The notes beneath the pieces are model-generated. The model was given only the letters and a program-made list of their open reading frames with translations. It ran no database searches and was not told where the DNA came from. From Pelomonas sp. Root1217 (GTDB lineage: Bacteria > Pseudomonadota > Gammaproteobacteria > Burkholderiales > Burkholderiaceae_C), in NCBI RefSeq assembly GCF_001425705.1, contig NZ_LMDC01000012.1, forward strand, positions 1,024,772 to 1,088,771: a stretch of DNA of 64,000 bases, in the 5' to 3' direction. Numbering within the stretch: the first letter of the stretch is position 1; the number at the start of each line of letters is the position of its first letter. Below are positions 1 to 64,000 of this stretch, piece by piece. Both the position numbers and the translations under genes were made by a program.

Positions 1-288
1 GGTGGCGTCGGCGCCTTGCCGGCTGGTTCGGTGACCGTCAGTGGCAACGTCATCACCGGCACGGTCAGCGGCAGCCTGCTGCCGAGCACCGGCTTCAACA
101 AGATGGACTACACCTTCAACCTGTGGCCGCGTGACGGCGCCTTCGCCGGCACTGCCGCCATCTCGGACTTCGCGCCCAACAACGCCAACTTCACCGCAAC
201 GCCGGTGCCTGAGCCCGGCACCGCGGTGCTGGGCGCGCTGGGCCTGGCCGGCCTGCTGGCCTGGCGCCGGCGTCAGTCGAATTCGTGA
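1..288 (+). CDS. PEP-CTERM sorting domain protein (5' truncated)
   Basis: The reading frame is open from the first base, so the gene begins upstream of the window and only its last 95 codons are visible. The C-terminus carries a PEP-CTERM signal: the motif VPEPGT, a hydrophobic stretch (AVLGALGLAGLLAW) and an arginine cluster (RRR). Proteins of this class are exported, processed by an exosortase and usually linked to exopolysaccharide production. The visible upstream part is Gly/Thr/Asn-rich and beta-strand-like, and gives no function. The last 16 bases overlap the convergent HDOD gene. Class is certain from the tail; function is unknown. Confidence 0.85.
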   Translation, partial: GGVGALPAGSVTVSGNVITGTVSGSLLPSTGFNKMDYTFNLWPRDGAFAGTAAISDFAPNNANFTATPVPEPGTAVLGALGLAGLLAWRRRQSNS

Positions 289-1115
289 AGCAGCTTGAGG
301 GTGTGGGCTTCGCTGAGGTTGAGCAACTCGGCGATGTCGTGCAGATCGTCCGGCACGCCGGCGTCGTCCCAGCCGCGCGCGGTGTGGCGCGCCAGGCGCA
401 CGGCCAGCTGCACGCAGCGCACCTGCGGGTCGCGTTCATGCTGGGTGCCGGTGATGCGCGTCAGCAGGTCGGGCAGCTGCCAGCGCCGCATCAGCGCCTG
501 CTCCAGGTCGGCCAGCTCGATGCCCAGCACCTGGCGCTGGGCGGCGGCGCTGCGCAGATGCCGGTCGGCTTCCTGCAGCGCGGCGATTTGAAGCGCCAGC
601 GCAGGCGCGTGCACCCACAGCAACATCTCGGCAAAGTCGTGCAGCAGCGCGGCGCTGTGGATGACGGCGGCGTCGGGGTCGGCGCGGTGGGCCGCAAAGC
701 CGAGCGCAAAGCGTGAGGCGCGTTCGGCGCGCTGCATGACGCGTGAGAGACCGAGCAGGGCCTCCTCGTTGTGGGCCATCACGGTCTCCAGCGTCGGCTG
801 CGGGCCGAAGTCGCGGAAGAAGGGCGTGATGCCCATCAGCACCAGCGCCGCCGTGACCGTCTCGGGGGCGGCCCGAAAGCTGGCGCTGTGGCGGCGCTTC
901 AGCTCGTTGGCGTGGGCCAGTACCTTGAGCGTCATCAGCGGGTCGGTGGCGATCATCTCGCCCAGGCTGTGGGCGTCGACGTCGTCCTCGGTCGCACGCA
1001 TATGCTCCAGCGATTCGGCTGTCTCGGCCAGCACGGGGATCTCTGCGCGCGCAAAGGCGTCGACCCAGCTGTCGAGCGAGGGCAACGGGGCGGTCAGGCA
1101 CAGTCGGTCGGACAT
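273..1115 (-). CDS. HDOD domain protein
   Basis: A 280-residue protein resembling the HDOD family, a relative of HD phosphohydrolases whose members mostly lack full catalytic ligands and act in signalling. Supporting segments are the helical stretch with LGEMIATDPLMTLKVLAHAN near residues 51-70, the central VTAALVLMGI, and HSAALLHDFAEMLLW near residue 150, which resembles the HD-like core. There is no attached receiver, GGDEF or EAL domain. It converges on the PEP-CTERM gene with a 16-bp overlap. The family call is good; the partner and output are not visible. Confidence 0.8.
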   Translation of the reverse strand: MSDRLCLTAPLPSLDSWVDAFARAEIPVLAETAESLEHMRATEDDVDAHSLGEMIATDPLMTLKVLAHANELKRRHSASFRAAPETVTAALVLMGITPFFRDFGPQPTLETVMAHNEEALLGLSRVMQRAERASRFALGFAAHRADPDAAVIHSAALLHDFAEMLLWVHAPALALQIAALQEADRHLRSAAAQRQVLGIELADLEQALMRRWQLPDLLTRITGTQHERDPQVRCVQLAVRLARHTARGWDDAGVPDDLHDIAELLNLSEAHTLKLLHEFD

Positions 1116-1181
1116 GCTTGCGATGCTAGGCCCGGGCGGGGCCGCCTGCTCGTCGGAGGCGGCCCCGTTTTGCGGCTCAGT

Positions 1182-1418
1182 TCACAGCCTGCGCACGCCT
1201 TCCAGCTGGGCGGTCAGTTGGCCGTCGACGTAGAGCGCCCCTTCGGGCGCGCCGGCTTCGGCGTAGAACTCCAGATGGTTGCGGGCACGGCGCCGGCGGT
1301 AGGCCGGCGAGAACACCAACCGGATGGCGCGGGCCGCGCGCTTGACGCGTGTCCAGCGGCGGGCCCAGGCGGCGTGGGTTTCGGCGGCATCAGGGCCGCT
1401 CAACTCGATCAATCTCAT
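1182..1418 (-). CDS. small hypothetical protein (78 aa)
   Basis: The start was set at the ATG preceded by AAGGAGA about six bases upstream, rather than at an in-frame start 16 codons earlier. The product is basic in the middle (RRWTRVKRAARAIRLVF, then RRRR) and ends in YVDGQLTAQLEGVRRL. It has no signal peptide or membrane segment and no recognised family. It may be a conserved small Burkholderiales protein. Confidence comes from the Shine-Dalgarno sequence and coding-like composition only. Confidence 0.5.
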   Translation of the reverse strand: MRLIELSGPDAAETHAAWARRWTRVKRAARAIRLVFSPAYRRRRARNHLEFYAEAGAPEGALYVDGQLTAQLEGVRRL

Positions 1419-1493
1419 GAGGGTCTCCTTGGCGCCGGGCCGGCCCTCATGACATGGATCGGTCATGGCTGAGGGGCAGGCGGCGCGCTGTTG

Positions 1494-1685
1494 TCAGGGG
1501 CTGTCGTCGGGGAAGCGGTCGCGCAGCAGGCGTCGCAATTCGAGGCGGGCTTGCTGGCGCTGGGCATGGGCGTCGTGCGCGCTTCGGTGGGCGCCGGCCT
1601 GGCGTTGCATGGCCGGTGCCACCAGCGGATTGCGCGGTTTTAGCGCTTTGATCTGCAGGGGACGCGGGGAGGTGAATTGGGGCAT
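1494..1685 (-). CDS. small basic hypothetical protein (63 aa)
   Basis: It begins MPQFTSPRPLQIKALKPRNPLVAPAM, after GGAG placed about eight bases upstream. The protein is rich in Arg, Gln and Ala, strongly basic, and ends RRLLRDRFPDDSP. It resembles the short basic proteins of unknown function seen in Burkholderiales. A promoter-like sequence flanked by two TTGCGCAA sites lies about 190 bp upstream on the same strand. An in-frame extension to 1877 exists, but the Shine-Dalgarno position and the promoter location argue against it. Confidence 0.55.
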   Translation of the reverse strand: MPQFTSPRPLQIKALKPRNPLVAPAMQRQAGAHRSAHDAHAQRQQARLELRRLLRDRFPDDSP

Positions 1686-1869
1686 GGCGTGCTCCGGTTG
1701 GGGCCGCACGTGGGCGGCGGGCAATGCGGCGGCTCGGCCCAGGGTGGCGCCAGCGTTTGCATGGATAAGTTGGAGGCCCGGGGCTTGCGCTCGAGGCAAG
1801 CGGGCCGGGCGGTCAGAGGGCTTGGGTGTGCGACCTCGCTGTGGCGGGAGAACTGCAACACGCCACAAC

Positions 1870-1905
1870 TTGCGCAAATGATAAACAAACGTTGCTCTTG
1901 CGCAA
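1870..1905 (-). promoter_or_regulatory. promoter-like sequence flanked by two TTGCGCAA sites
   Basis: On the minus strand TTGCGC (1905-1900) and TATCAT (1883-1878) are 16 bp apart, as in a sigma-70 promoter. The palindrome TTGCGCAA occurs at 1898-1905 over the -35 box and again at 1870-1877 just past the -10 box. This is the arrangement expected of a repressed promoter. It points towards the small gene at 1494-1685. Confidence 0.45.
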
Positions 1906-1971
1906 GCGGTTTTTATCCAACACCCCTAACCTTGAGGAGATGGGCCGTTCAATGACGGATGCGGCTAAGAA

Positions 1972-2595
1972 TCAGCGCTTCTTGGATTTCAGCGGCGCCA
2001 CGCGCGCCTGCAACTTGCGCCACTCATCGAGCTCGGCCTGGGCGCTGGGCTCAGCTGCCTTCACGGGGGCCGGTGTCGGTGTCGCCGTAGGCGTCAGCAC
2101 CTCGCCGAGCAGGTCCAGCAGCCGCGTACGGGCGCGCTGTGGGTGCCGGCGGTAATAAGTCAACACCAGGCCAACGATGAAGCGCTCGTCGTCGTCCTGG
2201 GGCATGCTGTCGCTGCTGCCCCCCGCCTGCGAGTACTCAGTCAGCCCCCCGAGGGGGCGCCGATCCATGCCGGGGTTGCCCGGCGTGGACATCGGCTCCA
2301 GGCGGCCTTGGGACGGCCCAGCGCCCGCCTGGAGATGATCCAAATCCATCCAGCCCGGCGGCTTGTGGCAGAGCTGCTCGAACTGGCGCGCCAGCCGTTC
2401 GCCGATCTGGCGGGAGCGGCCCTTGATCTGGCTCCAGTAGCTGGGCTGGATCTGCAGCCTCTCGGCGAAACGCCTCTCCAGGCCACGCAGGGTGGCGGCA
2501 TCGGCATTCTTGACAGTGGCGCTGACGAACTCTTCGAACAGCCGCATCGCGTTGTCCAGTCGGATCTGCGCGACGTCGCGGGGGGCGCTGGGCAT
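1972..2595 (-). CDS. putative DNA-binding regulator, HTH-like
   Basis: A protein of 207 residues starting MPSAPRDVAQIRLDNAMRLFEEFV. Residues about 35-75 (LRGLERRFAERLQIQPSYWSQIKGRSRQIGERLARQFEQL) read as an XRE-like helix-turn-helix: helix, turn around QIQPSYW, then a recognition-like helix SQIKGRSRQIGERLA. The following PPGWMD is typical of small Burkholderiales regulators of this kind. The middle is low-complexity and the C-terminus (KLQARVAPLKSKKR) is basic. It diverges from the NTF2-like gene at 2744. DNA binding is inferred from the helix pattern, and no ligand domain is recognised. Confidence 0.6.
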   Translation of the reverse strand: MPSAPRDVAQIRLDNAMRLFEEFVSATVKNADAATLRGLERRFAERLQIQPSYWSQIKGRSRQIGERLARQFEQLCHKPPGWMDLDHLQAGAGPSQGRLEPMSTPGNPGMDRRPLGGLTEYSQAGGSSDSMPQDDDERFIVGLVLTYYRRHPQRARTRLLDLLGEVLTPTATPTPAPVKAAEPSAQAELDEWRKLQARVAPLKSKKR

Positions 2596-2743
2596 GGGCC
2601 GCAATGATAAATGGATCTTCACCTTCACTTCTGAGCCATTGCGGCCCGTAGGACGGCTCCGACCTGACTGAGCCGGCAACTCCTACTGAAGGCTCGCCGG
2701 CCGGCGCCCATATTGATGTTTTAGGCCGTCAAAGGAGACAGGC

Positions 2744-3172
2744 ATGCACACCGCAGACAGCACCCTCATCGCGCTGGAGAAGAAGTTCTGGCAGTCGATG
2801 GTGGACGAAGACACCGACACCGCCGTGGCGTTGCTGGATGAACCGGCGTTGATGGTGAGTTCCCACGGCGCCATGCAGTTTGATCGCAAGCAGTACAAGC
2901 ACATGGCGGAAGAAGGCCCGATGGTCATCAAGTCGTTCGAGTTCAGCGACATGAAGGTCATGCACCCGAACGACGACACCGCCGTGCTGACCTATCGAGT
3001 CAAGCAGGCCATCGCGCCTCGCGGCAAGTCGCAGGAGAAGCAGCAGGAGATGGCCGACTCGTCCGTCTGGCTGCGCAAGGACGGCGAGTGGCTGTGCGTC
3101 ATGCACACGGAGACCGAGGTGGATGCTGAGGCCAAGCCGGCCAAGAAGACCGCCGCCAAGGCCAAGCACTGA
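2744..3172 (+). CDS. NTF2-like (DUF4440/SnoaL type) protein
   Basis: A 142-residue protein with the layout of a cone-shaped NTF2-like fold: N-terminal helices (ALEKKFWQSMVDEDTDTAVALLDEPALMV), a second helix (RKQYKHMAEEG), then strands ending in SSVWLRKDGEWLCVMHTETEV. The family includes small enzymes and binding proteins, and nothing here picks a substrate. AAAGGAGA lies about six bases before the ATG. The C-terminal tail is a Lys/Ala-rich extension (PAKKTAAKAKH). It faces the EF-G-like gene with only three bases between the stops. Confidence 0.8.
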   Translation: MHTADSTLIALEKKFWQSMVDEDTDTAVALLDEPALMVSSHGAMQFDRKQYKHMAEEGPMVIKSFEFSDMKVMHPNDDTAVLTYRVKQAIAPRGKSQEKQQEMADSSVWLRKDGEWLCVMHTETEVDAEAKPAKKTAAKAKH

Positions 3173-3175
3173 AGC

Positions 3176-5233
3176 TCAGTCTCCTTCGTCGTGGGCCTTG
3201 TAAGCGCCGACGAGAGCGGCCTGCGTGTTCGGCGGCACCGGCTCGTAATGTGACAGCAGCAGCGTATAGCGACCTTCCCCTGCCGTCATCGCGTTCAGCC
3301 GCGTCTGGTAGCTGGCCAGTTCGGCCAGCGGCGCCAGGCCTTGCACGATGAGACTTCCGGGCACGGCAGAGCGCGTGCCGTTGACCTGGCCGCGGCGTGA
3401 GGCGAGGTCGCCGGTGATGTCGCCGATGCTGTGCTCGGGCGCCGTGATCTCGACCTGCACGATCGGCTCCAGGATCAGCGGCCGGGCCTCGCGCACGGCC
3501 TCGATCAATGCGCGGCGCCCGGCGGTGACGAAGGCGATCTCCTTGCTGTCCACGGAATGGTGCTTGCCGTCGTAGACGACGACGCGCAGGTCCGCCAGCG
3601 GGTAGCCGGCGATGACGCCACTGGCTAGTGCCGAGCGCACGCCCTTTTCGACGGCAGGCATGAACTGGCCCGGGATGGTGCCGCCCTTGACGGCGTCGAC
3701 GAATTCGAAGCCGGCGCCGCGTTCCAGCGGCTCGATGCGCAGATAGACCTCGCCGAACTGGCCGGCGCCGCCGCTCTGCTTCTTGTGGCGGTAGTGGCCC
3801 TCTGCTGGCGCCGAGATCGTCTCGCGGTAGGCGATGCGTGGCGGCTCGGTGAGGACTTCGCCCTTGTAGAGCTCGCGCAGGCGCTCCAGCAGCAGACGCA
3901 GATGCAGCTCGCCCAGGCCATAGACCAGCGTCTGATGAGTCTCGCCCGCCTGCTCGATGCGCAGGCAGGGGTCTTCATCCACCAGCCGGGCCAACACCTC
4001 CCAGAGCTTCTGCTCATCGCCGCGGCGCGCCGGGCTGATGGCCAGGCCGTGCACCGGCGTCGGGAAGTCCAGCGGCTTCAGGTAGATGTGCTCGTCCTCC
4101 TGGGCATCGTGCAACACGGCATCAAACGTCAGGTCGTCCACTTTGGCAATGGCGCAGAGGTCGCCGGGCAGGGCCTCGTCGATGTCGACATGCTTGGCGC
4201 CCTGCAGCATGAAGAGGTGGCCGATGCGGATCGGTTTGCGCGCATGGCCGACGAATAGCAGGCCGCCCTTGGCGACCCGGCCCTGGTGTACGCGCATGAC
4301 GCCCATCTTGCCAAGGTAGGGGTCCGCGACGATCTTGAAGATGTGGGCCAGCACGTGGCCGGCGGGGTCGGGCTTGGCTGGATAAGGCGTGGGCTCGGTG
4401 CCCTTGCCTTCCAGAAAAGGGGGCGGGTTGCCCTCGGCCGGGTTGGGCATCAGCGCCTCGATGGCCGACAGCAGCTCGCCAATGCCCGCGCCCGTCTTGG
4501 CCGAGCAGAAGCAGACCGGGATCAGATGCCCTTCGCGCAAGGCCTGCTCCAGCGGCGCATGCAGCTCGCGCGGGTCGACGTCGCCGTCGGTCAGATAGCG
4601 GTCGACAAAGGCCGCGTCCACCTCCACGACCTGCTCGACCAGGGCTCGGTGCGCTTCGGCCACGGACGAAAAATCGGCGTCCCCGGACGCCGCGAAGAAA
4701 CAGTCGGCGACGCGCTTGGCGCCGCTGGCCGGCAAGTTCAGTGGCAGGCACTCCTTGCCAAACACCTCGCGGATCTGGGCGAGCAGCCCGGCCAGGTCGG
4801 TGTCGGGACAGTCGATCTTGTTGACGACGATGAGGCGTGCCAGGCCGCGCTCGGCGGCGGCGGCCAGCAGGCGCTGGGCCATCAGCTCGATGCCGTTCTG
4901 GGCGTTGATGACGACGATGGCAGTGTCCGCCGCCTCCAATGCCGGCAGGGCCTGGCCGACGAAATCCGGCGCACCGGGTGTGTCGATGGCATGGACGCGG
5001 ATGCCGCCATGGGTGAAGTGCGCCAGGCTGGACTGCAGCGAATGGCCCAGGCGCCGCTCCAACGGGTCATGGTCGCTCACCGTGCTGCCGCGCTCGATGC
5101 TGCCGGCCTGCGGGATGGCGCCGGCATGGGCCAGCAGCGCATCCAGCAGCAGTGTCTTGCCGGCCGCGGCCGGCCCCACCAGTGCGACCGTTCGGATGGT
5201 GCTCACTCGCGAATCCAGGCTTGTCTCGCTCAT
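3176..5233 (-). CDS. elongation factor G-like translational GTPase
   Basis: A 685-residue paralogue of EF-G. G motifs are visible: P-loop GPAAAGKT (residues 20-27), DTPG (84-87) followed by APDF, and NKID (138-141). The EF-G body follows, with domain II near residue 300 and a domain IV/V segment containing GHYRHKKQSGGAGQFGEVYLR. The P-loop departs from the GHIDAGKT usual in canonical EF-G, and DTPGAPDF replaces DTPGHVDF, so it belongs to the EF-G-like paralogue group rather than the main elongation factor. GAGGAGA lies six bases before the ATG. A longer reading frame upstream is open by chance. Translocation, ribosome recycling or stress use cannot be told apart from sequence. Confidence 0.85.
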   Translation of the reverse strand: MSETSLDSRVSTIRTVALVGPAAAGKTLLLDALLAHAGAIPQAGSIERGSTVSDHDPLERRLGHSLQSSLAHFTHGGIRVHAIDTPGAPDFVGQALPALEAADTAIVVINAQNGIELMAQRLLAAAAERGLARLIVVNKIDCPDTDLAGLLAQIREVFGKECLPLNLPASGAKRVADCFFAASGDADFSSVAEAHRALVEQVVEVDAAFVDRYLTDGDVDPRELHAPLEQALREGHLIPVCFCSAKTGAGIGELLSAIEALMPNPAEGNPPPFLEGKGTEPTPYPAKPDPAGHVLAHIFKIVADPYLGKMGVMRVHQGRVAKGGLLFVGHARKPIRIGHLFMLQGAKHVDIDEALPGDLCAIAKVDDLTFDAVLHDAQEDEHIYLKPLDFPTPVHGLAISPARRGDEQKLWEVLARLVDEDPCLRIEQAGETHQTLVYGLGELHLRLLLERLRELYKGEVLTEPPRIAYRETISAPAEGHYRHKKQSGGAGQFGEVYLRIEPLERGAGFEFVDAVKGGTIPGQFMPAVEKGVRSALASGVIAGYPLADLRVVVYDGKHHSVDSKEIAFVTAGRRALIEAVREARPLILEPIVQVEITAPEHSIGDITGDLASRRGQVNGTRSAVPGSLIVQGLAPLAELASYQTRLNAMTAGEGRYTLLLSHYEPVPPNTQAALVGAYKAHDEGD

Positions 5234-5302
5234 CGGAATCTCCTCAGTGGCGTTGCCAGGGTAGAAGAACGCGGCCAACCCGGCAAGGGCAGAATCGTTT
5301 GC

Positions 5303-6712
5303 ATGCAAGCCCGATTGACCGCCCTCATACTCTTCCCCCTGCTCGCCGCCACGGCCCAGGCCCAGACCCCGCCGGCCGATGAGCTGAAGGCCATGCTGGC
5401 CGAAGTCAGCCCTGCGCGCATCGAGTCGCGCATCCGCAAGCTGGTCGCCTTCGGCACGCGCCATACGCTGTCCGACATTGCCTCCGAGACGCGTGGTATC
5501 GGCGCCGCGCGGCGCTGGATCACGAGTGAAATGACCACTTGCTCCAAGCTGGCCGGCGGGCGGCTGCAGGTGGAGGAGCAGAGCTTCATCGAGCCGGCCG
5601 GCAACCGCGTGCCGCAGGCGACCGAGCTGGTGAATGTCGTCGCGACGCTGCCCGGCCGCGGCGCGTCCAAGAGCCGCGTCCTCGTTGTCAGCGGCCACTA
5701 CGACTCGCGCAACAGCGACGTCATGGATTCCCTGGGCGAGGCGCCCGGCGCCAACGACGACGCCTCCGGCACGGCTGCGGTCATGGAGCTCGCCTGTGTC
5801 ATGGCTGGGCGGCAGTTCGACGCGACCCTCGTCTTCATGGCGGTGCCGGGTGAGGAGCAGGGGCTGCTGGGTGCCGCGCAATGGGCGCGCGAGGCGCGTG
5901 CCGCGGGCACCAACGTCGAGGCCATGATCACCAACGACATCGTCGGCAGCTCGCGCGGCGACGCGGGCCAGGCCGACCCCAAACGCCTGCGCCTGTTCGC
6001 CGACGGCCTCGACCCGCTGGTGCGCCTGCTGACCGCCGCCAACGCCAACCGCCCTGCCAGCGACGCCGACGCCAGGTCCGTCGCTGCCATGCAGGCCGAG
6101 CTGCTGCCGTTGCTGCAGGCCGGCGGCAACGAGGACTTGCCCACGCACCAGCTCGGCCGCCACCTCAAGGCGGCTGCCGAGGCTGCCATGCCTGGCTTCA
6201 GCGTGCAGTTGATCCAGCGCCGCGACCGCTATCTGCGCGGCGGCGACCACATCCCCTTTCTGGAGCGTGGCTATGCGGCGGTGCGCTTCTCCGAGCCCTT
6301 TGAGAACTTCGCCCACCAGCACCAGAACCCCAGAACCGAAAACGGCATCGTCTACGGCGACCTGCCCGAGTTCGTCGACTTCGCCTATGTGGCCGACGTC
6401 GCACGTGCCAATCTCGCCGGCTTGGCCACGCTGGCCTGGGCGCCGGCGCCGCCCAAGGGCGTGAAGCTGGACGCACGCGAGCTGACCAACGATTCGACGC
6501 TGGAGTGGCAGGCCAGCGACGACCCCGAAGTGGCCGGCTACCGCATCGTCTGGCGCGACACCGATTCGGCCGCCTGGCAGCAGTTCAAGGATGTGGGCCG
6601 GGCCTCGCGTGCGACGCTGCCGGTGTCCAAGGACAACGTCGTCTTCGGCGTGCAGGCGGTGTCAAAAAAGGGATACGCGAGCCTGGCGAGCTACCCGTTG
6701 CCACGACGTTGA
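5303..6712 (+). CDS. secreted M28 family zinc peptidase
   Basis: A 469-residue protein with an N-terminal signal peptide (LTALILFPLLAATAQAQ). The co-catalytic zinc-peptidase pattern is visible: His132 in SGHYDSR, Asp152 in GANDDASG, and Glu184-Glu185 in VPGEEQG. A further metal ligand is likely the His in GGDHIPF. These are the marks of M28 aminopeptidases, which remove N-terminal residues outside the cytoplasm. The C-terminal ~80 residues (TLEWQASDDPEVAGYRIVW onward) look like a fibronectin type III-like domain. The gene diverges from the EF-G-like gene across 69 bp. Confidence 0.88.
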   Translation: MQARLTALILFPLLAATAQAQTPPADELKAMLAEVSPARIESRIRKLVAFGTRHTLSDIASETRGIGAARRWITSEMTTCSKLAGGRLQVEEQSFIEPAGNRVPQATELVNVVATLPGRGASKSRVLVVSGHYDSRNSDVMDSLGEAPGANDDASGTAAVMELACVMAGRQFDATLVFMAVPGEEQGLLGAAQWAREARAAGTNVEAMITNDIVGSSRGDAGQADPKRLRLFADGLDPLVRLLTAANANRPASDADARSVAAMQAELLPLLQAGGNEDLPTHQLGRHLKAAAEAAMPGFSVQLIQRRDRYLRGGDHIPFLERGYAAVRFSEPFENFAHQHQNPRTENGIVYGDLPEFVDFAYVADVARANLAGLATLAWAPAPPKGVKLDARELTNDSTLEWQASDDPEVAGYRIVWRDTDSAAWQQFKDVGRASRATLPVSKDNVVFGVQAVSKKGYASLASYPLPRR

Positions 6713-6896
6713 ACAGCGCTGAAGAACGCTGACGCCCGGTCGCCAAAGGCAACCCTTGCTTACCGCGGTGGGCGTGGCGATGGACGAATATTCAGCCGCC
6801 ACCACCGCGAGGGCTGATGCATTGAGCATGACCGCCTTGCCCGTGTCGCCTGTGGCCGTCCACTGTCGAGCCGCGGCGATGAGGCGGTGATGGCAC

Positions 6897-6938
6897 GGGC
6901 GCGACAGCCGGTTCATCGGCTGCCGCGCCCGTTCTTTT
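6897..6938 (+). terminator. strong hairpin with T-rich tail
   Basis: Two 14-base arms (GGGCGCGACAGCCG and CGGCTGCCGCGCCC) pair with a single A-C mismatch around a GTTCAT loop, followed by GTTCTTTT on the plus strand. It sits between the convergent peptidase and lipoprotein genes and could serve both; the T tract favours the plus strand. The preceding 180 bp after the peptidase stop hold no supported gene. Confidence 0.7.
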
Positions 6939-6942
6939 CAGG

Positions 6943-9165
6943 TCAGCAGGGCAGCCCCGAGGTCTGGGCCGAGCAGGACTGGCTGTCCAGTTGCAACACC
7001 AGGCCATCGGGCATTCGGCCCGTGATGCGCAGCAGCTTGTAGCTGTTGACGTTCAGAGCCGTGTTGCCCACGGTGGCGCTCAGTGAGGCCCCCGTGGCGA
7101 AGGCGCCCTTGGTACTGACACCCAGCTCCAGCTCGGCGAGCTTGCTGTTGCAAGCCGTATCTGTGCAAAGCAGGGCGCGATTCGGGAGCAGGTCGCCGCG
7201 CGGCAAGGTCCAAGTCGGCCCGTAGCTGATCTTGGCATTGACGGCGCCCTTCATTCCCGTCAGGTCCGTGGCGGCCTTGGCCACCAGCGCCGGCCAGGGC
7301 TGGCCGCTCTGGGCGGCGGCCGTGACGGGCAACTGGCCGGCCAGTTCAATGCCGAGGGTGTCGCCGTCCAGGCCGCCAAGCGGCGTGCCACAGGCGCTGT
7401 CCCGGAACAACTCGATCTTCAGGCTGCGGCCCGCTCGCACGAAATTGCGCGCCACGGCGTCGCCGGCAGCGCCCGCGGGCACCGGCAGGCTCACGATGTT
7501 GTTGCCGCGCGTAGCGCCGCTGAGCGGATCGAGGCTGGGTGTGCCGTCGTTGCTGCTGACGCTCCACAAGCTCAGATAGCCGCCAGCGCCAGCCTTCTTG
7601 AACAGCGCCAGCGGCACGTCGGCGCCGCTCGCGTCCTTCTGGCTGACCCGGGCGCACTGCAGCACACCGCCGCCGCTGGCCGTGACGGCGGGGATGCTGA
7701 CATCCAGATAGCGCGCATAGCCGTCCGGCGCCGTGCTGTCGATGCGGCGCGTCAGCACCAGGCGGGCGGCGGCCGTGGCCTGCACCTCCAGGCGGTTGCC
7801 AAGGAAGGTCCAGCCGGAAGCGCGCTTCACCGCGGCCTGCTCGATGCCGAGACGCCGCTGGAAGCCCGCGGTGTTCTGATAGACGAAGCTGACGCGGCAC
7901 AGCGGGTCACCGGCACCGAAGTCGCAGCGGCCGAGCGTGGAGGGCAGCAGCTTGCCGCCGAACATGACCTCGCCCTCGCCCAGGATGCCATTCATGCGCA
8001 GGCAAACCAACTGCGCCGCGTCTTTGGCCCCGATGAAGGGGGTTGAGATCGCATCGACGCTGGCACGCGCATTCGCGTCGAAGACCGACTCCAGGCCGAT
8101 CAACTTGCTCTGGCAGTTGTTGATGTTGGCCGTTGCCGTGATCAGCTTGGTGAACAGCGCATCCAGGCCGGTCAGGTCCACCCCGGCCGCCGCGGCGTCG
8201 AAGCCCAGGCTGCCCTGGGTCGTGCTGGCCTCCAGATAAGCGGTACCTGCCCCAAGGCGGGACGTCAGCGTCACGAAGGCCTTGCTGTCGGCGCCCAGGC
8301 CGACGGCGACGGTGTCCAGCATGCGGTCGTAGCCGGTGCGCGAACCGGCCGTCAGCGCGCCGGCCAGCAGGTCGAAGTCGCCTGCCAGGCCTGCATCGGC
8401 CAGGGCTGGCGCCAGGGCGGCGCGCAGGCGGGTCTGGGCGCCGGCCAGGGCGGTGTCGCCCAGGCCCTGAACGGGGCCGGTCATCAGCGTCTCGGGAGCC
8501 TGGTCGCTGGCCAGCACCGTGATGGCACTGGTCAACGGCGTCAGGTTGAGAGTGCCGCCGTTGCTCGTGGCACCCCACAGGCAGATTGGCTCGTCGCCCA
8601 CGCTGCCACAGGCCTCGACGCGGAAGGGCCCATCGCCACTCAGGGCAATCGGGCCGTAGGCGCCGGTCGCGGCGGTGACGGGTTTGCCGGTGGCGATGGC
8701 TTTGCCGGTTGCGTCCAGCACGCGCACGGTGGCGCTGTTCAGCGCCAGGCCGGCCGCGACGATGCCGGACACCGGCGGAGGCGGCGGCGGCGGAGGTGGC
8801 GGCGGCGGAGGAGGAGGTGGTGGTGGTGGTGGCGTAGGGGGCGGCGGTGTCGGCGTCGGCGAAGGAGCGGGCGACGGACTGGGGCTCGGGCTCGGGCTCG
8901 GGCTGGGCGCCGGTGCAGGACTTGGCGACGGGCTGGGCGAAGGCGAGGGGTTGGGCGCTGGCGTTGGCACCGGCACCGGCATGGGCAACGGGCTGGGCGT
9001 GGCCGCTGGCGGCGGCGGGCCCGGCGCTTCGCTGGGCGCGGAACCGCCGCCCCCGCCACAGGCGGCAAGGGCCAGGGCCATTGGCCAGGCATAGGCCGAA
9101 ACCCGGCGCGGGGCCGGCGGCGGGGTCAGCGGGAGCGGGGAGGAAGAGAAGGCAGCGTCGGGCAT
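6943..9165 (-). CDS. large lipoprotein with long Pro/Ser linker
   Basis: About 740 residues. A signal sequence ends in a lipobox (LALAAC, followed by GGGGG), so the protein should be a lipoprotein. A low-complexity linker of roughly 90 residues follows, first Pro-Ser/Pro-Ala-rich, then 20 consecutive prolines. The large C-terminal region begins SGIVAAGLALNSATVRVLDATGKAI, resembling the small beta-sandwich repeats (carboxypeptidase regulatory-like) of exported proteins. Cysteines occur in scattered pairs (for example CNSKLAEL and SCSAQTSGLPC). No enzyme signature was found. Start: the ATG at 9165 was chosen over a TTG three codons upstream. Likely an outer-membrane or surface protein of unknown function. 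Confidence 0.75.
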   Translation of the reverse strand: MPDAAFSSSPLPLTPPPAPRRVSAYAWPMALALAACGGGGGSAPSEAPGPPPPAATPSPLPMPVPVPTPAPNPSPSPSPSPSPAPAPSPSPSPSPSPSPAPSPTPTPPPPTPPPPPPPPPPPPPPPPPPPPVSGIVAAGLALNSATVRVLDATGKAIATGKPVTAATGAYGPIALSGDGPFRVEACGSVGDEPICLWGATSNGGTLNLTPLTSAITVLASDQAPETLMTGPVQGLGDTALAGAQTRLRAALAPALADAGLAGDFDLLAGALTAGSRTGYDRMLDTVAVGLGADSKAFVTLTSRLGAGTAYLEASTTQGSLGFDAAAAGVDLTGLDALFTKLITATANINNCQSKLIGLESVFDANARASVDAISTPFIGAKDAAQLVCLRMNGILGEGEVMFGGKLLPSTLGRCDFGAGDPLCRVSFVYQNTAGFQRRLGIEQAAVKRASGWTFLGNRLEVQATAAARLVLTRRIDSTAPDGYARYLDVSIPAVTASGGGVLQCARVSQKDASGADVPLALFKKAGAGGYLSLWSVSSNDGTPSLDPLSGATRGNNIVSLPVPAGAAGDAVARNFVRAGRSLKIELFRDSACGTPLGGLDGDTLGIELAGQLPVTAAAQSGQPWPALVAKAATDLTGMKGAVNAKISYGPTWTLPRGDLLPNRALLCTDTACNSKLAELELGVSTKGAFATGASLSATVGNTALNVNSYKLLRITGRMPDGLVLQLDSQSCSAQTSGLPC
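8770..9010 (-). repeat. low-complexity repeat encoding Pro/Ser linker
   Basis: On the plus strand this is a run of GGC/GGT/GGA-type triplets followed by repeats of the hexamer type GGGCTC. It encodes the poly-proline and Pro-Ser stretch of the lipoprotein. Triplet and hexamer units keep the reading frame if copy number changes. Confidence 0.8.
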
Positions 9166-9277
9166 CCGGGCCAACCGCGCGGGCGCGGCACATCGGTCAG
9201 GGTCGGTCTGACTTTAGGCTGCCAGGGCTGCTGGCGGTGGCTGGAACTGAGGGGCCGGCTCGGCCTTTTGCGAGTGA

Positions 9278-9715
9278 TCAGTCGCGGTGGCCGTGCCCGT
9301 GCCCGTGTCCGCGGTCATGATGATGGTGATCGCGCCAGTCGTCCCGGCGCCAGTCGCGCTCGCGGTGGACGACGACGTTCTGGCGATACCAGCCGTCCTC
9401 GACGAAATACACCGGCGCGCCGCAGGCGCGGTACTGATAGCAATGGCGGCGCCAGTCGCGGCGGTGCTCTGGCGGCACCCACAGATAGACCGGCTGGGCG
9501 CGGTAGGCCGGTCGGCCGATGATGACCGGCTGGGGCGCAAGCAGCACCGGTTGCGGATAGCGGCCGATATCGACGCGCCCGTACACGCCCGGTTGGCTGA
9601 AGCCGATGGACACGCCGACGTCCGCGGCGCGGGCGGCAGGCAGGGCCGTCATGGCGGCCACGCCCAGCAGAGCCGGGGCGATCCACTGTGCGAAGGGGTT
9701 GCGGCGGGTGGTCAT
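9278..9715 (-). CDS. secreted His/Arg-rich protein
   Basis: A 145-residue protein with a signal peptide (WIAPALLGVAAMTALPAARA). The mature part begins DVGVSIGFSQPGVYGRVDIG, then a Pro/Tyr-rich segment, VPPEHRRDWRRHCYQYRACGAPVYFVEDGWY, and a tail of His, Asp and Gly (HHHHDRGHGHGHGHRD). Similar short proteins are common and uncharacterised in Burkholderiales. The His-rich tail could bind metal, but this is a guess. AGGAGAAA lies six bases before the ATG. It diverges from the PAS-GGDEF-EAL gene, with a TGTAGGAC inverted repeat in the shared upstream region. Confidence 0.75.
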   Translation of the reverse strand: MTTRRNPFAQWIAPALLGVAAMTALPAARAADVGVSIGFSQPGVYGRVDIGRYPQPVLLAPQPVIIGRPAYRAQPVYLWVPPEHRRDWRRHCYQYRACGAPVYFVEDGWYRQNVVVHRERDWRRDDWRDHHHHDRGHGHGHGHRD

Positions 9716-9804
9716 GGGATTTCTCCTGAGGAATGCGGCAATGTCGCTGTCTCCAGTGAACGTCCCGGCCGGGCAGGTGGTTGTAAGTGCGCCGCCGGGG
9801 TGCT

Positions 9805-9849
9805 TGTAGGACAGGCGGCAGGCCCGCGGGGATGCGGCCTTGTCCTACA
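9805..9849. promoter_or_regulatory. TGTAGGAC inverted repeat
   Basis: TGTAGGAC (9805-9812) and its complement GTCCTACA (9842-9849) form the ends of a GC-rich inverted repeat in the region between the secreted His-rich gene and the PAS-GGDEF-EAL gene. The same 8-mer occurs in three other regulatory regions within 6 kb. It could act as an operator pair or as a hairpin. Confidence 0.45.
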
Positions 9850-9927
9850 GGCTCATGCCCGTCCTGCCGACGCGGCTCCTATCCAGTGGGCTTGATGCTT
9901 GCCCGTCTTTGCGTCGGAGCAGCATCG

Positions 9928-12486
9928 ATGAGCGAACCCCTGCAGACGGGTGTGCCGGCAGACGAGGCACCGCGGGATGTGCTCGCTGCCTCGGTGTCAG
10001 CCGCCCAGCTTGCGCTGGCGCAGAACGCGCGCTTCCTGGAGCGCTGCAGCCGGCTTGCGGGCGTCGGCGCCTGGGAATGGCAGGCCGACACCGAGAAGCT
10101 GACAGTGTCCGACTCGGCCTGCGAGTTGCTCGGCCTGCCCATCGGCCAGGTGCCGACGCTGGCGGCCCTGCTGCAACGTTTCGGCGCCGATGGCGCTGCC
10201 ATGTTGGATGCGGCCCTGCAGCGCGCTGCGGCAGACGGTGAGGGCTGGGATGTCGAGCTGCCCTGCGAGACCGGCGCGGCCGGGCGTCGCGTGCTGCGCG
10301 TGGTCGGCCGCCATGATGAAGACGAAACCGGCCGGCGTGTCGGTGTCGTCATGCTGGACGTCAGTGAGCCCGCCAAGGTGCGTGCCGAGCTGGAGCGCAC
10401 GCTGGAGCGTCTGGCCCTGGCCACGCACAGTGGTGGCATCGGCGTCTGGAATCTGGACCTGCGGGACTCCCGCCATGGCGAACTCGCCTGGGACGATGCC
10501 ATGTGGCGTTTGCACGGCGAGCCGCCGCGTGGCCAGCGCACCAGCCTCGCGAACTGGCGCAAGCGCCTGCATCCCGAGGATCGCCGCGCCGCCGTCATGG
10601 CCGTGCGGGCGGCCCTGCGCGACGGGCCCCAGCTGGACGGCGAATGGCGAGTCAGCTGGCCCGATGGCAGCGTCCACGTGCTGCGCAGCGCCGGTCGTGT
10701 GCTGCGCGACGCCGGTGGCCGGCCGCGGCGCTTGTCGGGCGTCTGTTGGGACGTCAGCGAGGCTCGCCGGTTGCAGCAACAACTGCAGGAACAGCATGAG
10801 CTGCTTGAGGTCACGCTGCAATCCATCGCCGATGCGGTGCTGACCACCGATGCCCTGGGCCGCGTGACCTGGCTCAACCCCGTCGCCCAGCGGCTGACGG
10901 GCTGGGCTGCTGCCGAGGCGCGCGGCCAGCCGGCCAGCCGTGTCTTCCTGGCCCAGCGCGAGGAAACCGGTGAGCCCCTGGCAGACCCGGTGCAGCGCTG
11001 TCTCGCCACCGGCCGGCCGACGCGCCTGGCCGCCGGCGCCATGCTCCTGGGCCGCGATGGCGAACTGCGCGCCGTGGACGATTCGGTCGCTCCCATCCGC
11101 GATACCGACGGCCGGGTGCTCGGCGCCGTGCTGGTCTTTCGCGACGTGACCCAGCAGCGCCGCCAGTTCGACGAGATCCGTTGGCGGGCCAGCCATGACG
11201 GACTGACCGGCCTTGTCAACCGCGTCGAGTTCGGCCAGCGCCTGGCGCGCGCGCTGGAGCGGGCCAAGCGCGATGGCAGCCACCATGCGCTGCTGGCTTT
11301 TGACCTCGACCGCTTCAAGCTCGTCAACGACCACTGCGGCCATGCTGCCGGTGACGAGGTGCTGCGCGAGGTTGCCCGCCGCCTGGAGGCCGGCGTGCGC
11401 GGCCGCGACACGGTGGCCCGCCTGGGTGGCGACGAGTTTGCGGCCATCCTGGAAAACTGCTCGCTCGACGAGGCCCTGCACGTGGCGCAGAAGCTGTGCG
11501 ACGCGATGGACCAGTACCGCTATGTGCACGGCGAGCAACGGTTTCGCATCGGCACCAGCATCGGCGTAGCCCCGCTGGACGGGCGCTGGCCCGATGCCGA
11601 TGCCGCCATGCGCGAGGCCGATGCCTGCTGCATGTTCGCCAAGGAGCAGGGCCGCAATCGCGTCCAGCTGTGGGCGCCCGACGACGCCACGCTGCGCGCC
11701 CACCAGAGCGAGCACCGCTGGGCAACGCGGCTGCAGCAGGCCCTGGACGAGGACCGCTTCGAGCTCGACCTGCAGCGTGTGCTGCCGGCCCAGGGTGATG
11801 ACGATGGCCGGCTGCGCGGCGAGCTGCTGTTGCGCCTGCGTGAACGCGACGGCAGCCGTGTGCTGCCCGGCGCCTTCATGCCGGCGGCCGAGCGCTTTCA
11901 CCTCGCGCCGCGACTGGACCGCTGGGTTTTGAGGCAAGCCGTTGAGTTGCTGCAACGCAGCGGCCCTCCGGAAGTCGCGTCGCTGTCCATCAATGTGTCG
12001 GCGCTGACGTTGCAGGATGCGGCCTACCACCAGGAAGCCCGGGCCCTGCTGACGGCGCTGGGCCCCACGCGCGCTTCGATCTTGTGCCTGGAAATCACCG
12101 AGACGGCCGTCATCACCCAGCTCGGCGAGGCGGCGCGCTTCGTCCAGCAGATGCGGGCCCTGGGTGTGCGCATCGCGCTGGACGACTTCGGCGCAGGCGC
12201 CTCCTCATACAGCTATCTGAAGGCGCTGCCGGTGGACCTGCTGAAGATCGATGGCCAGTTCGTGCGCGCGTTGATGACTGACCCGCTCGATCAGGTGGCC
12301 GTGCGCAGTTTTGTCGACGTCGCCAGGACGCTTGGCCTGACGACGGTGGCGGAATGCGTGGAGACGCCCGAGGTATTGCTGGAGCTGGTGCGTCTGGGCG
12401 TCGGCGAGGTGCAGGGTTTTCTGCTGCACCGGCCCCAGCCCCTGGCCGAGCTGCTGGTTGCCGCCGAAGAGACGATGCCCGCCTGA
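9928..12486 (+). CDS. PAS-GGDEF-EAL cyclic-di-GMP protein
   Basis: An 852-residue cytoplasmic protein with no membrane segment. PAS-like sensor domains occupy about residues 30-400; one contains VTWLNPVAQRLTGW. A GGDEF domain follows (SHDGLTGLVNRVEF near 425; intact RLGGDEF near 500), then an EAL domain to the end. The EAL signature reads GELLLRL, with Leu in the Ala position, but the other active-site segments SINVS, LEITET, DDFGAG and LLKIDGQF are present. It therefore looks able to make c-di-GMP and may also degrade it. GGAG lies eight bases before the chosen ATG; an upstream in-frame ATG lacks this. A TGTAGGAC inverted repeat lies upstream. Confidence 0.9.
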   Translation: MSEPLQTGVPADEAPRDVLAASVSAAQLALAQNARFLERCSRLAGVGAWEWQADTEKLTVSDSACELLGLPIGQVPTLAALLQRFGADGAAMLDAALQRAAADGEGWDVELPCETGAAGRRVLRVVGRHDEDETGRRVGVVMLDVSEPAKVRAELERTLERLALATHSGGIGVWNLDLRDSRHGELAWDDAMWRLHGEPPRGQRTSLANWRKRLHPEDRRAAVMAVRAALRDGPQLDGEWRVSWPDGSVHVLRSAGRVLRDAGGRPRRLSGVCWDVSEARRLQQQLQEQHELLEVTLQSIADAVLTTDALGRVTWLNPVAQRLTGWAAAEARGQPASRVFLAQREETGEPLADPVQRCLATGRPTRLAAGAMLLGRDGELRAVDDSVAPIRDTDGRVLGAVLVFRDVTQQRRQFDEIRWRASHDGLTGLVNRVEFGQRLARALERAKRDGSHHALLAFDLDRFKLVNDHCGHAAGDEVLREVARRLEAGVRGRDTVARLGGDEFAAILENCSLDEALHVAQKLCDAMDQYRYVHGEQRFRIGTSIGVAPLDGRWPDADAAMREADACCMFAKEQGRNRVQLWAPDDATLRAHQSEHRWATRLQQALDEDRFELDLQRVLPAQGDDDGRLRGELLLRLRERDGSRVLPGAFMPAAERFHLAPRLDRWVLRQAVELLQRSGPPEVASLSINVSALTLQDAAYHQEARALLTALGPTRASILCLEITETAVITQLGEAARFVQQMRALGVRIALDDFGAGASSYSYLKALPVDLLKIDGQFVRALMTDPLDQVAVRSFVDVARTLGLTTVAECVETPEVLLELVRLGVGEVQGFLLHRPQPLAELLVAAEETMPA

Positions 12487-12488
12487 AC

Positions 12489-12965
12489 TCAGCGGGCGGT
12501 TGCTTGCTGTGGTTCGCGGGGCGGCTGCGGCGCCACATTGGCGCGCACCGGCTGGTCGCGGTCGTCGGCGTCAACGGCCGGCGCTTCCGCCTTTGCGACG
12601 ATGGTGGCGTCGTCGGGTGCCGAGGCCGGCGGCGCGCTGTTGTCGCGGCCGTCCGCGACCGCGCGCAGCGACACCTGCAGCCCGCGCGACAGCAGCTGCT
12701 GCCAGCCGTGCAGGGTGTCCGCCGCCTTGTGCATGACGTCGGTCAGCTGCACGTCCAGCGGGCGGGGATCGTCGACCATGTCCACGCCGGCGCTGGCCCC
12801 GAGGGCGGCGACGGCCACGAGCATGGCGGCTGCGTGGAAGCGGCGGCTGTGCAAGGGCGGTGACAGCGCGTCGGCGTCCCGCGACATGATGGACATGCCG
12901 GGTACCGGCGGCGCCGGCATCTGCGTGTGCCAGCCTTCAGCATGCGGTGATTGCGGGAATTGCAT
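12489..12965 (-). CDS. hypothetical single-span membrane protein
   Basis: A 158-residue protein with one hydrophobic segment (FHAAAMLVAVAALGASAGV, about residues 43-61) after a Pro/His-rich N-terminus. The following region (LDVQLTDVMHKAADTLHGWQQLLSRGLQVSLRAVADGRD) is helical and the C-terminus is Ala/Asp/Pro-rich. No family is recognised. AGGAGGG precedes the ATG. A TGTAGGAC motif lies about 110 bp upstream at 13076, which suggests co-regulation with the neighbouring two-component genes. Confidence 0.6.
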   Translation of the reverse strand: MQFPQSPHAEGWHTQMPAPPVPGMSIMSRDADALSPPLHSRRFHAAAMLVAVAALGASAGVDMVDDPRPLDVQLTDVMHKAADTLHGWQQLLSRGLQVSLRAVADGRDNSAPPASAPDDATIVAKAEAPAVDADDRDQPVRANVAPQPPREPQQATAR

Positions 12966-13075
12966 GGTGCCCTCCTGGCTGCGTCTGAGACGGTCACCGC
13001 GCTCTGTCGGCGCGGGCCCGGGAGCAGTTTGGGCGCGCCGCATGCGGCGCCATGTCGGCTCGGGCAGGCTTGGCC

Positions 13076-13083
13076 TGTAGGAC
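13076..13083 (+). promoter_or_regulatory. TGTAGGAC motif
   Basis: This copy of the 8-mer is followed by TTCAGGAC. It lies upstream of the membrane-protein gene ending at 12489 and touches the histidine kinase stop codon. It is one of four regulatory regions in this block that carry the identical 8-mer. Confidence 0.35.
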
Positions 13084-13084
13084 T

Positions 13085-14554
13085 TCAGGACGGGCTGGGG
13101 CTACCGAGTTCGCCGGGGGCTGTCACCGGGGCTGGCTCAGGTTGCGGGTCTTCGCGCATCGGCAGGCGAGCCAGCACCAGCGTGCCGCGGCCGGGCGCGG
13201 ACAGCAGCTGCAGCGTGCCGCCCAGGCTTTCGATGCGATAGCGCATGCCCAGCAGGCCGTGATGGCCGGCGCCGACAGCCTCAGGGTTGAAACCCTGGCC
13301 ATCGTCGCGGATGTGCAACTGCAGCCAGCCATCCGATTCGGCCAGCGAGACGCGCACATGTTTGGCCTTGGCGTGGCGCAGCACATTGGTCAGCGCCTCC
13401 TGCACCAGGCGGTACATCGCCAGCCGGCTGGCCTCGTCGCTGGGGGCCTCCATCAGCTCCAGGCTGAGCTGCAGGCCGGAGCGTTGGGCGAACTCCTGGG
13501 TCAGGATCTCCAGCGCCGGGATGAGGCCGAGGTTGGACAGGGCCGACGGGCGCAGGTCCTCGATGATGCGGCGCTTCAGCGCAATGCCCTGGTCGAGCAG
13601 CTCGCTCATGTGCTTGAGGCGCTCATCGATCTCGGGCGCCGCGGTGCGTGTCATGCGGCGGATGCGCGCGACATCCAGCTTGGCGGCCGTCAGCAGCGCA
13701 CCGAGTTCGTCGTGCAGCTCGCGCGCCAGATGGGCGCGCTCGTCCTCGCGCACCGTCTGCAGGTGGTGGGCCAGTTCGGTCAGCTCGGCGGTGCGGCGGG
13801 CCACCTCACGGTCCAGCCGGTCGCGTTCCTGCGCAAGCTCCTTGGCATGCTCACGGCGGGCCGCGTGCAGGGCCTCGTTGCGGCGCAGGAAGATGGCCAG
13901 GCCGAACAGGCTGAGCAGGGTCAGCCCGTGCACGCCGATGCGGCCGTAGTTCAGCGAGCGCACGACAGCGTCGCGCTCGGTGGCGATTTGAGCGAGCTCA
14001 TGTTGGTCGAGCTGGCCGACGGCGTCGCGCACCGCCTGCATCTTCTCGCGTCCGATGTCTGACTCGACCAGCCCGTGCCAGGCCGTGTCCTGCCCGTCGC
14101 GGTAGAGCTTGACGACCAGCTGCAGTTCGGAGAGTTTTTCGCTGGCACGCCGGCTCGCGTCGGCCACCAGGGCCTCCCATTCGGAGCTGGCGTACTGGCC
14201 GCGCAGCCGCGACAGCACATTGGGCAGCTCCTGCTCGGCCAGCTTGATGGGAGTGAGGTAGTCGTCACGCCCGGTCAGCAGATAGCCGCGCTGGGCCGTC
14301 TCGGCATCGGTCAGCAGCTCGCGCAGGCGCAAGCCGTCGTTGCGCGCCTGATGGCGGGCCTGGGACTGGTTCAGCGCCTCGTCGGCACCCCAGAAGGCGG
14401 CCTCGCTGACGCCCATGACGGCGGCTGCTGCCAGTGCCGCGAAACCGACGGCCAGACCGCGATTGCGGCTGGCGCCTTCCAGCCAGGGATCGAGATGACG
14501 CAGCACGGGCAGCCGTTCAACTGGCCGCGGCTGCAGGGCGCGCTGATGAGGCAT
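13085..14554 (-). CDS. CHASE3 sensor histidine kinase (HisKA_3 type)
   Basis: A 489-residue membrane sensor. TM1 is near residues 33-53. A CHASE3-like periplasmic helix bundle follows (ELLTDAETAQRGYLLTGRDDYL), then TM2 near 205-224, a coiled linker, and a HisKA_3 domain with the phospho-acceptor His281 in ARELHDELGALLTA. The C-terminal ATPase domain has QEALTNVLRHAKA (N box) and DDGQGF. This kinase class normally pairs with NarL/FixJ response regulators, and one is encoded at 15582. Its start overlaps the receiver gene upstream by 38 bp, so the two are probably translationally coupled. The signal sensed is not visible. Confidence 0.88.
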   Translation of the reverse strand: MPHQRALQPRPVERLPVLRHLDPWLEGASRNRGLAVGFAALAAAAVMGVSEAAFWGADEALNQSQARHQARNDGLRLRELLTDAETAQRGYLLTGRDDYLTPIKLAEQELPNVLSRLRGQYASSEWEALVADASRRASEKLSELQLVVKLYRDGQDTAWHGLVESDIGREKMQAVRDAVGQLDQHELAQIATERDAVVRSLNYGRIGVHGLTLLSLFGLAIFLRRNEALHAARREHAKELAQERDRLDREVARRTAELTELAHHLQTVREDERAHLARELHDELGALLTAAKLDVARIRRMTRTAAPEIDERLKHMSELLDQGIALKRRIIEDLRPSALSNLGLIPALEILTQEFAQRSGLQLSLELMEAPSDEASRLAMYRLVQEALTNVLRHAKAKHVRVSLAESDGWLQLHIRDDGQGFNPEAVGAGHHGLLGMRYRIESLGGTLQLLSAPGRGTLVLARLPMREDPQPEPAPVTAPGELGSPSPS

Positions 14555-14930
14555 GTTCGGCCAGTTCGGCGCAGTAGCTGATGAGGTCGTCGAGCTCGCG
14601 GCTCTTGTCAAACACCCGTTCCGCGCCGAGGCTGGCACAGCGCCGGCGCATCTCTTCGGTGGCGTAATTGGTCAAGACGACGCGCCGCGCCCGGATGCCG
14701 AGTTGCTGGGCGGCCTGCAGCACGCCCAGGCCGGTGCCGGAACGCAGGAACACGTCGACGATGAAGAGGTCGGCATTGGCATCGGGGTCGCGGCTCATCC
14801 AGCGCACCGCGCCGGCTTCATCGGCCACCGAGCCCACCACTTCGACCTGAGCCAGTTCCTCAAGCGTCGCAATCAGGTTCTCTAGGATCACCGGACTGTC
14901 TTCGACGATGAAGGCTCTGAGTGCTGGCAT
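14517..14930 (-). CDS. single-domain response regulator
   Basis: A 137-residue receiver with no output domain. Acidic pocket FIVEDSP (Asp11), phospho-acceptor Asp59 in LFIVDVFLRSGTG, Thr in LTNYAT and Lys in VFDKS are all present, so it should be phosphorylatable. It is the first gene of a two-gene unit with the histidine kinase (38-bp overlap). Stand-alone receivers work as phosphate shuttles, sinks or protein-binding switches; which applies here is unknown. A TGTAGGAC/TCCTA palindrome lies about 85 bp upstream. Confidence 0.85.
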   Translation of the reverse strand: MPALRAFIVEDSPVILENLIATLEELAQVEVVGSVADEAGAVRWMSRDPDANADLFIVDVFLRSGTGLGVLQAAQQLGIRARRVVLTNYATEEMRRRCASLGAERVFDKSRELDDLISYCAELAEHASSARPAAAAS

Positions 14931-15013
14931 GGCCCGACGACGGCGCGAGGATGATGAGGTTGAAGTATGGACCGCTTCCGCGTCGGGCCGGCAGTGCCGG
15001 CAGCGCATCACGC

Positions 15014-15029
15014 TGTAGGACTTCTCCTA
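15014..15029. promoter_or_regulatory. TGTAGGACTTCTCCTA operator-like palindrome
   Basis: TAGGA and TCCTA form an inverted repeat with a four-base spacer, upstream of the receiver-kinase operon. This is the most symmetric of the TGTAGGAC-containing sites and may define the full operator. The LuxR-type regulator at 15582 is a plausible binder, by inference only. Confidence 0.45.
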
Positions 15030-15064
15030 GGGAAACTCCCTTGGAGGTCCTTCAGCGGCGGTCT

Positions 15065-15394
15065 TCAGTTGGGGTGTCGCACGGCGATGTCGTTGCGCAC
15101 GGCGACGACACCGGAAGTTTCGCGGGCCAGCTTCTCGGCCATGGCCTTTTCCTCATGCGACTTGGCAAAGCCGGACAGTTGCACCGTGCCCTTCAGCGTT
15201 TCGACGCTGATCGCCATCGCGCTCACGGTCGGGTCGGCGGCGAACTTGCCCTTGACGCGGGTGGTCAGCGCAGCGTCATCGACATAGGCGCCCACGGTTT
15301 CCTGGTTGCGGGTGACGGCACAGCCGCTGGTGGTGGCCAGGGTGGCCGTGAGAGCGGTGGCGACGGCCAGAGTGAGGATGGACTTGTTCAGCAT
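15065..15394 (-). CDS. BON domain lipoprotein
   Basis: A 109-residue protein. The signal peptide ends in a lipobox-like TTSGC, so it is probably lipidated. One BON domain follows: DDAALTTRVKGKFAADPTVSAMAISVETLKGTVQLSGFAKS and a second helix-strand unit ending VVAVRNDIAV. BON proteins such as OsmY are periplasmic or outer-membrane associated and often stress-induced. AAGGAGA lies before the ATG. It sits between the two two-component loci and shares its upstream region with the LuxR-type regulator. Confidence 0.88.
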   Translation of the reverse strand: MLNKSILTLAVATALTATLATTSGCAVTRNQETVGAYVDDAALTTRVKGKFAADPTVSAMAISVETLKGTVQLSGFAKSHEEKAMAEKLARETSGVVAVRNDIAVRHPN

Positions 15395-15509
15395 TGCAGT
15401 TCTCCTTGGATGGCGGCTTCACGGAGCCGCTGTGGCGACTATCGCGGCGCGCCCCCGCTGGCGGCATAGTCCCGAAGCGCGGCCCCCTGTCGGACTCGGC
15501 CGGCGTCGA

Positions 15510-15517
15510 TGTAGGAC
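15510..15517 (+). promoter_or_regulatory. TGTAGGAC motif
   Basis: This copy (followed by TGAAGGTA) lies 65 bp upstream of the LuxR-type response regulator and about 115 bp upstream of the divergent BON lipoprotein gene. It matches the 8-mer found at three other promoters in this block. Confidence 0.35.
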
Positions 15518-15581
15518 TGAAGGTATCGCGGCGCGCCTTGCGGGCTGCTACGCTGGGCGTTCTCTCAATCCCGCGTTCATC

Positions 15582-16232
15582 ATGATCCGTATCGGCATCG
15601 TCGACGACCACGCCATCGTGCGCACCGGCTTGCGCCAGTTCCTGTCCGACCACGTCGACCTGCGCGTCACGGGCGAAGGCTCCAGTGGCCACGATGCCCT
15701 CGAGATGGCGCGTGGCGGCGAGGTCGACGTGCTGCTGCTGGACATCTCCATGCCCGACCAGAGCGGCGTCGATGCGCTCGCGGCCATCAAGGCGCGCTTC
15801 CCGGAGCTGCCGGTCCTGATCCTGAGTGGTTTCCCGGAGGCGCATTACGCGACGACGCTGCTGCGCCAGGGGGCCAGCGGCTACCTGAACAAGGAATGCG
15901 ATCCCGACGAGATCGCCAATGCCATCCGCCTGGTGGCGCGCGGCCGGCGCTACATCAGCCCGGCAGTGGCCGAGCAGCTGGCGGACAGCGTCATGGGCGG
16001 CGGCGGCGCCGGCGCCGCGCCGGACAAACCCCTGCACGAGGCGCTGTCGGAGCGTGAGTTCCAGGTCTTCCTGCGCCTGGCCCAGGGCGAGACCGTGGGC
16101 CATATCGCCGAGGCGCTGTTCCTCAGCGTCAAGACCGTCAGCACCTACCGCACGCGCGTGCTCGAGAAGCTCAAGCTGGCGACCAACAGCGATCTGACCT
16201 ACTACGCGCTGAAGAATGGCCTGATTCAGTAG
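15582..16232 (+). CDS. NarL/FixJ-family response regulator
   Basis: A 216-residue DNA-binding response regulator. The receiver domain has DDH at residues 8-10 and phospho-acceptor Asp54 in LLLDISMPDQSG. A Gly/Ala linker (GGGGAGAAP) leads to a LuxR-type helix-turn-helix: LSEREFQVFLRLAQGETVGHIAEALFLSVKTVSTYRTRVLEKL. The HisKA_3 kinase at 13085 is the obvious partner. Its own upstream region has a TGTAGGAC site, so autoregulation is possible. The frame is open further upstream, but homology begins at this ATG. Confidence 0.9.
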   Translation: MIRIGIVDDHAIVRTGLRQFLSDHVDLRVTGEGSSGHDALEMARGGEVDVLLLDISMPDQSGVDALAAIKARFPELPVLILSGFPEAHYATTLLRQGASGYLNKECDPDEIANAIRLVARGRRYISPAVAEQLADSVMGGGGAGAAPDKPLHEALSEREFQVFLRLAQGETVGHIAEALFLSVKTVSTYRTRVLEKLKLATNSDLTYYALKNGLIQ

Positions 16233-16417
16233 CGGGGTTCGCCGCCGTCACTGGGCGCGTCCTCGCCGAGGGTCCAGGGCAGTGCGCATTCATAGCCCAG
16301 CTCGGCCTCGCTCGACGTGGCGGCCGGCGACCACAGGCGCGTCAGCGCGGACCAGAAGGGGCGGTGCGGGCTGGATTCGGCCAGGGAGTTGTGCTGCAGC
16401 GAGGCGTCGATGGTCAT
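16226..16417 (-). CDS. small hypothetical protein (63 aa)
   Basis: Starts MTIDASLQHNSLAESSPHRPFWSALTRLWSP and ends acidic and Gly-rich. It has no signal peptide or membrane span and no recognised family. The last seven bases overlap the end of the response regulator. No good Shine-Dalgarno sequence precedes the ATG, so the call rests on residue composition and is tentative. Confidence 0.4.
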   Translation of the reverse strand: MTIDASLQHNSLAESSPHRPFWSALTRLWSPAATSSEAELGYECALPWTLGEDAPSDGGEPRY

Positions 16418-16542
16418 GGGAGGTTCCGGCTGAGGTTGGCGTGCCCAGCATCGCCACGGTCTGAGGCGGCGTGTATCGGCGGGTGTCGCGGTGCCCTGTC
16501 GGAGCCGGCTGACAAGCACGCCGTCTCGATCAGAATGCGCGC

Positions 16543-17316
16543 GTGTTGTCACCTCCTTCCCTGCTCCGTCTGGGCTTGACCTGCCTGGCGCTTGCCTGCC
16601 TGCCTGCGTCGGCCTGCGAGCTGCGTGTGCGCTGGAACCCGGACCCGCCCTACAGCATGCGTGACGGGCAGGGCCGCCTCGTCGGCATGCAGATTGAACT
16701 GGTCGAGCGCACGCTGGATCGCATGGGCTGCCATGCGGTCTGGGTCGAGCTGCCCTGGGCACGCGCCCTGGTCGAGTTGCAGGCCGGCCGCCTGGACCTG
16801 CTGCCCGGCGCGCTGCGCCGCCCCGAACGCGAGGCCTATGCGCATTGGGTCGAACAGCATGTCGCGGTGGCCAACCGCCTCTTCGTGCGCGCCGGCCGGG
16901 AGGCCGACTTCGCCAGCGCGACGCGGCTGAAAGAGGCCTGGCACCAGGGGCTGAAGCTGGGCGTGCAGATCGGCGTGGTCTATGGCGCCGACTACGCCGA
17001 GCTGCTCGCCGACCCGGCCTTTCGCGCCACGCTGACCCAAGCCTCGGCGCGCCGCAACCTGTGGCAGATGCTGGAGATCGGCCGCGTCGACGGCGTGCTG
17101 GCCAGCGAAGCGACGGCGCGTTGGGAGCTGGGCGAGCTGGGCCTGGCCGGCCGCATCGTGCCCACGGCGGTGGTGGTGCCGCACGAGGCTGCGCAGCTGA
17201 TGTTCAGCAGGCGGTCGGTCAACGCAGCCTTGGTGCAGCGCTACCGTGAAGCCAGCGAGGCGTTGGAGCGCGACGGCACGCAGGGGCGCATCGTGCGCCG
17301 CTACCTCGACGATTGA
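16543..17316 (+). CDS. periplasmic solute-binding protein (SBP_bac_3-like)
   Basis: A 257-residue protein with a signal peptide (LGLTCLALACLPASA). The mature part has the type-II binding-protein pattern: WNPDPPYSMRDGQGRLVGMQIELVERTLDRMG, ELPWARALVELQAGRLDLLPGALRRPERE, and the second lobe LKLGVQIGVVYGADYAEL with WQMLEIGRVDGVLASEA. No permease or ATPase gene is next to it, so it may be an orphan binding protein rather than part of an ABC importer. The start is a GTG, as no in-frame ATG gives the full signal peptide. A second protein of this type is at 62895. Confidence 0.82.
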   Translation: MLSPPSLLRLGLTCLALACLPASACELRVRWNPDPPYSMRDGQGRLVGMQIELVERTLDRMGCHAVWVELPWARALVELQAGRLDLLPGALRRPEREAYAHWVEQHVAVANRLFVRAGREADFASATRLKEAWHQGLKLGVQIGVVYGADYAELLADPAFRATLTQASARRNLWQMLEIGRVDGVLASEATARWELGELGLAGRIVPTAVVVPHEAAQLMFSRRSVNAALVQRYREASEALERDGTQGRIVRRYLDD

Positions 17317-17323
17317 GCAGCGC

Positions 17324-18913
17324 TCAATCCGCCAACGCAGCGTTCAGAATCCGCGCCGCCTGCGAAACGGGCTGCGTGCCGACCAGCCGGCCATCGGCGC
17401 CGAAGCGGGTCGCGATGAAGGCGTCGGCGGCGATGGTAGAGGACTGCTCGCGCATCAGCCGGCCCTGGGCGCAAAGCACGAGGCCTTGCGCGACGCGCCG
17501 GGCCTGGGCTTCCAACGCTGCCGGGTCGCCTGTCAGCAGGCGGCGCAGGGCTTGACTTTCGGCGCGCACGGGGGCGTCCGTGCTCGTGTCGAACTCATCG
17601 AGCAGCGTGGAGGCCACGTCCGGCTCGCGGGCGACGGCACGCAGCACATCCAGCGCCATCACATTGCCCGACCCCTCCCAGATCGAGTTGACCGGTGCCT
17701 CGCGGTACAGGCGCGCCAGCATGCCGTCCTCGACATAGCCGTTGCCGCCCAGCAGCTCCATCGCCTCGCCGGTGCATTCGATGGCCCGCTTGCAGACCCA
17801 GAGCTTGGCGGCCGGCGTCATCAGCCGCTGCCATCCGGGCTCGTTGCTTTCAAAGCCGCGTGCCAGGCGCAGCATCAGGCGCATCGCCGCTTCGCTTTCC
17901 AGCGCCAGGTCGGCCAGCACGGTTTGCATCAGCGGTTGTTCCGCGAGATGGCGGCCAAACGCGAAGCGCTCGCGGGCGTTGTGCAGGGCCTGGACCAGCC
18001 CGGCGCGCAGCAGGGCGGCGCTGCCGATGACGCAGTTCAGCCGCGTGTAGCCGGCCATCTCGATCAGCGTCGGGATGCCGCGGCCTTCGTCACCGAGGCG
18101 CCGCGCCCAGGCGCCGTGGAACTCGACCTCGCTGCTGGCATTGCTGCGGTTGCCGAGCTTGTCCTTGAGGCGCATCACCTGGACGGCGTTGCGGCTGCCG
18201 TCGGGCGTGTAGCGCGGCAGCCAGAAGCAGGTCGGGCCCGATTCGGTGCGGGCCAGCACGAGGTGGGCGTCGCTGGTGGGCGCCGAGAAGAACCACTTGT
18301 GTCCCGTGATCGCGTAGCTGCCGTCGGACCGCTCGACGGCTGAAGTCGTCACGCGGCGCAGGTCGGAGCCGCCCTGCTTCTCGGTCATGCCCATGCCGAC
18401 CCAGATGGACGGCTTCTCCGTCAGCGGCCGGTCCAGCGGATCGTGCTCGCGGCTGAAGAACTTGTCGCGCAGCGGCGCGAACAGCTCGGGCTGCCTGGCC
18501 AGCACGGGGATGGCGGCCTGGGTCATCGTTGCCGGGCACAGCGAGCCGGCCTCGACCTGCCCATGCAGATAGCAGCCGGCCGCGAACTGGGCCCAGCGGC
18601 CGGGCGTGTCGGTGGCGAAGACGTCGGCGATCAGGCCCTGGCGGCGGTACATCGCCAGCAGCGCATGCCAGCTCGGATGGAAGTCGACGAGATCGACACG
18701 GCGGCCGCGGGCATCGAGCTGGCGCAGCTGCGGGCCATGGCGGTTGGCGTCGCGAGCCAACTGGGCGGTCTCGGCGCTGCCGAGTTCGGCGCCGTAGCGT
18801 GTCAGCGGCTCGACCGCCTGGGGCGCGGCCTCGCGCAGCGCAGCCAGCAGGGCCGGGTCGGTGGCCAGCAGGTTGTGGCCGACCCATTCGTCGACGAGGT
18901 TGTCTGTGTTCAT
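17324..18913 (-). CDS. aidB: AidB-type acyl-CoA dehydrogenase
   Basis: A 529-residue flavoprotein of the acyl-CoA dehydrogenase superfamily, close in length to E. coli AidB (541). FAD-binding and dehydrogenase segments include MGMTEKQGGSDLRRVTT, GHKWFFSAPTSDAHLVLAR, and LGGNGYVEDGMLARLYREAPVNSIWEGSGNVMALDVLR. The last segment is diagnostic of the AidB group. AidB in E. coli is part of the adaptive response to alkylation damage; its reaction in vivo is not settled. The start is the ATG of MNTDNLVDEW. It converges with the solute-binding protein gene, seven bases apart. No ada gene is visible nearby. Confidence 0.85.
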   Translation of the reverse strand: MNTDNLVDEWVGHNLLATDPALLAALREAAPQAVEPLTRYGAELGSAETAQLARDANRHGPQLRQLDARGRRVDLVDFHPSWHALLAMYRRQGLIADVFATDTPGRWAQFAAGCYLHGQVEAGSLCPATMTQAAIPVLARQPELFAPLRDKFFSREHDPLDRPLTEKPSIWVGMGMTEKQGGSDLRRVTTSAVERSDGSYAITGHKWFFSAPTSDAHLVLARTESGPTCFWLPRYTPDGSRNAVQVMRLKDKLGNRSNASSEVEFHGAWARRLGDEGRGIPTLIEMAGYTRLNCVIGSAALLRAGLVQALHNARERFAFGRHLAEQPLMQTVLADLALESEAAMRLMLRLARGFESNEPGWQRLMTPAAKLWVCKRAIECTGEAMELLGGNGYVEDGMLARLYREAPVNSIWEGSGNVMALDVLRAVAREPDVASTLLDEFDTSTDAPVRAESQALRRLLTGDPAALEAQARRVAQGLVLCAQGRLMREQSSTIAADAFIATRFGADGRLVGTQPVSQAARILNAALAD

Positions 18914-18941
18914 GGCATGGATCGCTTCAGTCGCCGAAGTC

Positions 18942-19019
18942 AATGCAACCACAGAGGCACAGAGGTACGGAGATACACACGGCTCAATCTCTGTGTCTCA
19001 GTGCCTCTGTGGTTGCATT
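18942..19019. repeat. 78-bp palindromic repeat element
   Basis: Arms of 19 bases (18942-18960 and 19001-19019) are perfect inverted copies, beginning AATGCAACCACAGAGGCAC. A partly complementary interior contains GAGATACACA and TCTGTGTCTC. The element lies between the aidB start and the stop of the GGDEF gene. It resembles the CACAGAGGCAC-type dispersed palindromes seen in several bacterial genomes. In RNA it would fold into one long hairpin and could end transcription of the GGDEF gene. Confidence 0.75.
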
Positions 19020-19032
19020 CGTTGTGCGCGCC

Positions 19033-20187
19033 TCAGTCCGCCACTCCCGGTTCGGCCATCAACTGACCCTTGCCGGCGCGCCGGGCTTCGTAAAGGGCCG
19101 TCTCGGCGCGGCGTTGCAGGTCGGCCAGGCCGCGGTCACCCGGGCGCAGCTTGGCCCAGCCGGCGCTGAAGGACAGCGCCATGCCGAGCTCGGCAGGCGC
19201 GCGCTCAAGCAGGGCCTTGCGCAGGCGCTGGTCCAGGGCCTGCGGACCCTCGGGCAGACAGCGCGCCATCAACACGCCGAACTGCTCGCCGCCCAGGCGG
19301 CCGGCGAGGTCGCCCAGGCGCATCTGGGCCTGAATGCAACTGGCAAACAGGGCCAGGGCGCGGTCGGAAAAATCCATGTCGCGCTCTGCCTGCAGGGTCG
19401 CGAAGTCGTCCAGGTCCAGCACCACCAGAGCCAGGGGCTCGTCGTAGCGGCGCGCCATGGAGATCAGGTCGACCGAGCGTTGGGTGAAGGCATTGCTGTC
19501 CGCCAGGCCGGTCAGGCCGTCGGTCTGGGCCAGGCGCGCCAGCTCAGCCTCGGTCTGGCCCCGCCAGGCCAGCAGCAGCATCGGCAGGGCCAGCAGCAGC
19601 GCGAGCTGGCCGGCCAGCGCCAGCAGCAGGTCGTGCCAGGACGCGCTGTCGCCCAGCAGGGTCGTGGCGGCGCGGCCCAGCATGGCCGCCAGCAGGGGCA
19701 GCACGGCAGCCAGCCCCAGCAGGCGCCAGCGGCGGCTGTTCAGCCCCTGCAGCACCGTGCTGCGGCCCGGCAGCATCAGCGCCACGCCCAGCCAGGCGAG
19801 TTGGGCGCCGAGCACCGCGTCTGCCAGGGTTTGGCCGACGGCATGGTTGCCCGCCAGCAGCGCATGGCCGATGCCCAGCACGAGCGGCGCCGCCGCCATG
19901 ACCCAGCGCCCCGGCCGCGGCGTCAGCCACAAGCCCAGGGCCCACCACAGCGCGGACAGGCCGAGGCTGACGACGGCCAGGCCGGCGCTGTGCAGGATCG
20001 GCACGGCCATTCGATCGCCGTGGGTCGGGCTCGCCATGGCCAGGCCCAGGGCCAGGGCCGCCATGCCCACCTGGGCCCAGCGGCCGCCGGCATTCGCACC
20101 GTGCCAGCCGATCAGCGTGATCAGCACCAGCGCGGCGGCCAGCGCCTGCATCGGCATCAGGGCGAACAGCGCTTCCGTGAACGTCAT
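19033..20187 (-). CDS. membrane GGDEF protein with GGEQF site
   Basis: A 384-residue protein. About 200 N-terminal residues form several hydrophobic segments (for example ALAAALVLITLIGW and LLLALAGQLALLLALPMLLLAW), an integral membrane sensor. The GGDEF domain begins at LAQTDGLTGLADSNAF. The signature reads RLGGEQF: the fourth position, normally Glu, is Gln. The metal-binding segment VVLDLDDFATL is kept, but the position after it lacks the usual K-x-N-D run. Activity is therefore doubtful, and it may be a c-di-GMP or GTP sensor instead. It is transcribed towards the palindromic repeat. Confidence 0.85.
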   Translation of the reverse strand: MTFTEALFALMPMQALAAALVLITLIGWHGANAGGRWAQVGMAALALGLAMASPTHGDRMAVPILHSAGLAVVSLGLSALWWALGLWLTPRPGRWVMAAAPLVLGIGHALLAGNHAVGQTLADAVLGAQLAWLGVALMLPGRSTVLQGLNSRRWRLLGLAAVLPLLAAMLGRAATTLLGDSASWHDLLLALAGQLALLLALPMLLLAWRGQTEAELARLAQTDGLTGLADSNAFTQRSVDLISMARRYDEPLALVVLDLDDFATLQAERDMDFSDRALALFASCIQAQMRLGDLAGRLGGEQFGVLMARCLPEGPQALDQRLRKALLERAPAELGMALSFSAGWAKLRPGDRGLADLQRRAETALYEARRAGKGQLMAEPGVAD

Positions 20188-20281
20188 GCGTGTGGCTTTC
20201 GGTTTGCGGGCCGAACGCTGGGCCGCTCCCGAGCCGGCCCGCGCTGGCGATGTGCTTGCCGGTCAAGCCGGAAAGCATCGC

Positions 20282-20299
20282 CGTCCCCGCGGGGGACCG
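20282..20299. repeat. GC-rich palindrome, copy 1
   Basis: An 18-bp sequence containing GTCCCCGCGGGGGAC, self-complementary apart from its edges. The identical 18-mer occurs in the other orientation at 55129-55146. Here it follows the creA stop together with a CCAAGG/CCTTGG hairpin, so it may help end transcription of the upstream operon. Confidence 0.5.
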
Positions 20300-20326
20300 G
20301 CCAAGGTACTCCTTGGACGAGGGGCT

Positions 20327-20794
20327 TCATTTCTTGATAGGGATGGGGGTTTCGCGGGCGACGGCTACCGCGGTCACGCTGTTTTGCGGCGAGCCGTCGA
20401 CGAGGCGGTCGGAGTAGGTCAGGTAGACGAGGGTGTTGCGCGCCGGGTCCACGAGGCGAACGATGCGCAGCCGCTTGAAGACCAGGGAGATGCGCTCGTT
20501 GAAGACTTCTTCCTGGCGCGGCAGCGCCTGGCTGATGGTGATCGGTCCGACCTGGCGGCAGGCGATGGAGGCTTCGGACTTGTCCTCGGCCAGGCCGATG
20601 GCGCCCTTGATGCCGCCCGTCTTGGCGCGCGACACATAGCAGGTCACCCCCTGCACCTTGGGATCGTCATGGGCATCGACGACCACTTTGTGGTCGGGAC
20701 CGATCAGCTTGAAGGCCGTATCGACCGAGCCGATAGGTTCGGCGCGGGCCAACGCCGTCGCGGCGAGCAGGAGAACGAGGGCGGCTTGCTTCAT
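20327..20794 (-). CDS. creA: CreA family protein
   Basis: A 155-residue exported protein with a signal peptide ([15 protein letters not shown]). It matches the CreA family: [60 protein letters not shown] and [38 protein letters not shown]. The family is widespread in proteobacteria and its role is unknown. It is the last gene of a four-gene minus-strand operon, nine bases after the lactonase gene. Confidence 0.9.
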
Positions 20795-20803
20795 CGAGGC
20801 AGT

Positions 20804-21916
20804 CTAGAGCGAACAAGCCCCGGCGGGGCTGGGTACCGCCGTCTGCCGCCCGGTGAAGCGCGGTTGCTCGGGCCGGCCGAGGTCGAAATGGCTGAGCTGG
20901 TCGCTGCGCTGGTTGCACACGAACAGGTGGCGGCCGGCGCGGCAGGCGCTGCGCGGGTAGCTGCCATGCACCCAGTGGTGGTCCAGCAGGCGCGGGCGGC
21001 GCGGCTGGGCCAGGGCGATGACGGCCAGGCTGTCGTGCAGGCGGTTCAGTGCGTAGAGATGGCGGCCGCCGGGCGCAACGAGCACATCGGACGCATAGCT
21101 GGTGCCGGCAAAGCCGGCCGGCAATACCGAGATCTCGTCAATCAGGCGCGGCCCATCGGCCGTCAGTTCGACGGTCGACAAGGTGGACGACTCCTCCTGC
21201 AGCACGTAGACCCAGCGGGCGTCGGTCGGGTGGAAGGCGAAGTGGCGTGGACCCGAGCCGGGGCTGAGCGCGAGTTCGAAAGCGGCGGGCTTCGGCGCAC
21301 CGGACTCGAGTGGCCAGACGAGCAACCGATCGCGGCCCAGGTCGGTGCCGAGCAGCCAGCGGCCATCGGGGCTGGCCTGGATCATGTGGGCATGCGGCGC
21401 TTCGTGGCCGCTGTTGGCCTGGCTGCCGGGCGGGGCCTTGGCCGCTTGTTGCGGGCCCGGCCGGCAGTCCGGACCGGCGCAACCGGGCCAGCTCTCGGCC
21501 TCGCCGAGGCGGCCATCGGCTTGCAGTGGCAGCGCGGCGAAGCGGGCGTCGCCGTAGTGGGCCACCCAGGCGTGGCCGGCGCTCAGCGACAGTTGCACCG
21601 GGCCGCGGCCGCCGCTGGGGTGGCGCTGCAGCAGTTCGAGCCGGCCCTGCGCGTCCTGGGCGTAGACAGCGACATGGTCTGCGCCTTCCTCCGCGGCATA
21701 GACATGTCGGCCCTGGGCCACCAGCCAGCTTGGGCTGCGGGTATTGGCTGTCAGGCCCAGGGCTTTCAACCCGCCGTCGGCGGCGATGGCAAAGCTGTAG
21801 AGGCCCTGGCCCAGCGGGGCATAGGTGCCGACGTGCAAGAAGCAGGGTGAAGTTGCGGCGGCGGTGGCGGGCATCAGGGCAGCGGCGGAGAGGCTCAGCA
21901 AATGGCGGCGTTTCAT
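20804..21916 (-). CDS. lactonase family protein (beta-propeller)
   Basis: A 370-residue protein with an N-terminal signal (MKRRHLLSLSAAALMPATAAA). The body has the repeated beta-propeller pattern of the 6-phosphogluconolactonase (YbhE-type) family: LHVGTYAPLGQGLYSFAIAADGGL, ARSPSWLVAQGRHVYAAEE-like strands, HAHMIQASPDGRWLLGTDLGRDRLLVW and SGPRHFAFHPTDARWVYVLQEESSTLSTVE. Export makes a role on cytoplasmic phosphogluconolactone unlikely, so the substrate is open. Start codon and previous stop overlap as ATGA with the deaminase gene, indicating coupling. Confidence 0.82.
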   Translation of the reverse strand: MKRRHLLSLSAAALMPATAAATSPCFLHVGTYAPLGQGLYSFAIAADGGLKALGLTANTRSPSWLVAQGRHVYAAEEGADHVAVYAQDAQGRLELLQRHPSGGRGPVQLSLSAGHAWVAHYGDARFAALPLQADGRLGEAESWPGCAGPDCRPGPQQAAKAPPGSQANSGHEAPHAHMIQASPDGRWLLGTDLGRDRLLVWPLESGAPKPAAFELALSPGSGPRHFAFHPTDARWVYVLQEESSTLSTVELTADGPRLIDEISVLPAGFAGTSYASDVLVAPGGRHLYALNRLHDSLAVIALAQPRRPRLLDHHWVHGSYPRSACRAGRHLFVCNQRSDQLSHFDLGRPEQPRFTGRQTAVPSPAGACSL

Positions 21917-23196
21917 GCGAACTGCGTGGTGATGGCATCGACAACGCGGTCGTCCTCGTCGACGACGGCCATCCAGGCCCATTTGTCGAAGGTCGTGCAT
22001 GGGTGCGAGGGCCCCAGCGCGACGCGCTCGCCGACGGCCGGGCCGTCGCCGGCGCTCGGGTCCCAGCGCAGATAGGCATGCTGATCGTTCAGTCCGGTGA
22101 CACGCCAACCCGCGGGGGCCTTGGCCCGCTCGGCGCCGCGCAGATGCCAGACCGGCAGCGGCCAGCCGGCATCGAAGGACACATCGCGCCGGCCGGCGTT
22201 GAGCAAGGCCAGGCCGGGCTCGGGGCAGGACAGCACCTGGGCCCACACCTCCAGCGCCGGCTGCAGGCTGGGCGCCGACAGCGGCGTGCCCATGCGCTCG
22301 TCCATGGTGTGCATATAGCGGCCGTAGTGCTCGTGGTCATGGCAGACGTAGCAACCCGAGCGCAGCAGGCCCAGGCGCCCTGGCTTGCCGGTGAGCATGG
22401 GAGCGACGAGATCGAAGAGGGCCGAGCCGCCGCCGCTGAGCCAGAGCGGCCGCGCATCGGCGTCGAGCAGGCCTTTCGCCTCGATGTCGCCCAGCAATGC
22501 CTCGATGCGGGCCTGCCAATGCTGCATCAGCGCACGGTCGGGTTCGCTCTCGCCCCGCACCTGCAGGCCCTCGTAGAAGCCGATGCCGCGCAGCCGCAGT
22601 GCCGGATGGGTCTTGAGCGCACGGGCCAGGGCCAGCGCCGGGCCATGCTCGCGCACGCCGCAGCGTGAGGTACCGAGTTCGATCAGCACATCGATTCGAG
22701 CCTCGCCTTGACCCAGATCCGCCCAGTGCGCCGCCAGCAGATCCAGCTGCGCCTGCGAGTCGACAAAGAAGGCCAGCTCCAGGCCAGGGTGGCGGCGCCG
22801 CAGGTCCAGCAGTTCGGCCAGCTCGGCCGCGCCGACGAGCTGGTTGGCGATCAGCGCCCGCCGCGCGCCGGCCGCCAGACCGAGGCGCAGCTGATGCACG
22901 TTGGCGAAGGTCAGGCCCCAGGCGCCGGCGTCGAGCTGACGACGAAACAGCTGCGGGCTCATCGTCGTCTTGCCATGGGGTGCCAGTTGCACGCCGTGCT
23001 GGGTGGCGAAGTCCTGCATCCAGGCGATGTTGTGGGCCAGGGCCTGCTGGCGCACGACGGCCAGCGGTGTCGGCAGCTCGTGCAGCGTCCAGCGGCGCTG
23101 GGCCACGTCGGCCAGTGGCAGGGGCGGCTGCAGCGCCGGAAAGCCTTTCAGCCAGGGACCGAGCCAGCCGGCGCGCGGAGTGTCGTCATGATCCAT
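21913..23196 (-). CDS. PLP-dependent amino acid deaminase (D-serine dehydratase/D-threonine aldolase-like)
   Basis: A 427-residue fold-type III PLP enzyme. The PLP lysine is Lys76 in APHGKTTMSPQLF. The N-terminal alanine racemase-like barrel contains RALIANQLVG, IDVLIELGTSRCGVR and LRGIGFYEGLQ. The C-terminal domain ends with a metal-site pattern, His398 and Cys400 in GPSHPCTTFDKW, as in eukaryotic-type D-serine dehydratase and D-threonine aldolase. It probably deaminates or cleaves a D-hydroxy amino acid; exact substrate unknown. Seven bases follow the lipid kinase gene and four overlap the lactonase gene. Confidence 0.83.
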   Translation of the reverse strand: MDHDDTPRAGWLGPWLKGFPALQPPLPLADVAQRRWTLHELPTPLAVVRQQALAHNIAWMQDFATQHGVQLAPHGKTTMSPQLFRRQLDAGAWGLTFANVHQLRLGLAAGARRALIANQLVGAAELAELLDLRRRHPGLELAFFVDSQAQLDLLAAHWADLGQGEARIDVLIELGTSRCGVREHGPALALARALKTHPALRLRGIGFYEGLQVRGESEPDRALMQHWQARIEALLGDIEAKGLLDADARPLWLSGGGSALFDLVAPMLTGKPGRLGLLRSGCYVCHDHEHYGRYMHTMDERMGTPLSAPSLQPALEVWAQVLSCPEPGLALLNAGRRDVSFDAGWPLPVWHLRGAERAKAPAGWRVTGLNDQHAYLRWDPSAGDGPAVGERVALGPSHPCTTFDKWAWMAVVDEDDRVVDAITTQFA

Positions 23197-23203
23197 GGCG
23201 CCA

Positions 23204-24112
23204 TCATCGCGCGCGGACGACGCTGAGGGCCTGCGTCAGCACGCGCACGGCGATGTCGGTGGCGGACGGCAGGGGCTCGCCGTCCACGGCCAGCGGCACG
23301 AGCGCGGGGCTGGTCAGGTGCAGGATCTTGAAGCGGCTCAAACTCACCTTGGCATGACGCAGGTGCAGCCCGGTCAGCAGCAGCGGCATCATGGCCAACG
23401 CGCCCAGCCGCCCGAAGGCGGCGACGCGCAGCAGCTGCAGCTCGCCGTCGTCCACGCGCGCGCCGGGTGCAGCCGGCATGCCGCTGCCATAGCTCGGCGT
23501 GTTCAGGCTGGAGGCGAACAGCATCGGCCCGTCGCTCAGCAGCTGGCCATCGGCCTCGACGCGCATCGGGTAGACGCGCAGCCGACCAATCTCGTTGAGC
23601 GTGGCCCACAGATAGCGCGGCTGGCCGCGCAGCCAGTTCGGCGCGGCCTGGGCGCGGATGGCGATGGCCGCGTCGAAGCCGGCGGTCAGGCTGGACATGA
23701 AGAGCTGGGCGCCGCCTTCGGCCGTTGTGATCTCGCCCAGGTCCATCGCTGCGGCCGGCGCGCGCTGTGCGTGGGCCAAGGCCTCGCGCCAACCCATGCG
23801 CGCCAGGCCGAGTGCGCGGGTCAGGTCGTTGCCGGTGCCGCCGGGCAGGATGGCCAGCTGCAGCCGGCGTGCGACCAGGGCCGGCAGCAGCTGGTGCACG
23901 GTGCCGTCGCCGCCGGCGACGATGACGCGGCTGCCTTCGGGCAGGGCCAGCAGGCGCTGACGTGCGGCGGCGACGTTCTCGGGCAGCACCAGTGGCACGC
24001 CGGGGAGGGCCTCCCGCAGCGGGGCGGCGAGGGCGGCACAGCGGCCGTTGGCGGCATGCGGGTTCAGCAGGCACAGCGCCGGGGTCAGGGCAGAGGCGAT
24101 CACGCCGGGCAT
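23204..24112 (-). CDS. diacylglycerol/lipid kinase family protein
   Basis: A 302-residue protein with the DAGK catalytic domain: NPHAANGRC near the N-terminus, the nucleotide-binding GGDGT (67-71) and PGGTGND (90-96). The C-terminal beta-sandwich region contains SSLNTPSYGSGMPAAPGARVDDGELQL, which carries the family's conserved acidic residues. It phosphorylates a lipid, probably diacylglycerol or a sphingoid base, at the inner membrane. It is the first gene of the four-gene operon and diverges from a GGDEF gene across 112 bp. The link between a lipid kinase and an amino acid deaminase is not obvious. Confidence 0.87.
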   Translation of the reverse strand: MPGVIASALTPALCLLNPHAANGRCAALAAPLREALPGVPLVLPENVAAARQRLLALPEGSRVIVAGGDGTVHQLLPALVARRLQLAILPGGTGNDLTRALGLARMGWREALAHAQRAPAAAMDLGEITTAEGGAQLFMSSLTAGFDAAIAIRAQAAPNWLRGQPRYLWATLNEIGRLRVYPMRVEADGQLLSDGPMLFASSLNTPSYGSGMPAAPGARVDDGELQLLRVAAFGRLGALAMMPLLLTGLHLRHAKVSLSRFKILHLTSPALVPLAVDGEPLPSATDIAVRVLTQALSVVRAR

Positions 24113-24224
24113 TGGATTCTGCGGCGCGCCCTCACGCCATCGGCGCAGACCCTGCGGCGCAGTGTGCCGGCTCTGTCTACACTCGTGTTACAACTCAACA
24201 CAACCAACGAGGCGCTGCTCGCGC

Positions 24225-25415
24225 ATGTCGCTGCACATCCCCACCCTGGTGCTGATGCTCGTGCTCGGATTCGGGCTGCTGACGCTGCAGCTGTGGATGG
24301 CCGGGCGCGGCGCACTCAGCCGCGGCGAGCTCAAGCGCCTGGGCTGGGCGGGGCTGGCCTTCAGCATCGGCTTTGCCTTCTTTGCGCTGCAGCCCTGGCT
24401 GCCCGGCTGGGCCGTGCTGCTGGGCGGCAACTGGCTGCTGATGGCGGGCCTCGCCGGTTTCGCGGCGGCGGTGTCGCGGCATCTGCTGAACCGCGGCCTG
24501 CCGGTTTGGCATCACGGGTTGCTATTGCTTGCAGCCTTGGCCGTGCCGGCGGTGCTGGACGTGTCGCAGCCGGTGCGTGCTGGCGCGATGTCGGCGGCCA
24601 TGGGGGCGCTGCTGCTGCCGGCCACCCTCGCGTCGCTGCGGCTGGGCTGGCGCGGCGAGACGAGTTTTCGCGTCGTCTCGCTGATGCTGCTGCTGGCCAG
24701 CCTGGCGCTGTGGCTGCGCGTGGGCTTTGCCGCGTGGTGGCTGCGCGCCGGGCCGGCCGACGCTGAGCGCTGGCAGGCCTGGAGCGGCGCCATCTTCATG
24801 CTGGCCTTCATGGCGATGCTGGCGGCGGGATTCGGATTCGTGCTGGCGAATTTCGAGCGCATGGCCAGCCAGATGCGCAAGCTCGCCAGCGTTGACGGGC
24901 TGACCGGTGCCGTCAACCACAACACGACGGTGTCGCTGCTGGCGCATGCGATGGAGCGCGGCCGCCGCGAGGGCCAGCCGGTCGGCTTCGTCATGCTGGA
25001 CCTGGACCACTTCAAGCGCGTCAACGACCGGCATGGCCATGCCGTGGGCGACCAGGTGCTGAAGGCCGTCGCGGCCTGCACGCGCTCGCGGTTGCGGGGC
25101 TCCGACGTGCTCGGGCGCCTGGGCGGCGAGGAGTTCGGCCTCGTGCTGCCTGCCACCGGTGCCGCCGGCGCCAAACATCTGGCCGAGCAGGTGCGCCTGG
25201 CCGTGGAGGCATTGGAACTGCAGGGCGACGGCGGCATGCCGCTGCGCGTGACGCTGTCCGCGGGCGTTGCCGAAGCGGCCAAGAGTGACACGCCCGAAAC
25301 GCTGATGCATCTGGCCGACAAGGCCCTCTACCAGGCCAAGCAGAAGGGTCGCAACCGCGTCGTCGTGGCGGATGACTGGATGCGCAATTCAACCTTGCAG
25401 TCCGTTGTCGGCTAG
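24225..25415 (+). CDS. membrane diguanylate cyclase (GGEEF)
   Basis: A 396-residue protein with about six hydrophobic helices in the first 215 residues (for example LVLMLVLGFGLLTLQLWM and MLLLASLALWLRVGFAAWWL). A complete GGDEF domain follows: SVDGLTGAVNHNTT, VMLDLDHFKRVNDRHGHAVGDQ and RLGGEEFGLV. The active site is intact, so it should make c-di-GMP in response to a signal felt at the membrane. The domain lacks an obvious RxxD inhibitory site directly before GGEEF. The ATG follows the TTACAACTCAACACAACC leader region. Its stop is three bases from the convergent YdeI-like gene. Confidence 0.87.
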   Translation: MSLHIPTLVLMLVLGFGLLTLQLWMAGRGALSRGELKRLGWAGLAFSIGFAFFALQPWLPGWAVLLGGNWLLMAGLAGFAAAVSRHLLNRGLPVWHHGLLLLAALAVPAVLDVSQPVRAGAMSAAMGALLLPATLASLRLGWRGETSFRVVSLMLLLASLALWLRVGFAAWWLRAGPADAERWQAWSGAIFMLAFMAMLAAGFGFVLANFERMASQMRKLASVDGLTGAVNHNTTVSLLAHAMERGRREGQPVGFVMLDLDHFKRVNDRHGHAVGDQVLKAVAACTRSRLRGSDVLGRLGGEEFGLVLPATGAAGAKHLAEQVRLAVEALELQGDGGMPLRVTLSAGVAEAAKSDTPETLMHLADKALYQAKQKGRNRVVVADDWMRNSTLQSVVG

Positions 25416-25418
25416 GCC

Positions 25419-26015
25419 TCAACAGTCTTCATACTTCCAGTTGCGCGACTTGCCTTCGGCCAGCCACTCCACCGCCTGGGCGATGCGCTTGGCGCGCGTG
25501 TCCTCGCGTTTGGCTTCCAGCACCCATTCGAGGTAGTCGCGCTGCTTGCTGGGCGTAAAGGCGTCGTAGTGCTGCTCGGCTGCCTTCACCTTGGCCAGCG
25601 CCGCGGCGAAGTCGTCGGGCATCTCGAGCTGGGGTCGCGGCTCGCGATTGGGTTTGGCGGCGCGCGGCGCGCCGGCCCGCAGCAATGCGGCAGCCGCATT
25701 GATCTGCTTGCGCAACTCGGTGCGGCTGGGCAGGTCGGCCAGGGTCGTGATGCGGCCGAAATCGCCCATGGCACCGGGCTGGCCGGGTGTCGCGCCCTCG
25801 CGCTCCCAGAAGCCGAAGGTGCAGTGCGCCTTGAAGGCCGACATGCCGCAAAGCAGCTTGTCATCCAGCGTGAAGTGCGGCCGGCTCCACTTGATGGTCT
25901 CGACGACGTCGGGGCAGGCTGCGTGCACGTCCTCGCGCAGCCGCGCAAGGATGGGCCGGGCGAACTCCGGCACGCCGGCCAGATAGGTGTCGATGCGTGG
26001 GTCGAGGGTGGGCAT
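25419..26015 (-). CDS. YdeI/OmpD-associated family protein
   Basis: A 198-residue protein. The N-terminal DUF1801-like part contains FARPILARLREDVHAACPDVVETIKWSRPHF and CTFGFWE. The C-terminal part resembles the OmdA/YdeI helical domain: MPDDFAAALAKVKAAEQHYDAFTPSKQRDYLEWVLEAKREDTRAKRIAQAVEWLAEGK. In Salmonella and E. coli related proteins contribute to antimicrobial peptide resistance. The start is the ATG eight bases after GGAG; a GTG three codons earlier is too close to that site. It starts one base after the stop of the TMEM175 gene, so the two are coupled. Confidence 0.85.
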   Translation of the reverse strand: MPTLDPRIDTYLAGVPEFARPILARLREDVHAACPDVVETIKWSRPHFTLDDKLLCGMSAFKAHCTFGFWEREGATPGQPGAMGDFGRITTLADLPSRTELRKQINAAAALLRAGAPRAAKPNREPRPQLEMPDDFAAALAKVKAAEQHYDAFTPSKQRDYLEWVLEAKREDTRAKRIAQAVEWLAEGKSRNWKYEDC

Positions 26016-26016
26016 T

Positions 26017-26598
26017 TCACTCACTCCTGTTCAAGTGGTGCTCGATGCGCCGGTCCGGGATCAGCCACAGCGCCGCGGCGATGGCGTAACCCGCCAGCGA
26101 CAGACCCACGTGCACGAAGGCCAGCGCGATGGACACCAGGTAGATGACCGGCGAGAGCTTGCCCTTCCAGTCCTTGCCCAGCGCCTGGGCCAGCACGGTG
26201 TTGTTGCCGGGGATGCAGACCAGGGCCCGCTGCAGCAGCATGTAGGCCAGGGCGGCCATCACCAGCACGCCGCCGTAGACGGCCACCGGCAGAGCCGCGA
26301 AATGGTTCTCGCCCATCCAGCCGGTGGCAAAGGGCAGCAGCGACAGCCAGAACAGAAGGTGCAGATTCGGCCAGAGCACGCCGCCGCTGATCTTGTGCAC
26401 GGCATGCAGCAGATGGTGGTGGTTGTTCCAGTAGATGCCAACGTAGATGAAGCTCAGTACATAGGACAGCAGCACCGGCCACAGCGGCTGGAGAGCTGCC
26501 CAATCGCTGCCATGGGGCACCTTCATCTCCAGCACCATGATGGTGATGATGATGGCGATGACACCGTCGCTGAAAGCTTCGAGGCGGGTCTTGTTCAT
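26017..26598 (-). CDS. TMEM175 family putative potassium channel
   Basis: A 193-residue integral membrane protein of the DUF1211/TMEM175 family. The signature RLEAFSDGVIAIIITIMVLE (residues 5-24) is intact, followed by about five more hydrophobic helices including SYVLSFIYVGIYWNNHHHLLH. Bacterial members are potassium channels working as tetramers of six-helix subunits. It is first in a two-gene unit with the YdeI-like gene. Confidence 0.87.
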   Translation of the reverse strand: MNKTRLEAFSDGVIAIIITIMVLEMKVPHGSDWAALQPLWPVLLSYVLSFIYVGIYWNNHHHLLHAVHKISGGVLWPNLHLLFWLSLLPFATGWMGENHFAALPVAVYGGVLVMAALAYMLLQRALVCIPGNNTVLAQALGKDWKGKLSPVIYLVSIALAFVHVGLSLAGYAIAAALWLIPDRRIEHHLNRSE

Positions 26599-26648
26599 TC
26601 AGACGAGTCTAGACTTCCGGCCCCTGCACCTCCCCTCCGGACTGACCC

Positions 26649-27638
26649 TTGCGACGCCTGCTGCTGCCCCTGTTGTTCGCCGCTTCGACGAGCTGGGCCC
26701 AGCTGCCGTCGCTAACGCTGGAGCAGCTGCCGCGCCCGACCATGCCACCGGGCGAGCGCGGGCCGGTCGTGCCGGCCCAGGTGGAGCGCTGGCGCCTGGA
26801 GGCCAAGGCGCTGGAATACGGCGACGGTGTCCGGCGCGACGAAGTGGCGGCTGCCAAGCTGTATTGCCGCGCCGCCCGTTATGGCGACGCCGAAGCCCAG
26901 TTCAGCCTGGGCTGGATGCTGACCAATGCGCGCGGCATCCAGCGCAACGACGCCGAAGCCGCTCACCTGTTCGCCGCCGCGGCCGAGCAGGGCATGGAGC
27001 AGGCGCAGAACATGCTGGAGCGCATGGGCGGCACGCCGCTGGGCGACCCGCCGCCCTGCCTGCGCCCGCCCGAGACCGACCCGCCGGTGGCCGCCGCCGC
27101 CCTGCCACCCGCTGCGCGCAATGCCAAGCCGCTGTCGCTGTGGGCCACGCTGCCGCTGCCTCAGAACGCCCCGCCGGCCATCGTCAACTACGTGAAGCTG
27201 CTGGCGCCCGAATACCAGCTCGCGCCGGCCCTGGTGCTGGCGGTCATGGCCACCGAGTCCAACTTCGACCCGCTGGCCGAGTCGCCCAAGCGGGCTCAGG
27301 GCCTGATGCAGCTGCTGCCCGAGACGGCGGCGCGCTTCAATGTGATCCGGCTGCGCGACCCGTCGCAGAACATCCGTGGCGGCATGGCCTATCTGCGCTG
27401 GCTGCTGGCCTATTTCGAAGGCGACGTGATGCTGGCCGTGGCCGCCTACAACGCCGGCGAGAGAGCCGTGGACCGCTACCTCGGCGTGCCGCCCTATGCC
27501 GAGACGCGGCTGTATGTGCGCAAGATCATGGCGGCCACCGGCGGCCAGCGCCTGCACCCCTTCGATGCCAAGGTGACCGGCGCCTCGCCCATGCTGATGC
27601 GCGTCAAGGCCGCCATGCAGAGCCTGCAGGCGCGCTGA
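26649..27638 (+). CDS. Sel1-repeat lytic transglycosylase
   Basis: A 329-residue exported protein with a short signal peptide (LLLPLLFAASTSWA). Two Sel1-like repeats lie at about residues 51-125 (YGDGVRRDEVAAAKLYCRAARYGDAEAQFSLGWM and the next unit). An SLT domain follows at about 180-300, with catalytic Glu203 in MATESNFDP, then AQGLMQLLPETAARF and AVAAYNAGERAV. The enzyme should cleave peptidoglycan between MurNAc and GlcNAc. The Sel1 repeats probably bind a partner. The start is TTG, the only in-frame start that keeps the signal peptide. Confidence 0.87.
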   Translation: MRRLLLPLLFAASTSWAQLPSLTLEQLPRPTMPPGERGPVVPAQVERWRLEAKALEYGDGVRRDEVAAAKLYCRAARYGDAEAQFSLGWMLTNARGIQRNDAEAAHLFAAAAEQGMEQAQNMLERMGGTPLGDPPPCLRPPETDPPVAAAALPPAARNAKPLSLWATLPLPQNAPPAIVNYVKLLAPEYQLAPALVLAVMATESNFDPLAESPKRAQGLMQLLPETAARFNVIRLRDPSQNIRGGMAYLRWLLAYFEGDVMLAVAAYNAGERAVDRYLGVPPYAETRLYVRKIMAATGGQRLHPFDAKVTGASPMLMRVKAAMQSLQAR

Positions 27639-27729
27639 CTTCCGTGAGAACAATCACGGCGCGTGCGCGCCGCCCGTGGGCGCTGTCCTGTGAAGCGGGC
27701 ATCGTGCTTGCGGTTGAACCCAGCCCAAT

Positions 27730-28881
27730 ATGGAACCCCTGCACGCCGACACACTGCTGCGCGTCTTCCAGCTCGTCACGACGATGCTGGCCCTGGCCAC
27801 GGTGGGCGGCGCCTGGCATCTGAAGGGCGAGCGCGCGTTGTGGTTCTGGGCCGGCGCTTTCGCGGCATCGGCGTTGACCCAGGCGGCGCGCGTGGCCTTC
27901 ATCGCCATGGGTGCACCGCGCACCTTCTGGGCGGTGGGCCATCTCGGCAGCACGCTGTCTGCGCTGATGGTGCTGCTCGGCCTGCGCGTCTACCTTGGCC
28001 TGCCGCTGCGCTGCCGCTGGCCGCTGGTGCTCACGGGCCTGGCCTGCATCGGCTCCTTGGCGCTGACGGCCTGGACGGGCCAGTTCTGGCCTTCGATCAC
28101 TTTGACGATGCTGGTCTCGGCCGTGTTGACCATGCCCGCGGCCCATGCGGCGCTGCAGGCATGGCGGGAGCAGCGCGGCTTTCCGCTGGGCCTGCTGGCG
28201 GCCGACCTGATCGTCAGCGCCATCATCGAGGTGGCGCGCGGCCTGGCCGTGTCGCCCCTGATCGCCCAAACGCGGGCCGAGCTGGTGCAATACAACTCGA
28301 TCGGCCTGTTCGCCGTCATTGCCCTGCTCATCGGCCAGGCCCTGGCCATGTTGCTGCTGCTGCAGGACCGTGCGCTGCGCCAGATCGAGCGCCTCATCGA
28401 GATCGACGTGCTGACCGGCCTGCTGAACCGGCGCGGCTTCGACGAGCGCCTGCGCCGCCTGCTGCAGCGCGGTGTCGACCATCCGCCGGTGCTGACCCTG
28501 CTGGACGTGGATCACTTCAAGCGCATCAACGACACCCACGGCCACGCGGTCGGCGACGCCGTGCTCAGCGGCATCGGTGCCCGCCTGCACGACACCTTGC
28601 GGCCGCTGGACCTGGCGGTGCGCCTGGGCGGCGAGGAATTCGCCGTCATCTGGCTCAAGCCCGAGGCCGGCGGTGAACTGCGCCTGGGTGAGCGGCTGCG
28701 CGAGGCCATCGGCGGCCAGCCCTTCGAGACGGCGGCCGGCCCGCTGATCGTGACGGTCAGCGTCGGCGTAGCCCAGGCCCTCGCGCCCGACGAGGCCCCC
28801 GAGGCCTTGTTCAGCCGTGCGGATGCGGCTCTTTACGAGGCCAAGCGCGCGGGGCGCGACCGGGTCGTGCTGGCGCGCTGA
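27730..28881 (+). CDS. membrane diguanylate cyclase (GGEEF)
   Basis: A 383-residue protein with roughly six to seven membrane helices in the first 215 residues. The GGDEF domain begins at IEIDVLTGLLNRRGF and contains LLDVDHFKRINDTHGHAVGD and RLGGEEFAVI, with all key residues present. It should synthesise c-di-GMP. The domain plan matches the protein at 24225, but the membrane parts differ, suggesting a different signal. It follows the transglycosylase by 91 bp, where a CGGCGCG/CGCGCCG hairpin (27657-27672) could separate the transcripts. Confidence 0.87.
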   Translation: MEPLHADTLLRVFQLVTTMLALATVGGAWHLKGERALWFWAGAFAASALTQAARVAFIAMGAPRTFWAVGHLGSTLSALMVLLGLRVYLGLPLRCRWPLVLTGLACIGSLALTAWTGQFWPSITLTMLVSAVLTMPAAHAALQAWREQRGFPLGLLAADLIVSAIIEVARGLAVSPLIAQTRAELVQYNSIGLFAVIALLIGQALAMLLLLQDRALRQIERLIEIDVLTGLLNRRGFDERLRRLLQRGVDHPPVLTLLDVDHFKRINDTHGHAVGDAVLSGIGARLHDTLRPLDLAVRLGGEEFAVIWLKPEAGGELRLGERLREAIGGQPFETAAGPLIVTVSVGVAQALAPDEAPEALFSRADAALYEAKRAGRDRVVLAR

Positions 28882-28985
28882 CCCCGCTTTTGGGGGAGTC
28901 TAGGGGGTGGCATCGAGTCTGGCGCCCTGCTTTGAAAAAGTGCTGCTGCACAATCCGCCCCGCCTAGAAAAGCAGGGGAGAAACA

Positions 28986-29882
28986 GTGGAGCGGGATGGC
29001 ATCAATTGGCTGGGGATCGGTCTGCGCGCAGCGGCCTTGGTGGTCACCATTTCGCTCCTGACCTGGTGCAGCATGGCGCGGCGCAGCACCCAGGACGTCG
29101 CTGGCCTCGGACCCGAGCTGCGCGAGATGATGTTGATGAACGGCATGGCCGACGCCAGCGGCATGATCGACATCGACAAGACGGCCAAACGCGTGGGCGC
29201 CGTTGGGCTGAACCGCCTGCTCTACGACAACGCGGGCACCGGCAGCCTGCCGGCGCTGCGCTGGATCGCCAACCACGGGGCCGAGCCCCGTAATGTCGGC
29301 GCGCTGGACAAGGGCACGCTGCTGCAGCAGGCCGCTGCCAAGCCGACGCTGGACCGGCTGAAATTCTTCATCGAAGAGCTCAAGCTCGACCCCCGGCAGG
29401 AAACGCCCGACCATGTAGGCGTCATGCACCTGGCGGCACGCAACGGCGCGGATGCCCAGACGCTGGTGTTCCTGACTAGCCGTGGGTTGAGCATCAACGC
29501 GCCCGACATCGGCGAGCGCCTGCCCATCCATTACGCGGCGCTCAAATCCATCGGCCCGCTGGTGTCGGCCGGCGCTGACATCAACGCGCTGGACGGCCTG
29601 GGGCGCACGGCCCTGCACTGGGCCGTCGAGGAAGGGCGGCACGACGCGGTGGCGGAGCTGATCCGCCTGCAGGCCTCCGTCTTCACGCAGGACCGCCAGG
29701 GCAACACGCCGCTGCACCTGGCCGCGGTCGGCAATTCCGACGCCATCGTCGATACCCTGCTCGCCGCCGGTGCGCCCAAGGCCGCGCGCAATGCCGACGG
29801 CCTGACGGCGCGCGAGTATCTCGAGAAGTCCCGCTACAAGCGCCGCTACAGCAACGGCGGCGACCGGGAACAGAAACTGTGA
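28986..29882 (+). CDS. ankyrin repeat protein, membrane-anchored
   Basis: A 298-residue protein. One membrane segment or uncleaved signal lies near residues 12-28 (LRAAALVVTISLLTWC). Ankyrin repeats fill the C-terminal half: HVGVMHLAARNGADAQTLVFLTSRGLSINAPD, GRTALHWAVEEGRHDAVAELIRLQASVFTQD and GNTPLHLAAVGNSDAIVDTLLAAGAP. Such proteins bind other proteins. The start is GTG with GGGGAGA a few bases upstream. Its stop overlaps the start of the next gene (GTGA), so the two genes are coupled. Confidence 0.82.
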   Translation: MERDGINWLGIGLRAAALVVTISLLTWCSMARRSTQDVAGLGPELREMMLMNGMADASGMIDIDKTAKRVGAVGLNRLLYDNAGTGSLPALRWIANHGAEPRNVGALDKGTLLQQAAAKPTLDRLKFFIEELKLDPRQETPDHVGVMHLAARNGADAQTLVFLTSRGLSINAPDIGERLPIHYAALKSIGPLVSAGADINALDGLGRTALHWAVEEGRHDAVAELIRLQASVFTQDRQGNTPLHLAAVGNSDAIVDTLLAAGAPKAARNADGLTAREYLEKSRYKRRYSNGGDREQKL

Positions 29883-30427
29883 CCCTTGCCCGCGCAGGCT
29901 GGGCCGCGCTGGCCCTGGTGTCGCTGGTCGGCACGGCCCGGGCCGACGGCGGCGGGGTCTACAAATGCCGCAAGCCCGACAGCACCGTTGTCTTCAGCGA
30001 CCGACCCTGCCCCGAGGCCGAGTCCACGCAGATTGCGCGCGCCGGGCCCAAGGCTCCGGAGGCCAGCCAGTTCATGAGCCCGCGCTGCCTGCGCCTGCGC
30101 GAACAACTTCGCCAGGGTGAGGGCGACATGGACGAGGGCATGCGCCAGCAGCTCGACTATCGCTACCAGCGCGACTGTTATGCCGAAGAGCAGGAGGCCA
30201 ACGACAAGGTCAGCCGCCTGATGGAAGACGTGCGCACCCGCTCCATGCAAGAGCGCCGTGCGCTGGCCGAGGCCAAGGCACGGCAGGAGCGCGAGTTCGC
30301 CCAATGCGTGGAGCTGCGCACCAGCCTGCGCGCCCGCCGTGCTCGCGAGGCCGAGATGACGGCGGGTGAGCGCGCCGACCTGGAGCGACTGTCGGCCGCC
30401 TTCGAGCAGCGCTGCCGCGGGCTGTAG
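29879..30427 (+). CDS. secreted DUF4124-like protein
   Basis: A 182-residue protein with a signal peptide ending LVGTARADG. The next segment, GVYKCRKPDSTVVFSDRPCPE, matches the short DUF4124 motif common in Burkholderiales exported proteins. The rest is highly charged and helical, with three further cysteines (RCLRLREQL, RDCYAEEQ, QCVELRTSL), and is probably a coiled coil. The start is a GTG that overlaps the ankyrin gene stop by four bases. Confidence 0.77.
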   Translation: MTLARAGWAALALVSLVGTARADGGGVYKCRKPDSTVVFSDRPCPEAESTQIARAGPKAPEASQFMSPRCLRLREQLRQGEGDMDEGMRQQLDYRYQRDCYAEEQEANDKVSRLMEDVRTRSMQERRALAEAKARQEREFAQCVELRTSLRARRAREAEMTAGERADLERLSAAFEQRCRGL

Positions 30428-30465
30428 GCCGCGCATCGGTGAACCGGTGGCGTGCGGCGCTCGCG

Positions 30466-31626
30466 CTACAGGCTGGACAGCGCCTGTGCGATGCCGTCCA
30501 CACCGATCACTTCCACGCCGTTCTTCATCGGGAAGGGCCGCGCGATTGGCGCCACGACGTAGGCAGCGTCGAGCTTCAGATCGTCAATGGCGACCCAGAA
30601 GCCCTTGGTGACCGTGGGCGCGGACGAGAACTTGATCTCGAAGCCGAGAGTGCGCGTGCCGTTGCTCACCACCACATCCATCTCCGTGCCGGCCGCCGTG
30701 CGGTAAAAGCCCAGGCTGGCGCTCTGTGGCAGTGTGGCGGCGATCTGCTCGATGACGAAGCCTTCCCAGGATGGACCGACGATGGGGCTGCCTTGCAGCA
30801 TGTCAAGGTCAGGGATGGCCAGCAGCGCATGCAGCAGGCCGCTGTCCCGGACATACACCCTGGGAGTCTTCACGAGGCGTTTGCCCACGTTGATCAGGTG
30901 GGGCTCCAGGCGGCGAACCATCATGGTGTCCACGAGCGTGTCGAGGTACCGGCCGGTGGTGGCGTGGGATGCACCGCCCAAAGACTGTCCGAGCATGGAG
31001 GCGTTGAATGGCTGGCCCTGGAGGTGTGCCAGCATCCGCCAGAACCGGTGCAAGGTTTCGGCCGCCACGTTGACGCCGAACTGTGGGAGGTCGCGCCGAA
31101 GGAAGGTCAGGATGAAGTCCTGGCGCCAGACATGGGACATCTCGTCGTTCGGCGCCAGCAGGCTCAGCGGGAAGCCTCCGCGCATCCATAGCGTCTGCAG
31201 GCTCATCAGGTCGGTCGCGGCCTCGGCAGCCAGCAATGGCGCCAATTCCAGGTAGCCTACGCGGCCCGCGAGCGACTCCGAGCCTTGGCGCAGCAGCGGC
31301 CCGGACGCTGAGCCCAGCAGCAGGAATCGTCCCGGGCGGCGCTTTGCATCGATCTCGTGGCGCAGGTAGGCAAACAGGTCGGGCGCGTTTTGCACCTCGT
31401 CGATCACCACCAAGTGATCGCGATGGCGGGCGAGGAAGACTTCCGGCTCGCTGATCTGGGCCAGATCCAGGGGACGTTCCAGGTCCAGCCATTCGGCGTC
31501 CGGGAAGCTGGCCGCGACTTCGCGGGCCAATGTCGTCTTGCCGACCTGCCGGGCACCAAGCAGCACCATGCCGGGATAGAAATTCAACCGTTCACGCAGC
31601 TTGGACGCGATCAATCTTGAAATCAT
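30466..31626 (-). CDS. AAA ATPase with DUF4143 domain
   Basis: A 386-residue protein. The AAA_14 ATPase part has Walker A GARQVGKT (24-31) and Walker B HLVVIDEVQ (Asp76-Glu77), with the sensor-like LLLGSAS. The DUF4143 part follows: PRVYVRDSGLLHALL, GPSWEGFVIEQI and the nuclease-like YRTAAGTEMDVVV...FEIKFS, which resembles the restriction endonuclease-like core (E-D...E-K). Proteins of this kind are frequent in variable regions and have been suggested to act in toxin-antitoxin-like or defence roles, but none is established. No partner gene is adjacent. TTGATC-N7-GATCAA lies just upstream of the start. Confidence 0.85.
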   Translation of the reverse strand: MISRLIASKLRERLNFYPGMVLLGARQVGKTTLAREVAASFPDAEWLDLERPLDLAQISEPEVFLARHRDHLVVIDEVQNAPDLFAYLRHEIDAKRRPGRFLLLGSASGPLLRQGSESLAGRVGYLELAPLLAAEAATDLMSLQTLWMRGGFPLSLLAPNDEMSHVWRQDFILTFLRRDLPQFGVNVAAETLHRFWRMLAHLQGQPFNASMLGQSLGGASHATTGRYLDTLVDTMMVRRLEPHLINVGKRLVKTPRVYVRDSGLLHALLAIPDLDMLQGSPIVGPSWEGFVIEQIAATLPQSASLGFYRTAAGTEMDVVVSNGTRTLGFEIKFSSAPTVTKGFWVAIDDLKLDAAYVVAPIARPFPMKNGVEVIGVDGIAQALSSL

Positions 31627-31635
31627 CCTTGCATT

Positions 31636-31654
31636 TTGATCGGCGAGTGATCAA
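31636..31654. promoter_or_regulatory. TTGATC-N7-GATCAA inverted repeat
   Basis: Six-base arms with a seven-base spacer lie 10-28 bp upstream of the DUF4143 ATPase start. This is where a transcription factor or a leader hairpin would act. The flanking DNA is AT-rich compared with the window. Confidence 0.4.
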
Positions 31655-31700
31655 TTTGCAATGATTATTCGTGCGTGGGGATGGTCGATGTCATCTTGAT

Positions 31701-31730
31701 TGCAGATTGAGCGCGGACCGTCAATCTGCA
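31701..31730. terminator. perfect 10-bp inverted repeat downstream of icmF
   Basis: TGCAGATTGA and TCAATCTGCA enclose a 10-base loop, beginning 16 bp after the icmF stop. On the minus strand it is followed by ATCAAGAT rather than a T run, so it is a weak intrinsic terminator, an mRNA end stabiliser or an operator. Confidence 0.45.
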
Positions 31731-31745
31731 GGGACACCGCCCTTC

Positions 31746-34700
31746 TCACATGCTGCGCCGGTACTGCCCGCCCACCTCGAACAGCGCGCCCGTGATCTGG
31801 CCGAGGGAACAAACCCGCACGGCTTCCATCAGCACATCGAACACATTCCTGTTCTCGATGACGGCCTGCTGAAGCCGGGCCAGCATGGCCGGCGCCTGGG
31901 CCGCATGGCGGGCCTGGAACTCGGCCAGCCGCGTCAGCTGCGACTGCTTCTCTTCATCAGTCGAGCGCGCCAGCTCGATGTGCTCAGGCACCGTCTCGCC
32001 CTTCGGGTTGCGGAAGGTGTTGACGCCGATGATGGGGTACTCGCCGGTGTGCTTGAGCATCTCGTAGTGCATCGACTCTTCCTGGATGCGGCCGCGCTGG
32101 TAGCCGGTCTCCATGGCGCCGAGCACGCCGCCGCGCTCGCTGATGCGCTCGAACTCTGTCAGCACCGCCTCTTCGACCAGCTCGGTCAGCTCGTCGATGA
32201 TGAAGGCGCCCTGTGACGGGTTCTCGTTCTTGGCCAGGCCCCACTCGCGGTTGATGACGAGCTGGATGGCCATCGCGCGGCGCACGCTTTCGTCGGTGGG
32301 CGTCGTGATCGCCTCGTCGTAGGCGTTGGTGTGCAGCGAGTTGCAGTTGTCGTAGACGGCGATCAGCGCCTGCAGCGTGGTGCGGATGTCGTTGAAGGCG
32401 ATTTCCTGCGCATGCAGGCTGCGGCCCGAGGTTTGCACGTGGTACTTCAGCTTCTGCGAGCGCTCGTTGGCGCCGTAGCGGTCGCGCATGGCGACGGCCC
32501 AGATGCGGCGGGCGACGCGGCCGAGCACCGTGTACTCCGGGTCCATGCCGTTGCTGAAGAAGAAGCTCAGGTTGGGCGCGAAGTCGTCGATGTGCATGCC
32601 GCGCGCCAGATACGCCTCCACGAAGGTGAAGCCGTTGGACAGCGTGAGCGCCAGCTGGCTGATCGGGTTCGCACCTGCTTCGGCGATGTGATAACCGGAG
32701 ATCGACACCGAGTAGAAATTGCGCACGTTGTGGTGCACGAAGTATTCGGCGATGTCGCCCATCACCTTCAGGCTGAACTCGGTCGAGAAGATGCAGGTGT
32801 TCTGGCCCTGATCTTCCTTCAGGATGTCGGCCTGCACGGTGCCGCGCACATTGGCCAGCACCCAGTCCTTGATCTTGGCGGCTTCGTCGGCCGTCGGCTC
32901 GCGGCCGTTGTCTGCCTTGAACTTGGCGAGGTTCTGGTCGATGGCCGTGTTCATGAACATGGCCAGAATGGACGGCGCGGGGCCGTTGATGGTCATCGAC
33001 ACCGACGTGGTCGGGCTGCACAGGTCGAAGCCGTCATACAGCACCTTCATGTCGTCCAGCGTCGCGATGCTCACGCCGCTGTTGCCGACCTTGCCGTAGA
33101 TGTCGGGCCGCGGCGCGGGGTCGGCGCCGTAGAGCGTCACCGAGTCGAAGGCGGTGGACAGACGCTTGGCGGGCATGCCCTCGCTGACCAGCTTGAAGCG
33201 GCGGTTGGTGCGGAAGGCGTCGCCCTCGCCAGCGAACATGCGCGTCGGGTCCTCGCCCTCGCGCTTGAAGGCGAACACGCCGGCGGCGTAGGGGAAGCTG
33301 CCGGGCACGTTCTCCAGCATCAGCCATTTCAGCAGTTCGCCGTGGCATTCGTAGCCGGGCAGCACGACCTTGCGAATCTTGGTGCCGGAGAGGCTTTGCG
33401 TGACGAGCGCGGTGCGGATCTCCTTGTCGCGGATCTTCACGACGTACTCGTCACCGGCATAGGCCTTGACCATGTCGGGCCACTGCTGCAGCAGCTGGCG
33501 GGCGTCGCCGTCAAGCCGCGCGCGGCGTTGCTCGGCGAGGTCGGCCAGCGCGGTGCGGGCGCCCTGCTTGTCGGGGTTGGCGGCCTCCAGCATGGCGCGG
33601 CTGGCTTCGAGCTGCTGGATTTCGCGGGCCAGCGCGGCCTGCTTGCGGGCGCGGGCCTTGTAGCTGCGCACGGTGTCGCTGATGTCGGCCAGGTAGCGCA
33701 CGCGGGCGGCCGGCACGATGGGCGTCTGGTGCGTGCTGTGCCGCGTGTTCACAAGGGGCAGGCGGCCGTCGCTCAGCTTCAGGCCGAGTTCGCCGAGCCG
33801 GGTCTTCAGCGCCTGGTAGAGCGCGGTCACGCCGTCGTCGTTGAAACGGCTGGCCATGGTGCCGAACACCGGCATGGTGTCGGGCATCACGGTGAAGGCC
33901 TCGCGGTTGCGTTGCACCTGCTTGCTCACGTCACGCAGTGCGTCCAGCGAACCCTTGCGGTCGAACTTGTTGATGGCGACGAACTCGGCGAAGTCCAGCA
34001 TGTCGATCTTCTCGAGTTGGCTCGCGGCGCCGAACTCGGGCGTCATCACATACATCGGCACGTTCACCAGCGGCACGATGGCCGCGTCGCCCTGGCCGAT
34101 GCCACTCGTCTCCACGATGACGAGATCGAAGCCGGCGACCTTGGCCGCGGCGATGACGTCGGGCAGGGCAGGGGAGATTTCCGAGCCGAAGTCTCGCGTC
34201 GCCAGCGAGCGCATGAAGACGCGTGCACCGCCGCCCCAGGGGCTGATCGCGTTCATGCGGATGCGGTCGCCCAGTAGCGCACCACCGCTCTTGCGGCGCG
34301 ATGGGTCGATGGAAATCAGCGCCACGCGCAGCGCATCGCCCTGGTCCAGGCGCAGTCGGCGGATCAGCTCGTCCGTCAGGCTGGACTTGCCGGCGCCGCC
34401 AGTGCCGGTGATGCCCAGCACGGGCGTCTTGATGCGCTTGGCCTGGTCGCGCAGCGCGTCGACGATGCCGGCGTCGGCCTTGCCGTTCTCCAGCGCAGTG
34501 AGCAACTGGGCCAGCGAGCGCCAGGCGGCTTCGGAGTGGCCGGTGATGGCGGACAGGGACTTGGGCGCATGCACGCTGAAGTCCTGGTCAGCCTTCATGA
34601 CCATCTCGCCGATCATGCCTGCCAAGCCCATGCGCTGGCCGTCCTCGGGGCTGAAGATGCGCACGCCATGCTCGGCCAGCTCGCGGATCTCGGCGGGCAC

Positions 34701-35036
34701 GATGACGCCGCCGCCGCCGCCGAACACCTGGATGTGCTCGCCGCCGCGCTCCTTCAGCAACTGCACCATGTACTTGAAGTACTCGACATGACCGCCCTGG
34801 TAGGAGCTGATGGCGATGCCCTGGGCATCCTCCTGCAGCGCCGCGGTGACGACTTCGTCCACCGAGCGGTTGTGCCCGAGGTGGATGACCTCGGCACCCA
34901 TGCCCTGCAGGATGCGCCGCATGATGTTGATGGCGGCGTCATGCCCGTCAAACAGGCTGGCGGCGGTGACGAAACGGACCTTGTGGGTCGGGCGGTACTC
35001 GGCCAGCGCTTTGTAGTCGCTAGAGAGGTCGGTCAT
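31746..35036 (-). CDS. icmF: fused isobutyryl-CoA mutase IcmF
   Basis: A 1096-residue coenzyme B12 enzyme that interconverts isobutyryl-CoA and n-butyryl-CoA. The cobalamin-binding domain is N-terminal ([17 protein letters not shown], Asp30 and His32). The fused MeaB-like G-protein chaperone follows, with P-loop [12 protein letters not shown] (near 208-219), [21 protein letters not shown] and NKFD. The mutase domain fills the C-terminal half (for example [26 protein letters not shown] and [15 protein letters not shown]). This order is specific to IcmF. AAGGAGA lies before the ATG. The promoter carries a TTGACG/CGTCAA palindrome shared with the isovaleryl-CoA dehydrogenase gene, linking it to branched-chain acyl-CoA metabolism. 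Confidence 0.95.
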
Positions 35037-35059
35037 GGCTGTCTCCTTGCTCGGCGCGG

Positions 35060-35090
35060 ATTCTAGGTCGCCAATTGACGTTAACGTCAA
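35060..35090 (-). promoter_or_regulatory. MerR-type promoter with TTGACGTTAACGTCAA operator
   Basis: On the minus strand, TTGACG (35090-35085) and TAGAAT (35065-35060) are separated by 19 bp, the over-long spacer typical of MerR-family activators. The 16-bp palindrome at 35075-35090 is embedded in a longer perfect 22-bp palindrome (35072-35093). It drives icmF and lies about 95 bp upstream of the divergent OPT transporter gene. Similar palindromes occur at 42552 and 63733. Confidence 0.6.
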
Positions 35091-35186
35091 TTGAGCGTCG
35101 GTCTAGGGTTATCCGGATCGGCCGGGCATGCAGGCTGCCACGATGATGCGCACCTCGCCAGACCCGGCGTTTCACCCCTCGTCGCA

Positions 35187-37160
35187 ATGAGCACCTCATC
35201 GCCTGCCACCCTCAAACTGGGCACAGAACTGACCTTGCGCGGCATCGTGCTGGGCATCCTGATCACCCTGGTCTTCACGGCCGCCAACGTCTATTTCGGC
35301 TTGAAGGCCGGCCTGACCTTCGCGACCTCCATCCCGGCCGCCGTCATCTCGATGGCCCTGCTGCGCCGCGCGGCGGGCAATTCCATCGGCGAGACCAACA
35401 TCGTGCAGACGATTGCCTCGTCGGCCGGCACGCTGTCCTCCATCATCTTCGTGCTGCCGGGCCTGGTCATGATCGGCTGGTGGACGGGCTTTCCGTACTG
35501 GATGTCGACGACGCTGTGCGCCCTCGGCGGCGTGCTGGGCGTCATGTACTCCATCCCGCTGCGCCGGGCGCTGGTGACGAATTCACCGCTGCCCTATCCG
35601 GAAGGGGTGGCCTGTGCCGAGGTGCTCAAGGTCGGCCATGCCGCCGACAGCGGCGAAGCCAACCGCCAGGGCCTGGCGGCCATCGTGGCCGGCGCCGTGG
35701 TGTCGGCCGGCTTCAGCATCGTTGTGGCCACCCAGCTGTTCGCGGCCAACCTGGCGCAGTACTTCCGCCTGCCGGGCGGCGAGAAGAGTGGCACGACGGG
35801 GTATGACCTGAACTTCAGCTTCGCGCTGCTGGCCGTGGGCCATCTCGTCGGCTTGTGGGTAGGCATCGCCATCCTGGTCGGCGCCTGCATCGCCTGGCTG
35901 GGCGGCGTGCCCTACCTGACCTCGGGTGTCGACGGTGCCGCGGAAGCGGTCGCTCTGTTCGCCTGGAGCAAGAAGGTGCGCTTCATCGGCGCCGGCTGCA
36001 TTGCCGTCGCGGCGATCTGGACGCTGGTCAAGCTGGCCAAGCCGGTCGTCGCCGGCCTGCATTCGGCCGCCATGTCGGCGCGCGTGCGCAAGGCCGGCAA
36101 GGCCGACACCCTGCCGCGCACCGAGCAGGACATCCCCATCGGCACCGTTGGCCTGATCACGCTGGCCTGCATGCTGCCCATCGGCTTCATGCTGTCGAGC
36201 TTCGCCACGTCGGCGGGCCTCGGCGACCAGCTCGGCCTGCTGGTTGTCGGCGGCGTCGTCTACGTCGTGCTGATGAGCTTCTTCGTCGCGGCGGTGTGCG
36301 GCTACATGGCCGGCCTGATCGGTTCGTCCAACAGCCCGCTGTCGGGCGTCGGCATCCTCGTGGTCATCGGCGTGTCGCTGCTGCTGGCGCTGGTCGTCAA
36401 GCCCATGCTGCCGGCCTCCACCGGCCAGGCGCTGGTGGCCTTTGCGCTGTTCGTCACGGCGGTGGTGTTTGCGGTGGCGACCATCTCCAACGACAACCTG
36501 CAGGACCTTAAGACCGGCCAGCTGGTGGACGCCACGCCCTGGCGCCAGCAGGTCGCGCTGATCATCGGCGTCGTCGCCGGCGCGGTCGTCATCCCGCCGG
36601 TGCTGGACCTGTTGAACCAGGCCTACGGCTTCGCCGGCGCGCCGGGTGTCGATCCGAAGAAGGCACTGGCCGCACCGCAGGCCGCGCTGATCTCGGCACT
36701 GGCCAAGGGCGTCATCCAGGGCGACCTGAACTGGAACCTCATCAGCATCGGCGCCTTGATCGGCGTGGCCTGCATCGTTGTCGACGAGGTCATGAAGCGC
36801 GTCTCGGGCGGCAAGGCCCACCTGGCGCCGCTGGCTGTCGGCCTGGGCATCTATCTGCCCATGAACAGCACGCTGATGATTGTCGTTGGCGCCGTCGCCG
36901 GCTGGTGGTTCGACCGTCGCGCCTCTTACAAGCGCGACCCCGCAGCCACCCGCCAGCTCGGCGTGCTGCTGGCCTCCGGCCTGATCGTCGGCGAGAGTCT
37001 GCTGGGCGTCATCCTCGCCGCCATCGTCGTGTTCTCCGGCAACGGCGCGCCGCTGGCGCTGGTGGGGGAGAGCTTCGCGACGGCGGGCCAGGTGCTGGGC
37101 TTGCTGGTCTTCGCGGGCGTGGGTGTGGCGCTGTACGCCTGGCTGCTCAGGCGCGGCTGA
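35187..37160 (+). CDS. OPT family oligopeptide transporter
   Basis: A 657-residue protein with about 14-16 hydrophobic helices. It shows the OPT family pattern, including RGIVLGILITLVFTAANVYFGLKAGLTFATSIPAAVISMALLRR near the N-terminus and NSPLPYPEGVACAEVLKVG near residue 135. Family members import oligopeptides or metal-chelator complexes by proton coupling. The ATG after CGTCGCA was chosen because homology begins at TLKLGTELTLRG; the frame is open further upstream. It shares the intergenic region, and perhaps the palindromic operator, with icmF. Confidence 0.88.
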   Translation: MSTSSPATLKLGTELTLRGIVLGILITLVFTAANVYFGLKAGLTFATSIPAAVISMALLRRAAGNSIGETNIVQTIASSAGTLSSIIFVLPGLVMIGWWTGFPYWMSTTLCALGGVLGVMYSIPLRRALVTNSPLPYPEGVACAEVLKVGHAADSGEANRQGLAAIVAGAVVSAGFSIVVATQLFAANLAQYFRLPGGEKSGTTGYDLNFSFALLAVGHLVGLWVGIAILVGACIAWLGGVPYLTSGVDGAAEAVALFAWSKKVRFIGAGCIAVAAIWTLVKLAKPVVAGLHSAAMSARVRKAGKADTLPRTEQDIPIGTVGLITLACMLPIGFMLSSFATSAGLGDQLGLLVVGGVVYVVLMSFFVAAVCGYMAGLIGSSNSPLSGVGILVVIGVSLLLALVVKPMLPASTGQALVAFALFVTAVVFAVATISNDNLQDLKTGQLVDATPWRQQVALIIGVVAGAVVIPPVLDLLNQAYGFAGAPGVDPKKALAAPQAALISALAKGVIQGDLNWNLISIGALIGVACIVVDEVMKRVSGGKAHLAPLAVGLGIYLPMNSTLMIVVGAVAGWWFDRRASYKRDPAATRQLGVLLASGLIVGESLLGVILAAIVVFSGNGAPLALVGESFATAGQVLGLLVFAGVGVALYAWLLRRG

Positions 37161-37169
37161 GCGGCCGCT

Positions 37170-39062
37170 TCAGTCCTTGGCGCTGAACTTGCGAGAGGAA
37201 TCCGGAGAGGGAGCCGGCTCACTCCCCGGCGAGCGCAGCGTCAGTGACGCTGCTTGACTTTGCCCGTTGCGCAGGATGCGGAACATGTAGGGCGTGGTGA
37301 GGGCGTCTTGCAAGGGCGGGTTGCTGACGACGCAGTGCCTGACCTCGCCGGGGTACGTCAAGGGCAGTTGGTAGCTGCCGGCCATGCAACCAAGGACCAT
37401 GTCGCCCGGCTGCAGCGTGCCGAAGCTGTTGCTTGTCCGCTCGCCGACGTGGGCCACGACGACGGCGGAGTCCTGGCGCCTGAAAGTGACATGGCCCAGC
37501 TGGACGTTGGCCTCCGTGCTCGGGCGCGACACCGGGGGTGGTGCCGGGGGCGGCATGGGTAGCATGGCCGCCGCTCTCAGAGCCTCTTCGACAGCGGCTG
37601 CGTTGGCGGCCGTGCGCGCCAGCCCTTGCGGCGGCGGCATCACCAGTGCCGCGGTGGTGCTATGGCCGCGGCGCATCACGTGGAAGACGTAGGTAACGAT
37701 ACCCGTTTTCGGGTCCACGCTCTTGGCAGTGCCGCATGCGGCGGATTCAAGTGCAAAGGTGAACGGCACGCGTTTGTCGATCGTCGCGCAGCCTACCACC
37801 CGGTCCCCAGGCTGCAAGGTCGATCGGCCTCGCGCGCTGCCCTTGTCCACCTCGTCCACCGTGATCTGGTCGCTGGTCCGGTTGAAGGTGACGTTGCCCA
37901 GGAAGGCGAATTGGGCACCGGCGGCCTGGGGCTGAGGCGATGGTGCCTGGGAAAGCGGGGGAAGGTCCCGGTACAGCGGCGCCGGGATGGTCGTGCCGGA
38001 TCCGAACTGCGATCCCTTAGACGGGTCCAGGGCCGAGTCCGGCCACGGGTTCGTGGGCGGGCCGCTGGGCATGGTGCTCTGCGGGCGACCCAGGCCGGGC
38101 GGCGGTCGGTAGCCGGGCGTCGAGCCGCCGCCGAGCAACTTGGCCAGCATGAACACGACGAAGAGCCCGATGAGCCAGGGTGTCAGTGCAGGCTTTGGCT
38201 TCCAGCCGCGATCCAGCGTGGTCAGCGGCTCGGCCGGCGACGTGGACAGGACCGGGGCCGCAGGCTCTTCAGGAGGCAGTTTGGAGAACCAAGTGTTGAT
38301 GTTGGACTGCGAAGTGACAAGGCGCAGCCAGTTGGGGTAGCGCTGGACGAGAAGTTGCACAAAGTGCAAGTCTTCTCGCAGTAGCGTCGATGACGGGAGT
38401 TCATCGCGGCGCAAGCGCTTGATGACGCGGTCGAGTCGATCCAAGTTGCCAATAGGCTGGTCAAAGAAAATCAGCTTCTCGTTGATCGCCGCGTCCAGCG
38501 CTGCGCCGAGTTGCCCAAAGACGCGCAGGTGGCTGCGGTCGCTCTCCCAATGGAAGACCTCGCAGGCCGGGCCGAATAGGAACTCATGACCGGGCTGCCA
38601 GCCGTTCATGATGCGATGGGCGACCTGCAGTTCGAACAGCGTGCGAGCTTCCAGGTTGAGCAGCCGGTCGTCGGCGAGTGCGCCCTGCAAGGCGGCGGTG
38701 GCCTCGGCCTCGTCCTTGAAGCCCGCGTCGGCACGAACGGCAAAGCCCAGGAACATGGCTCGGGCCAGTTCGGCGCTGTCTGGCGGTGCGAAGCCGGCGC
38801 TCGCCGTGTTCGACGATGGCTGCGAAGGCTCGACTTCCGGGGTGGGGGCGGCGTCGCTGGCCTGGGCTTCCTGTCGCGCGATGCCGCGCAAGGCCAGTTC
38901 ATAAGCCTCGCGCAGTTCCTGGAAGGCGTTCAGCTGGGTCGCCTGGTCGATCTGCTTGACCTGCTGGGCATAGGCGCGGCGCACGCTGCGCGCATCAGCG
39001 TCAGGCCGCAGTCCCAACGTGGCCAACGCCGCAGCGAGGCCGGCGTCGACCGGGGCGTTCAT
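37170..39062 (-). CDS. J-domain-like membrane protein with two PDZ-like domains
   Basis: A 630-residue protein. Residues about 10-58 resemble a J domain (LATLGLRPDADARSVRRAYAQQVKQIDQATQLNAFQELREAYELAL), but the HPD tripeptide needed to stimulate Hsp70 is absent; the loop reads QIDQATQ. One membrane span lies at about 295-311 (PWLIGLFVVFMLAKLL). Two related C-terminal modules follow, at about 388-475 and 521-612, each with VTFxR, a PDZ-like LQPGDxVxGC and RxGxSxxAxL. The ATG overlaps the hscC stop by four bases, so the two are made together. E. coli HscC likewise works with membrane J proteins DjlB and DjlC. The PDZ-like identification is by pattern only. Confidence 0.7.
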   Translation of the reverse strand: MNAPVDAGLAAALATLGLRPDADARSVRRAYAQQVKQIDQATQLNAFQELREAYELALRGIARQEAQASDAAPTPEVEPSQPSSNTASAGFAPPDSAELARAMFLGFAVRADAGFKDEAEATAALQGALADDRLLNLEARTLFELQVAHRIMNGWQPGHEFLFGPACEVFHWESDRSHLRVFGQLGAALDAAINEKLIFFDQPIGNLDRLDRVIKRLRRDELPSSTLLREDLHFVQLLVQRYPNWLRLVTSQSNINTWFSKLPPEEPAAPVLSTSPAEPLTTLDRGWKPKPALTPWLIGLFVVFMLAKLLGGGSTPGYRPPPGLGRPQSTMPSGPPTNPWPDSALDPSKGSQFGSGTTIPAPLYRDLPPLSQAPSPQPQAAGAQFAFLGNVTFNRTSDQITVDEVDKGSARGRSTLQPGDRVVGCATIDKRVPFTFALESAACGTAKSVDPKTGIVTYVFHVMRRGHSTTAALVMPPPQGLARTAANAAAVEEALRAAAMLPMPPPAPPPVSRPSTEANVQLGHVTFRRQDSAVVVAHVGERTSNSFGTLQPGDMVLGCMAGSYQLPLTYPGEVRHCVVSNPPLQDALTTPYMFRILRNGQSQAASLTLRSPGSEPAPSPDSSRKFSAKD

Positions 39063-40774
39063 GTCGGCTCCCGGTCCAGTGCGCTATGCCGCTCCAGCGC
39101 ATCCAGCAGCTGGCTCAGCGCGCGCCTGCCAGGCGCGATGACGCGGTCGTCCTGGCCAGCCAGCATGCGCTCGAACCCCAGGACTTGAAGGCCGAGGTGC
39201 TCGCGCTCCATGCCGCGCAGCTGCTCGTAGAGTCGCTCGGCGCGGGCCAGCACCGTGCGGTTCTCGAGCTGGTCGCGTGGATGGATCTTCAGCTCGGCCA
39301 TGGCGCGCAGCAGCTCGGCGATCTGGCCTTCGCTGAGCAGGCCCGGGTTGCCTTGAATCAACAGGCCGCTGGTCTCTTGCGTCTTCAGCACCGTCGCATC
39401 GATCTGCAGCAGGCCATTCACGTCGTAGGTGAAGCGCACGTCGACGGCGCAGTCCTGCACCGCCGCATTGGGCAGCTCCACGCTCAGGCTGCCAAGGTGG
39501 ATGTTGTCGCGCACCATGCGCGACTCGCCCTGGTAGATCTGCAGGTCGAGTTGGGACTGGCCCAGGGCCTGCGGGATGTAGCGCTTGACGCGGCTGATCG
39601 GTACCGTGCTGTTGCGTTCGATGATGGGATCGAAATGCCCCTGCGAGACGGAGCGTTGGTCCAGCCAGATGCCAACCTCGACGCCCAGCGAATACGGCGC
39701 CACGTCCGTCATGACGATCTCGTTCAGCGCTGCGTCCCTGGCCTTGAGCCCAGCCTGCACGGCCGCGCCCAGCGCGACGACCTGGTCGGGATCGAGTTCG
39801 GTCGACGGGAAGCGGCCGAACATCATCGTGACGAGACGGCGCACCAGTGGCATGCGGGTGGCGCCGCCGGCCAGCACGATGCTGTCCAGGTCGCTGCTGC
39901 GCAAGCCGGCATCACGCAGGGCACGCTCCACGGGCAGGCGAAGGCGCTTGAACAGCGGCGCGCAGGTCTGCTCCAGCAGGGCCTCGTCGATCGTCAACGC
40001 GTGCTCGGCGTCACCATGGCGCACCTGGATGGTGGCCGAGGCCTGCAGGCTGAGCAGGCGTTTGGCGGCCTCGGTCTGCGCGCGCAGCCGGGCCATGAAG
40101 GTCTCGTCCTTGCGCAGCCCTGCGGTCAGCTGCAGCCGTTCGAAGAAGGCGTCGATGAGGCCGTTGACGAAGTCCTCGCCGCCCAGGAAGTTGTCGCCCG
40201 CCGAGGCCCGCACCTCCATGACGCCGTCGAACAACTCCAACACGGATACGTCGAAGGTGCCACCGCCGAGGTCGAAGACGAGAAAGCGCGACTCCGCCTC
40301 ACGCTGGTGCAGGCCATAGGCCAGTGCGGCGGCGGTGGGCTCGTTCAGCAGCCGCTCAACCTTGAGGCCGGCGATCTGCCCGGCCGCTCGCGTGGCCTTG
40401 CGCTGCGCGTCGGAGAAGTAGGCCGGCACCGTGATGATGGCTTCGGTGACCGGCTCGCCGAGGAAGGCCTCGGCGTCGGCCTTGAGCGCCTTCAGGATCA
40501 GTGCCGACAGCTCCTCAGGCCGGAACTCGCGCTTGCCCAGGCGCGTCAGCCGGCTGCTGCCCATGTGGCGCTTGAACAGTGCGGCGGAGAGCTCAGGGTG
40601 GGTCTGCAGCCGCTCCACGGCCGCGCGGCCCACCAGCACGGTGCCGTCCGCGTCCAGGCTGATGCAGGACGGCGTCAGGACTTCGCCCAGGCCGTTCTTG
40701 ATGAGTTGCGCCTGACCATCGCGCCAGACGGCGACCAGGCTGTTCGTGGTTCCAAGATCAATGCCGACGATCAC
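39059..40774 (-). CDS. hscC: Hsp70 family chaperone HscC
   Basis: A 571-residue Hsp70 that lines up with E. coli HscC along its length. Motifs: phosphate loop IGIDLGTTNS-type VGIDLGTTNSLVAVW at the N-terminus, VITVPAYFSDAQRKATR-like segment, RLLNEPTAAALAYGL, VFDLGGGTFDVSVLE, SAGDNFLGGEDF, and VLAGGATRMPLV. The substrate domain begins DVAPYSLGVEV, and IIERNSTVPISRVKRY is typical of HscC. The C-terminal lid is short, as in this group. The start is a GTG preceded by GGGGAGG five bases upstream. It is cotranscribed with the J-like gene. Its clients are unknown. Confidence 0.92.
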   Translation of the reverse strand: MIVGIDLGTTNSLVAVWRDGQAQLIKNGLGEVLTPSCISLDADGTVLVGRAAVERLQTHPELSAALFKRHMGSSRLTRLGKREFRPEELSALILKALKADAEAFLGEPVTEAIITVPAYFSDAQRKATRAAGQIAGLKVERLLNEPTAAALAYGLHQREAESRFLVFDLGGGTFDVSVLELFDGVMEVRASAGDNFLGGEDFVNGLIDAFFERLQLTAGLRKDETFMARLRAQTEAAKRLLSLQASATIQVRHGDAEHALTIDEALLEQTCAPLFKRLRLPVERALRDAGLRSSDLDSIVLAGGATRMPLVRRLVTMMFGRFPSTELDPDQVVALGAAVQAGLKARDAALNEIVMTDVAPYSLGVEVGIWLDQRSVSQGHFDPIIERNSTVPISRVKRYIPQALGQSQLDLQIYQGESRMVRDNIHLGSLSVELPNAAVQDCAVDVRFTYDVNGLLQIDATVLKTQETSGLLIQGNPGLLSEGQIAELLRAMAELKIHPRDQLENRTVLARAERLYEQLRGMEREHLGLQVLGFERMLAGQDDRVIAPGRRALSQLLDALERHSALDREPT

Positions 40775-40782
40775 TGAGGCCT

Positions 40783-40807
40783 CCCCGCCCACTTTTTTGT
40801 GGCGGGG
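40783..40807 (-). promoter_or_regulatory. hscC leader hairpin overlapping the ribosome site
   Basis: In the hscC mRNA, CCCCGCCAC and GTGGGCGGGG pair around a run of six A residues, with one bulged G. The final GGGG of the hairpin is the first part of the Shine-Dalgarno sequence GGGGAGG for the GTG start. Folding could hide the ribosome site, so translation may depend on unfolding. Confidence 0.4.
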
Positions 40808-40830
40808 ATGCTAATGCGGTCGTCGCCTTT

Positions 40831-40860
40831 CCCGCGCCCGCGTGATCCCGCGAGCGCGGG
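40831..40860 (-). terminator. GC-rich hairpin between BI-1 gene and hscC
   Basis: CCCGCG...CGCGGG pairs at the ends, with a second inner CCCGCG/CGCGAG stem carrying one mismatch around TGATCC. It begins six bases past the BI-1 gene stop on the minus strand, as expected for its terminator. No T tract follows. Confidence 0.4.
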
Positions 40861-40865
40861 GAGGT

Positions 40866-41543
40866 TCAGTCGTCCGAGCCGGCGAAGCCGAACAGGTGCA
40901 GCAGGCTCGTGAACAGATTGAAGATGGACACGAAGAGGCTGACGGTGGCGAGCACGTAGTTGGTCTCGCCGCCGTCGACGATCTGCTTGGTCTCGAACAG
41001 GATCAGGCCGGCCGACAGCAGGGCCACGACGGCGGAGACGGTCAGCGCCAGGGCCGGAATCTGGAAGAAGATCGCCGCCAGGCCTGCCAGCACCGCAACG
41101 ACCATGCCGGCGAACAGGAAGCCGCCCATCCATGACAGATCACGCTTGGTGGTCGTGGCATAGGCCGACAGCGCCAGGAACACGGCGCCGGTCGCGCCGA
41201 GCGCCAGCATGACGGTCTGCGCGCCGCCGGGCAGCGCCAGGGTGCGTGTCAACAGCGGGCCGAGTGTCCAGCCCATGAAGCCGGTCAGCGCGAAGACGAG
41301 GCCGACGGCGGCGCCGCGGTTCTTCAGCTTGTGGATGCCGAACAGCAGGCCGAAATACGCAACCAGCGTCAGGATGATGCCGGGCGCCGGCAGGCTGAAG
41401 GCCACGGCCGCAGCAGCGACAGCGGCGCTGAACAACAGCGTCATCGACAGCAGCGCATACGTGTTGCGCAGCACCCGATGGGCGGTGCCGCGGTCGAGGG
41501 CGCCGCCGTGGGGCATGGCAATGGCGATGGGACGGGTTTGCAT
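40866..41543 (-). CDS. Bax inhibitor-1/YccA family membrane protein
   Basis: A 225-residue protein with about seven hydrophobic helices. BI-1 family features are TYALLSMTLLFSAAVAAAAVAF, LTGFMGWTLGPLL, ALGATGAVFLALSAYATTTKRDLSWMGGFLF and the C-terminal acidic ETKQIVDGGETNYVLATVSLFVSIFNLFTSLLHLFG. Family members such as E. coli YccA modulate FtsH protease, and BsYetJ is a pH-sensitive calcium leak channel. GGAGG precedes the ATG. It diverges from nhaR across 105 bp. Confidence 0.9.
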   Translation of the reverse strand: MQTRPIAIAMPHGGALDRGTAHRVLRNTYALLSMTLLFSAAVAAAAVAFSLPAPGIILTLVAYFGLLFGIHKLKNRGAAVGLVFALTGFMGWTLGPLLTRTLALPGGAQTVMLALGATGAVFLALSAYATTTKRDLSWMGGFLFAGMVVAVLAGLAAIFFQIPALALTVSAVVALLSAGLILFETKQIVDGGETNYVLATVSLFVSIFNLFTSLLHLFGFAGSDD

Positions 41544-41613
41544 GGCAGACCTCCGGTTTGAAAGAACACGGGCAGGGTACGTAGGCAAGACACCAAATAA
41601 AAGCAGAGAATCG

Positions 41614-41628
41614 CGAAGCATTGCTTCG
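41614..41628. promoter_or_regulatory. CGAAGCA-T-TGCTTCG palindrome
   Basis: A 15-bp dyad 20 bp upstream of the nhaR start, in the region shared with the divergent BI-1 gene. LysR-family proteins usually bind dyads of this size near their own promoter, so this may be the NhaR autoregulatory site. Confidence 0.4.
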
Positions 41629-41648
41629 GGATAACTTGCTGATTTGCC

Positions 41649-42533
41649 ATGAGTCTGAGCTACAGCTACCGCCATCTCTACTATTTCTGGGCCGTTGCCA
41701 AGGAGGGCGGGTTGACGCGGGCGGCCGAGAAGCTGGGGCTGTCGGTGCAGACCGTCTCGACCCAGGTGCGTGAGCTGGAGCAGGCCCTGGGTGCGGCGCT
41801 GCTCAAGCCGGCTGGCCGGGGCCTGACGCTGACCGAGGCGGGGCGCGCGGCGCTGGACGTGGCCGACCAGATTTTTTCGCTGGGCCAGACCCTGCCCGAG
41901 CGCGTGCGCGAGGCGGTGGACGTGCCGACGGTGCGCCTGGCCGTCGGCATCTCGGACGGCCTGCCCAAGCTCGTCGCGCACCGCCTGCTCGCGCCCATCC
42001 TCGACACACCGCAGCTGCGCCTGCTCTGCCACGAAGATGAATTCGATGACCTGCTCGGCGACCTCGCCCTGCATCGCCTGGACGTCGTGCTGGCCGACCG
42101 CCCGGCGCCGCCCAACCCCAACCTGCGCGTCTACAGCCATTCGCTGGGCAGTTCGCCCGTTGCCTGGTACGCCCACCCGCGCTGGGCCGAGGCGGCGGCG
42201 CGCGACTTCCCCGCGTCGCTGGCCGACGTGCCGCTGCTGCTGCCGACCTCCCACGCCGCGCTGCGCCCGCGCCTGGACCAGTGGCTGACCGAGCACGGTC
42301 TGCGTGTGCGCGTGACGGGCGAGTTCGAGGACAGCGCCCTGCTGGCCACCTTCGGCAGCGAGGGCCTGGGCGTGTTCCCGGCCGCAACGGCAGTGAACGA
42401 CGCACTCACTGGCCGCTACGGCGTCGTCAACGTCGGCCTGGCCGACGGGCTGGCCGAGCAGTTCTACGCCGTGGGCACCGACAAGAAGATCAGCCACCCG
42501 CTGGTGCGCAAGCTGCTGCCCCAATCAGCCTGA
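41649..42533 (+). CDS. nhaR: LysR-family regulator NhaR
   Basis: A 294-residue LysR-type protein. The N-terminal winged helix reads YRHLYYFWAVAKEGGLTRAAEKLGLSVQTVSTQVRELEQALG, which is characteristic of NhaR rather than other LysR proteins. The effector domain includes VPTVRLAVGISDGLPKLVAHRLL and LLPTSHAALRPRLDQWL. In E. coli NhaR activates the sodium/proton antiporter gene nhaA and senses sodium and pH. No nhaA lies in this window, so its targets here are elsewhere or different. It ends 80 bp before the isovaleryl-CoA dehydrogenase gene. Confidence 0.85.
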   Translation: MSLSYSYRHLYYFWAVAKEGGLTRAAEKLGLSVQTVSTQVRELEQALGAALLKPAGRGLTLTEAGRAALDVADQIFSLGQTLPERVREAVDVPTVRLAVGISDGLPKLVAHRLLAPILDTPQLRLLCHEDEFDDLLGDLALHRLDVVLADRPAPPNPNLRVYSHSLGSSPVAWYAHPRWAEAAARDFPASLADVPLLLPTSHAALRPRLDQWLTEHGLRVRVTGEFEDSALLATFGSEGLGVFPAATAVNDALTGRYGVVNVGLADGLAEQFYAVGTDKKISHPLVRKLLPQSA

Positions 42534-42551
42534 TAGGCTCGCTTGCTACAG

Positions 42552-42567
42552 TTGACGTTTACGTCAA
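42552..42567. promoter_or_regulatory. TTGACGTTTACGTCAA operator-like site
   Basis: A 16-bp near-palindrome 48 bp upstream of the isovaleryl-CoA dehydrogenase gene. It differs by one central base from the site at icmF. A good -10 box 19 bp from the TTGACG is not apparent here, so the exact promoter is unclear. Confidence 0.55.
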
Positions 42568-42614
42568 TCAAGAGGGCTCGGCCGCCTTGAAGCCGGGCTG
42601 ACAGGAGACTCCCC

Positions 42615-43793
42615 ATGAATCTGCCCGGCCTGAACTTCCAACTCGGCGAAGACATCGACGCGCTGCGTGACGCGGTGCGCGCCTTCGCCGACGAGGAGAT
42701 CGCCCCGCGCGCGGCCGAGATCGACCGCAGCGACCAGTTCCCCGTGGACCTGTGGCGCAAGATGGGTGACCTGGGCGTGCTGGGCATCACCGTGCCCGAG
42801 GAGTACGGCGGCGCCAACATGGGCTATCTGGCCCATATGGTGGCGATGGAAGAGATCAGCCGCGCCAGCGCCTCGGTGGGCCTGAGCTATGGCGCGCACA
42901 GCAATCTGTGCGTGAACCAGATCAAGCGCAACGGCAACGACGCCCAGCGCCGGAAGTACCTGCCCAAGCTGATCAGCGGCGAGCATGTCGGCGCGCTGGC
43001 GATGAGCGAGCCGGGCGCCGGTTCGGACGTGCTGAGCATGAAGCTCAAGGCCGAGGACAAGGGCGGCTTCTACGTCCTCAACGGCAACAAGATGTGGATC
43101 ACCAATGGCCCCGACGCCGACACGCTGGTGGTCTACGCCAAGACTGAACCGGAACTGGGCGCGCGCGGCGTGACGGCCTTCCTGATCGAGAAGGGCATGA
43201 AGGGCTTTTCCATCGCACAGAAGCTCGACAAGCTCGGCATGCGCGGCTCGCACACCGGCGAGCTGGTGTTCCAGGACGTCGAGGTGCCGGCCGAGAACGT
43301 GCTGGGCGCGGTCAACGGCGGCGCCAAGGTGCTGATGTCGGGCCTGGACTACGAGCGCGCCGTGCTGACTGGCGGGCCGCTGGGCATCATGCAGAGCGTC
43401 ATGGACAACGTCGTGCCCTATATCCACGACCGCAAGCAGTTCGGCCAGAGCATCGGCGAGTTCCAGCTCATCCAAGGCAAGGTGGCTGATATGTACACCG
43501 TGCTGCAGGCCGCACGCAGCTTTGCCTACACCGTGGCCAAGAACCTCGACATGCTGGGCGCCGAGCATGTGCGCCAGGTGCGCAAGGACTGCGCCTCGGT
43601 GATCCTGTGGACCGCCGAGAAGGCCACCTGGATGGCCGGCGAAGGCGTGCAGATCTTCGGCGGCAACGGCTACATCAACGAGTACCCGCTGGGCCGCCTC
43701 TGGCGTGACGCGAAGCTCTACGAAATCGGCGCGGGCACCAGTGAGATCCGCCGCATGCTGATCGGCCGGGAGCTGTTTGCCGAAACCATGTGA
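42615..43793 (+). CDS. liuA: isovaleryl-CoA dehydrogenase
   Basis: A 392-residue acyl-CoA dehydrogenase. The catalytic base is Glu247 in [18 protein letters not shown], the position and context used by isovaleryl-CoA dehydrogenases rather than the C-terminal Glu of other family members. FAD and CoA segments include [41 protein letters not shown] and [35 protein letters not shown]. It converts isovaleryl-CoA to 3-methylcrotonyl-CoA in leucine breakdown. The other liu genes are not next to it in this window. The upstream palindrome links it to icmF and the acetyl-CoA acetyltransferase gene. Confidence 0.93.
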
Positions 43794-43818
43794 AACGCCA
43801 GCCCGCGACAATGACCGC

Positions 43819-44496
43819 ATGACGACCGCGACCAACCACGAACTGCAGGACCTGCTCGACAACAACAAGCGCTGGGCCGCCGACACCGAGGCCCGCGAGC
43901 CGGGCTTCTTCTCCAGCCTGCTCAAGCAGCAAACGCCGCAATACCTTTGGATAGGCTGCGCCGACAGCCGCGTGCCGGCCAATGAGCTGGTGGACTTGCT
44001 GCCGGGCGAACTGTTCGTGCATCGCAACGTCGCCAACGTCGTCGTGCACTCGGACCTGAACTGCCTGTCCGTCATGCAGTTCGCGGTGGACCAGCTCAAG
44101 GTGCGCCACATCATCGTCGTCGGCCACAGCAATTGCGGCGGCGTGCGCGCGGCGCTCTACGACATCCGCACCGGTCTGGCCGACAACTGGATCCGCCACG
44201 TGCAGGACGTGCGCAACGACCACCTGGCTTGGCTGGACAGCCTGCCCGAGGCCAAGCGCGTCGATGCGCTGTGCGAGCTGAATGTGCTGGAGCAGGCGCG
44301 CAATGCCTGCCAGACGACGGTGGTGCAGGACGCCTGGCAGCGCGGCCAGGAGATCGTCGTGCATGGCTGGGTTTACGGCCTGCACAACGGCCTGCTGGAG
44401 GACCTGCAGCTCACGGCCACCAGGGCCGAGGATGTGGAGCCGTCCTACCGCCGCGCGCTGGAACGCGTCAAGGCGCGCTACGCCACAGTGGCCTGA
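43819..44496 (+). CDS. can: beta-class carbonic anhydrase
   Basis: A 225-residue enzyme interconverting CO2 and bicarbonate. Zinc ligands are Cys47 (GCADSR), His103 and Cys106 (GHSNCGGV), and the catalytic dyad Asp49-Arg51 is present. FVHRNVANVV and VKVRHIIVVG-type segments match the Can/YadF group. The start was set at MTTATNHELQDLL, 26 bases after the isovaleryl-CoA dehydrogenase stop. It is followed by aceK 13 bases after its stop, so these genes may be cotranscribed. Confidence 0.93.
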   Translation: MTTATNHELQDLLDNNKRWAADTEAREPGFFSSLLKQQTPQYLWIGCADSRVPANELVDLLPGELFVHRNVANVVVHSDLNCLSVMQFAVDQLKVRHIIVVGHSNCGGVRAALYDIRTGLADNWIRHVQDVRNDHLAWLDSLPEAKRVDALCELNVLEQARNACQTTVVQDAWQRGQEIVVHGWVYGLHNGLLEDLQLTATRAEDVEPSYRRALERVKARYATVA

Positions 44497-44509
44497 ATAG
44501 AGTCGGGGC

Positions 44510-46273
44510 ATGTTCCCGACCCAGCTCACGGACTCGCGCGCCTTCGACATCGCCCAGGCCCTGCTGGGTGGTTTCGATCGCCACTACAAGCTCTTCCGCG
44601 CGACGTCCGCCGAGGCCAAGGCCCGTTTCGAGCGCGGCGACTGGGCCGGCCAGCAGCGCGCCCAGGCGCTGCGCATTGAGTTCTACGACGCCCGCGTCGC
44701 GGAGGCCACCGAGCTGCTCGAGCAGCGCTTTGCCGCGTCAACGCTGCGGATGGACGTCTGGCAGCAGGTCAAGCTGCACTACATCGGCCTGCTGACCAAC
44801 CACCACCAGCCCGAACTGGCCGAGACCTTCTTCAACTCGGTGTGCACGCGCATCCTGCACCACGCCTATTTCCACAACGACTTCATCTTCGTGCGTCCGG
44901 CCATCTCGACCGAGTACATCGAGAACGACGAGCCCGGAGCGACCCCGACCTACCGCGCCTACTATCCGGCGCCGGACAAGCTGCGCGAAACCCTCCAGCG
45001 CGTCATCACCAACTTCCAGCTGGACGGCGAGTTCGCCCACCTCGATGCCGACGTCGACCGGGTGCTGGCCGCCGTCGCGCGGCGCCTCGGCGAGTTCCGC
45101 TGGCGCGCTAACTTCCAGCTGCAGGTGCTGTCCAGCCTGTTCTACCGGAACAAGGGCGCCTATGTCGTTGGCAAGATCATCAACGGTTTTACCGAGACGC
45201 CGTTTGCCCTGCCCATCCTGCGTGACGACGACAGCGGGCGCTTCTTCATCGACGCGGCGCTGTTCGGCGAAGACGATCTGCTGATCCTGTTCAGCTTCGC
45301 CCGCGCTTACTTCCTCGTCGACATGGAGGTGCCGAGTGCGTACGTGCAGTTCCTGCGCTCCATGATGCCGAGGAAACCCCGCTCCGAGATCTATTCGGCG
45401 CTGGGCCTGCAGAAGCAGGGCAAGAACCTTTTCTACCGCGACTTCCTGTACCACCTGCGCCATTCATCGGACAAGTTCCGCATCGCGCCTGGCATCAAGG
45501 GCATGGTCATGCTGGTGTTCGACCTGCCGAGCTGGCCCTTCGTCTTCAAGGTCATCAAGGACTTCTACCCACCGCAGAAGGACACCACGCGCGAGCTGAT
45601 CCAGAGCAAATACCTGCTGGTGAAGAGCCACGATCGCGTGGGCCGCATGGCCGACACGCTGGAGTACACGCGGGTGGCCTTCCCGCGGCATCGCTTCGAG
45701 GAAGAGCTCCTCGATGAGTTGAAGCACTTCTGCGGGAGCCTCATTGAAGAGAACGGCGACGACCTCGTCATCCGCCACCTCTATATCGAGCGCCGCATGG
45801 TGCCGCTCAACATCTACCTGCAGGACGCCACGCCCGAACAGGTGGAGCGCGTCGTCATCGAGTATGGCAACGCCATCAAGGACCTGGTGGCGGCAAACAT
45901 CTTCCCGGGCGACATGCTATGGAAGAACTTCGGTGTGACCCGCCACGGCAAGGTCGTGTTCTACGACTACGACGAGATCGAGTACCTGACCGACTGCAAC
46001 TTCCGCCGCGTGCCCGAGCCGCGCAACGAGGAGGAAGAGATGTCAGGCGATGTCTGGTACAGCGTCGCGCCGCGCGACGTCTTCCCCGAGACTTTCGCGC
46101 CCTTCCTGCTCGGCAATCCGAAAGTGCGCGAGGCTTTCATGCGGCATCACGCGGACCTGCTGGACGCCGGCTTCTGGCAGGGCCACAAGGCCCGCATCCT
46201 GGCAGGGCATGTGCATGATGTGTTTCCCTATGACCAAGCGCGACAGTTCGCGCGGCACAAGTTTGTTTCGTGA
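44510..46273 (+). CDS. aceK: isocitrate dehydrogenase kinase/phosphatase
   Basis: A 587-residue bifunctional enzyme that phosphorylates and dephosphorylates isocitrate dehydrogenase, switching carbon between the TCA cycle and the glyoxylate bypass. Typical AceK segments are the N-terminal [12 protein letters not shown] loop [32 protein letters not shown] (near 325-355), and [41 protein letters not shown] (near 463-503). The C-terminus ends [12 protein letters not shown]. Two degenerate copies of parts of this gene lie downstream at 48738 and 54251. The left edge of the low-GC island begins just after its stop. Confidence 0.95.
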
Positions 46274-46335
46274 CCGGCACACCCGCGGAGACCCATTGGC
46301 GCGGCCCGCACGAGGCGGCGCGTAGAACAGCCCTG

Positions 46336-47058
46336 TCATTTGACTGCTCCGTTTCCATTGGGGCAGGCCTCCGCGGACAGGATTCTCTCGATACTATCGA
46401 GCCCGGCTTGGGAATCATCGCCGGGGTTGATGTGATACCACTTGCCCTTGGCTGCGTGTAGTTTTCCGCCGCGCACCTCCAGGCTTTCTCCCTGGCTGAC
46501 GTAGTCCGCGAAGCGATCGCTGATGGCGATTCGCCGAAGCATGAGCAAATAGGTTCTGCCGTCGTCGAAGCTAGTGCCGTGCGTATTCCAGACCCGGAGC
46601 AATTCACCCTGATCAAAAACTTCGCCTCCCTGGCGTAGAACGTTGACGGCTTTTTCCGGATCGAACGATGCATTCCCTTTCAGTTTTCTAGTGATGGTGA
46701 ACGGGGTTTTGGTAATGATGTCGGCCTTGTCCGCCGTCAGGGCGGAAACAGGGATTCCCGCTTTCGCGACGACAACTCCGTCGACACCGCAGACGTCATC
46801 GTGCAGATATTGCTCATCCAGGTTTTTGAACGAATTGCGCTTTTCGCCGGACCTGATCGGGTGCGCCACCAGGGCCATCGAGCGCCCGCGCACTCCATCC
46901 GGAAACTTGTCGGCTTCGTGAAGGTTCTGCCTCTTGAAGACGCGAATGCCGAAGTAGTTGGAGGCCCAGGCCAACTCGCTTTCGTCCCAGACTGCATCCG
47001 CAGCCGCAAGTGCGGAACTCGTGGCTAGAACCAGTATTGCAATTAAATTCATTTTCAT
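46336..47058 (-). CDS. secreted family protein, divergent member
   Basis: A 240-residue protein with a signal peptide (MKMNLIAILVLATSSALAAADA). It shares spaced motifs with the three paralogues upstream: FPDGVRG, a C...G segment near residue 90, GGEVFDQGELLRVWNT, DGRTYLLML, and a late cysteine. Similarity is low elsewhere, so it is the outlier of the family. Its start lies 28 bases after the stop of the neighbouring paralogue and the two probably share a transcript. Function is unknown. The start was set at ATG AAA ATG; a TTG further upstream is possible. Confidence 0.65.
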   Translation of the reverse strand: MKMNLIAILVLATSSALAAADAVWDESELAWASNYFGIRVFKRQNLHEADKFPDGVRGRSMALVAHPIRSGEKRNSFKNLDEQYLHDDVCGVDGVVVAKAGIPVSALTADKADIITKTPFTITRKLKGNASFDPEKAVNVLRQGGEVFDQGELLRVWNTHGTSFDDGRTYLLMLRRIAISDRFADYVSQGESLEVRGGKLHAAKGKWYHINPGDDSQAGLDSIERILSAEACPNGNGAVK

Positions 47059-47086
47059 GGAACCGCTGAGCAAATAGTCGCTCTCT

Positions 47087-47779
47087 TCATTCGCACCCTT
47101 TCTGTTCCAGGGATTCCTGGACCATGGCCTTTGCCCGAGTCAGAGTCGTGCCGGGCTTGAACGGCGACCAACCAGGTGCGGGATAGATGGTCCCATTTGA
47201 AATCTCTAGCAGATACGGAGTTCCCACAAAGATCTTCTTGTTCTTGTCATTCGCAGAGTGCATGATCATCAGATAGTGGCGCCCCTTGACATAGGCTGCC
47301 TGAGGATTGCCGAGACGAATGATTTCTCCCCTGTATTCGACCTCCCCACCTTCGACGAGAAGGTCGAAGGATTGCACCTTCGACCCAGGCTGCACGCTCC
47401 AGCTATCAACAAGCTTGAAACGCAGCTTCGTGAAAATGCCGATCTCATCTTTTCCGATGAAAGATCTGGAATTTTGAAGCTCAGCTACGCCAAATACGGC
47501 ATAGCGGCAAGCGTATGAATGCAACGCTTCTTGGACGGGGTCCTGTATTTCACCTGGCAGCACAGGCGGCTCTGGAACTGACGAATAGGTAGTCCCGCGA
47601 ACGCCATCGGGATGCCTGCCCTGGAAGAACCTGTCCAGTTTCAGTTTCCTGGATCTGGGGAGCAACGGTGCTGTTATATCTTGGTCATTGTAATCAACGG
47701 TTAACGGCTCATCGGCTGCTATCACTGAGGTGGCAGCCATCGTCAACAGCACGGCGATTAACGATCTTCTTTGGAACAT
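47087..47779 (-). CDS. secreted family protein, paralogue A
   Basis: A 230-residue protein beginning MFQRRSLIAVLLTMAATSVIAADE, a signal peptide. Family motifs: RHPDGVRGTTYSS, YACRYAVFGVAELQNSRSFIGKDEIGIFTKLRFKLVDSW, GGEVEYRGEIIRLGNPQAAYVKGRHYLMIMHS, and the terminal LEQKGCE. It is very close to the member at 51594 and less so to the one at 47946. The start was matched to its paralogue; an ATG four codons earlier is in frame. The conserved Cys pair and secretion suggest a folded periplasmic or extracellular protein. No known family is recognised. Confidence 0.72.
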   Translation of the reverse strand: MFQRRSLIAVLLTMAATSVIAADEPLTVDYNDQDITAPLLPRSRKLKLDRFFQGRHPDGVRGTTYSSVPEPPVLPGEIQDPVQEALHSYACRYAVFGVAELQNSRSFIGKDEIGIFTKLRFKLVDSWSVQPGSKVQSFDLLVEGGEVEYRGEIIRLGNPQAAYVKGRHYLMIMHSANDKNKKIFVGTPYLLEISNGTIYPAPGWSPFKPGTTLTRAKAMVQESLEQKGCE

Positions 47780-47884
47780 AGTTCGAACCATCTTTTGGTG
47801 ATGATGTCGACTGCAGCGCCTTCAGATGAGCAGGGGTGCGATCGAACAGATGAGAGTGTTTAGCGGATCACAGGGCTTAAGCCT
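47780..47884 (-). repeat. shared upstream region, copy 1
   Basis: About 105 bp before paralogue A that align with the regions before the paralogues at 47946 and 51594. Common blocks on the plus strand include TTGGTGATGATGTC, GCGGATCACAGG-like sequence and a conserved CAGNTGAG. It probably carries the promoter of each cassette. Confidence 0.6.
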
Positions 47885-47945
47885 GAACGACGCTGCTAAC
47901 GACTGAGCTTCGTGCGGTGACTAGAAAGCCACTTTGCAGGCTTTT

Positions 47946-48617
47946 TCATTCGCACCCCTTCTGTTCCAAGGCTTCTTGAGCCGATGCTTTAACCCTGCTT
48001 AGACTCATTCCATCAAATGGCGTCGCGCTATACGGTGCTCGGATGATTCCATTTGAAACCTCAAGCAGACGTGGAAGCTCGACAAAATAGTTTTTCTCGG
48101 CGTTCTCCGTATCGCCTTGAATGATCATCAGGTATCGACGGCCCTTGACGTAACTGGTAAGAGGATCGCCTAGACGGAACATCTCCCCCTTGTGCATCAC
48201 CTCCCCGCCTGGAATGATCAGGTCGAAGAATTGGTCCTTCGGGATTGAACCCGCCTTCCAGTTATCGACAATCTTGAAGCGCAACTTGGTGAGAATCCCA
48301 ATCTCATTCTTTCCAACGAACGATTTGGCACCCTGGAGATCGGCCACGCCAAATATGGCATAACTGCACGCGTAATGACGCAGAGTTTCTAGCCCGTGGT
48401 ACATCATAGGCTCCGGAGGGTGGGAGTAAGTAAATCCTCGCGCGCCGTCGGGATGCCTGCTTTGGTGATTGCTCAGTTTAAGATCTGGATCCCCGCCATA
48501 AAATTTCACTGCATTTTCTCGATCCCTGTCGTCAATAGTCAAATCCGAATCGGATGCATTAACTGAGGCGCCCGTCGCCAGCAACAGTACGGCGATTAAC
48601 AATCTTCTCTTGGACAT
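47946..48617 (-). CDS. secreted family protein, paralogue B
   Basis: A 223-residue protein with a signal peptide (MSKRRLLIAVLLLATGASVNAS). It keeps RHPDGARGFTYSHPPEP, YACSYAIFGVADLQGAKSFVGKNEIGILTKLRFKIVDNW, GGEVMHKGEMFRLGDPLTSYVKGRRYLMI and a terminal LEQKGCE. It is shorter than paralogues A and C around residue 40. It lies upstream of paralogue A on the same strand but has its own copy of the shared upstream region, so it can be transcribed independently. Function unknown. Confidence 0.72.
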   Translation of the reverse strand: MSKRRLLIAVLLLATGASVNASDSDLTIDDRDRENAVKFYGGDPDLKLSNHQSRHPDGARGFTYSHPPEPMMYHGLETLRHYACSYAIFGVADLQGAKSFVGKNEIGILTKLRFKIVDNWKAGSIPKDQFFDLIIPGGEVMHKGEMFRLGDPLTSYVKGRRYLMIIQGDTENAEKNYFVELPRLLEVSNGIIRAPYSATPFDGMSLSRVKASAQEALEQKGCE

Positions 48618-48737
48618 GGTTCAATCCATCTCTTGGTGACAATGTCAACTGCACTGCCCTCAGCTGGGACAGGGGCGTGGTCGAAGAGCTGAGAAGTGTT
48701 TGGCGGATCACAGGGGGGGGCAGCCTCTGCCGAGCTA
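48618..48737 (-). repeat. shared upstream region, copy 2, with G8 tract
   Basis: About 120 bp homologous to copies 1 and 3. It abuts the aceK 3' fragment directly. A run of eight G (48713-48720) replaces the GGG or GGGG found at the same place in the other copies. With the aceK fragment it fills most of the 407-bp stretch without an intact gene before the GH5 gene. Confidence 0.6.
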
Positions 48738-48863
48738 CTCCTGTCGGGGCACGTGCACGATGCATTTCCCTATGACCGAGCGCGACAGTCCGAGAGGCAG
48801 AGGTTGTTTCGTGACCGGCACACCCGCCGAGACCAATTGGCGCGGACCGCACGAGGCCGTGCG
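48738..48863 (+). pseudogene. aceK: degenerate copy of the aceK 3' end
   Basis: Matches the last ~25 codons of the intact aceK and about 50 bp beyond its stop, at roughly 85% identity by eye. Recognisable residues are GHVHDAFPYDRARQ. A one-base deletion near the end shifts the frame past the original stop. The copy cannot make a product and marks an old duplication or recombination endpoint. The remaining bases to 49024 show nothing recognisable. Confidence 0.8.
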
Positions 48864-49024
48864 AACGTCATAAGCGCAGCGCTTGGCAACACCCACGCCA
48901 AAACTACCTGGGTCCGAATGACGCCCCGCTGCCGCTAGCTATTGCGTGGATGCTGTGTCCGCCATCGTCGCAGCCGATCAGTCCTGCAAGCAGCAGGCTT
49001 GCGAGGGGCTTATGCAGCCCTTCC

Positions 49025-50263
49025 TTAGCGCTTGCCTGCGCCAGTTAATAGGGCGTCGAGCTCGGTTTGGTCGCGGACAGTATTGTTGCTCCGGTCAAAG
49101 ACGCCTGAACCGTCATCCCAGTAAAACGGGACCAATCCATTTTCCAATGCCCGCTGGGTAACATACTTCAGGTAATACTTGCGCGATGCTTGATGCAATT
49201 TTAGCGACTCGCCGGTCAGGTTGCGGCGCCGAATGGCCGTATATTCACCCAGGATCACCGGAATTTCGTTATATATAAATTTCTGTTTAACCCGGGTAAA
49301 CAGCTCGTTAACGGCGGCCTCCTCGCCCCAGAGGGAATTGTGCTCGGAGTCGGTGCTTGAGCGGAAATTGCTCCCCCAGTAATAGGCTGGCTTACCCCAG
49401 GCTTCATCGCGCGTCATCAAGACGAAGTTATAGGGCGTATAGAAGTGCATCTCGGCCATGAGCTTATTGCCGACGGTATCCTTCGGAAGCGTCCACCAGT
49501 TCACTGATTTTTCGACATCCGCAGCTGGCCCTTGCACGACCAGTACGCGGTGGCTGTTCTTGCCGCCGGTCGCGCGCACCGCATCGATAAACGTCTGATG
49601 ATAGGAATTCAGGACATCCACCTGCTCTTCCGTGCTTACATTCGGCTCGTTGGCGCTGGCAAATAGGAGGTGTTCGTCGAAGTCGCGCAGATGCGTGGCA
49701 ATCTGCTCCCATAGCGCGCGTTGTTTCGCGTTGGTGGCTGCCTGCTTGTCGGCCGTGACATTACGTTCCAGCCAACCGCCGTCCCAGTGAGTATTGACGA
49801 TCACATAGAGGTTGTTATCCACGCAATACTTGACGACCTGCTTGACACGATCCAACCAGGCCGCGTCGATTTTCGCCGTCTTCTGATTCGCGTGTTGGTT
49901 CCAGGACACCGGAATGCGGACCGCATCGAAGCCGCTGGCGCGCACCAGGCGGATCAGTTCTGGGCTGACCTTCGGGTTGAACCAACCCGTTTCGCCGCCT
50001 AGAGATTCCAGGGAATTGCCGAGGTTCCAGCCCAACCTTATACGGCTGGCAATCTGGACCGCGGTGCTAGTCATGCCGATATCATCGGCGGCGATAGGAT
50101 TCAGGTTGTAGCTGGGAAAAATTCCCACATTCTGCGCCGGTGCCGGCGTCGTGGCCGGATGCAGAGTGGGCGTCGGTACGGTGCTGGCGGCAATGGCGCT
50201 TCCGCTGCTACAAGCGGCGACGAAAGCAAGGCTCGCCAATAGGAATAGGGCGCGGCATTCCAT
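49025..50263 (-). CDS. GH5 family glycoside hydrolase (lipoprotein)
   Basis: A 412-residue exported enzyme. The lipobox FVAAC (Cys18) is followed by a Thr/Pro-rich linker to about residue 45. The GH5 barrel has LGWNLGNSLE, VRIPVSWNQH, VIVNTHWDGGW, acid/base Glu206 in ASANEPN, HFYTPYNF, and nucleophile Glu340 in VILGEYTA. GH5 enzymes hydrolyse beta-linked polysaccharides such as cellulose or mannan; the substrate is not decidable here. A GTG three codons upstream is an alternative start. Its lower GC content fits recent acquisition with the island. Confidence 0.88.
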   Translation of the reverse strand: MECRALFLLASLAFVAACSSGSAIAASTVPTPTLHPATTPAPAQNVGIFPSYNLNPIAADDIGMTSTAVQIASRIRLGWNLGNSLESLGGETGWFNPKVSPELIRLVRASGFDAVRIPVSWNQHANQKTAKIDAAWLDRVKQVVKYCVDNNLYVIVNTHWDGGWLERNVTADKQAATNAKQRALWEQIATHLRDFDEHLLFASANEPNVSTEEQVDVLNSYHQTFIDAVRATGGKNSHRVLVVQGPAADVEKSVNWWTLPKDTVGNKLMAEMHFYTPYNFVLMTRDEAWGKPAYYWGSNFRSSTDSEHNSLWGEEAAVNELFTRVKQKFIYNEIPVILGEYTAIRRRNLTGESLKLHQASRKYYLKYVTQRALENGLVPFYWDDGSGVFDRSNNTVRDQTELDALLTGAGKR

Positions 50264-50366
50264 TGTTTTCACTTCTACACATTCATACTGTATTGATTAC
50301 GCCGGTCCGCCGGCTTGGCCGGCGCACTCATTGTCCTGGAGCAGCGAGTGCGATTGTGGGTAGAGG

Positions 50367-50849
50367 TCAGTTGCCAGGGGAGCCTTGGGAATTGAGGCGG
50401 GCACGTCGCTTTAGCAGCCGTTCGATTTGAATGGGAAACGCCTTTCTTGCCGAATCGCTATCTTCACGCTTGCCCATCAAAACGTATGTCACCAACGAAT
50501 TGCCGACACTCGCATTGCACGTCGCGAAATTCCATTCGCCGGCCGACTTTTCGGAGCAAGTAGGTTGGAGCGCCTGGACACCCGATGGCATCGCTGCAAT
50601 CGACACGGACAGGGATGGTGAATGTGCGTTTTTTGGCGGGGTAAAGGTGCAGACGTCCACGTTCCTTCGTGGTGCGCCGCTCGTACCGACTTCTTTCGAA
50701 CTGACCAACTTCATTGAGTGTTGGTTGAGTTGGAGCGCTTTGAGTACCTCTTGGTCCACGAAATCGCACGGCGCGCCGGCAGATTGAGCAAAAGCCAATG
50801 GCGGGGCAAGGCATGCAGCCAGAAGTAGCGCTAGAAAATTCCGAAACAT
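50367..50849 (-). CDS. secreted hypothetical protein (160 aa)
   Basis: A signal peptide (LALLLAACLAPPLAFAQ) is followed by a domain with four cysteines (PCDFVDQE, DVCTFTPP, PTCSEKS, ATCNAS). The order of helix LNQHSMKLVSSKE then strands recalls small periplasmic proteins that bind ligands, but no family is assigned. A GC-rich hairpin follows its stop near 50308-50324 and may end its transcript. Confidence 0.65.
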   Translation of the reverse strand: MFRNFLALLLAACLAPPLAFAQSAGAPCDFVDQEVLKALQLNQHSMKLVSSKEVGTSGAPRRNVDVCTFTPPKNAHSPSLSVSIAAMPSGVQALQPTCSEKSAGEWNFATCNASVGNSLVTYVLMGKREDSDSARKAFPIQIERLLKRRARLNSQGSPGN

Positions 50850-50907
50850 GTTTATCCTTTGAGGCGATTGAAAAACGTGGTGAAAACGTTGCGGAGGAAC
50901 CCTTCCA

Positions 50908-51597
50908 TTACCTTAAACAAACGGGCGGCCTAGGGGGGAGTGGGAGGGGATCGCCGCGCAGGCCTGGCAATTTGTCAACGATGCAACCGACTCCCCAAGC
51001 CTGATTTCCAGAACTATTGACACCCTGAAAATCAGACATAATGTTCAAACTGCCCGTTTTCGAATCACTTGCCCCCAACGCATGCAGCAACTCGTGAACC
51101 ACTGAACGATACATCGCATCGTTATATCCAGGCATTTGCGGGTTGAAGCAGAGGCTAATTGCCTCTTTGCTACATCCATCTTGGCCCAAGAAAACTTTGA
51201 CTTCGGCAGAATCCAGAAATCCATTTACTGGCGGACTGCTCTCAATAACTGCCGTTCGGTTATTGGTTGGGGATTTTGTATTCGGAAATGATATATTTAT
51301 ATTTGGACGATCTATATCATACTCCGTTACTAACTGGAAGTTTATGCCAGCGACCTGGCCGGTCAGCAAAGAGATAGCGCGGGTGACTGCATCCTTCACA
51401 TCGGCACCCACGACGTCATTTCCATTTGCATCTTTTGTGTTGGGTTTAATGACAATATCCACCGTAGCGTTGGCCTTAATTTTAGGTACGCCTGCGTTTA
51501 AACCGACGCCATCACATTCGGTCGCGCTAGCGCTGCCAATCGAGAAACCCGCTGACACGATCAGTATGGCGCTTTTAATAAGCGTCTGGCCGCTCAT
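50908..51597 (-). CDS. secreted metzincin-like zinc protease
   Basis: A 229-residue protein with a signal peptide (LIKSAILIVSAGFSIGSASA). The zinc signature HELLHALGASD spans residues 168-178: His168, Glu169, His172 and Asp178 in the place of the third His, as in snapalysin-type metzincins. A Met-turn candidate follows at NIMSD (Met187). Two cysteine pairs (GCSKEAISLC and GCIVDKLPGL with Cys28) may form disulfides. Start and previous stop overlap as ATGA with secreted paralogue C, so the two are translationally coupled. The protease substrate is unknown. A longer frame upstream overlaps the paralogue and is not coding. Confidence 0.75.
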   Translation of the reverse strand: MSGQTLIKSAILIVSAGFSIGSASATECDGVGLNAGVPKIKANATVDIVIKPNTKDANGNDVVGADVKDAVTRAISLLTGQVAGINFQLVTEYDIDRPNINISFPNTKSPTNNRTAVIESSPPVNGFLDSAEVKVFLGQDGCSKEAISLCFNPQMPGYNDAMYRSVVHELLHALGASDSKTGSLNIMSDFQGVNSSGNQAWGVGCIVDKLPGLRGDPLPLPPRPPVCLR

Positions 51598-52298
51598 TTG
51601 CACCCCTCCTGTTCCAGGGACTCCTGAACCATGGCCTTCGCACGCGTTACAGTCGTGCCGGACTCGAACGGCGACCAACCAGGGGCGGCGGGATAGATAG
51701 TCTCGTTTGAAATCTCGAGAAGATACGGAGTACCGGCAAAGATCCTCCTGTTCTTGTCGGTAGCAGAGTGCATGATCATCAGATAGTGGCGACCCTTCAC
51801 GTAGGCTGCCTGGGGATTACCTAGACGAATGATTTCCCCCTTGTATTGGACCTCTCCACCTTGAACTAGTAGCTCGAAGGATTGCACTTTCGACGCGGGC
51901 TGCACGCTCCAACTATCAACAAGTTTGAAATGCAGCTTCGTAAAAATACCAATCTCGTCTTTCCCGATGAATGATTTTGAATTCTGAAGCTCGGCTATGC
52001 CAAATACAGCATAACGACAAGCGAAGCGTTGCAACGCTTCCAGGGTAGGATCCATTTCACCCGATACCGGAAGTGCCTCCGGAAATGAAAAATATGTAGA
52101 TCCAAGAACGCCATCGGGATGCTTGCTGTCCCGCAGCTTGTCAAGCTTTAGGCTCTGCCTCATTCTTTTCGATTCGGGGAGCAACGACGCTGCTATGCTT
52201 TGGTCGCCATCATCGATGGTTAAGGCCTCATCGGCCGCTATAACGGAGGCGGCTGCCATCATCAACAGCGCGGCGATTAACGATCTTTTCTGAAACAT
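51594..52298 (-). CDS. secreted family protein, paralogue C
   Basis: A 234-residue protein starting MFQKRSLIAALLMMAAASVIAADE. It is nearly parallel to paralogue A through the whole length: KHPDGVLGSTYFS, FACRYAVFGIAELQNSKSFIGKDEIGIFTKLHFKLVDSW, GGEVQYKGEIIRLGNPQAAYVKGRHYLMIMHSATDKN and LEQEGCK. Unlike A and B it is coupled to a downstream gene, the metzincin-like protease. This pairing suggests a functional link, such as inhibitor and protease or a secretion partner, which is not proven. Confidence 0.72.
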   Translation of the reverse strand: MFQKRSLIAALLMMAAASVIAADEALTIDDGDQSIAASLLPESKRMRQSLKLDKLRDSKHPDGVLGSTYFSFPEALPVSGEMDPTLEALQRFACRYAVFGIAELQNSKSFIGKDEIGIFTKLHFKLVDSWSVQPASKVQSFELLVQGGEVQYKGEIIRLGNPQAAYVKGRHYLMIMHSATDKNRRIFAGTPYLLEISNETIYPAAPGWSPFESGTTVTRAKAMVQESLEQEGCK

Positions 52299-52418
52299 AG
52301 TTCAATCCATCTCTTGGTGATGATGTCGGCCGCACCGCCTTCAGCTGAACAGCGGCGCGGTCAAACAGGTGAGAAATGTTTAGCGGAGCACAGGGGCTTC
52401 AGCCTCTGCCGGCTACTC
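52299..52418 (-). repeat. shared upstream region, copy 3
   Basis: About 120 bp homologous to copies 1 and 2, ending in GCCTCTGCC-GCTACTC like copy 2. Its far end overlaps the stop codon of the next gene upstream, showing that a unit of gene plus promoter was inserted or duplicated here. Confidence 0.6.
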
Positions 52419-53144
52419 GACGGCGGCATCAAGCTCGGGTTCTGGTATTTCGCCGGCAATCTTGCAGAACCACTTGGCCCCGGCGGCCGGAATACAGTCG
52501 TCATACGGCTTCGGCGCCGGGCACATCCAGCCGCTGATCTGCCATTTGCATCCCTCCTCGGGTGGATCACCAGGAGTGCGCGGGTCATAGACAGTCATGC
52601 GTCCGGTGTATGGCGCGTCAACATGCGTAAGCGCCTCGATCATGCCCTGCAGTTTGACCACCGCAGGGACATATTGCCGGTTGATTTCATTCTCGGCGTT
52701 GATCAGTAACGCATGCCCGGCGGCTGCGGCGCCTCTACCCACCACGGCAATACGAGTTTTTCCCGACAGGGAATACTTCATGCGCAGGTCAGCATACGCG
52801 GCCGGGAATGGCTCGGAGTTAATTTTGGTGCAGGCGACCCTCGGAGAGTTGACGACAACGGCGCACACAAAAATCTCATATTTCGACCGCGCCACCCAAC
52901 TGGCACGCGCATCCTTGATAATCGGTGCCGGGTAAATGCCCTCCACATTGCCGATGTATTTTGGCATCTCGACTGTGAAGCAAAGGCCCTCTGGGTCATC
53001 GCAGATGGCAGCCAGCTGCCCGCCTTGCCACTTCATTTTCGGCGTTGAGGTTTCAGCTGCATAAACGTTGCTGACGCCAGCAAATAAGATAAAGGGCGCC
53101 GCCAAAGTTCGGATTGCCATTTTAAATTGACTGATTTGCCACAT
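52413..53144 (-). CDS. secreted hypothetical protein (243 aa)
   Basis: A signal peptide (MAIRTLAAPFILFAGVSNVYAA) lies after an alternative eight-residue N-terminal extension. The mature part has cysteine pairs (ICDDPEGLCF, FVCAVVVNSPRVAC) and a C-terminal cluster (EGCKWQISGWMCPAPKPYDDCIPAAGAKWFCK), so a disulfide-rich exported protein is likely. No family is recognised. The stop codon falls inside shared upstream region copy 3. Start uncertain between 53144 and 53120. Confidence 0.62.
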   Translation of the reverse strand: MWQISQFKMAIRTLAAPFILFAGVSNVYAAETSTPKMKWQGGQLAAICDDPEGLCFTVEMPKYIGNVEGIYPAPIIKDARASWVARSKYEIFVCAVVVNSPRVACTKINSEPFPAAYADLRMKYSLSGKTRIAVVGRGAAAAGHALLINAENEINRQYVPAVVKLQGMIEALTHVDAPYTGRMTVYDPRTPGDPPEEGCKWQISGWMCPAPKPYDDCIPAAGAKWFCKIAGEIPEPELDAAVE

Positions 53145-53288
53145 TGATCTAGTCCGGTAGTGAAATTATCGAGATCGACATTGGAATTCGGCTTCCAGCG
53201 ATACCCTTGCATGAAAAGGGCTGGTGGCTCACATACCCGCGTGCAGAGACGATGGGTGGACAGTGGCAAGCCAAACTAGTAATGCGCC

Positions 53289-53807
53289 TTAGAGGAGACG
53301 TTCTACTCGGGCGGCAATGGTGCTTGCACTCGTTATGGTCGCCCAGGCGCCATGCGAATCAAGTCTTTGTGAAGCCGTATCGGGCAGACTCATACCCGGC
53401 CGAGGCAAATTGTCAGTCTGGTTGGCAAACGTGGGCAGCGACATTGAATTAAAGCCGCAAGACCCGCCACCGCCACCGCCTCCACCACCGCCCCCTCCTG
53501 AACAATGGCTTGTGCAACCTGCCATAGCGGAACTAGCGGCAGTTTCACCCGCTTGGGAAGCCGCACTCGCCATACTGGCGAGGCAACCAGCTTCGGCACC
53601 CGAGTATTGGGCGTATTGGGAACAGACGCTATACGCCTGTGCCATGATGCTATTTATGGTCTCCTGCCTAACTGAATTTGCGAGGCTGGCGCACGCGTCC
53701 AGACAGCCTTGGTCTTGAGCGTGGGCAACAGTGGAAGATGCCATCATGAGCGTCAGTACAAGCGCAGAGACGGCAGAATTTTGGATAGTTTTACGAAAAA
53801 TTTTCAC
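53289..53807 (-). CDS. secreted Cys- and Gly-rich protein with poly-Gly tract
   Basis: A 172-residue protein with a GTG start and signal peptide (SAVSALVLTLMMASSTVAHAQ). A helical, cysteine-containing part follows (GCLDACASLANSV, YSVCSQYAQYSGAEAGCLASMASAASQAG, GCTSHC), then 12 consecutive glycines and a final C-containing segment, with a C-terminal region rich in Ser, Ala and Thr. The glycine codons form a GGT/GGC-type repeat that could change length in frame. It is not similar to the neighbouring secreted family. Function unknown. Confidence 0.62.
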   Translation of the reverse strand: MKIFRKTIQNSAVSALVLTLMMASSTVAHAQDQGCLDACASLANSVRQETINSIMAQAYSVCSQYAQYSGAEAGCLASMASAASQAGETAASSAMAGCTSHCSGGGGGGGGGGGGSCGFNSMSLPTFANQTDNLPRPGMSLPDTASQRLDSHGAWATITSASTIAARVERLL

Positions 53808-54250
53808 AAAGGTGGTCCTGATAAAAATTAAAGGAAGGTCACTAGCTCAAAATTCGACGCGCGGGAGGCGAGTCACTTTTGGGAACGCTTAAATGCCTGA
53901 ATATTCGATGAATCTCTCCGTTTTCCGGAATTGCCCCTAGGGTCGGCCAGCGGGCAGCGTGCGATCCATAGCCCCAATTGGGCGCACGTGAGGCGATTGG
54001 TCATGCCACATTGGGTGCTTGAGGCGCGTGGTCATGCCACTTTACCGATTCAGTGCAGTTGTGGGCTTAGGGCTAACGATTTGTGAATATTGCCCAACAG
54101 GGTCAGACCGGCAGGCGGAGTGCGGGTCAGGGGCGCAGTTCGGGGCATCGGAGTCGAAGGACTTCTTGCGCCACCCTGCCTGCACCTCGGCGGCCGTGAC
54201 CTGCCGCAGCGCCGACACGGACTTGCTTGCCGAGGCTGTCGATCGGCAGG
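53808..54250. other. non-coding stretch at right end of island
   Basis: No supported gene. The AT-rich bases just after 53807 include TAATTTTTATC on the minus strand, a possible -10 region for the poly-Gly gene. Two imperfect ~25-bp direct repeats lie at 53990-54044. The remainder is GC-rich and leads into the aceK fragment. Confidence 0.5.
53990..54044. repeat. two imperfect direct repeats
   Basis: GAGGCGATTGGTCATGCCAC at 53990 and GAGGCGCGTGGTCATGCCAC at 54021 are related 20-mers 31 bp apart. They sit at the transition from low-GC to high-GC sequence. Their role is unknown. Confidence 0.55.
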
Positions 54251-54406
54251 CCCGAGCAGTTGGAGGGCGTCGTCGTCGAGTACGGCAACGCGATCACGGA
54301 CCTGGTGGCTGCCAACATCTTTCCCGGCGACATGCTGTGGAAGAACTTCGGCATCACTCGTGAGGACCGCCGCCACGGCAAGGTCGTGCTTTACGCCGCT
54401 GCCTGA
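54251..54406 (+). pseudogene. aceK: internal fragment of aceK
   Basis: The reading frame [20 protein letters not shown], then [17 protein letters not shown] and HGKVVLY, matches aceK residues about 442-485. A three-residue insertion (EDR) precedes HGKVV. Similarity ends before the DYDEIEY segment, and a stop follows five codons later. No start codon or upstream part is present. It differs at many third positions from the intact aceK, so it is either an old copy or came from a related species. Confidence 0.8.
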
Positions 54407-54492
54407 GCCGAAGCGGCTCCGTCCGACAGGCGCGGCCCCCTCGCCAACCAACAATGGCGCAGCCGCAACTCGTGGCCGCTGGGAGCCCCTGC

Positions 54493-55077
54493 ATGATCTT
54501 CGACGCCATCCGCGAAAGCCACGACCTGCAACGCGATCTGTGCCGCAAGCTCACCGCGTCGCGCGGCGACACGGCCGCGCGCCAGTTGCTGTTCCTGCAG
54601 TTGAAGGTCGAGCTGATGGCACACGCGGCGGCCGAAGAGCGCTTCCTCTACGTGCCGCTGCTGATGGAGGATGGAGGCCTTGATGCCTCGCGGCATGCGC
54701 TGCATGAGCACCACCAGGTGGACGAACTGCTCGAAGACCTGTCCGTGCGCGACAAGCAACAGGACGGCTGGATCGCAACCGCCAAGCAGCTCAGTTTCAA
54801 GGTGCGCCACCACCTGAAGGAGGAGGAATCGAAGTTCTTCCACGTCGCCGGCCGCCTGCTGTCAGACACGAAGAAGCAGCAACTCGCCGGCAAGTACACA
54901 CGCGAGATCGTGCGCATGCGCAAGCATTACGCCGCCGAGTACCAGACCGTGGCGGTGTCAGCAGCGACTGGCTTGGTCAAGCCCGCCAAGCCCGCTGCCG
55001 ACAAGCCGGCGACGCACGGCAACGCCAGCGCCGGCGCCCAGCTGCGCGGCAAGAGCAAGCCGCGGCGCACGCGCTGA
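54493..55077 (+). CDS. hemerythrin domain protein
   Basis: A 194-residue protein with the HHE cation-binding four-helix pattern: RESHDLQRDLCRKL, LMAHAAAEERFLYVPLL, ALHEHHQVDELLEDL and VRHHLKEEESKFFHVAG. The His and Glu residues are placed to hold a di-iron site. Roles include oxygen or nitric oxide sensing and iron handling. The C-terminal ~40 residues are Lys/Ala/Pro-rich and basic (KPAKPAADKPATHG then KSKPRRTR). GGGAG lies eight bases before the chosen ATG. It is the first intact gene after the island. Confidence 0.85.
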   Translation: MIFDAIRESHDLQRDLCRKLTASRGDTAARQLLFLQLKVELMAHAAAEERFLYVPLLMEDGGLDASRHALHEHHQVDELLEDLSVRDKQQDGWIATAKQLSFKVRHHLKEEESKFFHVAGRLLSDTKKQQLAGKYTREIVRMRKHYAAEYQTVAVSAATGLVKPAKPAADKPATHGNASAGAQLRGKSKPRRTR

Positions 55078-55128
55078 TGTGAACGCCCCTCGTCCGGTCT
55101 CGCCACGCTGAACGCGGGCAAGCCCAGT

Positions 55129-55146
55129 CGGTCCCCCGCGGGGACG
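55129..55146. repeat. GC-rich palindrome, copy 2
   Basis: The same 18-mer as at 20282-20299, in reverse orientation, located about 50 bp after the hemerythrin stop. Two identical copies 35 kb apart in intergenic DNA suggest a dispersed palindromic element, possibly used as a terminator. Confidence 0.5.
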
Positions 55147-55246
55147 CGGCCGCTCACGGCATCGAGCCGCGAGCGGGCTCAGGCGGGCCGGCTTGGGGCG
55201 GCCCGGCGCTGGGCCCGAAGTACGAACGCGGAGTCGCCGCGGTGCT

Positions 55247-55615
55247 TCAGCCCTGCGTCGGCCTGAACACCCGCACCCGGTGGCCGTCCGGGTCCGCCGT
55301 CACGGCCGTGTAGCCGAAATCCAGTGCCGTCGGCGCCTGCAGCACCGGCCAGCCAGAGGCCTTCCAGGCGGCGACGGCGGCGTTGACTTCGTTGTCGGTG
55401 GCGACCGTGATGCCGATCTCGGCACCGCCGCCGCGCTGGCCGCTGCCCGGCTGCACGTCATGCGCGGCCCAGAGGCCGAGCATGGTCTTGTCATTGAGCA
55501 TGAACATCGCGAAGTTGGGGCTCTGCTCGACGGGTTCGCGGCCCAGCAGCGAGCGGTAGAAGAGCACGCTCTCGGCGGGGCTGTGCACGTAGAGGATGAG
55601 GCAGTCGGGTTGCAT
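55247..55615 (-). CDS. VOC family protein
   Basis: A 122-residue protein with the paired beta-alpha-beta-beta-beta layout of the vicinal oxygen chelate (glyoxalase/bleomycin resistance) superfamily: LILYVHSPAESVLFYRSLLGREPVEQSPNFAMFML and EIGITVATDNEVNAAVAAWKASGW...TAVTADPDGHRVRVF. The His and Glu of a metal site are not all evident, so it may be a binding protein rather than an enzyme. Substrate unknown. Confidence 0.85.
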   Translation of the reverse strand: MQPDCLILYVHSPAESVLFYRSLLGREPVEQSPNFAMFMLNDKTMLGLWAAHDVQPGSGQRGGGAEIGITVATDNEVNAAVAAWKASGWPVLQAPTALDFGYTAVTADPDGHRVRVFRPTQG

Positions 55616-55802
55616 GGCGGTCTCCGCTAGGTAGTGAATGAAGCCATCGTCGGCGCCGGTCGTGTCACCGGTTGTCAGCAGGCCCGGCGGCTATCCCGGC
55701 GGTAGTTTTCACATCGCGCTTGTGATCCCTGGCGGGGCGCACTTGCGTCCTTGATGACAGGCCCGGCGTGTTGCCGTGCCCCACCTCTATCGGAGAACCA
55801 TC

Positions 55803-56426
55803 ATGGCCGCATTGCCCGTCACCATCGCCCTGAAGAGCATCAAGTGCAAGATCGAGACCGACGAGGTCGGCTCGGACGAGCCCTATGTGCTCGTCACCGC
55901 CGTCGACCTGACCAACCCGATCCTGCCCAACGCCGAAGTCACGCTCTACGGCCCGTGGGGCGACGTCGACGAGGGCGAATCCCGCAGCACCCAGCCGCTG
56001 CAGCCGGGCATCAACCCGAGCGACATGCCCTTCATCATCTGGCGCCGCAATGCCTGGGGCCCGTCGGGCCAGGCCAAGGCCATCGCCAACCCGGCCAATG
56101 CCGTCATCCTCGTGTCGATGATGGAGCATGACGATGGCAAGCCCGGCACGGCGCGCGAACTGACCAAGGGCGCCGTCGTCAGCTCGCTGGCGGCCTCTGC
56201 CGGCATGACGCGGGCTCAGCGCGTGAGCAAGCTGAAGGCCGACATCCACGGCGCGCTCGGCATTCCCACCGGCTTCCCCAACTTCGACGACCGCGTCGGC
56301 ACGACCCAGGAGTTCGTGCTCAGCACCAACCTGCTAGACGTGGCGGCCGGCCCCAAGAGCAAGACGCTGACCATCGTGGGTGATGGCGGCAAGTACGAGG
56401 TCACCCTCGTGGTGACCAAGGGCTGA
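55803..56426 (+). CDS. hypothetical protein (207 aa)
   Basis: No recognised family. It starts MAALPVTIALKSIKCKIETDEVGSDEPYVLVTAVDL, a beta-rich pattern with an acidic DEVGSDEPY loop, followed by a middle with IIWRRNAWGPSGQAKAIANPANAVILVSMMEHDD. The C-terminus (SKTLTIVGDGGKYEVTLVVTKG) forms a likely beta-hairpin. There is no signal peptide. GGAG lies eight bases before the ATG. Tandem hairpins follow the stop, so it appears to be a single-gene transcript. Confidence 0.7.
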   Translation: MAALPVTIALKSIKCKIETDEVGSDEPYVLVTAVDLTNPILPNAEVTLYGPWGDVDEGESRSTQPLQPGINPSDMPFIIWRRNAWGPSGQAKAIANPANAVILVSMMEHDDGKPGTARELTKGAVVSSLAASAGMTRAQRVSKLKADIHGALGIPTGFPNFDDRVGTTQEFVLSTNLLDVAAGPKSKTLTIVGDGGKYEVTLVVTKG

Positions 56427-56437
56427 GACCCGACCGA

Positions 56438-56489
56438 GCACAGGGCCTGCGCCCTGTGCGACGCGGGCCTGCCGTACAAGGCGGCAGGC
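56438..56489 (+). terminator. two tandem hairpins
   Basis: GCACAGGGC/GCCCTGTGC with a CTGC loop (56438-56459) is followed by GCCTGCCG/CGGCAGGC (56467-56489). Both are perfect. No long T run follows. They lie between two convergent genes and probably end both transcripts. Confidence 0.55.
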
Positions 56490-56507
56490 ATATCGGCCCA
56501 CTGCTTG

Positions 56508-56804
56508 TTAACCGCCCGCCTTGACTGGCGCCTTCACCGCCGGGCAGGCGGTGTTGGCCGGGTCGGGACACTTCGGCAGCTTGGGTTTGACCTGGGTACC
56601 GGTATTGCTGCCATTGGTTGCGGCGCCACCACCGCTGCCACCGGCGACGGGCGCAGCGCCGCCGGGCGGGGTGGCAGCCTTCACCGCCGGTGAGCTGGCG
56701 GCCTTGGCCGCCGGGGTGCCCGTGGCCGGTGCCGCATCAGCGGCGTGCGCCGCGAGCGCGGCGCCCAGGCAGGCCGTGGCCAGTATCAATTCGAGAAGTT
56801 TCAT
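56508..56804 (-). CDS. small secreted Ala/Pro/Gly-rich protein
   Basis: A 98-residue protein with a signal peptide (LLELILATACLGAALAAHA). The mature part is low complexity (Ala, Pro, Gly, Lys) and ends with CPDPANTACPAVKAP, a possible disulfide loop. It follows the Ser/Thr kinase gene by 12 bases on the same strand, so it may belong to the sigma-kinase operon. Function unknown. Confidence 0.62.
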   Translation of the reverse strand: MKLLELILATACLGAALAAHAADAAPATGTPAAKAASSPAVKAATPPGGAAPVAGGSGGGAATNGSNTGTQVKPKLPKCPDPANTACPAVKAPVKAGG

Positions 56805-56816
56805 CGCAGTCCTCCG

Positions 56817-59360
56817 TCAGAAGTCCAGCAGGGCCAAGCCCAGCGGCGCCGGGTGGGATGTGGACGATAGCAATTGCGAAAACCGGGTGCGCACGGCCGC
56901 GGCGTCGGCACGGTCGGCCAGCGCACCAGCGTAGGCATCCAGCGCGTCGCGCGCGTCGCGGCCCTCTCCGAGCGCGACGAGCGCCCTCAGCCGCAGGCGG
57001 TCCGGATGGCCCGGCGGCAGGCCGGCCTCGGCCAGCGCCAGGGCTTCGTGATAGGCGGTGCGAGCCGGCTCGATGCGACCAGCGCTTTCGTGGGCCAGGC
57101 CCAGCAGCGCCAGCGTCGGCCAGCGATCGGTGTCCTGCAACCCCAGGCGCGTGCGCTGGGCGGCCTCGGCCTGCGTCAGCATCGCGACGGCCTCGGCCGT
57201 GCGCCCCTGACGTAGCGCCGCCTCGCCGAGCAGTGCGCGCGCGCGCTCCGCCGCCGGGTGGCCCGCCTCTTCCAGCGTGGACAGCAGGGGGCGCATCCGC
57301 TCTTCGGCGGCCGCCGGCTCGCCACGTCGCAATTGCTGGCGTGCCGCCACCAGCCCCACGACGGCGGTCGCCTGGGCTTCGCCGCCGCTGCGGGCCTGCG
57401 CCAACGCCAGCTCCGCTTCGCGCGCCGCCTCGTCGGGTCGGCCGGCGTGGAACAGCGCGGTGGACAGCCAGGTGCGCGTCGAGACGGTGTTGAGGTCAGC
57501 CGGCCCCAGCACTTCCTGCAGCTCCTGCACGCTGGCGCGCAGCAAGGGCAGGGCGGCGACGTGGTGGCCCAGTTCGACCTCCATCGTCGCGACGGCCATC
57601 CGGGCCTGGGCGGCGATCAGCCGCCCCGCGCCTTCGCTGGCATCGACGAGGGCTTGCAGCCAGTGCCGCGCGTCGTCCCAACGCCCCTGGGCCCGGGCGA
57701 GGCTGGACATCGCATCGGCCACGCGCCGATAGCGCTCGTGGCGCGTGCCGAAACGCTCGCGAACCCCTTGCTCGGCCCGCGCCAGCAGCGACTGCGCATC
57801 GTCGAGGCGGCCGGCCTCCGTCGCCATCTCGCCGAGATGGGCGAGGGCGGACAACGCCACCGCGTCGTCCTGCGCCGGCGCCGCAGGCACCAACCCCATC
57901 AGCAGCGCGCGCGCATCGTCGGTCTGGCCCAGGCGGCTGCGGGCATTGGCGAGCTCGAAGGCGACGTCGCGCCCCGTCTCGCCGCGGCCCTGCAGCTGGG
58001 CGTGTGCGAGCGACAGCGCTTCGGCCGCAAGCGGCATGTCGCCGGATTGGTTCAGCAGCAGGCCCAGTGGCCGAGCCACTTCGGCCAGCATGGCCGGGTC
58101 ATCGCCCAGCCGTCGCTTGGCTTCGGCCCAGCTGCGCCTGAGCAGCTCGAGCATCGGCACCGTCGCGCTACCGGAGGCATCGGGGCTGAGGCCGGCGAGC
58201 AGCTCGGTCAGCACGCTCTGCACACGCCGCGTGCGTTCGGCTTCGCGTGCGGCCTCGCGCCACTGCCAGGCGGTGGTGGCCATGCCGGCCAGCAGGCTGG
58301 CCAGCACCAGGCTGAGTGCGAGCAGCTGCAGCCGGTAGCGGCGCGCGAACTTGGCGCTTCGGTAGGCCAGCGAGTCGGGCCGCGCCAGGACGGGGCGATG
58401 CTCGAGATGGCGGCGCACGTCGTCGGCCAGGGCGCTGGCGCCGGCATAGCGCTCGTCGGGGCGCTCCTTCAGCGCGCGGCCGACGATGAGCGCAAGGTCG
58501 CCGCGCAGTGTGGCCCCTGGCTCGCGCTGGCCGGTCAGCAGCAGGCACAGCAGCCGCCCCAGAGCGAACACGTCGGTGGCCGTGCTGACGGGTTCGCCGC
58601 GCAACTGCTCCGGCGCGGCGTACTCGGGCGTCAGGCCGGCGGGCAGCTGCGCCGTCAGTTCTGCCCCCGCGTCGTCGGCGAGCAGCTTGGCGACGCCGAA
58701 ATCCAGCAGCTTCACATCGCCGTCCGCGGTGACAAGGATGTTGCCTGGCTTGAGATCGCGGTGCACGACCAGCCGCGCATGCGCATGGGCCACCGCGTCG
58801 CAGACCTGCAGGAAGAGCTGCAGCCGCGCCTCCAAATGGAGGTTTTGCAGCTCGCACCAGCGGTCGATGCGCTCGCCCTCCACCAGCTCCAGCACCAGGT
58901 AGCGCGTGCGCGTCGCGCCGACCAGGGCCTCGCCGATATCCAGCAGGCGGGCGATGTGTGGATGGGTCAACCGCGACAGCAGCTCGCCCTCGCGGCGAAA
59001 GCGCGCCTGGTTCCCCTCGCCGCGCCACGGGCTGTGCAGCAGCTTGATGGCCGCCTCGCCGCTGTGGGCACCATCGCTGCGCCGTGCGCGCCAGACCTCG
59101 CCCATGCCGCCGCTGCCCAGCGGTGCGACGAGGGTCCACGCGCCCAGCACCTGGCCGGCCAGTTCCGGTGCGTTCGGCAAATGGGCAGGCTCTTTCAGAA
59201 AGCCACCGGCTTCTGCGGCGCGGTCAGCGTTGATGAGCGCCTCCAGCCGCTCCCGTTGCGCCGACGGCAACTCGGCCAGCAAGGCTTCACGCTCGGCCGG
59301 CGTCGCGTCCTGCCATTCATCGAAGGCGGCGAGCGCGCCAGCCTGATAGGTCGTGTTCAC
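56817..59360 (-). CDS. serine/threonine protein kinase with TPR-like region
   Basis: An 847-residue membrane kinase. The kinase domain spans about 75-330: glycine loop LGSGGMGEVW, Lys106 in AAIKLL, catalytic HRDLKPGN (Asp202), DFG (220-222) and APEQ. One membrane segment lies at 344-364. The external or periplasmic part consists of TPR-like helical repeats with many conserved Ala/Leu positions (for example MLAEVARPLGLLLNQSGDMPLAAEALSLAHAQL). The ATG overlaps the ECF sigma gene stop by four bases. In other bacteria ECF-kinase pairs of this layout activate the sigma factor by phosphorylation. Confidence 0.9.
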   Translation of the reverse strand: MNTTYQAGALAAFDEWQDATPAEREALLAELPSAQRERLEALINADRAAEAGGFLKEPAHLPNAPELAGQVLGAWTLVAPLGSGGMGEVWRARRSDGAHSGEAAIKLLHSPWRGEGNQARFRREGELLSRLTHPHIARLLDIGEALVGATRTRYLVLELVEGERIDRWCELQNLHLEARLQLFLQVCDAVAHAHARLVVHRDLKPGNILVTADGDVKLLDFGVAKLLADDAGAELTAQLPAGLTPEYAAPEQLRGEPVSTATDVFALGRLLCLLLTGQREPGATLRGDLALIVGRALKERPDERYAGASALADDVRRHLEHRPVLARPDSLAYRSAKFARRYRLQLLALSLVLASLLAGMATTAWQWREAAREAERTRRVQSVLTELLAGLSPDASGSATVPMLELLRRSWAEAKRRLGDDPAMLAEVARPLGLLLNQSGDMPLAAEALSLAHAQLQGRGETGRDVAFELANARSRLGQTDDARALLMGLVPAAPAQDDAVALSALAHLGEMATEAGRLDDAQSLLARAEQGVRERFGTRHERYRRVADAMSSLARAQGRWDDARHWLQALVDASEGAGRLIAAQARMAVATMEVELGHHVAALPLLRASVQELQEVLGPADLNTVSTRTWLSTALFHAGRPDEAAREAELALAQARSGGEAQATAVVGLVAARQQLRRGEPAAAEERMRPLLSTLEEAGHPAAERARALLGEAALRQGRTAEAVAMLTQAEAAQRTRLGLQDTDRWPTLALLGLAHESAGRIEPARTAYHEALALAEAGLPPGHPDRLRLRALVALGEGRDARDALDAYAGALADRADAAAVRTRFSQLLSSTSHPAPLGLALLDF

Positions 59361-59896
59361 GCCTGCAACGCGTCGAACAAGAAGGCCCGCGCTTTACGCC
59401 AGTCGCGCTTGATCGTCGGCACCGAAACGCCCAGCAGCTCGGCGATCTCCTCCAGCTCCAGGCCGCCGAAGAAGCGCATCTCCACGACCTGGTGGGCGCG
59501 GCCGTCGGCGCGCTCCAGCATCTGCAGCACGTCGTCGAGCTTGAGCACGTCGGGCGGTGCAATCTGCTCCAGCGCGGCGGTCGACAGCGTCACCTCGGCC
59601 TGCCCGCCGCCGCGCTTGTCGGCGTGGCGCTCGCGCACATGGTCGATGATGACGCTGCGCATGACCTTGCTGGCATGGGCGAAGAACTGCGCACGGTGTT
59701 GGGCGGCTTCGCGGCCCGCACTCTTCAGCCACACCTCATGGATGAGTGCCGCCGGCTCCAGCGTCATTGGCGCATGGCCGGCGAGATGACTTCTTGCCAG
59801 GCGCTTGAGCTCGGGATAGAGCAGGGTGTAGAGGCGGTCTCGCGCCTCGGTTTCGCCGGACGCCAGGGCCGTCAGCAGCTGGGTGATCTCTGTCAT
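59357..59896 (-). CDS. ECF-type sigma-70 factor (TIGR02999-like)
   Basis: A 179-residue sigma factor. Region 2 is at about residues 15-95 (ARDRLYTLLYPELKRLARSHLAG, LIHEVWLKSAG, FFAHASKVMRSVIIDHVRER). Region 4 is at about 125-175 (VVEMRFFGGLELEEIAELLGVSVPTIKRDWRKARAFL). This matches the ECF group that is encoded next to Ser/Thr kinases. There is no anti-sigma gene nearby, consistent with kinase control. The start is MTEITQLLTAL; the frame is open upstream without a better site. It shares an ATGA overlap with the kinase gene. Confidence 0.9.
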   Translation of the reverse strand: MTEITQLLTALASGETEARDRLYTLLYPELKRLARSHLAGHAPMTLEPAALIHEVWLKSAGREAAQHRAQFFAHASKVMRSVIIDHVRERHADKRGGGQAEVTLSTAALEQIAPPDVLKLDDVLQMLERADGRAHQVVEMRFFGGLELEEIAELLGVSVPTIKRDWRKARAFLFDALQA

Positions 59897-59984
59897 GGGC
59901 GCGATGCTGGCGCCAAGTGCGCCCGTGCGGAACCCCCACCTTGCGCGCGAGAATGCCGGTTTGCTTCTCCGCCCGCCCCATTCC

Positions 59985-60233
59985 ATGCCTGACACCCCCA
60001 GCCGCCCCGAACTGCCCGACCATCTCAGCGTCGACCCGCGCAGCCCGCATCACGTCGCCGCCGTCTTCGAGCACGACATCGGCATCCGCTTCAATGGCAA
60101 GGAGCGCCAGGACGTCGAGGAATACTGCATCAGCGAGGGCTGGATCAAGGTGCCCGCCGGCAAGACGCTGGACCGCAAGGGCCGGCCGCTGTGCATCAAG
60201 CTCAAGGGCGCCGTCGAGGCTTTCTACCGCTGA
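59985..60233 (+). CDS. DUF3297 family protein
   Basis: An 82-residue protein: LPDHLSVDPRSPHHVAAVFEHDIGIRFNGKERQDVEEYCISEGWIKVPAGKTLDRKGRPLCIKLKGAVEAFY. This is the conserved DUF3297 sequence of proteobacteria, with no known function. It diverges from the sigma factor gene. Its last 10 bases overlap the convergent membrane-protein gene. Confidence 0.88.
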   Translation: MPDTPSRPELPDHLSVDPRSPHHVAAVFEHDIGIRFNGKERQDVEEYCISEGWIKVPAGKTLDRKGRPLCIKLKGAVEAFYR

Positions 60234-60610
60234 GACATCAGCACCAATGCGGCAGCCGCTAGCAGCGCGATCCAGGCCGGATGGCGGCCGCGGTTGCTGA
60301 GCAGTACCAAGCCGCCGCTGACCGCCAACGCCGTGGCGGCGGCCGCTTCGATGATGCCGCCGGACATTGCCTGCACCGCCGGTTGGGCCAGCCACGCCAG
60401 CACCACCGCCAGTGCCCAGGCCAGGGCCGTGACGACATGCCAGCTTGCCCACAGGATGCGCGTCTGGAATTCGCGCAGCGCCGGCTGGCCGCCGACGGGC
60501 ACCAGGCCGCCAGCGCGCAGATGGCGGAACACCATGCGCTCGCCCAGCCATGAGTGCGCCAGGCCGATGACGAAGACCAGCGCCGCCGCGCCAACGAGCC
60601 AGGGGTTCAT
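60224..60610 (-). CDS. small four-helix membrane protein
   Basis: A 128-residue protein with about four hydrophobic helices: LVGAAALVFVIGLAHSWLG, SWHVVTALAWALAVVLAWLA, AAAATALAVSGGLVLLS and AWIALLAAAALVLM. It starts with an ATGA overlap at the P450 stop, so it is cotranscribed with it. No family is recognised. It could be an electron-transfer or substrate-handling partner of the P450, but nothing in the sequence shows this. Confidence 0.72.
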   Translation of the reverse strand: MNPWLVGAAALVFVIGLAHSWLGERMVFRHLRAGGLVPVGGQPALREFQTRILWASWHVVTALAWALAVVLAWLAQPAVQAMSGGIIEAAAATALAVSGGLVLLSNRGRHPAWIALLAAAALVLMSQR

Positions 60611-61965
60611 GCCGCCCGCCGTGAAGTGAGCCTCAGTGTGAGGCCGGACTCGGGCCGCAGCGTGACGGCCATGCGCGGCTTGGGCGCCTCGTTGCCGGCC
60701 GGGCTCAGCTCGAAGCGCTGCAGCAGCAGGGCGGCGATCAGCGTCATCTCCAGCACCGCGAAATGCTGGCCCAGGCAGACGCGTGGGCCCAGGCCGAAGG
60801 GGATGTAGGCGCCGCGCGGGATCTCGTGCGCGGCCCCCGGCATGAAGCGCTCGGGCTTGAAGGCCAGCGGCGCATCCGGCCACCAGCGCGGGTCGCGGTG
60901 CAGCAGCCAGGGCGTCACGCGCACCAGCGTGCGGGCTGGCAGGCGCACACCGCCGAGCGTGATCTCGCGCGTCAGGCGGCGCGTCATGATGGCCGCCACC
61001 GGCGGGTACAGGCGCATCGCTTCCTTCAGCGTAGCGGACAGGAACGGCATGGCACCCGAGTCATCGGCCGTCGGCACGCGGCCGGCCAGCACGGCATCCA
61101 CTTCGGTGCGGGCGCGCGCCTGGGCTTCGGGGTGGGCGGCCAGCAGCCAGCTCCACCACAGCAGGGCCGTCGCGCTCGTCTCATGGCCGGCCTGGAAGCT
61201 GACCATGCACTGGTCGTAGACCTCCTGCGGCGACAGCGCCTCGCCGGTCGCCTCGTCGCGCAGTGCCATCAGCATGCCGAGCAGATCGGGCGTGCCGTCG
61301 CCGGACGCACGCCGGGCGTTGACGTGCCCACCCAGCAGCCCATGTATCAGCCTGCTCGCGCGGCGCTTGGCCGCCTTGCCCGGCAGCGGCAGCCAATCGG
61401 GCAGCGTGAATGGCCAGAACATCTCGGCCAACGCCGTCTCGCTGAGCACCTGCACAGCGTGCGCCGCCGCCGCGGTGTCGGCGCCGATCGGCGTGCTGAA
61501 CAACGTGCGCGAGATGACGTCCATCGTCAGGTGGCTGAACAGCGTGTCCATCGCCACTTCACCGTCCTGCACGCCGGCCAGGCCGGCGGCGGCTGCATCG
61601 GTCATCAGCGCCGCGTAGCCGGCCACGCGCCTGGGCGTGAAGGCCTGCATCAGCATGCGGCGCTGGCGCTGCCAGGTGGGCCCTTCAGTGACGAGGACGG
61701 ACTGGCCCATCAGCTGGGAAAACACCTCAGGTCCGCGTGCCCAGCGGATGAGCGCGTCGGCATGGTCCACCATCACCTCGCGCACCAGTTCCGGGTCGAA
61801 GACATCGACGCCGCGTTCGCCGAGGATGGTCTGGCGCGGCAGGTCGCCCAGCGACCGCTGCGCAGAGATCACCGCGAGATAGTCGCGCCGCATGGCCGCA
61901 AGCACGGGGATGCCCCACCAGCGCGTGGGGTGGCCAGGCAAGTCGTTCCAGGTCAGTGTCGTCAT
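60607..61965 (-). CDS. cytochrome P450
   Basis: A 452-residue haem monooxygenase. Motifs: I-helix AGHETSA, K-helix ExxR in LKEAMRLYPP, PERF in FKPERFMPG, and haem-binding FGLGPRVCLGQHFA with ligand Cys397. The layout resembles the fatty-acid or terpene-hydroxylating CYP families, but the substrate is unknown. No ferredoxin or reductase is encoded nearby. It forms an operon with the small membrane protein and diverges from an AraC-type regulator across 61 bp, which probably controls it. Confidence 0.92.
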   Translation of the reverse strand: MTTLTWNDLPGHPTRWWGIPVLAAMRRDYLAVISAQRSLGDLPRQTILGERGVDVFDPELVREVMVDHADALIRWARGPEVFSQLMGQSVLVTEGPTWQRQRRMLMQAFTPRRVAGYAALMTDAAAAGLAGVQDGEVAMDTLFSHLTMDVISRTLFSTPIGADTAAAAHAVQVLSETALAEMFWPFTLPDWLPLPGKAAKRRASRLIHGLLGGHVNARRASGDGTPDLLGMLMALRDEATGEALSPQEVYDQCMVSFQAGHETSATALLWWSWLLAAHPEAQARARTEVDAVLAGRVPTADDSGAMPFLSATLKEAMRLYPPVAAIMTRRLTREITLGGVRLPARTLVRVTPWLLHRDPRWWPDAPLAFKPERFMPGAAHEIPRGAYIPFGLGPRVCLGQHFAVLEMTLIAALLLQRFELSPAGNEAPKPRMAVTLRPESGLTLRLTSRRAA

Positions 61966-62026
61966 GGGCCGTGATGCTGCGCTCGGCGGGCGGACGGGTC
62001 TTGAACGAATGCGACACTGGTCTCCG

Positions 62027-62872
62027 ATGCAAGCCCATACACGCCTTTGGCTGCCGCCGCTGGCCCTCGCCGGCTGCGTGCGTGGTGTGATGCTGCGCGA
62101 CACGCGCGGCCGAAACCTCGACGCCGTGCAGCGAGAGAACTACTTTCCCGCGACACCGCTGGTCCAGCTGTTCTGGTGGGCCCAAGGCAGCAGCGAATGG
62201 CTGGCGACGCCGGGGTTCTCAACGCCGCCACCCGAGCGCCGCCATGCGCCGGTGCTGTTCGGCGGGCCGTTCACGCTGCCCACGCACACACGCAACGCCG
62301 GCGAGGTGTGGGCCTTCAAGCTGCTGCTGTTGCCGGATGCCTTCATCGCGCTGACCGGCGTCGCACTGGACCGCCACGTCAACCGGGTCGTCGATGCGCG
62401 GGAAGTGCTGCCCGCGGACTGGCTGGCTTGGGCCGAAAGCATGGCCGCCGCGGCCGACGACGCGACGCGTTTGCAACTGCTCGAAGGCTTCCTGCTGCCA
62501 CGCTGGCAGGCCCTGGGCACGCAGCGCCCCGGCCACCGCTATGCCGACTGGACCCAGGCCCTGGCGGTGCGTGCCGCCACCAGCGCGGCTGGCCGCAGCA
62601 TGCGCCAGTTGGAGCGCCGCATCAAGGCCTGGGCCGGCCTGCCGATGCGCGAACTGCGCGCCGTGTCGCGCGCCGAGAACGCCTTCCACGCGGTGGCTGC
62701 CGCCGAGGCCGGCGCGGGCGTGAACTGGGCCGACATCGCCGCCGACAACGACTACGCCGACCAGAGCCATCTCTGCCGCGAGACGCGCCGCCTGACCGGC
62801 TTCAGCCCCGAGGACCTGCGCCGGCGCATCCAGGCGGAGGAAGCCTTCTGGGCTTACCGGTTGTGGCGCTGA
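62027..62872 (+). CDS. AraC-family transcriptional regulator
   Basis: A 281-residue protein with an N-terminal ligand-binding-like domain and a C-terminal HTH. The HTH includes VNWADIAADNDYADQSHLCRETRRLTGFSPEDLRRRI, where ADQSHLCRETRRLTGFSP is the AraC signature, with the first HTH being less typical. The N-terminal part (LWLPPLALAGCVRGVMLRDTRG, VQRENYFPATPLVQLFWW) is similar to regulators related to VirS/DUF6597-type AraC proteins. It diverges from the P450 gene, its likely target. Confidence 0.85.
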   Translation: MQAHTRLWLPPLALAGCVRGVMLRDTRGRNLDAVQRENYFPATPLVQLFWWAQGSSEWLATPGFSTPPPERRHAPVLFGGPFTLPTHTRNAGEVWAFKLLLLPDAFIALTGVALDRHVNRVVDAREVLPADWLAWAESMAAAADDATRLQLLEGFLLPRWQALGTQRPGHRYADWTQALAVRAATSAAGRSMRQLERRIKAWAGLPMRELRAVSRAENAFHAVAAAEAGAGVNWADIAADNDYADQSHLCRETRRLTGFSPEDLRRRIQAEEAFWAYRLWR

Positions 62873-62894
62873 GCCTGACGCCTAAACTGGCGCG

Positions 62895-63692
62895 ATGACC
62901 CGCCACCTGCTCCTGGCCCTGTTGCTGTGCTGGGTGGCTACATCGGCCCATGCGGTGCCTTGCCCGCAGCCGCTGCGCATCGGCTTCAGCGATGCGGCAT
63001 CGCCACCGGGCCTGCTGGGGGTGGGCCCCGGCTTTCCTGAGCCGCCGGGTTGGGAGGTCGTCGCCGTGCGCGAGGCGCTCAAACGCCTGGGGTGCGAGGC
63101 CGAACTGCTGCGTCTGCCCAACCGCCGGTTGTCGGCCTCATTGGCCCAGGGTGGCGTTGACATCGCGCTGCTGTTCGGCAGCACCCCGGAGAGGTTGCGC
63201 AGCTTCCGCTTTCCCCTCGACGCCCACGGTCGGCCCGACGTGGCCTGGGCGCCCGTGTTCGGCCACCTGGCGCTGTTCGGCCGTGGTGGCGAGGCCCCCG
63301 ATCCCGCCTGGGACGGCAAGCTTCTGCCCAAGGGCCTACGCGTGGGCGTGCTGGCCGGCTCGGTGCAGGACGCCATCGCGCGCGGTCACGGGTGGGCGGT
63401 CGAGCCCATCAGCGCACTCGACGCGGGGCCGACCATGTTGCAGGCGCGCCGCTTCGACCTGCTGCTGACCACCCGCGAGGTGCTCACGCCCGAGCAGCGC
63501 GCCGAGCTCGTCGAATGGGCGCCAGGGGTGGCCAAGCTGCCCTATTTCGCGCCGGCCTCGCCGCAGTTCGCCCAGCGCCACCCGGACTGGACGCGCGCCT
63601 TCTGGCGCCAGCTGTGCCAGGCCGTGCGGCGGCTGGAGCCCGACGTCCGCCCGGTCGACTGCGGCAGCGCGCCGGCCACGACCTGGCGCTAG
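62895..63692 (+). CDS. periplasmic solute-binding-like protein
   Basis: A 265-residue protein with a signal peptide (LLLALLLCWVATSAHA). The mature part follows the extracellular solute-binding family 3 pattern: LRIGFSDAASPPGLL, REALKRLGCEAELLRLPNRRLSASLAQGGVDIALLFGSTPER, GLRVGVLAGSVQDAIARG and MLQARRFDLLLTTREVL. Like the protein at 16543 it has no transport genes beside it. It follows the AraC gene by 22 bp on the same strand. Confidence 0.75.
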   Translation: MTRHLLLALLLCWVATSAHAVPCPQPLRIGFSDAASPPGLLGVGPGFPEPPGWEVVAVREALKRLGCEAELLRLPNRRLSASLAQGGVDIALLFGSTPERLRSFRFPLDAHGRPDVAWAPVFGHLALFGRGGEAPDPAWDGKLLPKGLRVGVLAGSVQDAIARGHGWAVEPISALDAGPTMLQARRFDLLLTTREVLTPEQRAELVEWAPGVAKLPYFAPASPQFAQRHPDWTRAFWRQLCQAVRRLEPDVRPVDCGSAPATTWR

Positions 63693-63732
63693 GCCCCAAG
63701 CCCAACCGATTGACTCCGGCATTGCGCGGCAA

Positions 63733-63764
63733 TTGACGCATACGTCAATTGATCGCGTCAAAAT
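63733..63764 (+). promoter_or_regulatory. TTGACGCATACGTCAA operator-promoter
   Basis: A 16-bp near-palindrome (63733-63748) whose TTGACG half can serve as a -35 box. CAAAAT at 63759-63764 lies 20 bp further on, again a long MerR-type spacing. It drives the acetyl-CoA acetyltransferase gene at 63797. Confidence 0.55.
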
Positions 63765-63796
63765 GCCGCTTCTGAGTTACCAACGGAGTACATGCC

Positions 63797-64000
63797 ATGT
63801 CCGACCCCATCGTCATCGTTTCCGCCGCCCGCACCCCCATCGGCGGCTTGCTGGGTGATTTCGCCGGCCTGGCCGGCTGGGAGCTGGGTGCGGTTGCCAT
63901 CAAGGCGGCCGTCGAGCGCGCCGGCGTGCCGGGCGACTCGGTCGATGAAGTGCTGATGGGCAACTGCCTGATGGCCGGCCAGGGCCAGGCGCCCGCCCGC
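63797..64000 (+). CDS. acetyl-CoA C-acetyltransferase (3' truncated)
   Basis: The window ends 68 codons into this gene. The visible N-terminus MSDPIVIVSAARTPIGGLLGDFAGLAGWELGAVAIKAAVERAGV, followed by VDEVLMGNCLMAGQGQAPAR, is typical of thiolases of the acetyl-CoA acetyltransferase group. The active-site Cys would lie just past the window edge. The upstream palindrome ties it to icmF and isovaleryl-CoA dehydrogenase. CGGAG lies about nine bases before the ATG, and another ATG five bases earlier is out of frame. Confidence 0.88.
   Translation, partial: MSDPIVIVSAARTPIGGLLGDFAGLAGWELGAVAIKAAVERAGVPGDSVDEVLMGNCLMAGQGQAPAR

Follow-up and report, generated by a model that had tools for sequence, protein, structure and literature searches.

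How did an interval of about 8 kb, with a GC content of 53–54% vs. 67% for the window (the whole stretch of 64,000 nucleotides from Pelomonas sp. Root1217 analyzed here), come to lie between aceK and a hemerythrin-domain gene, and why does it contain two pieces of aceK itself? We consider that the block probably arrived in two rounds of recombination, each with its anchor in the aceK 3' end. The locus appears to bear the marks of one homology-anchored insertion following another, no mobile element was seen, and it would thus illustrate a route of gene gain behind a conserved metabolic gene, with that gene still open.

The Block Behind aceK

The list of open reading frames and the base composition agree with the initial annotation, which had described a low-GC block of nine minus-strand genes, almost all exported, after an intact aceK (Table 1). 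Nine minus-strand reading frames fill 46336–53807, all nine with N-termini that, judged by eye, resemble signal peptides, and the GC fraction is 0.533 in 46323–48738 and 0.544 in 48864–54062, compared with 0.664 (38000–46232) and 0.708 (54396–62000) in the flanks.

Table 1. Features of the aceK–hemerythrin interval, in window positions.
Feature	Position	Strand	Remark
aceK, intact, 587 aa	44510..46273	+	3' tail aberrant from ~46233 (16 protein letters, not shown)
T, aceK 3' end and ~50 nt of downstream DNA	46197..46322	+	reference repeat copy
p1, exported-looking, no known family	46336..47073	-	distant p-family member, 26% to p2
p2, exported-looking, p family	47087..47791	-	
p3, exported-looking, p family	47946..48617	-	52% to p2
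p3 upstream DNA	48618..48738	-	homology with p4 upstream DNA extends as far as T' junction
T', 5'-truncated remnant, aceK 3' end and downstream DNA	48739..48863	+	108/126 identical to T
GH5 glycosidase, cellulase/xyloglucanase type	49025..50272	-	235/366 residues identical to PDB Cel5D (5oyc)
Exported-looking protein, no family	50367..50849	-	among 20 genus genomes, own genome only
Exported-looking putative metalloprotease, HELLHALGASD	50908..51597	-	Leishmanolysin match weak, below cut-off
p4, exported-looking, p family	51594..52298	-	77% to p2; end overlaps start of 50908 gene
Exported-looking protein, no family	52413..53144	-	among 20 genus genomes, own genome only
Exported-looking Gly-rich protein	53289..53807	-	no family above cut-off
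Decayed 3' remnant, M16-type peptidase gene	54063..54253	-	
5'-truncated internal aceK fragment, codons ~440–488	54248..54395	+	one 12-nt insertion
Native aceK 3' end, stop, terminator-like hairpin	54396..54453	+	as in G012
Hemerythrin-domain gene	54454..55077	+	adjoins aceK in 5/13 genus relatives

Four of these genes, p1–p4, form a paralogous family of exported-looking proteins. Relatives of this family were found in its own genome only among 60, 399, and 398 genomes (overlapping sets that include this genome), and none was found among 126 pattern-matching stretches of viral contigs. Neither p2 nor the 50908 protein had a match in plasmids. No known family was recognized for p1–p4 in Pfam and NCBIfam or for p1–p3 in PHROGs, and a profile of all four had no match in the PDB (best E 0.41). 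An AlphaFold model of the family computed from the four paralogues had a mean pLDDT of 40 and was too poor for use. The motif of the 50908 protein corresponds to HExxHxxGxxD, which we take to be metzincin-like.

Two Truncated Copies of aceK

When aceK (44510–46273) with 50 nt of downstream DNA was searched against 46324–54453, two matches stood far above chance (E 8e-37 and 3e-36), while the remaining matches, like all those of a reversed-sequence control, had E ≥ 0.5. The first is T', and the degenerate copy of the aceK 3' end with ~50 bp of downstream DNA that the initial annotation had placed at 48738–48863 is therefore real; it differs from T at 18 of 126 positions (E 8e-37) and is too short for placement in a tree. 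At 48739, T' meets the p3 upstream DNA with ~2 nt in common, and 48549–48740 is 78.6% identical to 52230–52418 upstream of p4 (41 of 192 positions differ).

The second match covers aceK codons ~440–488 at 54244–54395 (E 3e-36). An internal aceK fragment had been reported at 54251–54406; the fragment is present, but the scrap proper ends at ~54395 and is followed by the native 3' end. On its other side it adjoins the M16 remnant, of which 54148–54253 is 78% identical, with indels, to the M16 genes of two genus relatives (G006 and G004; E 4e-16), and the protein-level trace onward to 54063 is weak (E 3.8). Here the junction, at 54248, has GCCC in common, the shared bases at both junctions having been counted by eye on decayed sequence. 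Both scraps retain the 3' side of aceK only, and their starts differ, being the equivalents of ~46197 and ~45830. At the right-hand scrap a crossover could lie in the ~280 nt of aceK sequence that have been lost ahead of the native 3' end at 54396, and so it cannot be mapped.

A search of the genome itself gave no further strong copy of either repeat, the third best of 35 matches being 23 nt long (E 0.003). An assembly artefact is unlikely as the source of the scraps, because the copies differ by ~13–14% and the contig is 1.14 Mb long.

The Empty Site in Relatives

Nineteen other genomes of the genus were searched, and 13 gave an aceK match. The closest relative found, G012, has an empty site consisting of aceK, 47 nt, and the hemerythrin gene, and its aceK 3' end matches the window at 54396, where the native tail persists beside the hemerythrin gene. 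The prediction of relatives in which aceK is followed directly by this gene is thus borne out in 5 of the 13 genomes, G012 among them. Six of the 13, G012 not among them, have an M16 peptidase gene downstream of aceK, and a glyoxalase–g55776 stretch without M16 is common to G012 and the window at 96.5% identity.

No aceK remnant comparable to those of the window was found in the 78 testable loci among 80 from other species (L025 and L066, with <100 nt downstream of aceK, were left out) or in the 13 genus relatives, one of which (G013) offers just 682 nt downstream. Some match at E ≤ 1e-3 occurs in 16 of the 78 loci (longest 81 nt at 70%, strongest E 3e-5), and 11 of the 13 relatives have matches at E ≤ 0.01 (best 1.3e-4, none >63 nt); we read these weak matches as background. 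One of them, near an aceK 3' end in L016, is a GC-repeat-like stretch. Conservation across distant genera, which had been named as evidence against gain by recombination at aceK, was accordingly not seen in these loci and relatives.

The intact aceK, with 587 codons open, is sister to that of G012 over 44510–45829, the next placement being 93.5 lnL units worse, and its tail differs from those of all 13 genus relatives. Among 299 family genomes, with two candidates scored per genome, none gave a full match to the T tail; outside the genome itself there were just three short, weak matches. A plasmid collection was also considered as a source of T (query 45800–49100) and set aside: its ten matches fall in the aceK part and are annotated as aceK or unannotated.

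Two Probable Rounds of Insertion, and Alternatives

In each of the two rounds that we propose, incoming DNA of a related bacterium would pair with the chromosome by means of the aceK 3' region that it carried, and aceK would stay intact but take on the donor's tail. The other, non-homologous end would be joined illegitimately, with 2–4 shared bases, inside the recipient's aceK, as in homology-facilitated illegitimate recombination (HFIR); alternatively, in DNA that circularised before entering by a single crossover, the join might be to the aceK of the donor itself. By both routes, and presumably after uptake of such DNA by transformation or conjugation, the old aceK end would come to lie farther downstream, as a scrap without its 5' part. 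The genes from GH5 to 53807 may have arrived in round 1 with the M16-peptidase end, leaving the scrap at 54248–54395 and the native tail, and round 2 may then have brought p1–p3, leaving the scrap at 48739–48863.

The sister relationship of aceK to G012, the aberrant tail, and the match of the G012 3' end at 54396 count for two rounds, as do the empty site, the two scraps with their different starts and short-homology junctions, the M16 remnant, and the occurrence of T-type DNA with p-family genes, at broadly similar divergence, in both units. Counting against this reading, aceK subregions 45966–46100 and 46101–46240 are each best placed with G012 and 45830–45965 is placed weakly with G005, so that upstream of the aberrant tail the intact aceK appears to hold no clear donor stretch; moreover, the 54248 fragment has no confident placement outside the window's own lineage, neither a genome with the T tail nor a donor genome with p genes was found, and internal tandem duplication alone could yield the T/T' pair.

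This last point is taken up by an explanation that is possible, if unlikely: a single foreign insertion would have supplied the right-hand unit, and an internal tandem duplication would then have copied the stretch between a point within the 3' end of aceK and the DNA upstream of p4. GH5 and the genes beside it would have been deleted from the left copy, where p genes would have been retained or increased in number, and T' would be the duplication joint. T' does join p-gene upstream DNA straight to aceK, as such a joint would, the p3 and p4 upstream regions are homologous up to it, and p1–p4 are paralogues. However, the left copy must have lost GH5 and the following genes, of which no repeat is seen in 42000–58000, and such a duplication does not account for p1, which is just 26% identical to p2.

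The origin of the right-hand scrap bears on an improbable alternative, namely that a native aceK–hemerythrin–M16 segment was duplicated in tandem long ago and later filled with unrelated genes, with no foreign aceK. The M16/aceK joint is as expected if the duplicated segment began at aceK codon ~440 and reached the M16 gene, and for the 54248 fragment, best placed on the G007 branch, placement with the window's own lineage is not rejected (lnL difference 2.99, pAU 0.30). Over equal length, its identity is highest with G007 (124/136), followed by G008 (123), G012 and the MAG L070, which does not belong to the genus set (122 each), and the window's own aceK (118). A distant donor, suggested by short blastn matches to aceK of Piscinibacter, Leptothrix, and Rubrivivax (88–95%), was dropped because G007 and G008 are nearest over equal length. 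Against ancient duplication, M16 is missing at this locus in G012 as well as in the window, and the two have the closed arrangement in common. In addition, eight of 110 sites (counted by eye on the alignment) distinguish the window from G012, and the fragment agrees with G012 at six of them, with the window at one, and with neither at one; this is weak evidence, since G012-like bases may be ancestral. The M16 remnant, absent from the arrangement of G012 and the window, independently points to a donor. The original proposal of more than one gain through aceK-linked homology is supported by the empty site; as for its expectation that the fragments would group with another lineage, the 54248 fragment is best placed with G007, but the window's own lineage is not rejected (pAU 0.30).

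Integrases often target a gene's 3' end and change its tail, and here the target is such an end and the tail is changed. The initial annotation had seen no mobility gene in the block, and this was confirmed: with 10 proteins compared against each of Pfam and NCBIfam and 7 against PHROGs, neither integrase nor transposase, nor any other mobility gene, was found above cut-off, the sole trace being the 53289 protein vs. TrbC/VirB2 (E 0.25, 12 bits, cut-off 27.9). A site-specific integrative element whose attachment site is the 3' end of aceK and whose att sites are T, T', and the right end is thus very improbable, as these databases gave no integrase, recombinase, or phage family match and there is no constant core, because within aceK the starts of the scraps are ~370 bp from each other and the right end, a different aceK stretch from T, has no T copy (T is repeated at 48739 only), so that no att repeat is shared by both ends.

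Comparison With Known Systems

The mechanism of our two-round reading is already known, and would here act on a metabolic gene; judged by titles, none of the papers found on aceK and genomic islands deals with such a case. Transformation-driven merodiploids of Streptococcus pneumoniae are similar in being partial duplications that arise from uptake of short DNA, but they are tandem duplications of ~100–900 kb between repeats and do not stack foreign cargo behind a gene (PMC3784515).

HFIR requires homology at one end and illegitimate joining at the other, without need of a mobile element, and circularisation with a single crossover is one named fate of linear DNA (PMC3240628). The aceK locus shares the one-end homology, the illegitimate other end, and the lack of a mobile element. 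It differs in that the described cases are laboratory plasmid events, whereas those in the window are read from decayed natural junctions and occurred apparently twice at one locus (PMC3240628).

In the orphan immunity-gene arrays of the Vibrio cholerae type VI secretion system (T6SS), insertions anchored upstream follow one another, and the older 3' ends come to lie as orphans farther downstream; the authors propose an HFIR-like mechanism and draw a parallel to strings of orphaned Rhs 3' regions (PMC5361080). With considerable reserve, one might picture a swap locus at the 3' end of aceK, where related bacteria would repeatedly exchange sets of diversifying exported p genes, beside a putative secreted metalloprotease. 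A new set would stand in front with the old one kept behind, as in the T6SS immunity arrays, and the p proteins may therefore serve as a stacked repertoire, perhaps for defence or competition. The likeness lies in stacked, upstream-anchored insertions with old 3' ends displaced downstream; the difference is that in V. cholerae the anchor is an effector locus and intact immunity genes are among the orphans, whereas in the window the anchor is a metabolic gene and what it leaves behind are dead scraps (PMC5361080).

Locus Structure and Empty Site

A block of nine minus-strand genes follows aceK, and is itself followed by a hemerythrin gene on the plus strand. The contig spans 1.14 Mb and the genome 6.6 Mb; among named taxa, Roseateles and Pelomonas are closest by aceK (89-90%). 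The GC content of the block is 53-54%, versus 66-71% in the flanks. An aceK match was obtained in 13 of the 19 same-genus relatives searched, and in five of these (G012, G007, G004, G018, and G013) the hemerythrin match starts 47-73 nt past the aceK stop. The closest relative, G012 (protein-level identity 96% for aceK and 94% for hemerythrin), aligns with the window in two main pieces, one covering aceK to ~46256 and the other starting at 54394 and extending across the hemerythrin gene (93%, 684 nt). Because the second piece begins in the last aceK codons, the block is located inside the aceK 3' end. The intact left-hand aceK has a tail that differs from ~46233 on; FPYDxxRR plus a short tail ends aceK in all 13 relatives, and RQF or HKF occurs in the tail of the window's aceK only, among 91 aceK sequences including this one. 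The two aceK scraps reported in the initial annotation are borne out (E 8e-37 and 3e-36), the remaining matches all having E values of at least 0.5.

Features of the aceK-hemerythrin interval, in order
Feature	Coordinates	Strand	Remark
aceK	44510-46273	+	upstream border of block
p1	46336-47073	-	exported-looking
p2	47087-47791	-	exported-looking
p3	47946-48617	-	exported-looking
aceK scrap	48739-48863		5'-truncated
GH5 glycosidase	49025-50272	-	
small protein		-	exported-looking
metalloprotease-like protein	50908-51597	-	
p4	51594-52298	-	exported-looking
two further genes		-	exported-looking
M16-peptidase remnant	54148-54253		
aceK scrap	54248-54395		5'-truncated
native aceK stop and hairpin	54396 onward		

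Origin of the Remnants

The interval between aceK and the glyoxalase gene is a general spot of gene turnover, its gene content differing among genus members (aceK loci L003, L004, L005, and L116-L125): it is empty in G009, and elsewhere holds hemerythrin (alone or accompanied by further genes), M16 peptidases, or other ORFs. In G012 (L116), a 279-aa ORF, solute-binding-protein-like by eye and absent from the window, lies between the hemerythrin and glyoxalase genes. No aceK remnant comparable to the window's was found in the 13 relatives (best E 1.3e-4) or in the 78 testable loci of 80 further ones (best E 3e-5).

The M16 remnant matches M16 genes of G006, G004, G001, G018, G007, and G008 (74-79%, E 4e-16 to 5e-8, with indels). 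These six, out of 13 relatives (G013 being covered for only 682 nt past aceK), carry M16 on the strand opposite to aceK, its near end 73-2364 nt further downstream; in G001 it comes directly after aceK. G012 has no M16 match within 12.9 kb downstream of aceK, and its glyoxalase-g55776 stretch, 96.5% identical to the window's over 1185 nt, is M16-free, which makes it most likely that the remnant arrived with foreign DNA.

Over 110 positions, the 54248 fragment shows 16 differences from the window's own aceK, 11 from G012, and 9 from G007. In likelihood placement (136 nt, 65 placements), the fragment fits best on the G007 branch; attaching it to the window or G012 branch costs 2.99 lnL units and is not rejected (pAU 0.30). 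The window's aceK 44510-45829 is beyond doubt sister to G012 (next placement 93.5 units worse); of the later parts, placed separately, 45830-45965 goes weakly to G005, and 45966-46100 and 46101-46240 weakly to G012. These placements favor a foreign origin of the fragment, with a putative donor contribution to the left-hand aceK visible in the tail only. At 54340-54395, the fragment carries a 12-nt insertion absent from the relatives' aceK sequences aligned for comparison.

Cargo Genes

The genes p1-p4 form one family (identity to p2: p4 77%, p3 52%, and p1 26%), for which Pfam and NCBIfam (p1-p4), PHROGs (p1-p3), and, by profile, solved structures yielded no match. Three genome samples that overlap one another (60, 399, and 398 genomes) contained no members outside the family's own genome. 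A possible terminator, seen by eye at 47920-47950 between p2 and p3, consists of an inverted repeat and a T run (GCC...GGCTTTTT). In the p1-p4 stretch (46336-52298), the putative secreted metalloprotease gene starts before p4 ends, an overlap suggestive of co-expression. The metalloprotease-like product contains HELLHALGASD, a metzincin-type motif, and among 299 family genomes was found in its own genome only; the same holds for the genes at 50367-50849 and 52413-53144 in the 20 genus genomes searched for each.

GH5 is the exception, with related genes in 16 of 20 genus genomes and 17 matches in its own genome, block copy included. It is 64% identical (235/366 residues) to solved Cel5D (5oyc, from Cellvibrio japonicus) and at most 56% and 54% identical to other copies in the same 20 genomes and a further 398-genome sample, respectively, these values stemming from different aligners; it was probably acquired from a distant source.

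Proposed Mechanism

At 48739, p4-upstream-like DNA (48549-48740 versus 52230-52418, 78.6%) switches to an aceK 3' end, about two bases being common to both sides; at 54248, the M16 remnant switches to aceK, with GCCC common to both sides by eye. Incoming DNA probably paired by homology with the 3' end of aceK on one side, while its other side was joined illegitimately. This single scheme accounts for an aceK left open with a new tail, for scraps of the 3' side of aceK only, for their differing start points, and for the few bases shared at the joints. An identical end product results if the incoming DNA circularizes and then integrates through one crossover. Because there are two scraps, two insertion rounds are the simplest count, the main rival being a single insertion followed by internal tandem duplication. 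Overall, the finding itself is real, and the initial proposal of stepwise gain through aceK-linked homology, perhaps from a relative, is largely right.

One-sided homology with illegitimate joining, and circularization with a single crossover, have both been described for incoming DNA (PMC3240628). For T6SS immunity arrays, such events have been proposed to displace 3' ends one after another (PMC5361080). If our reading of insertion in two rounds is true, the present case would be this already known mechanism acting on a metabolic gene, and twice.
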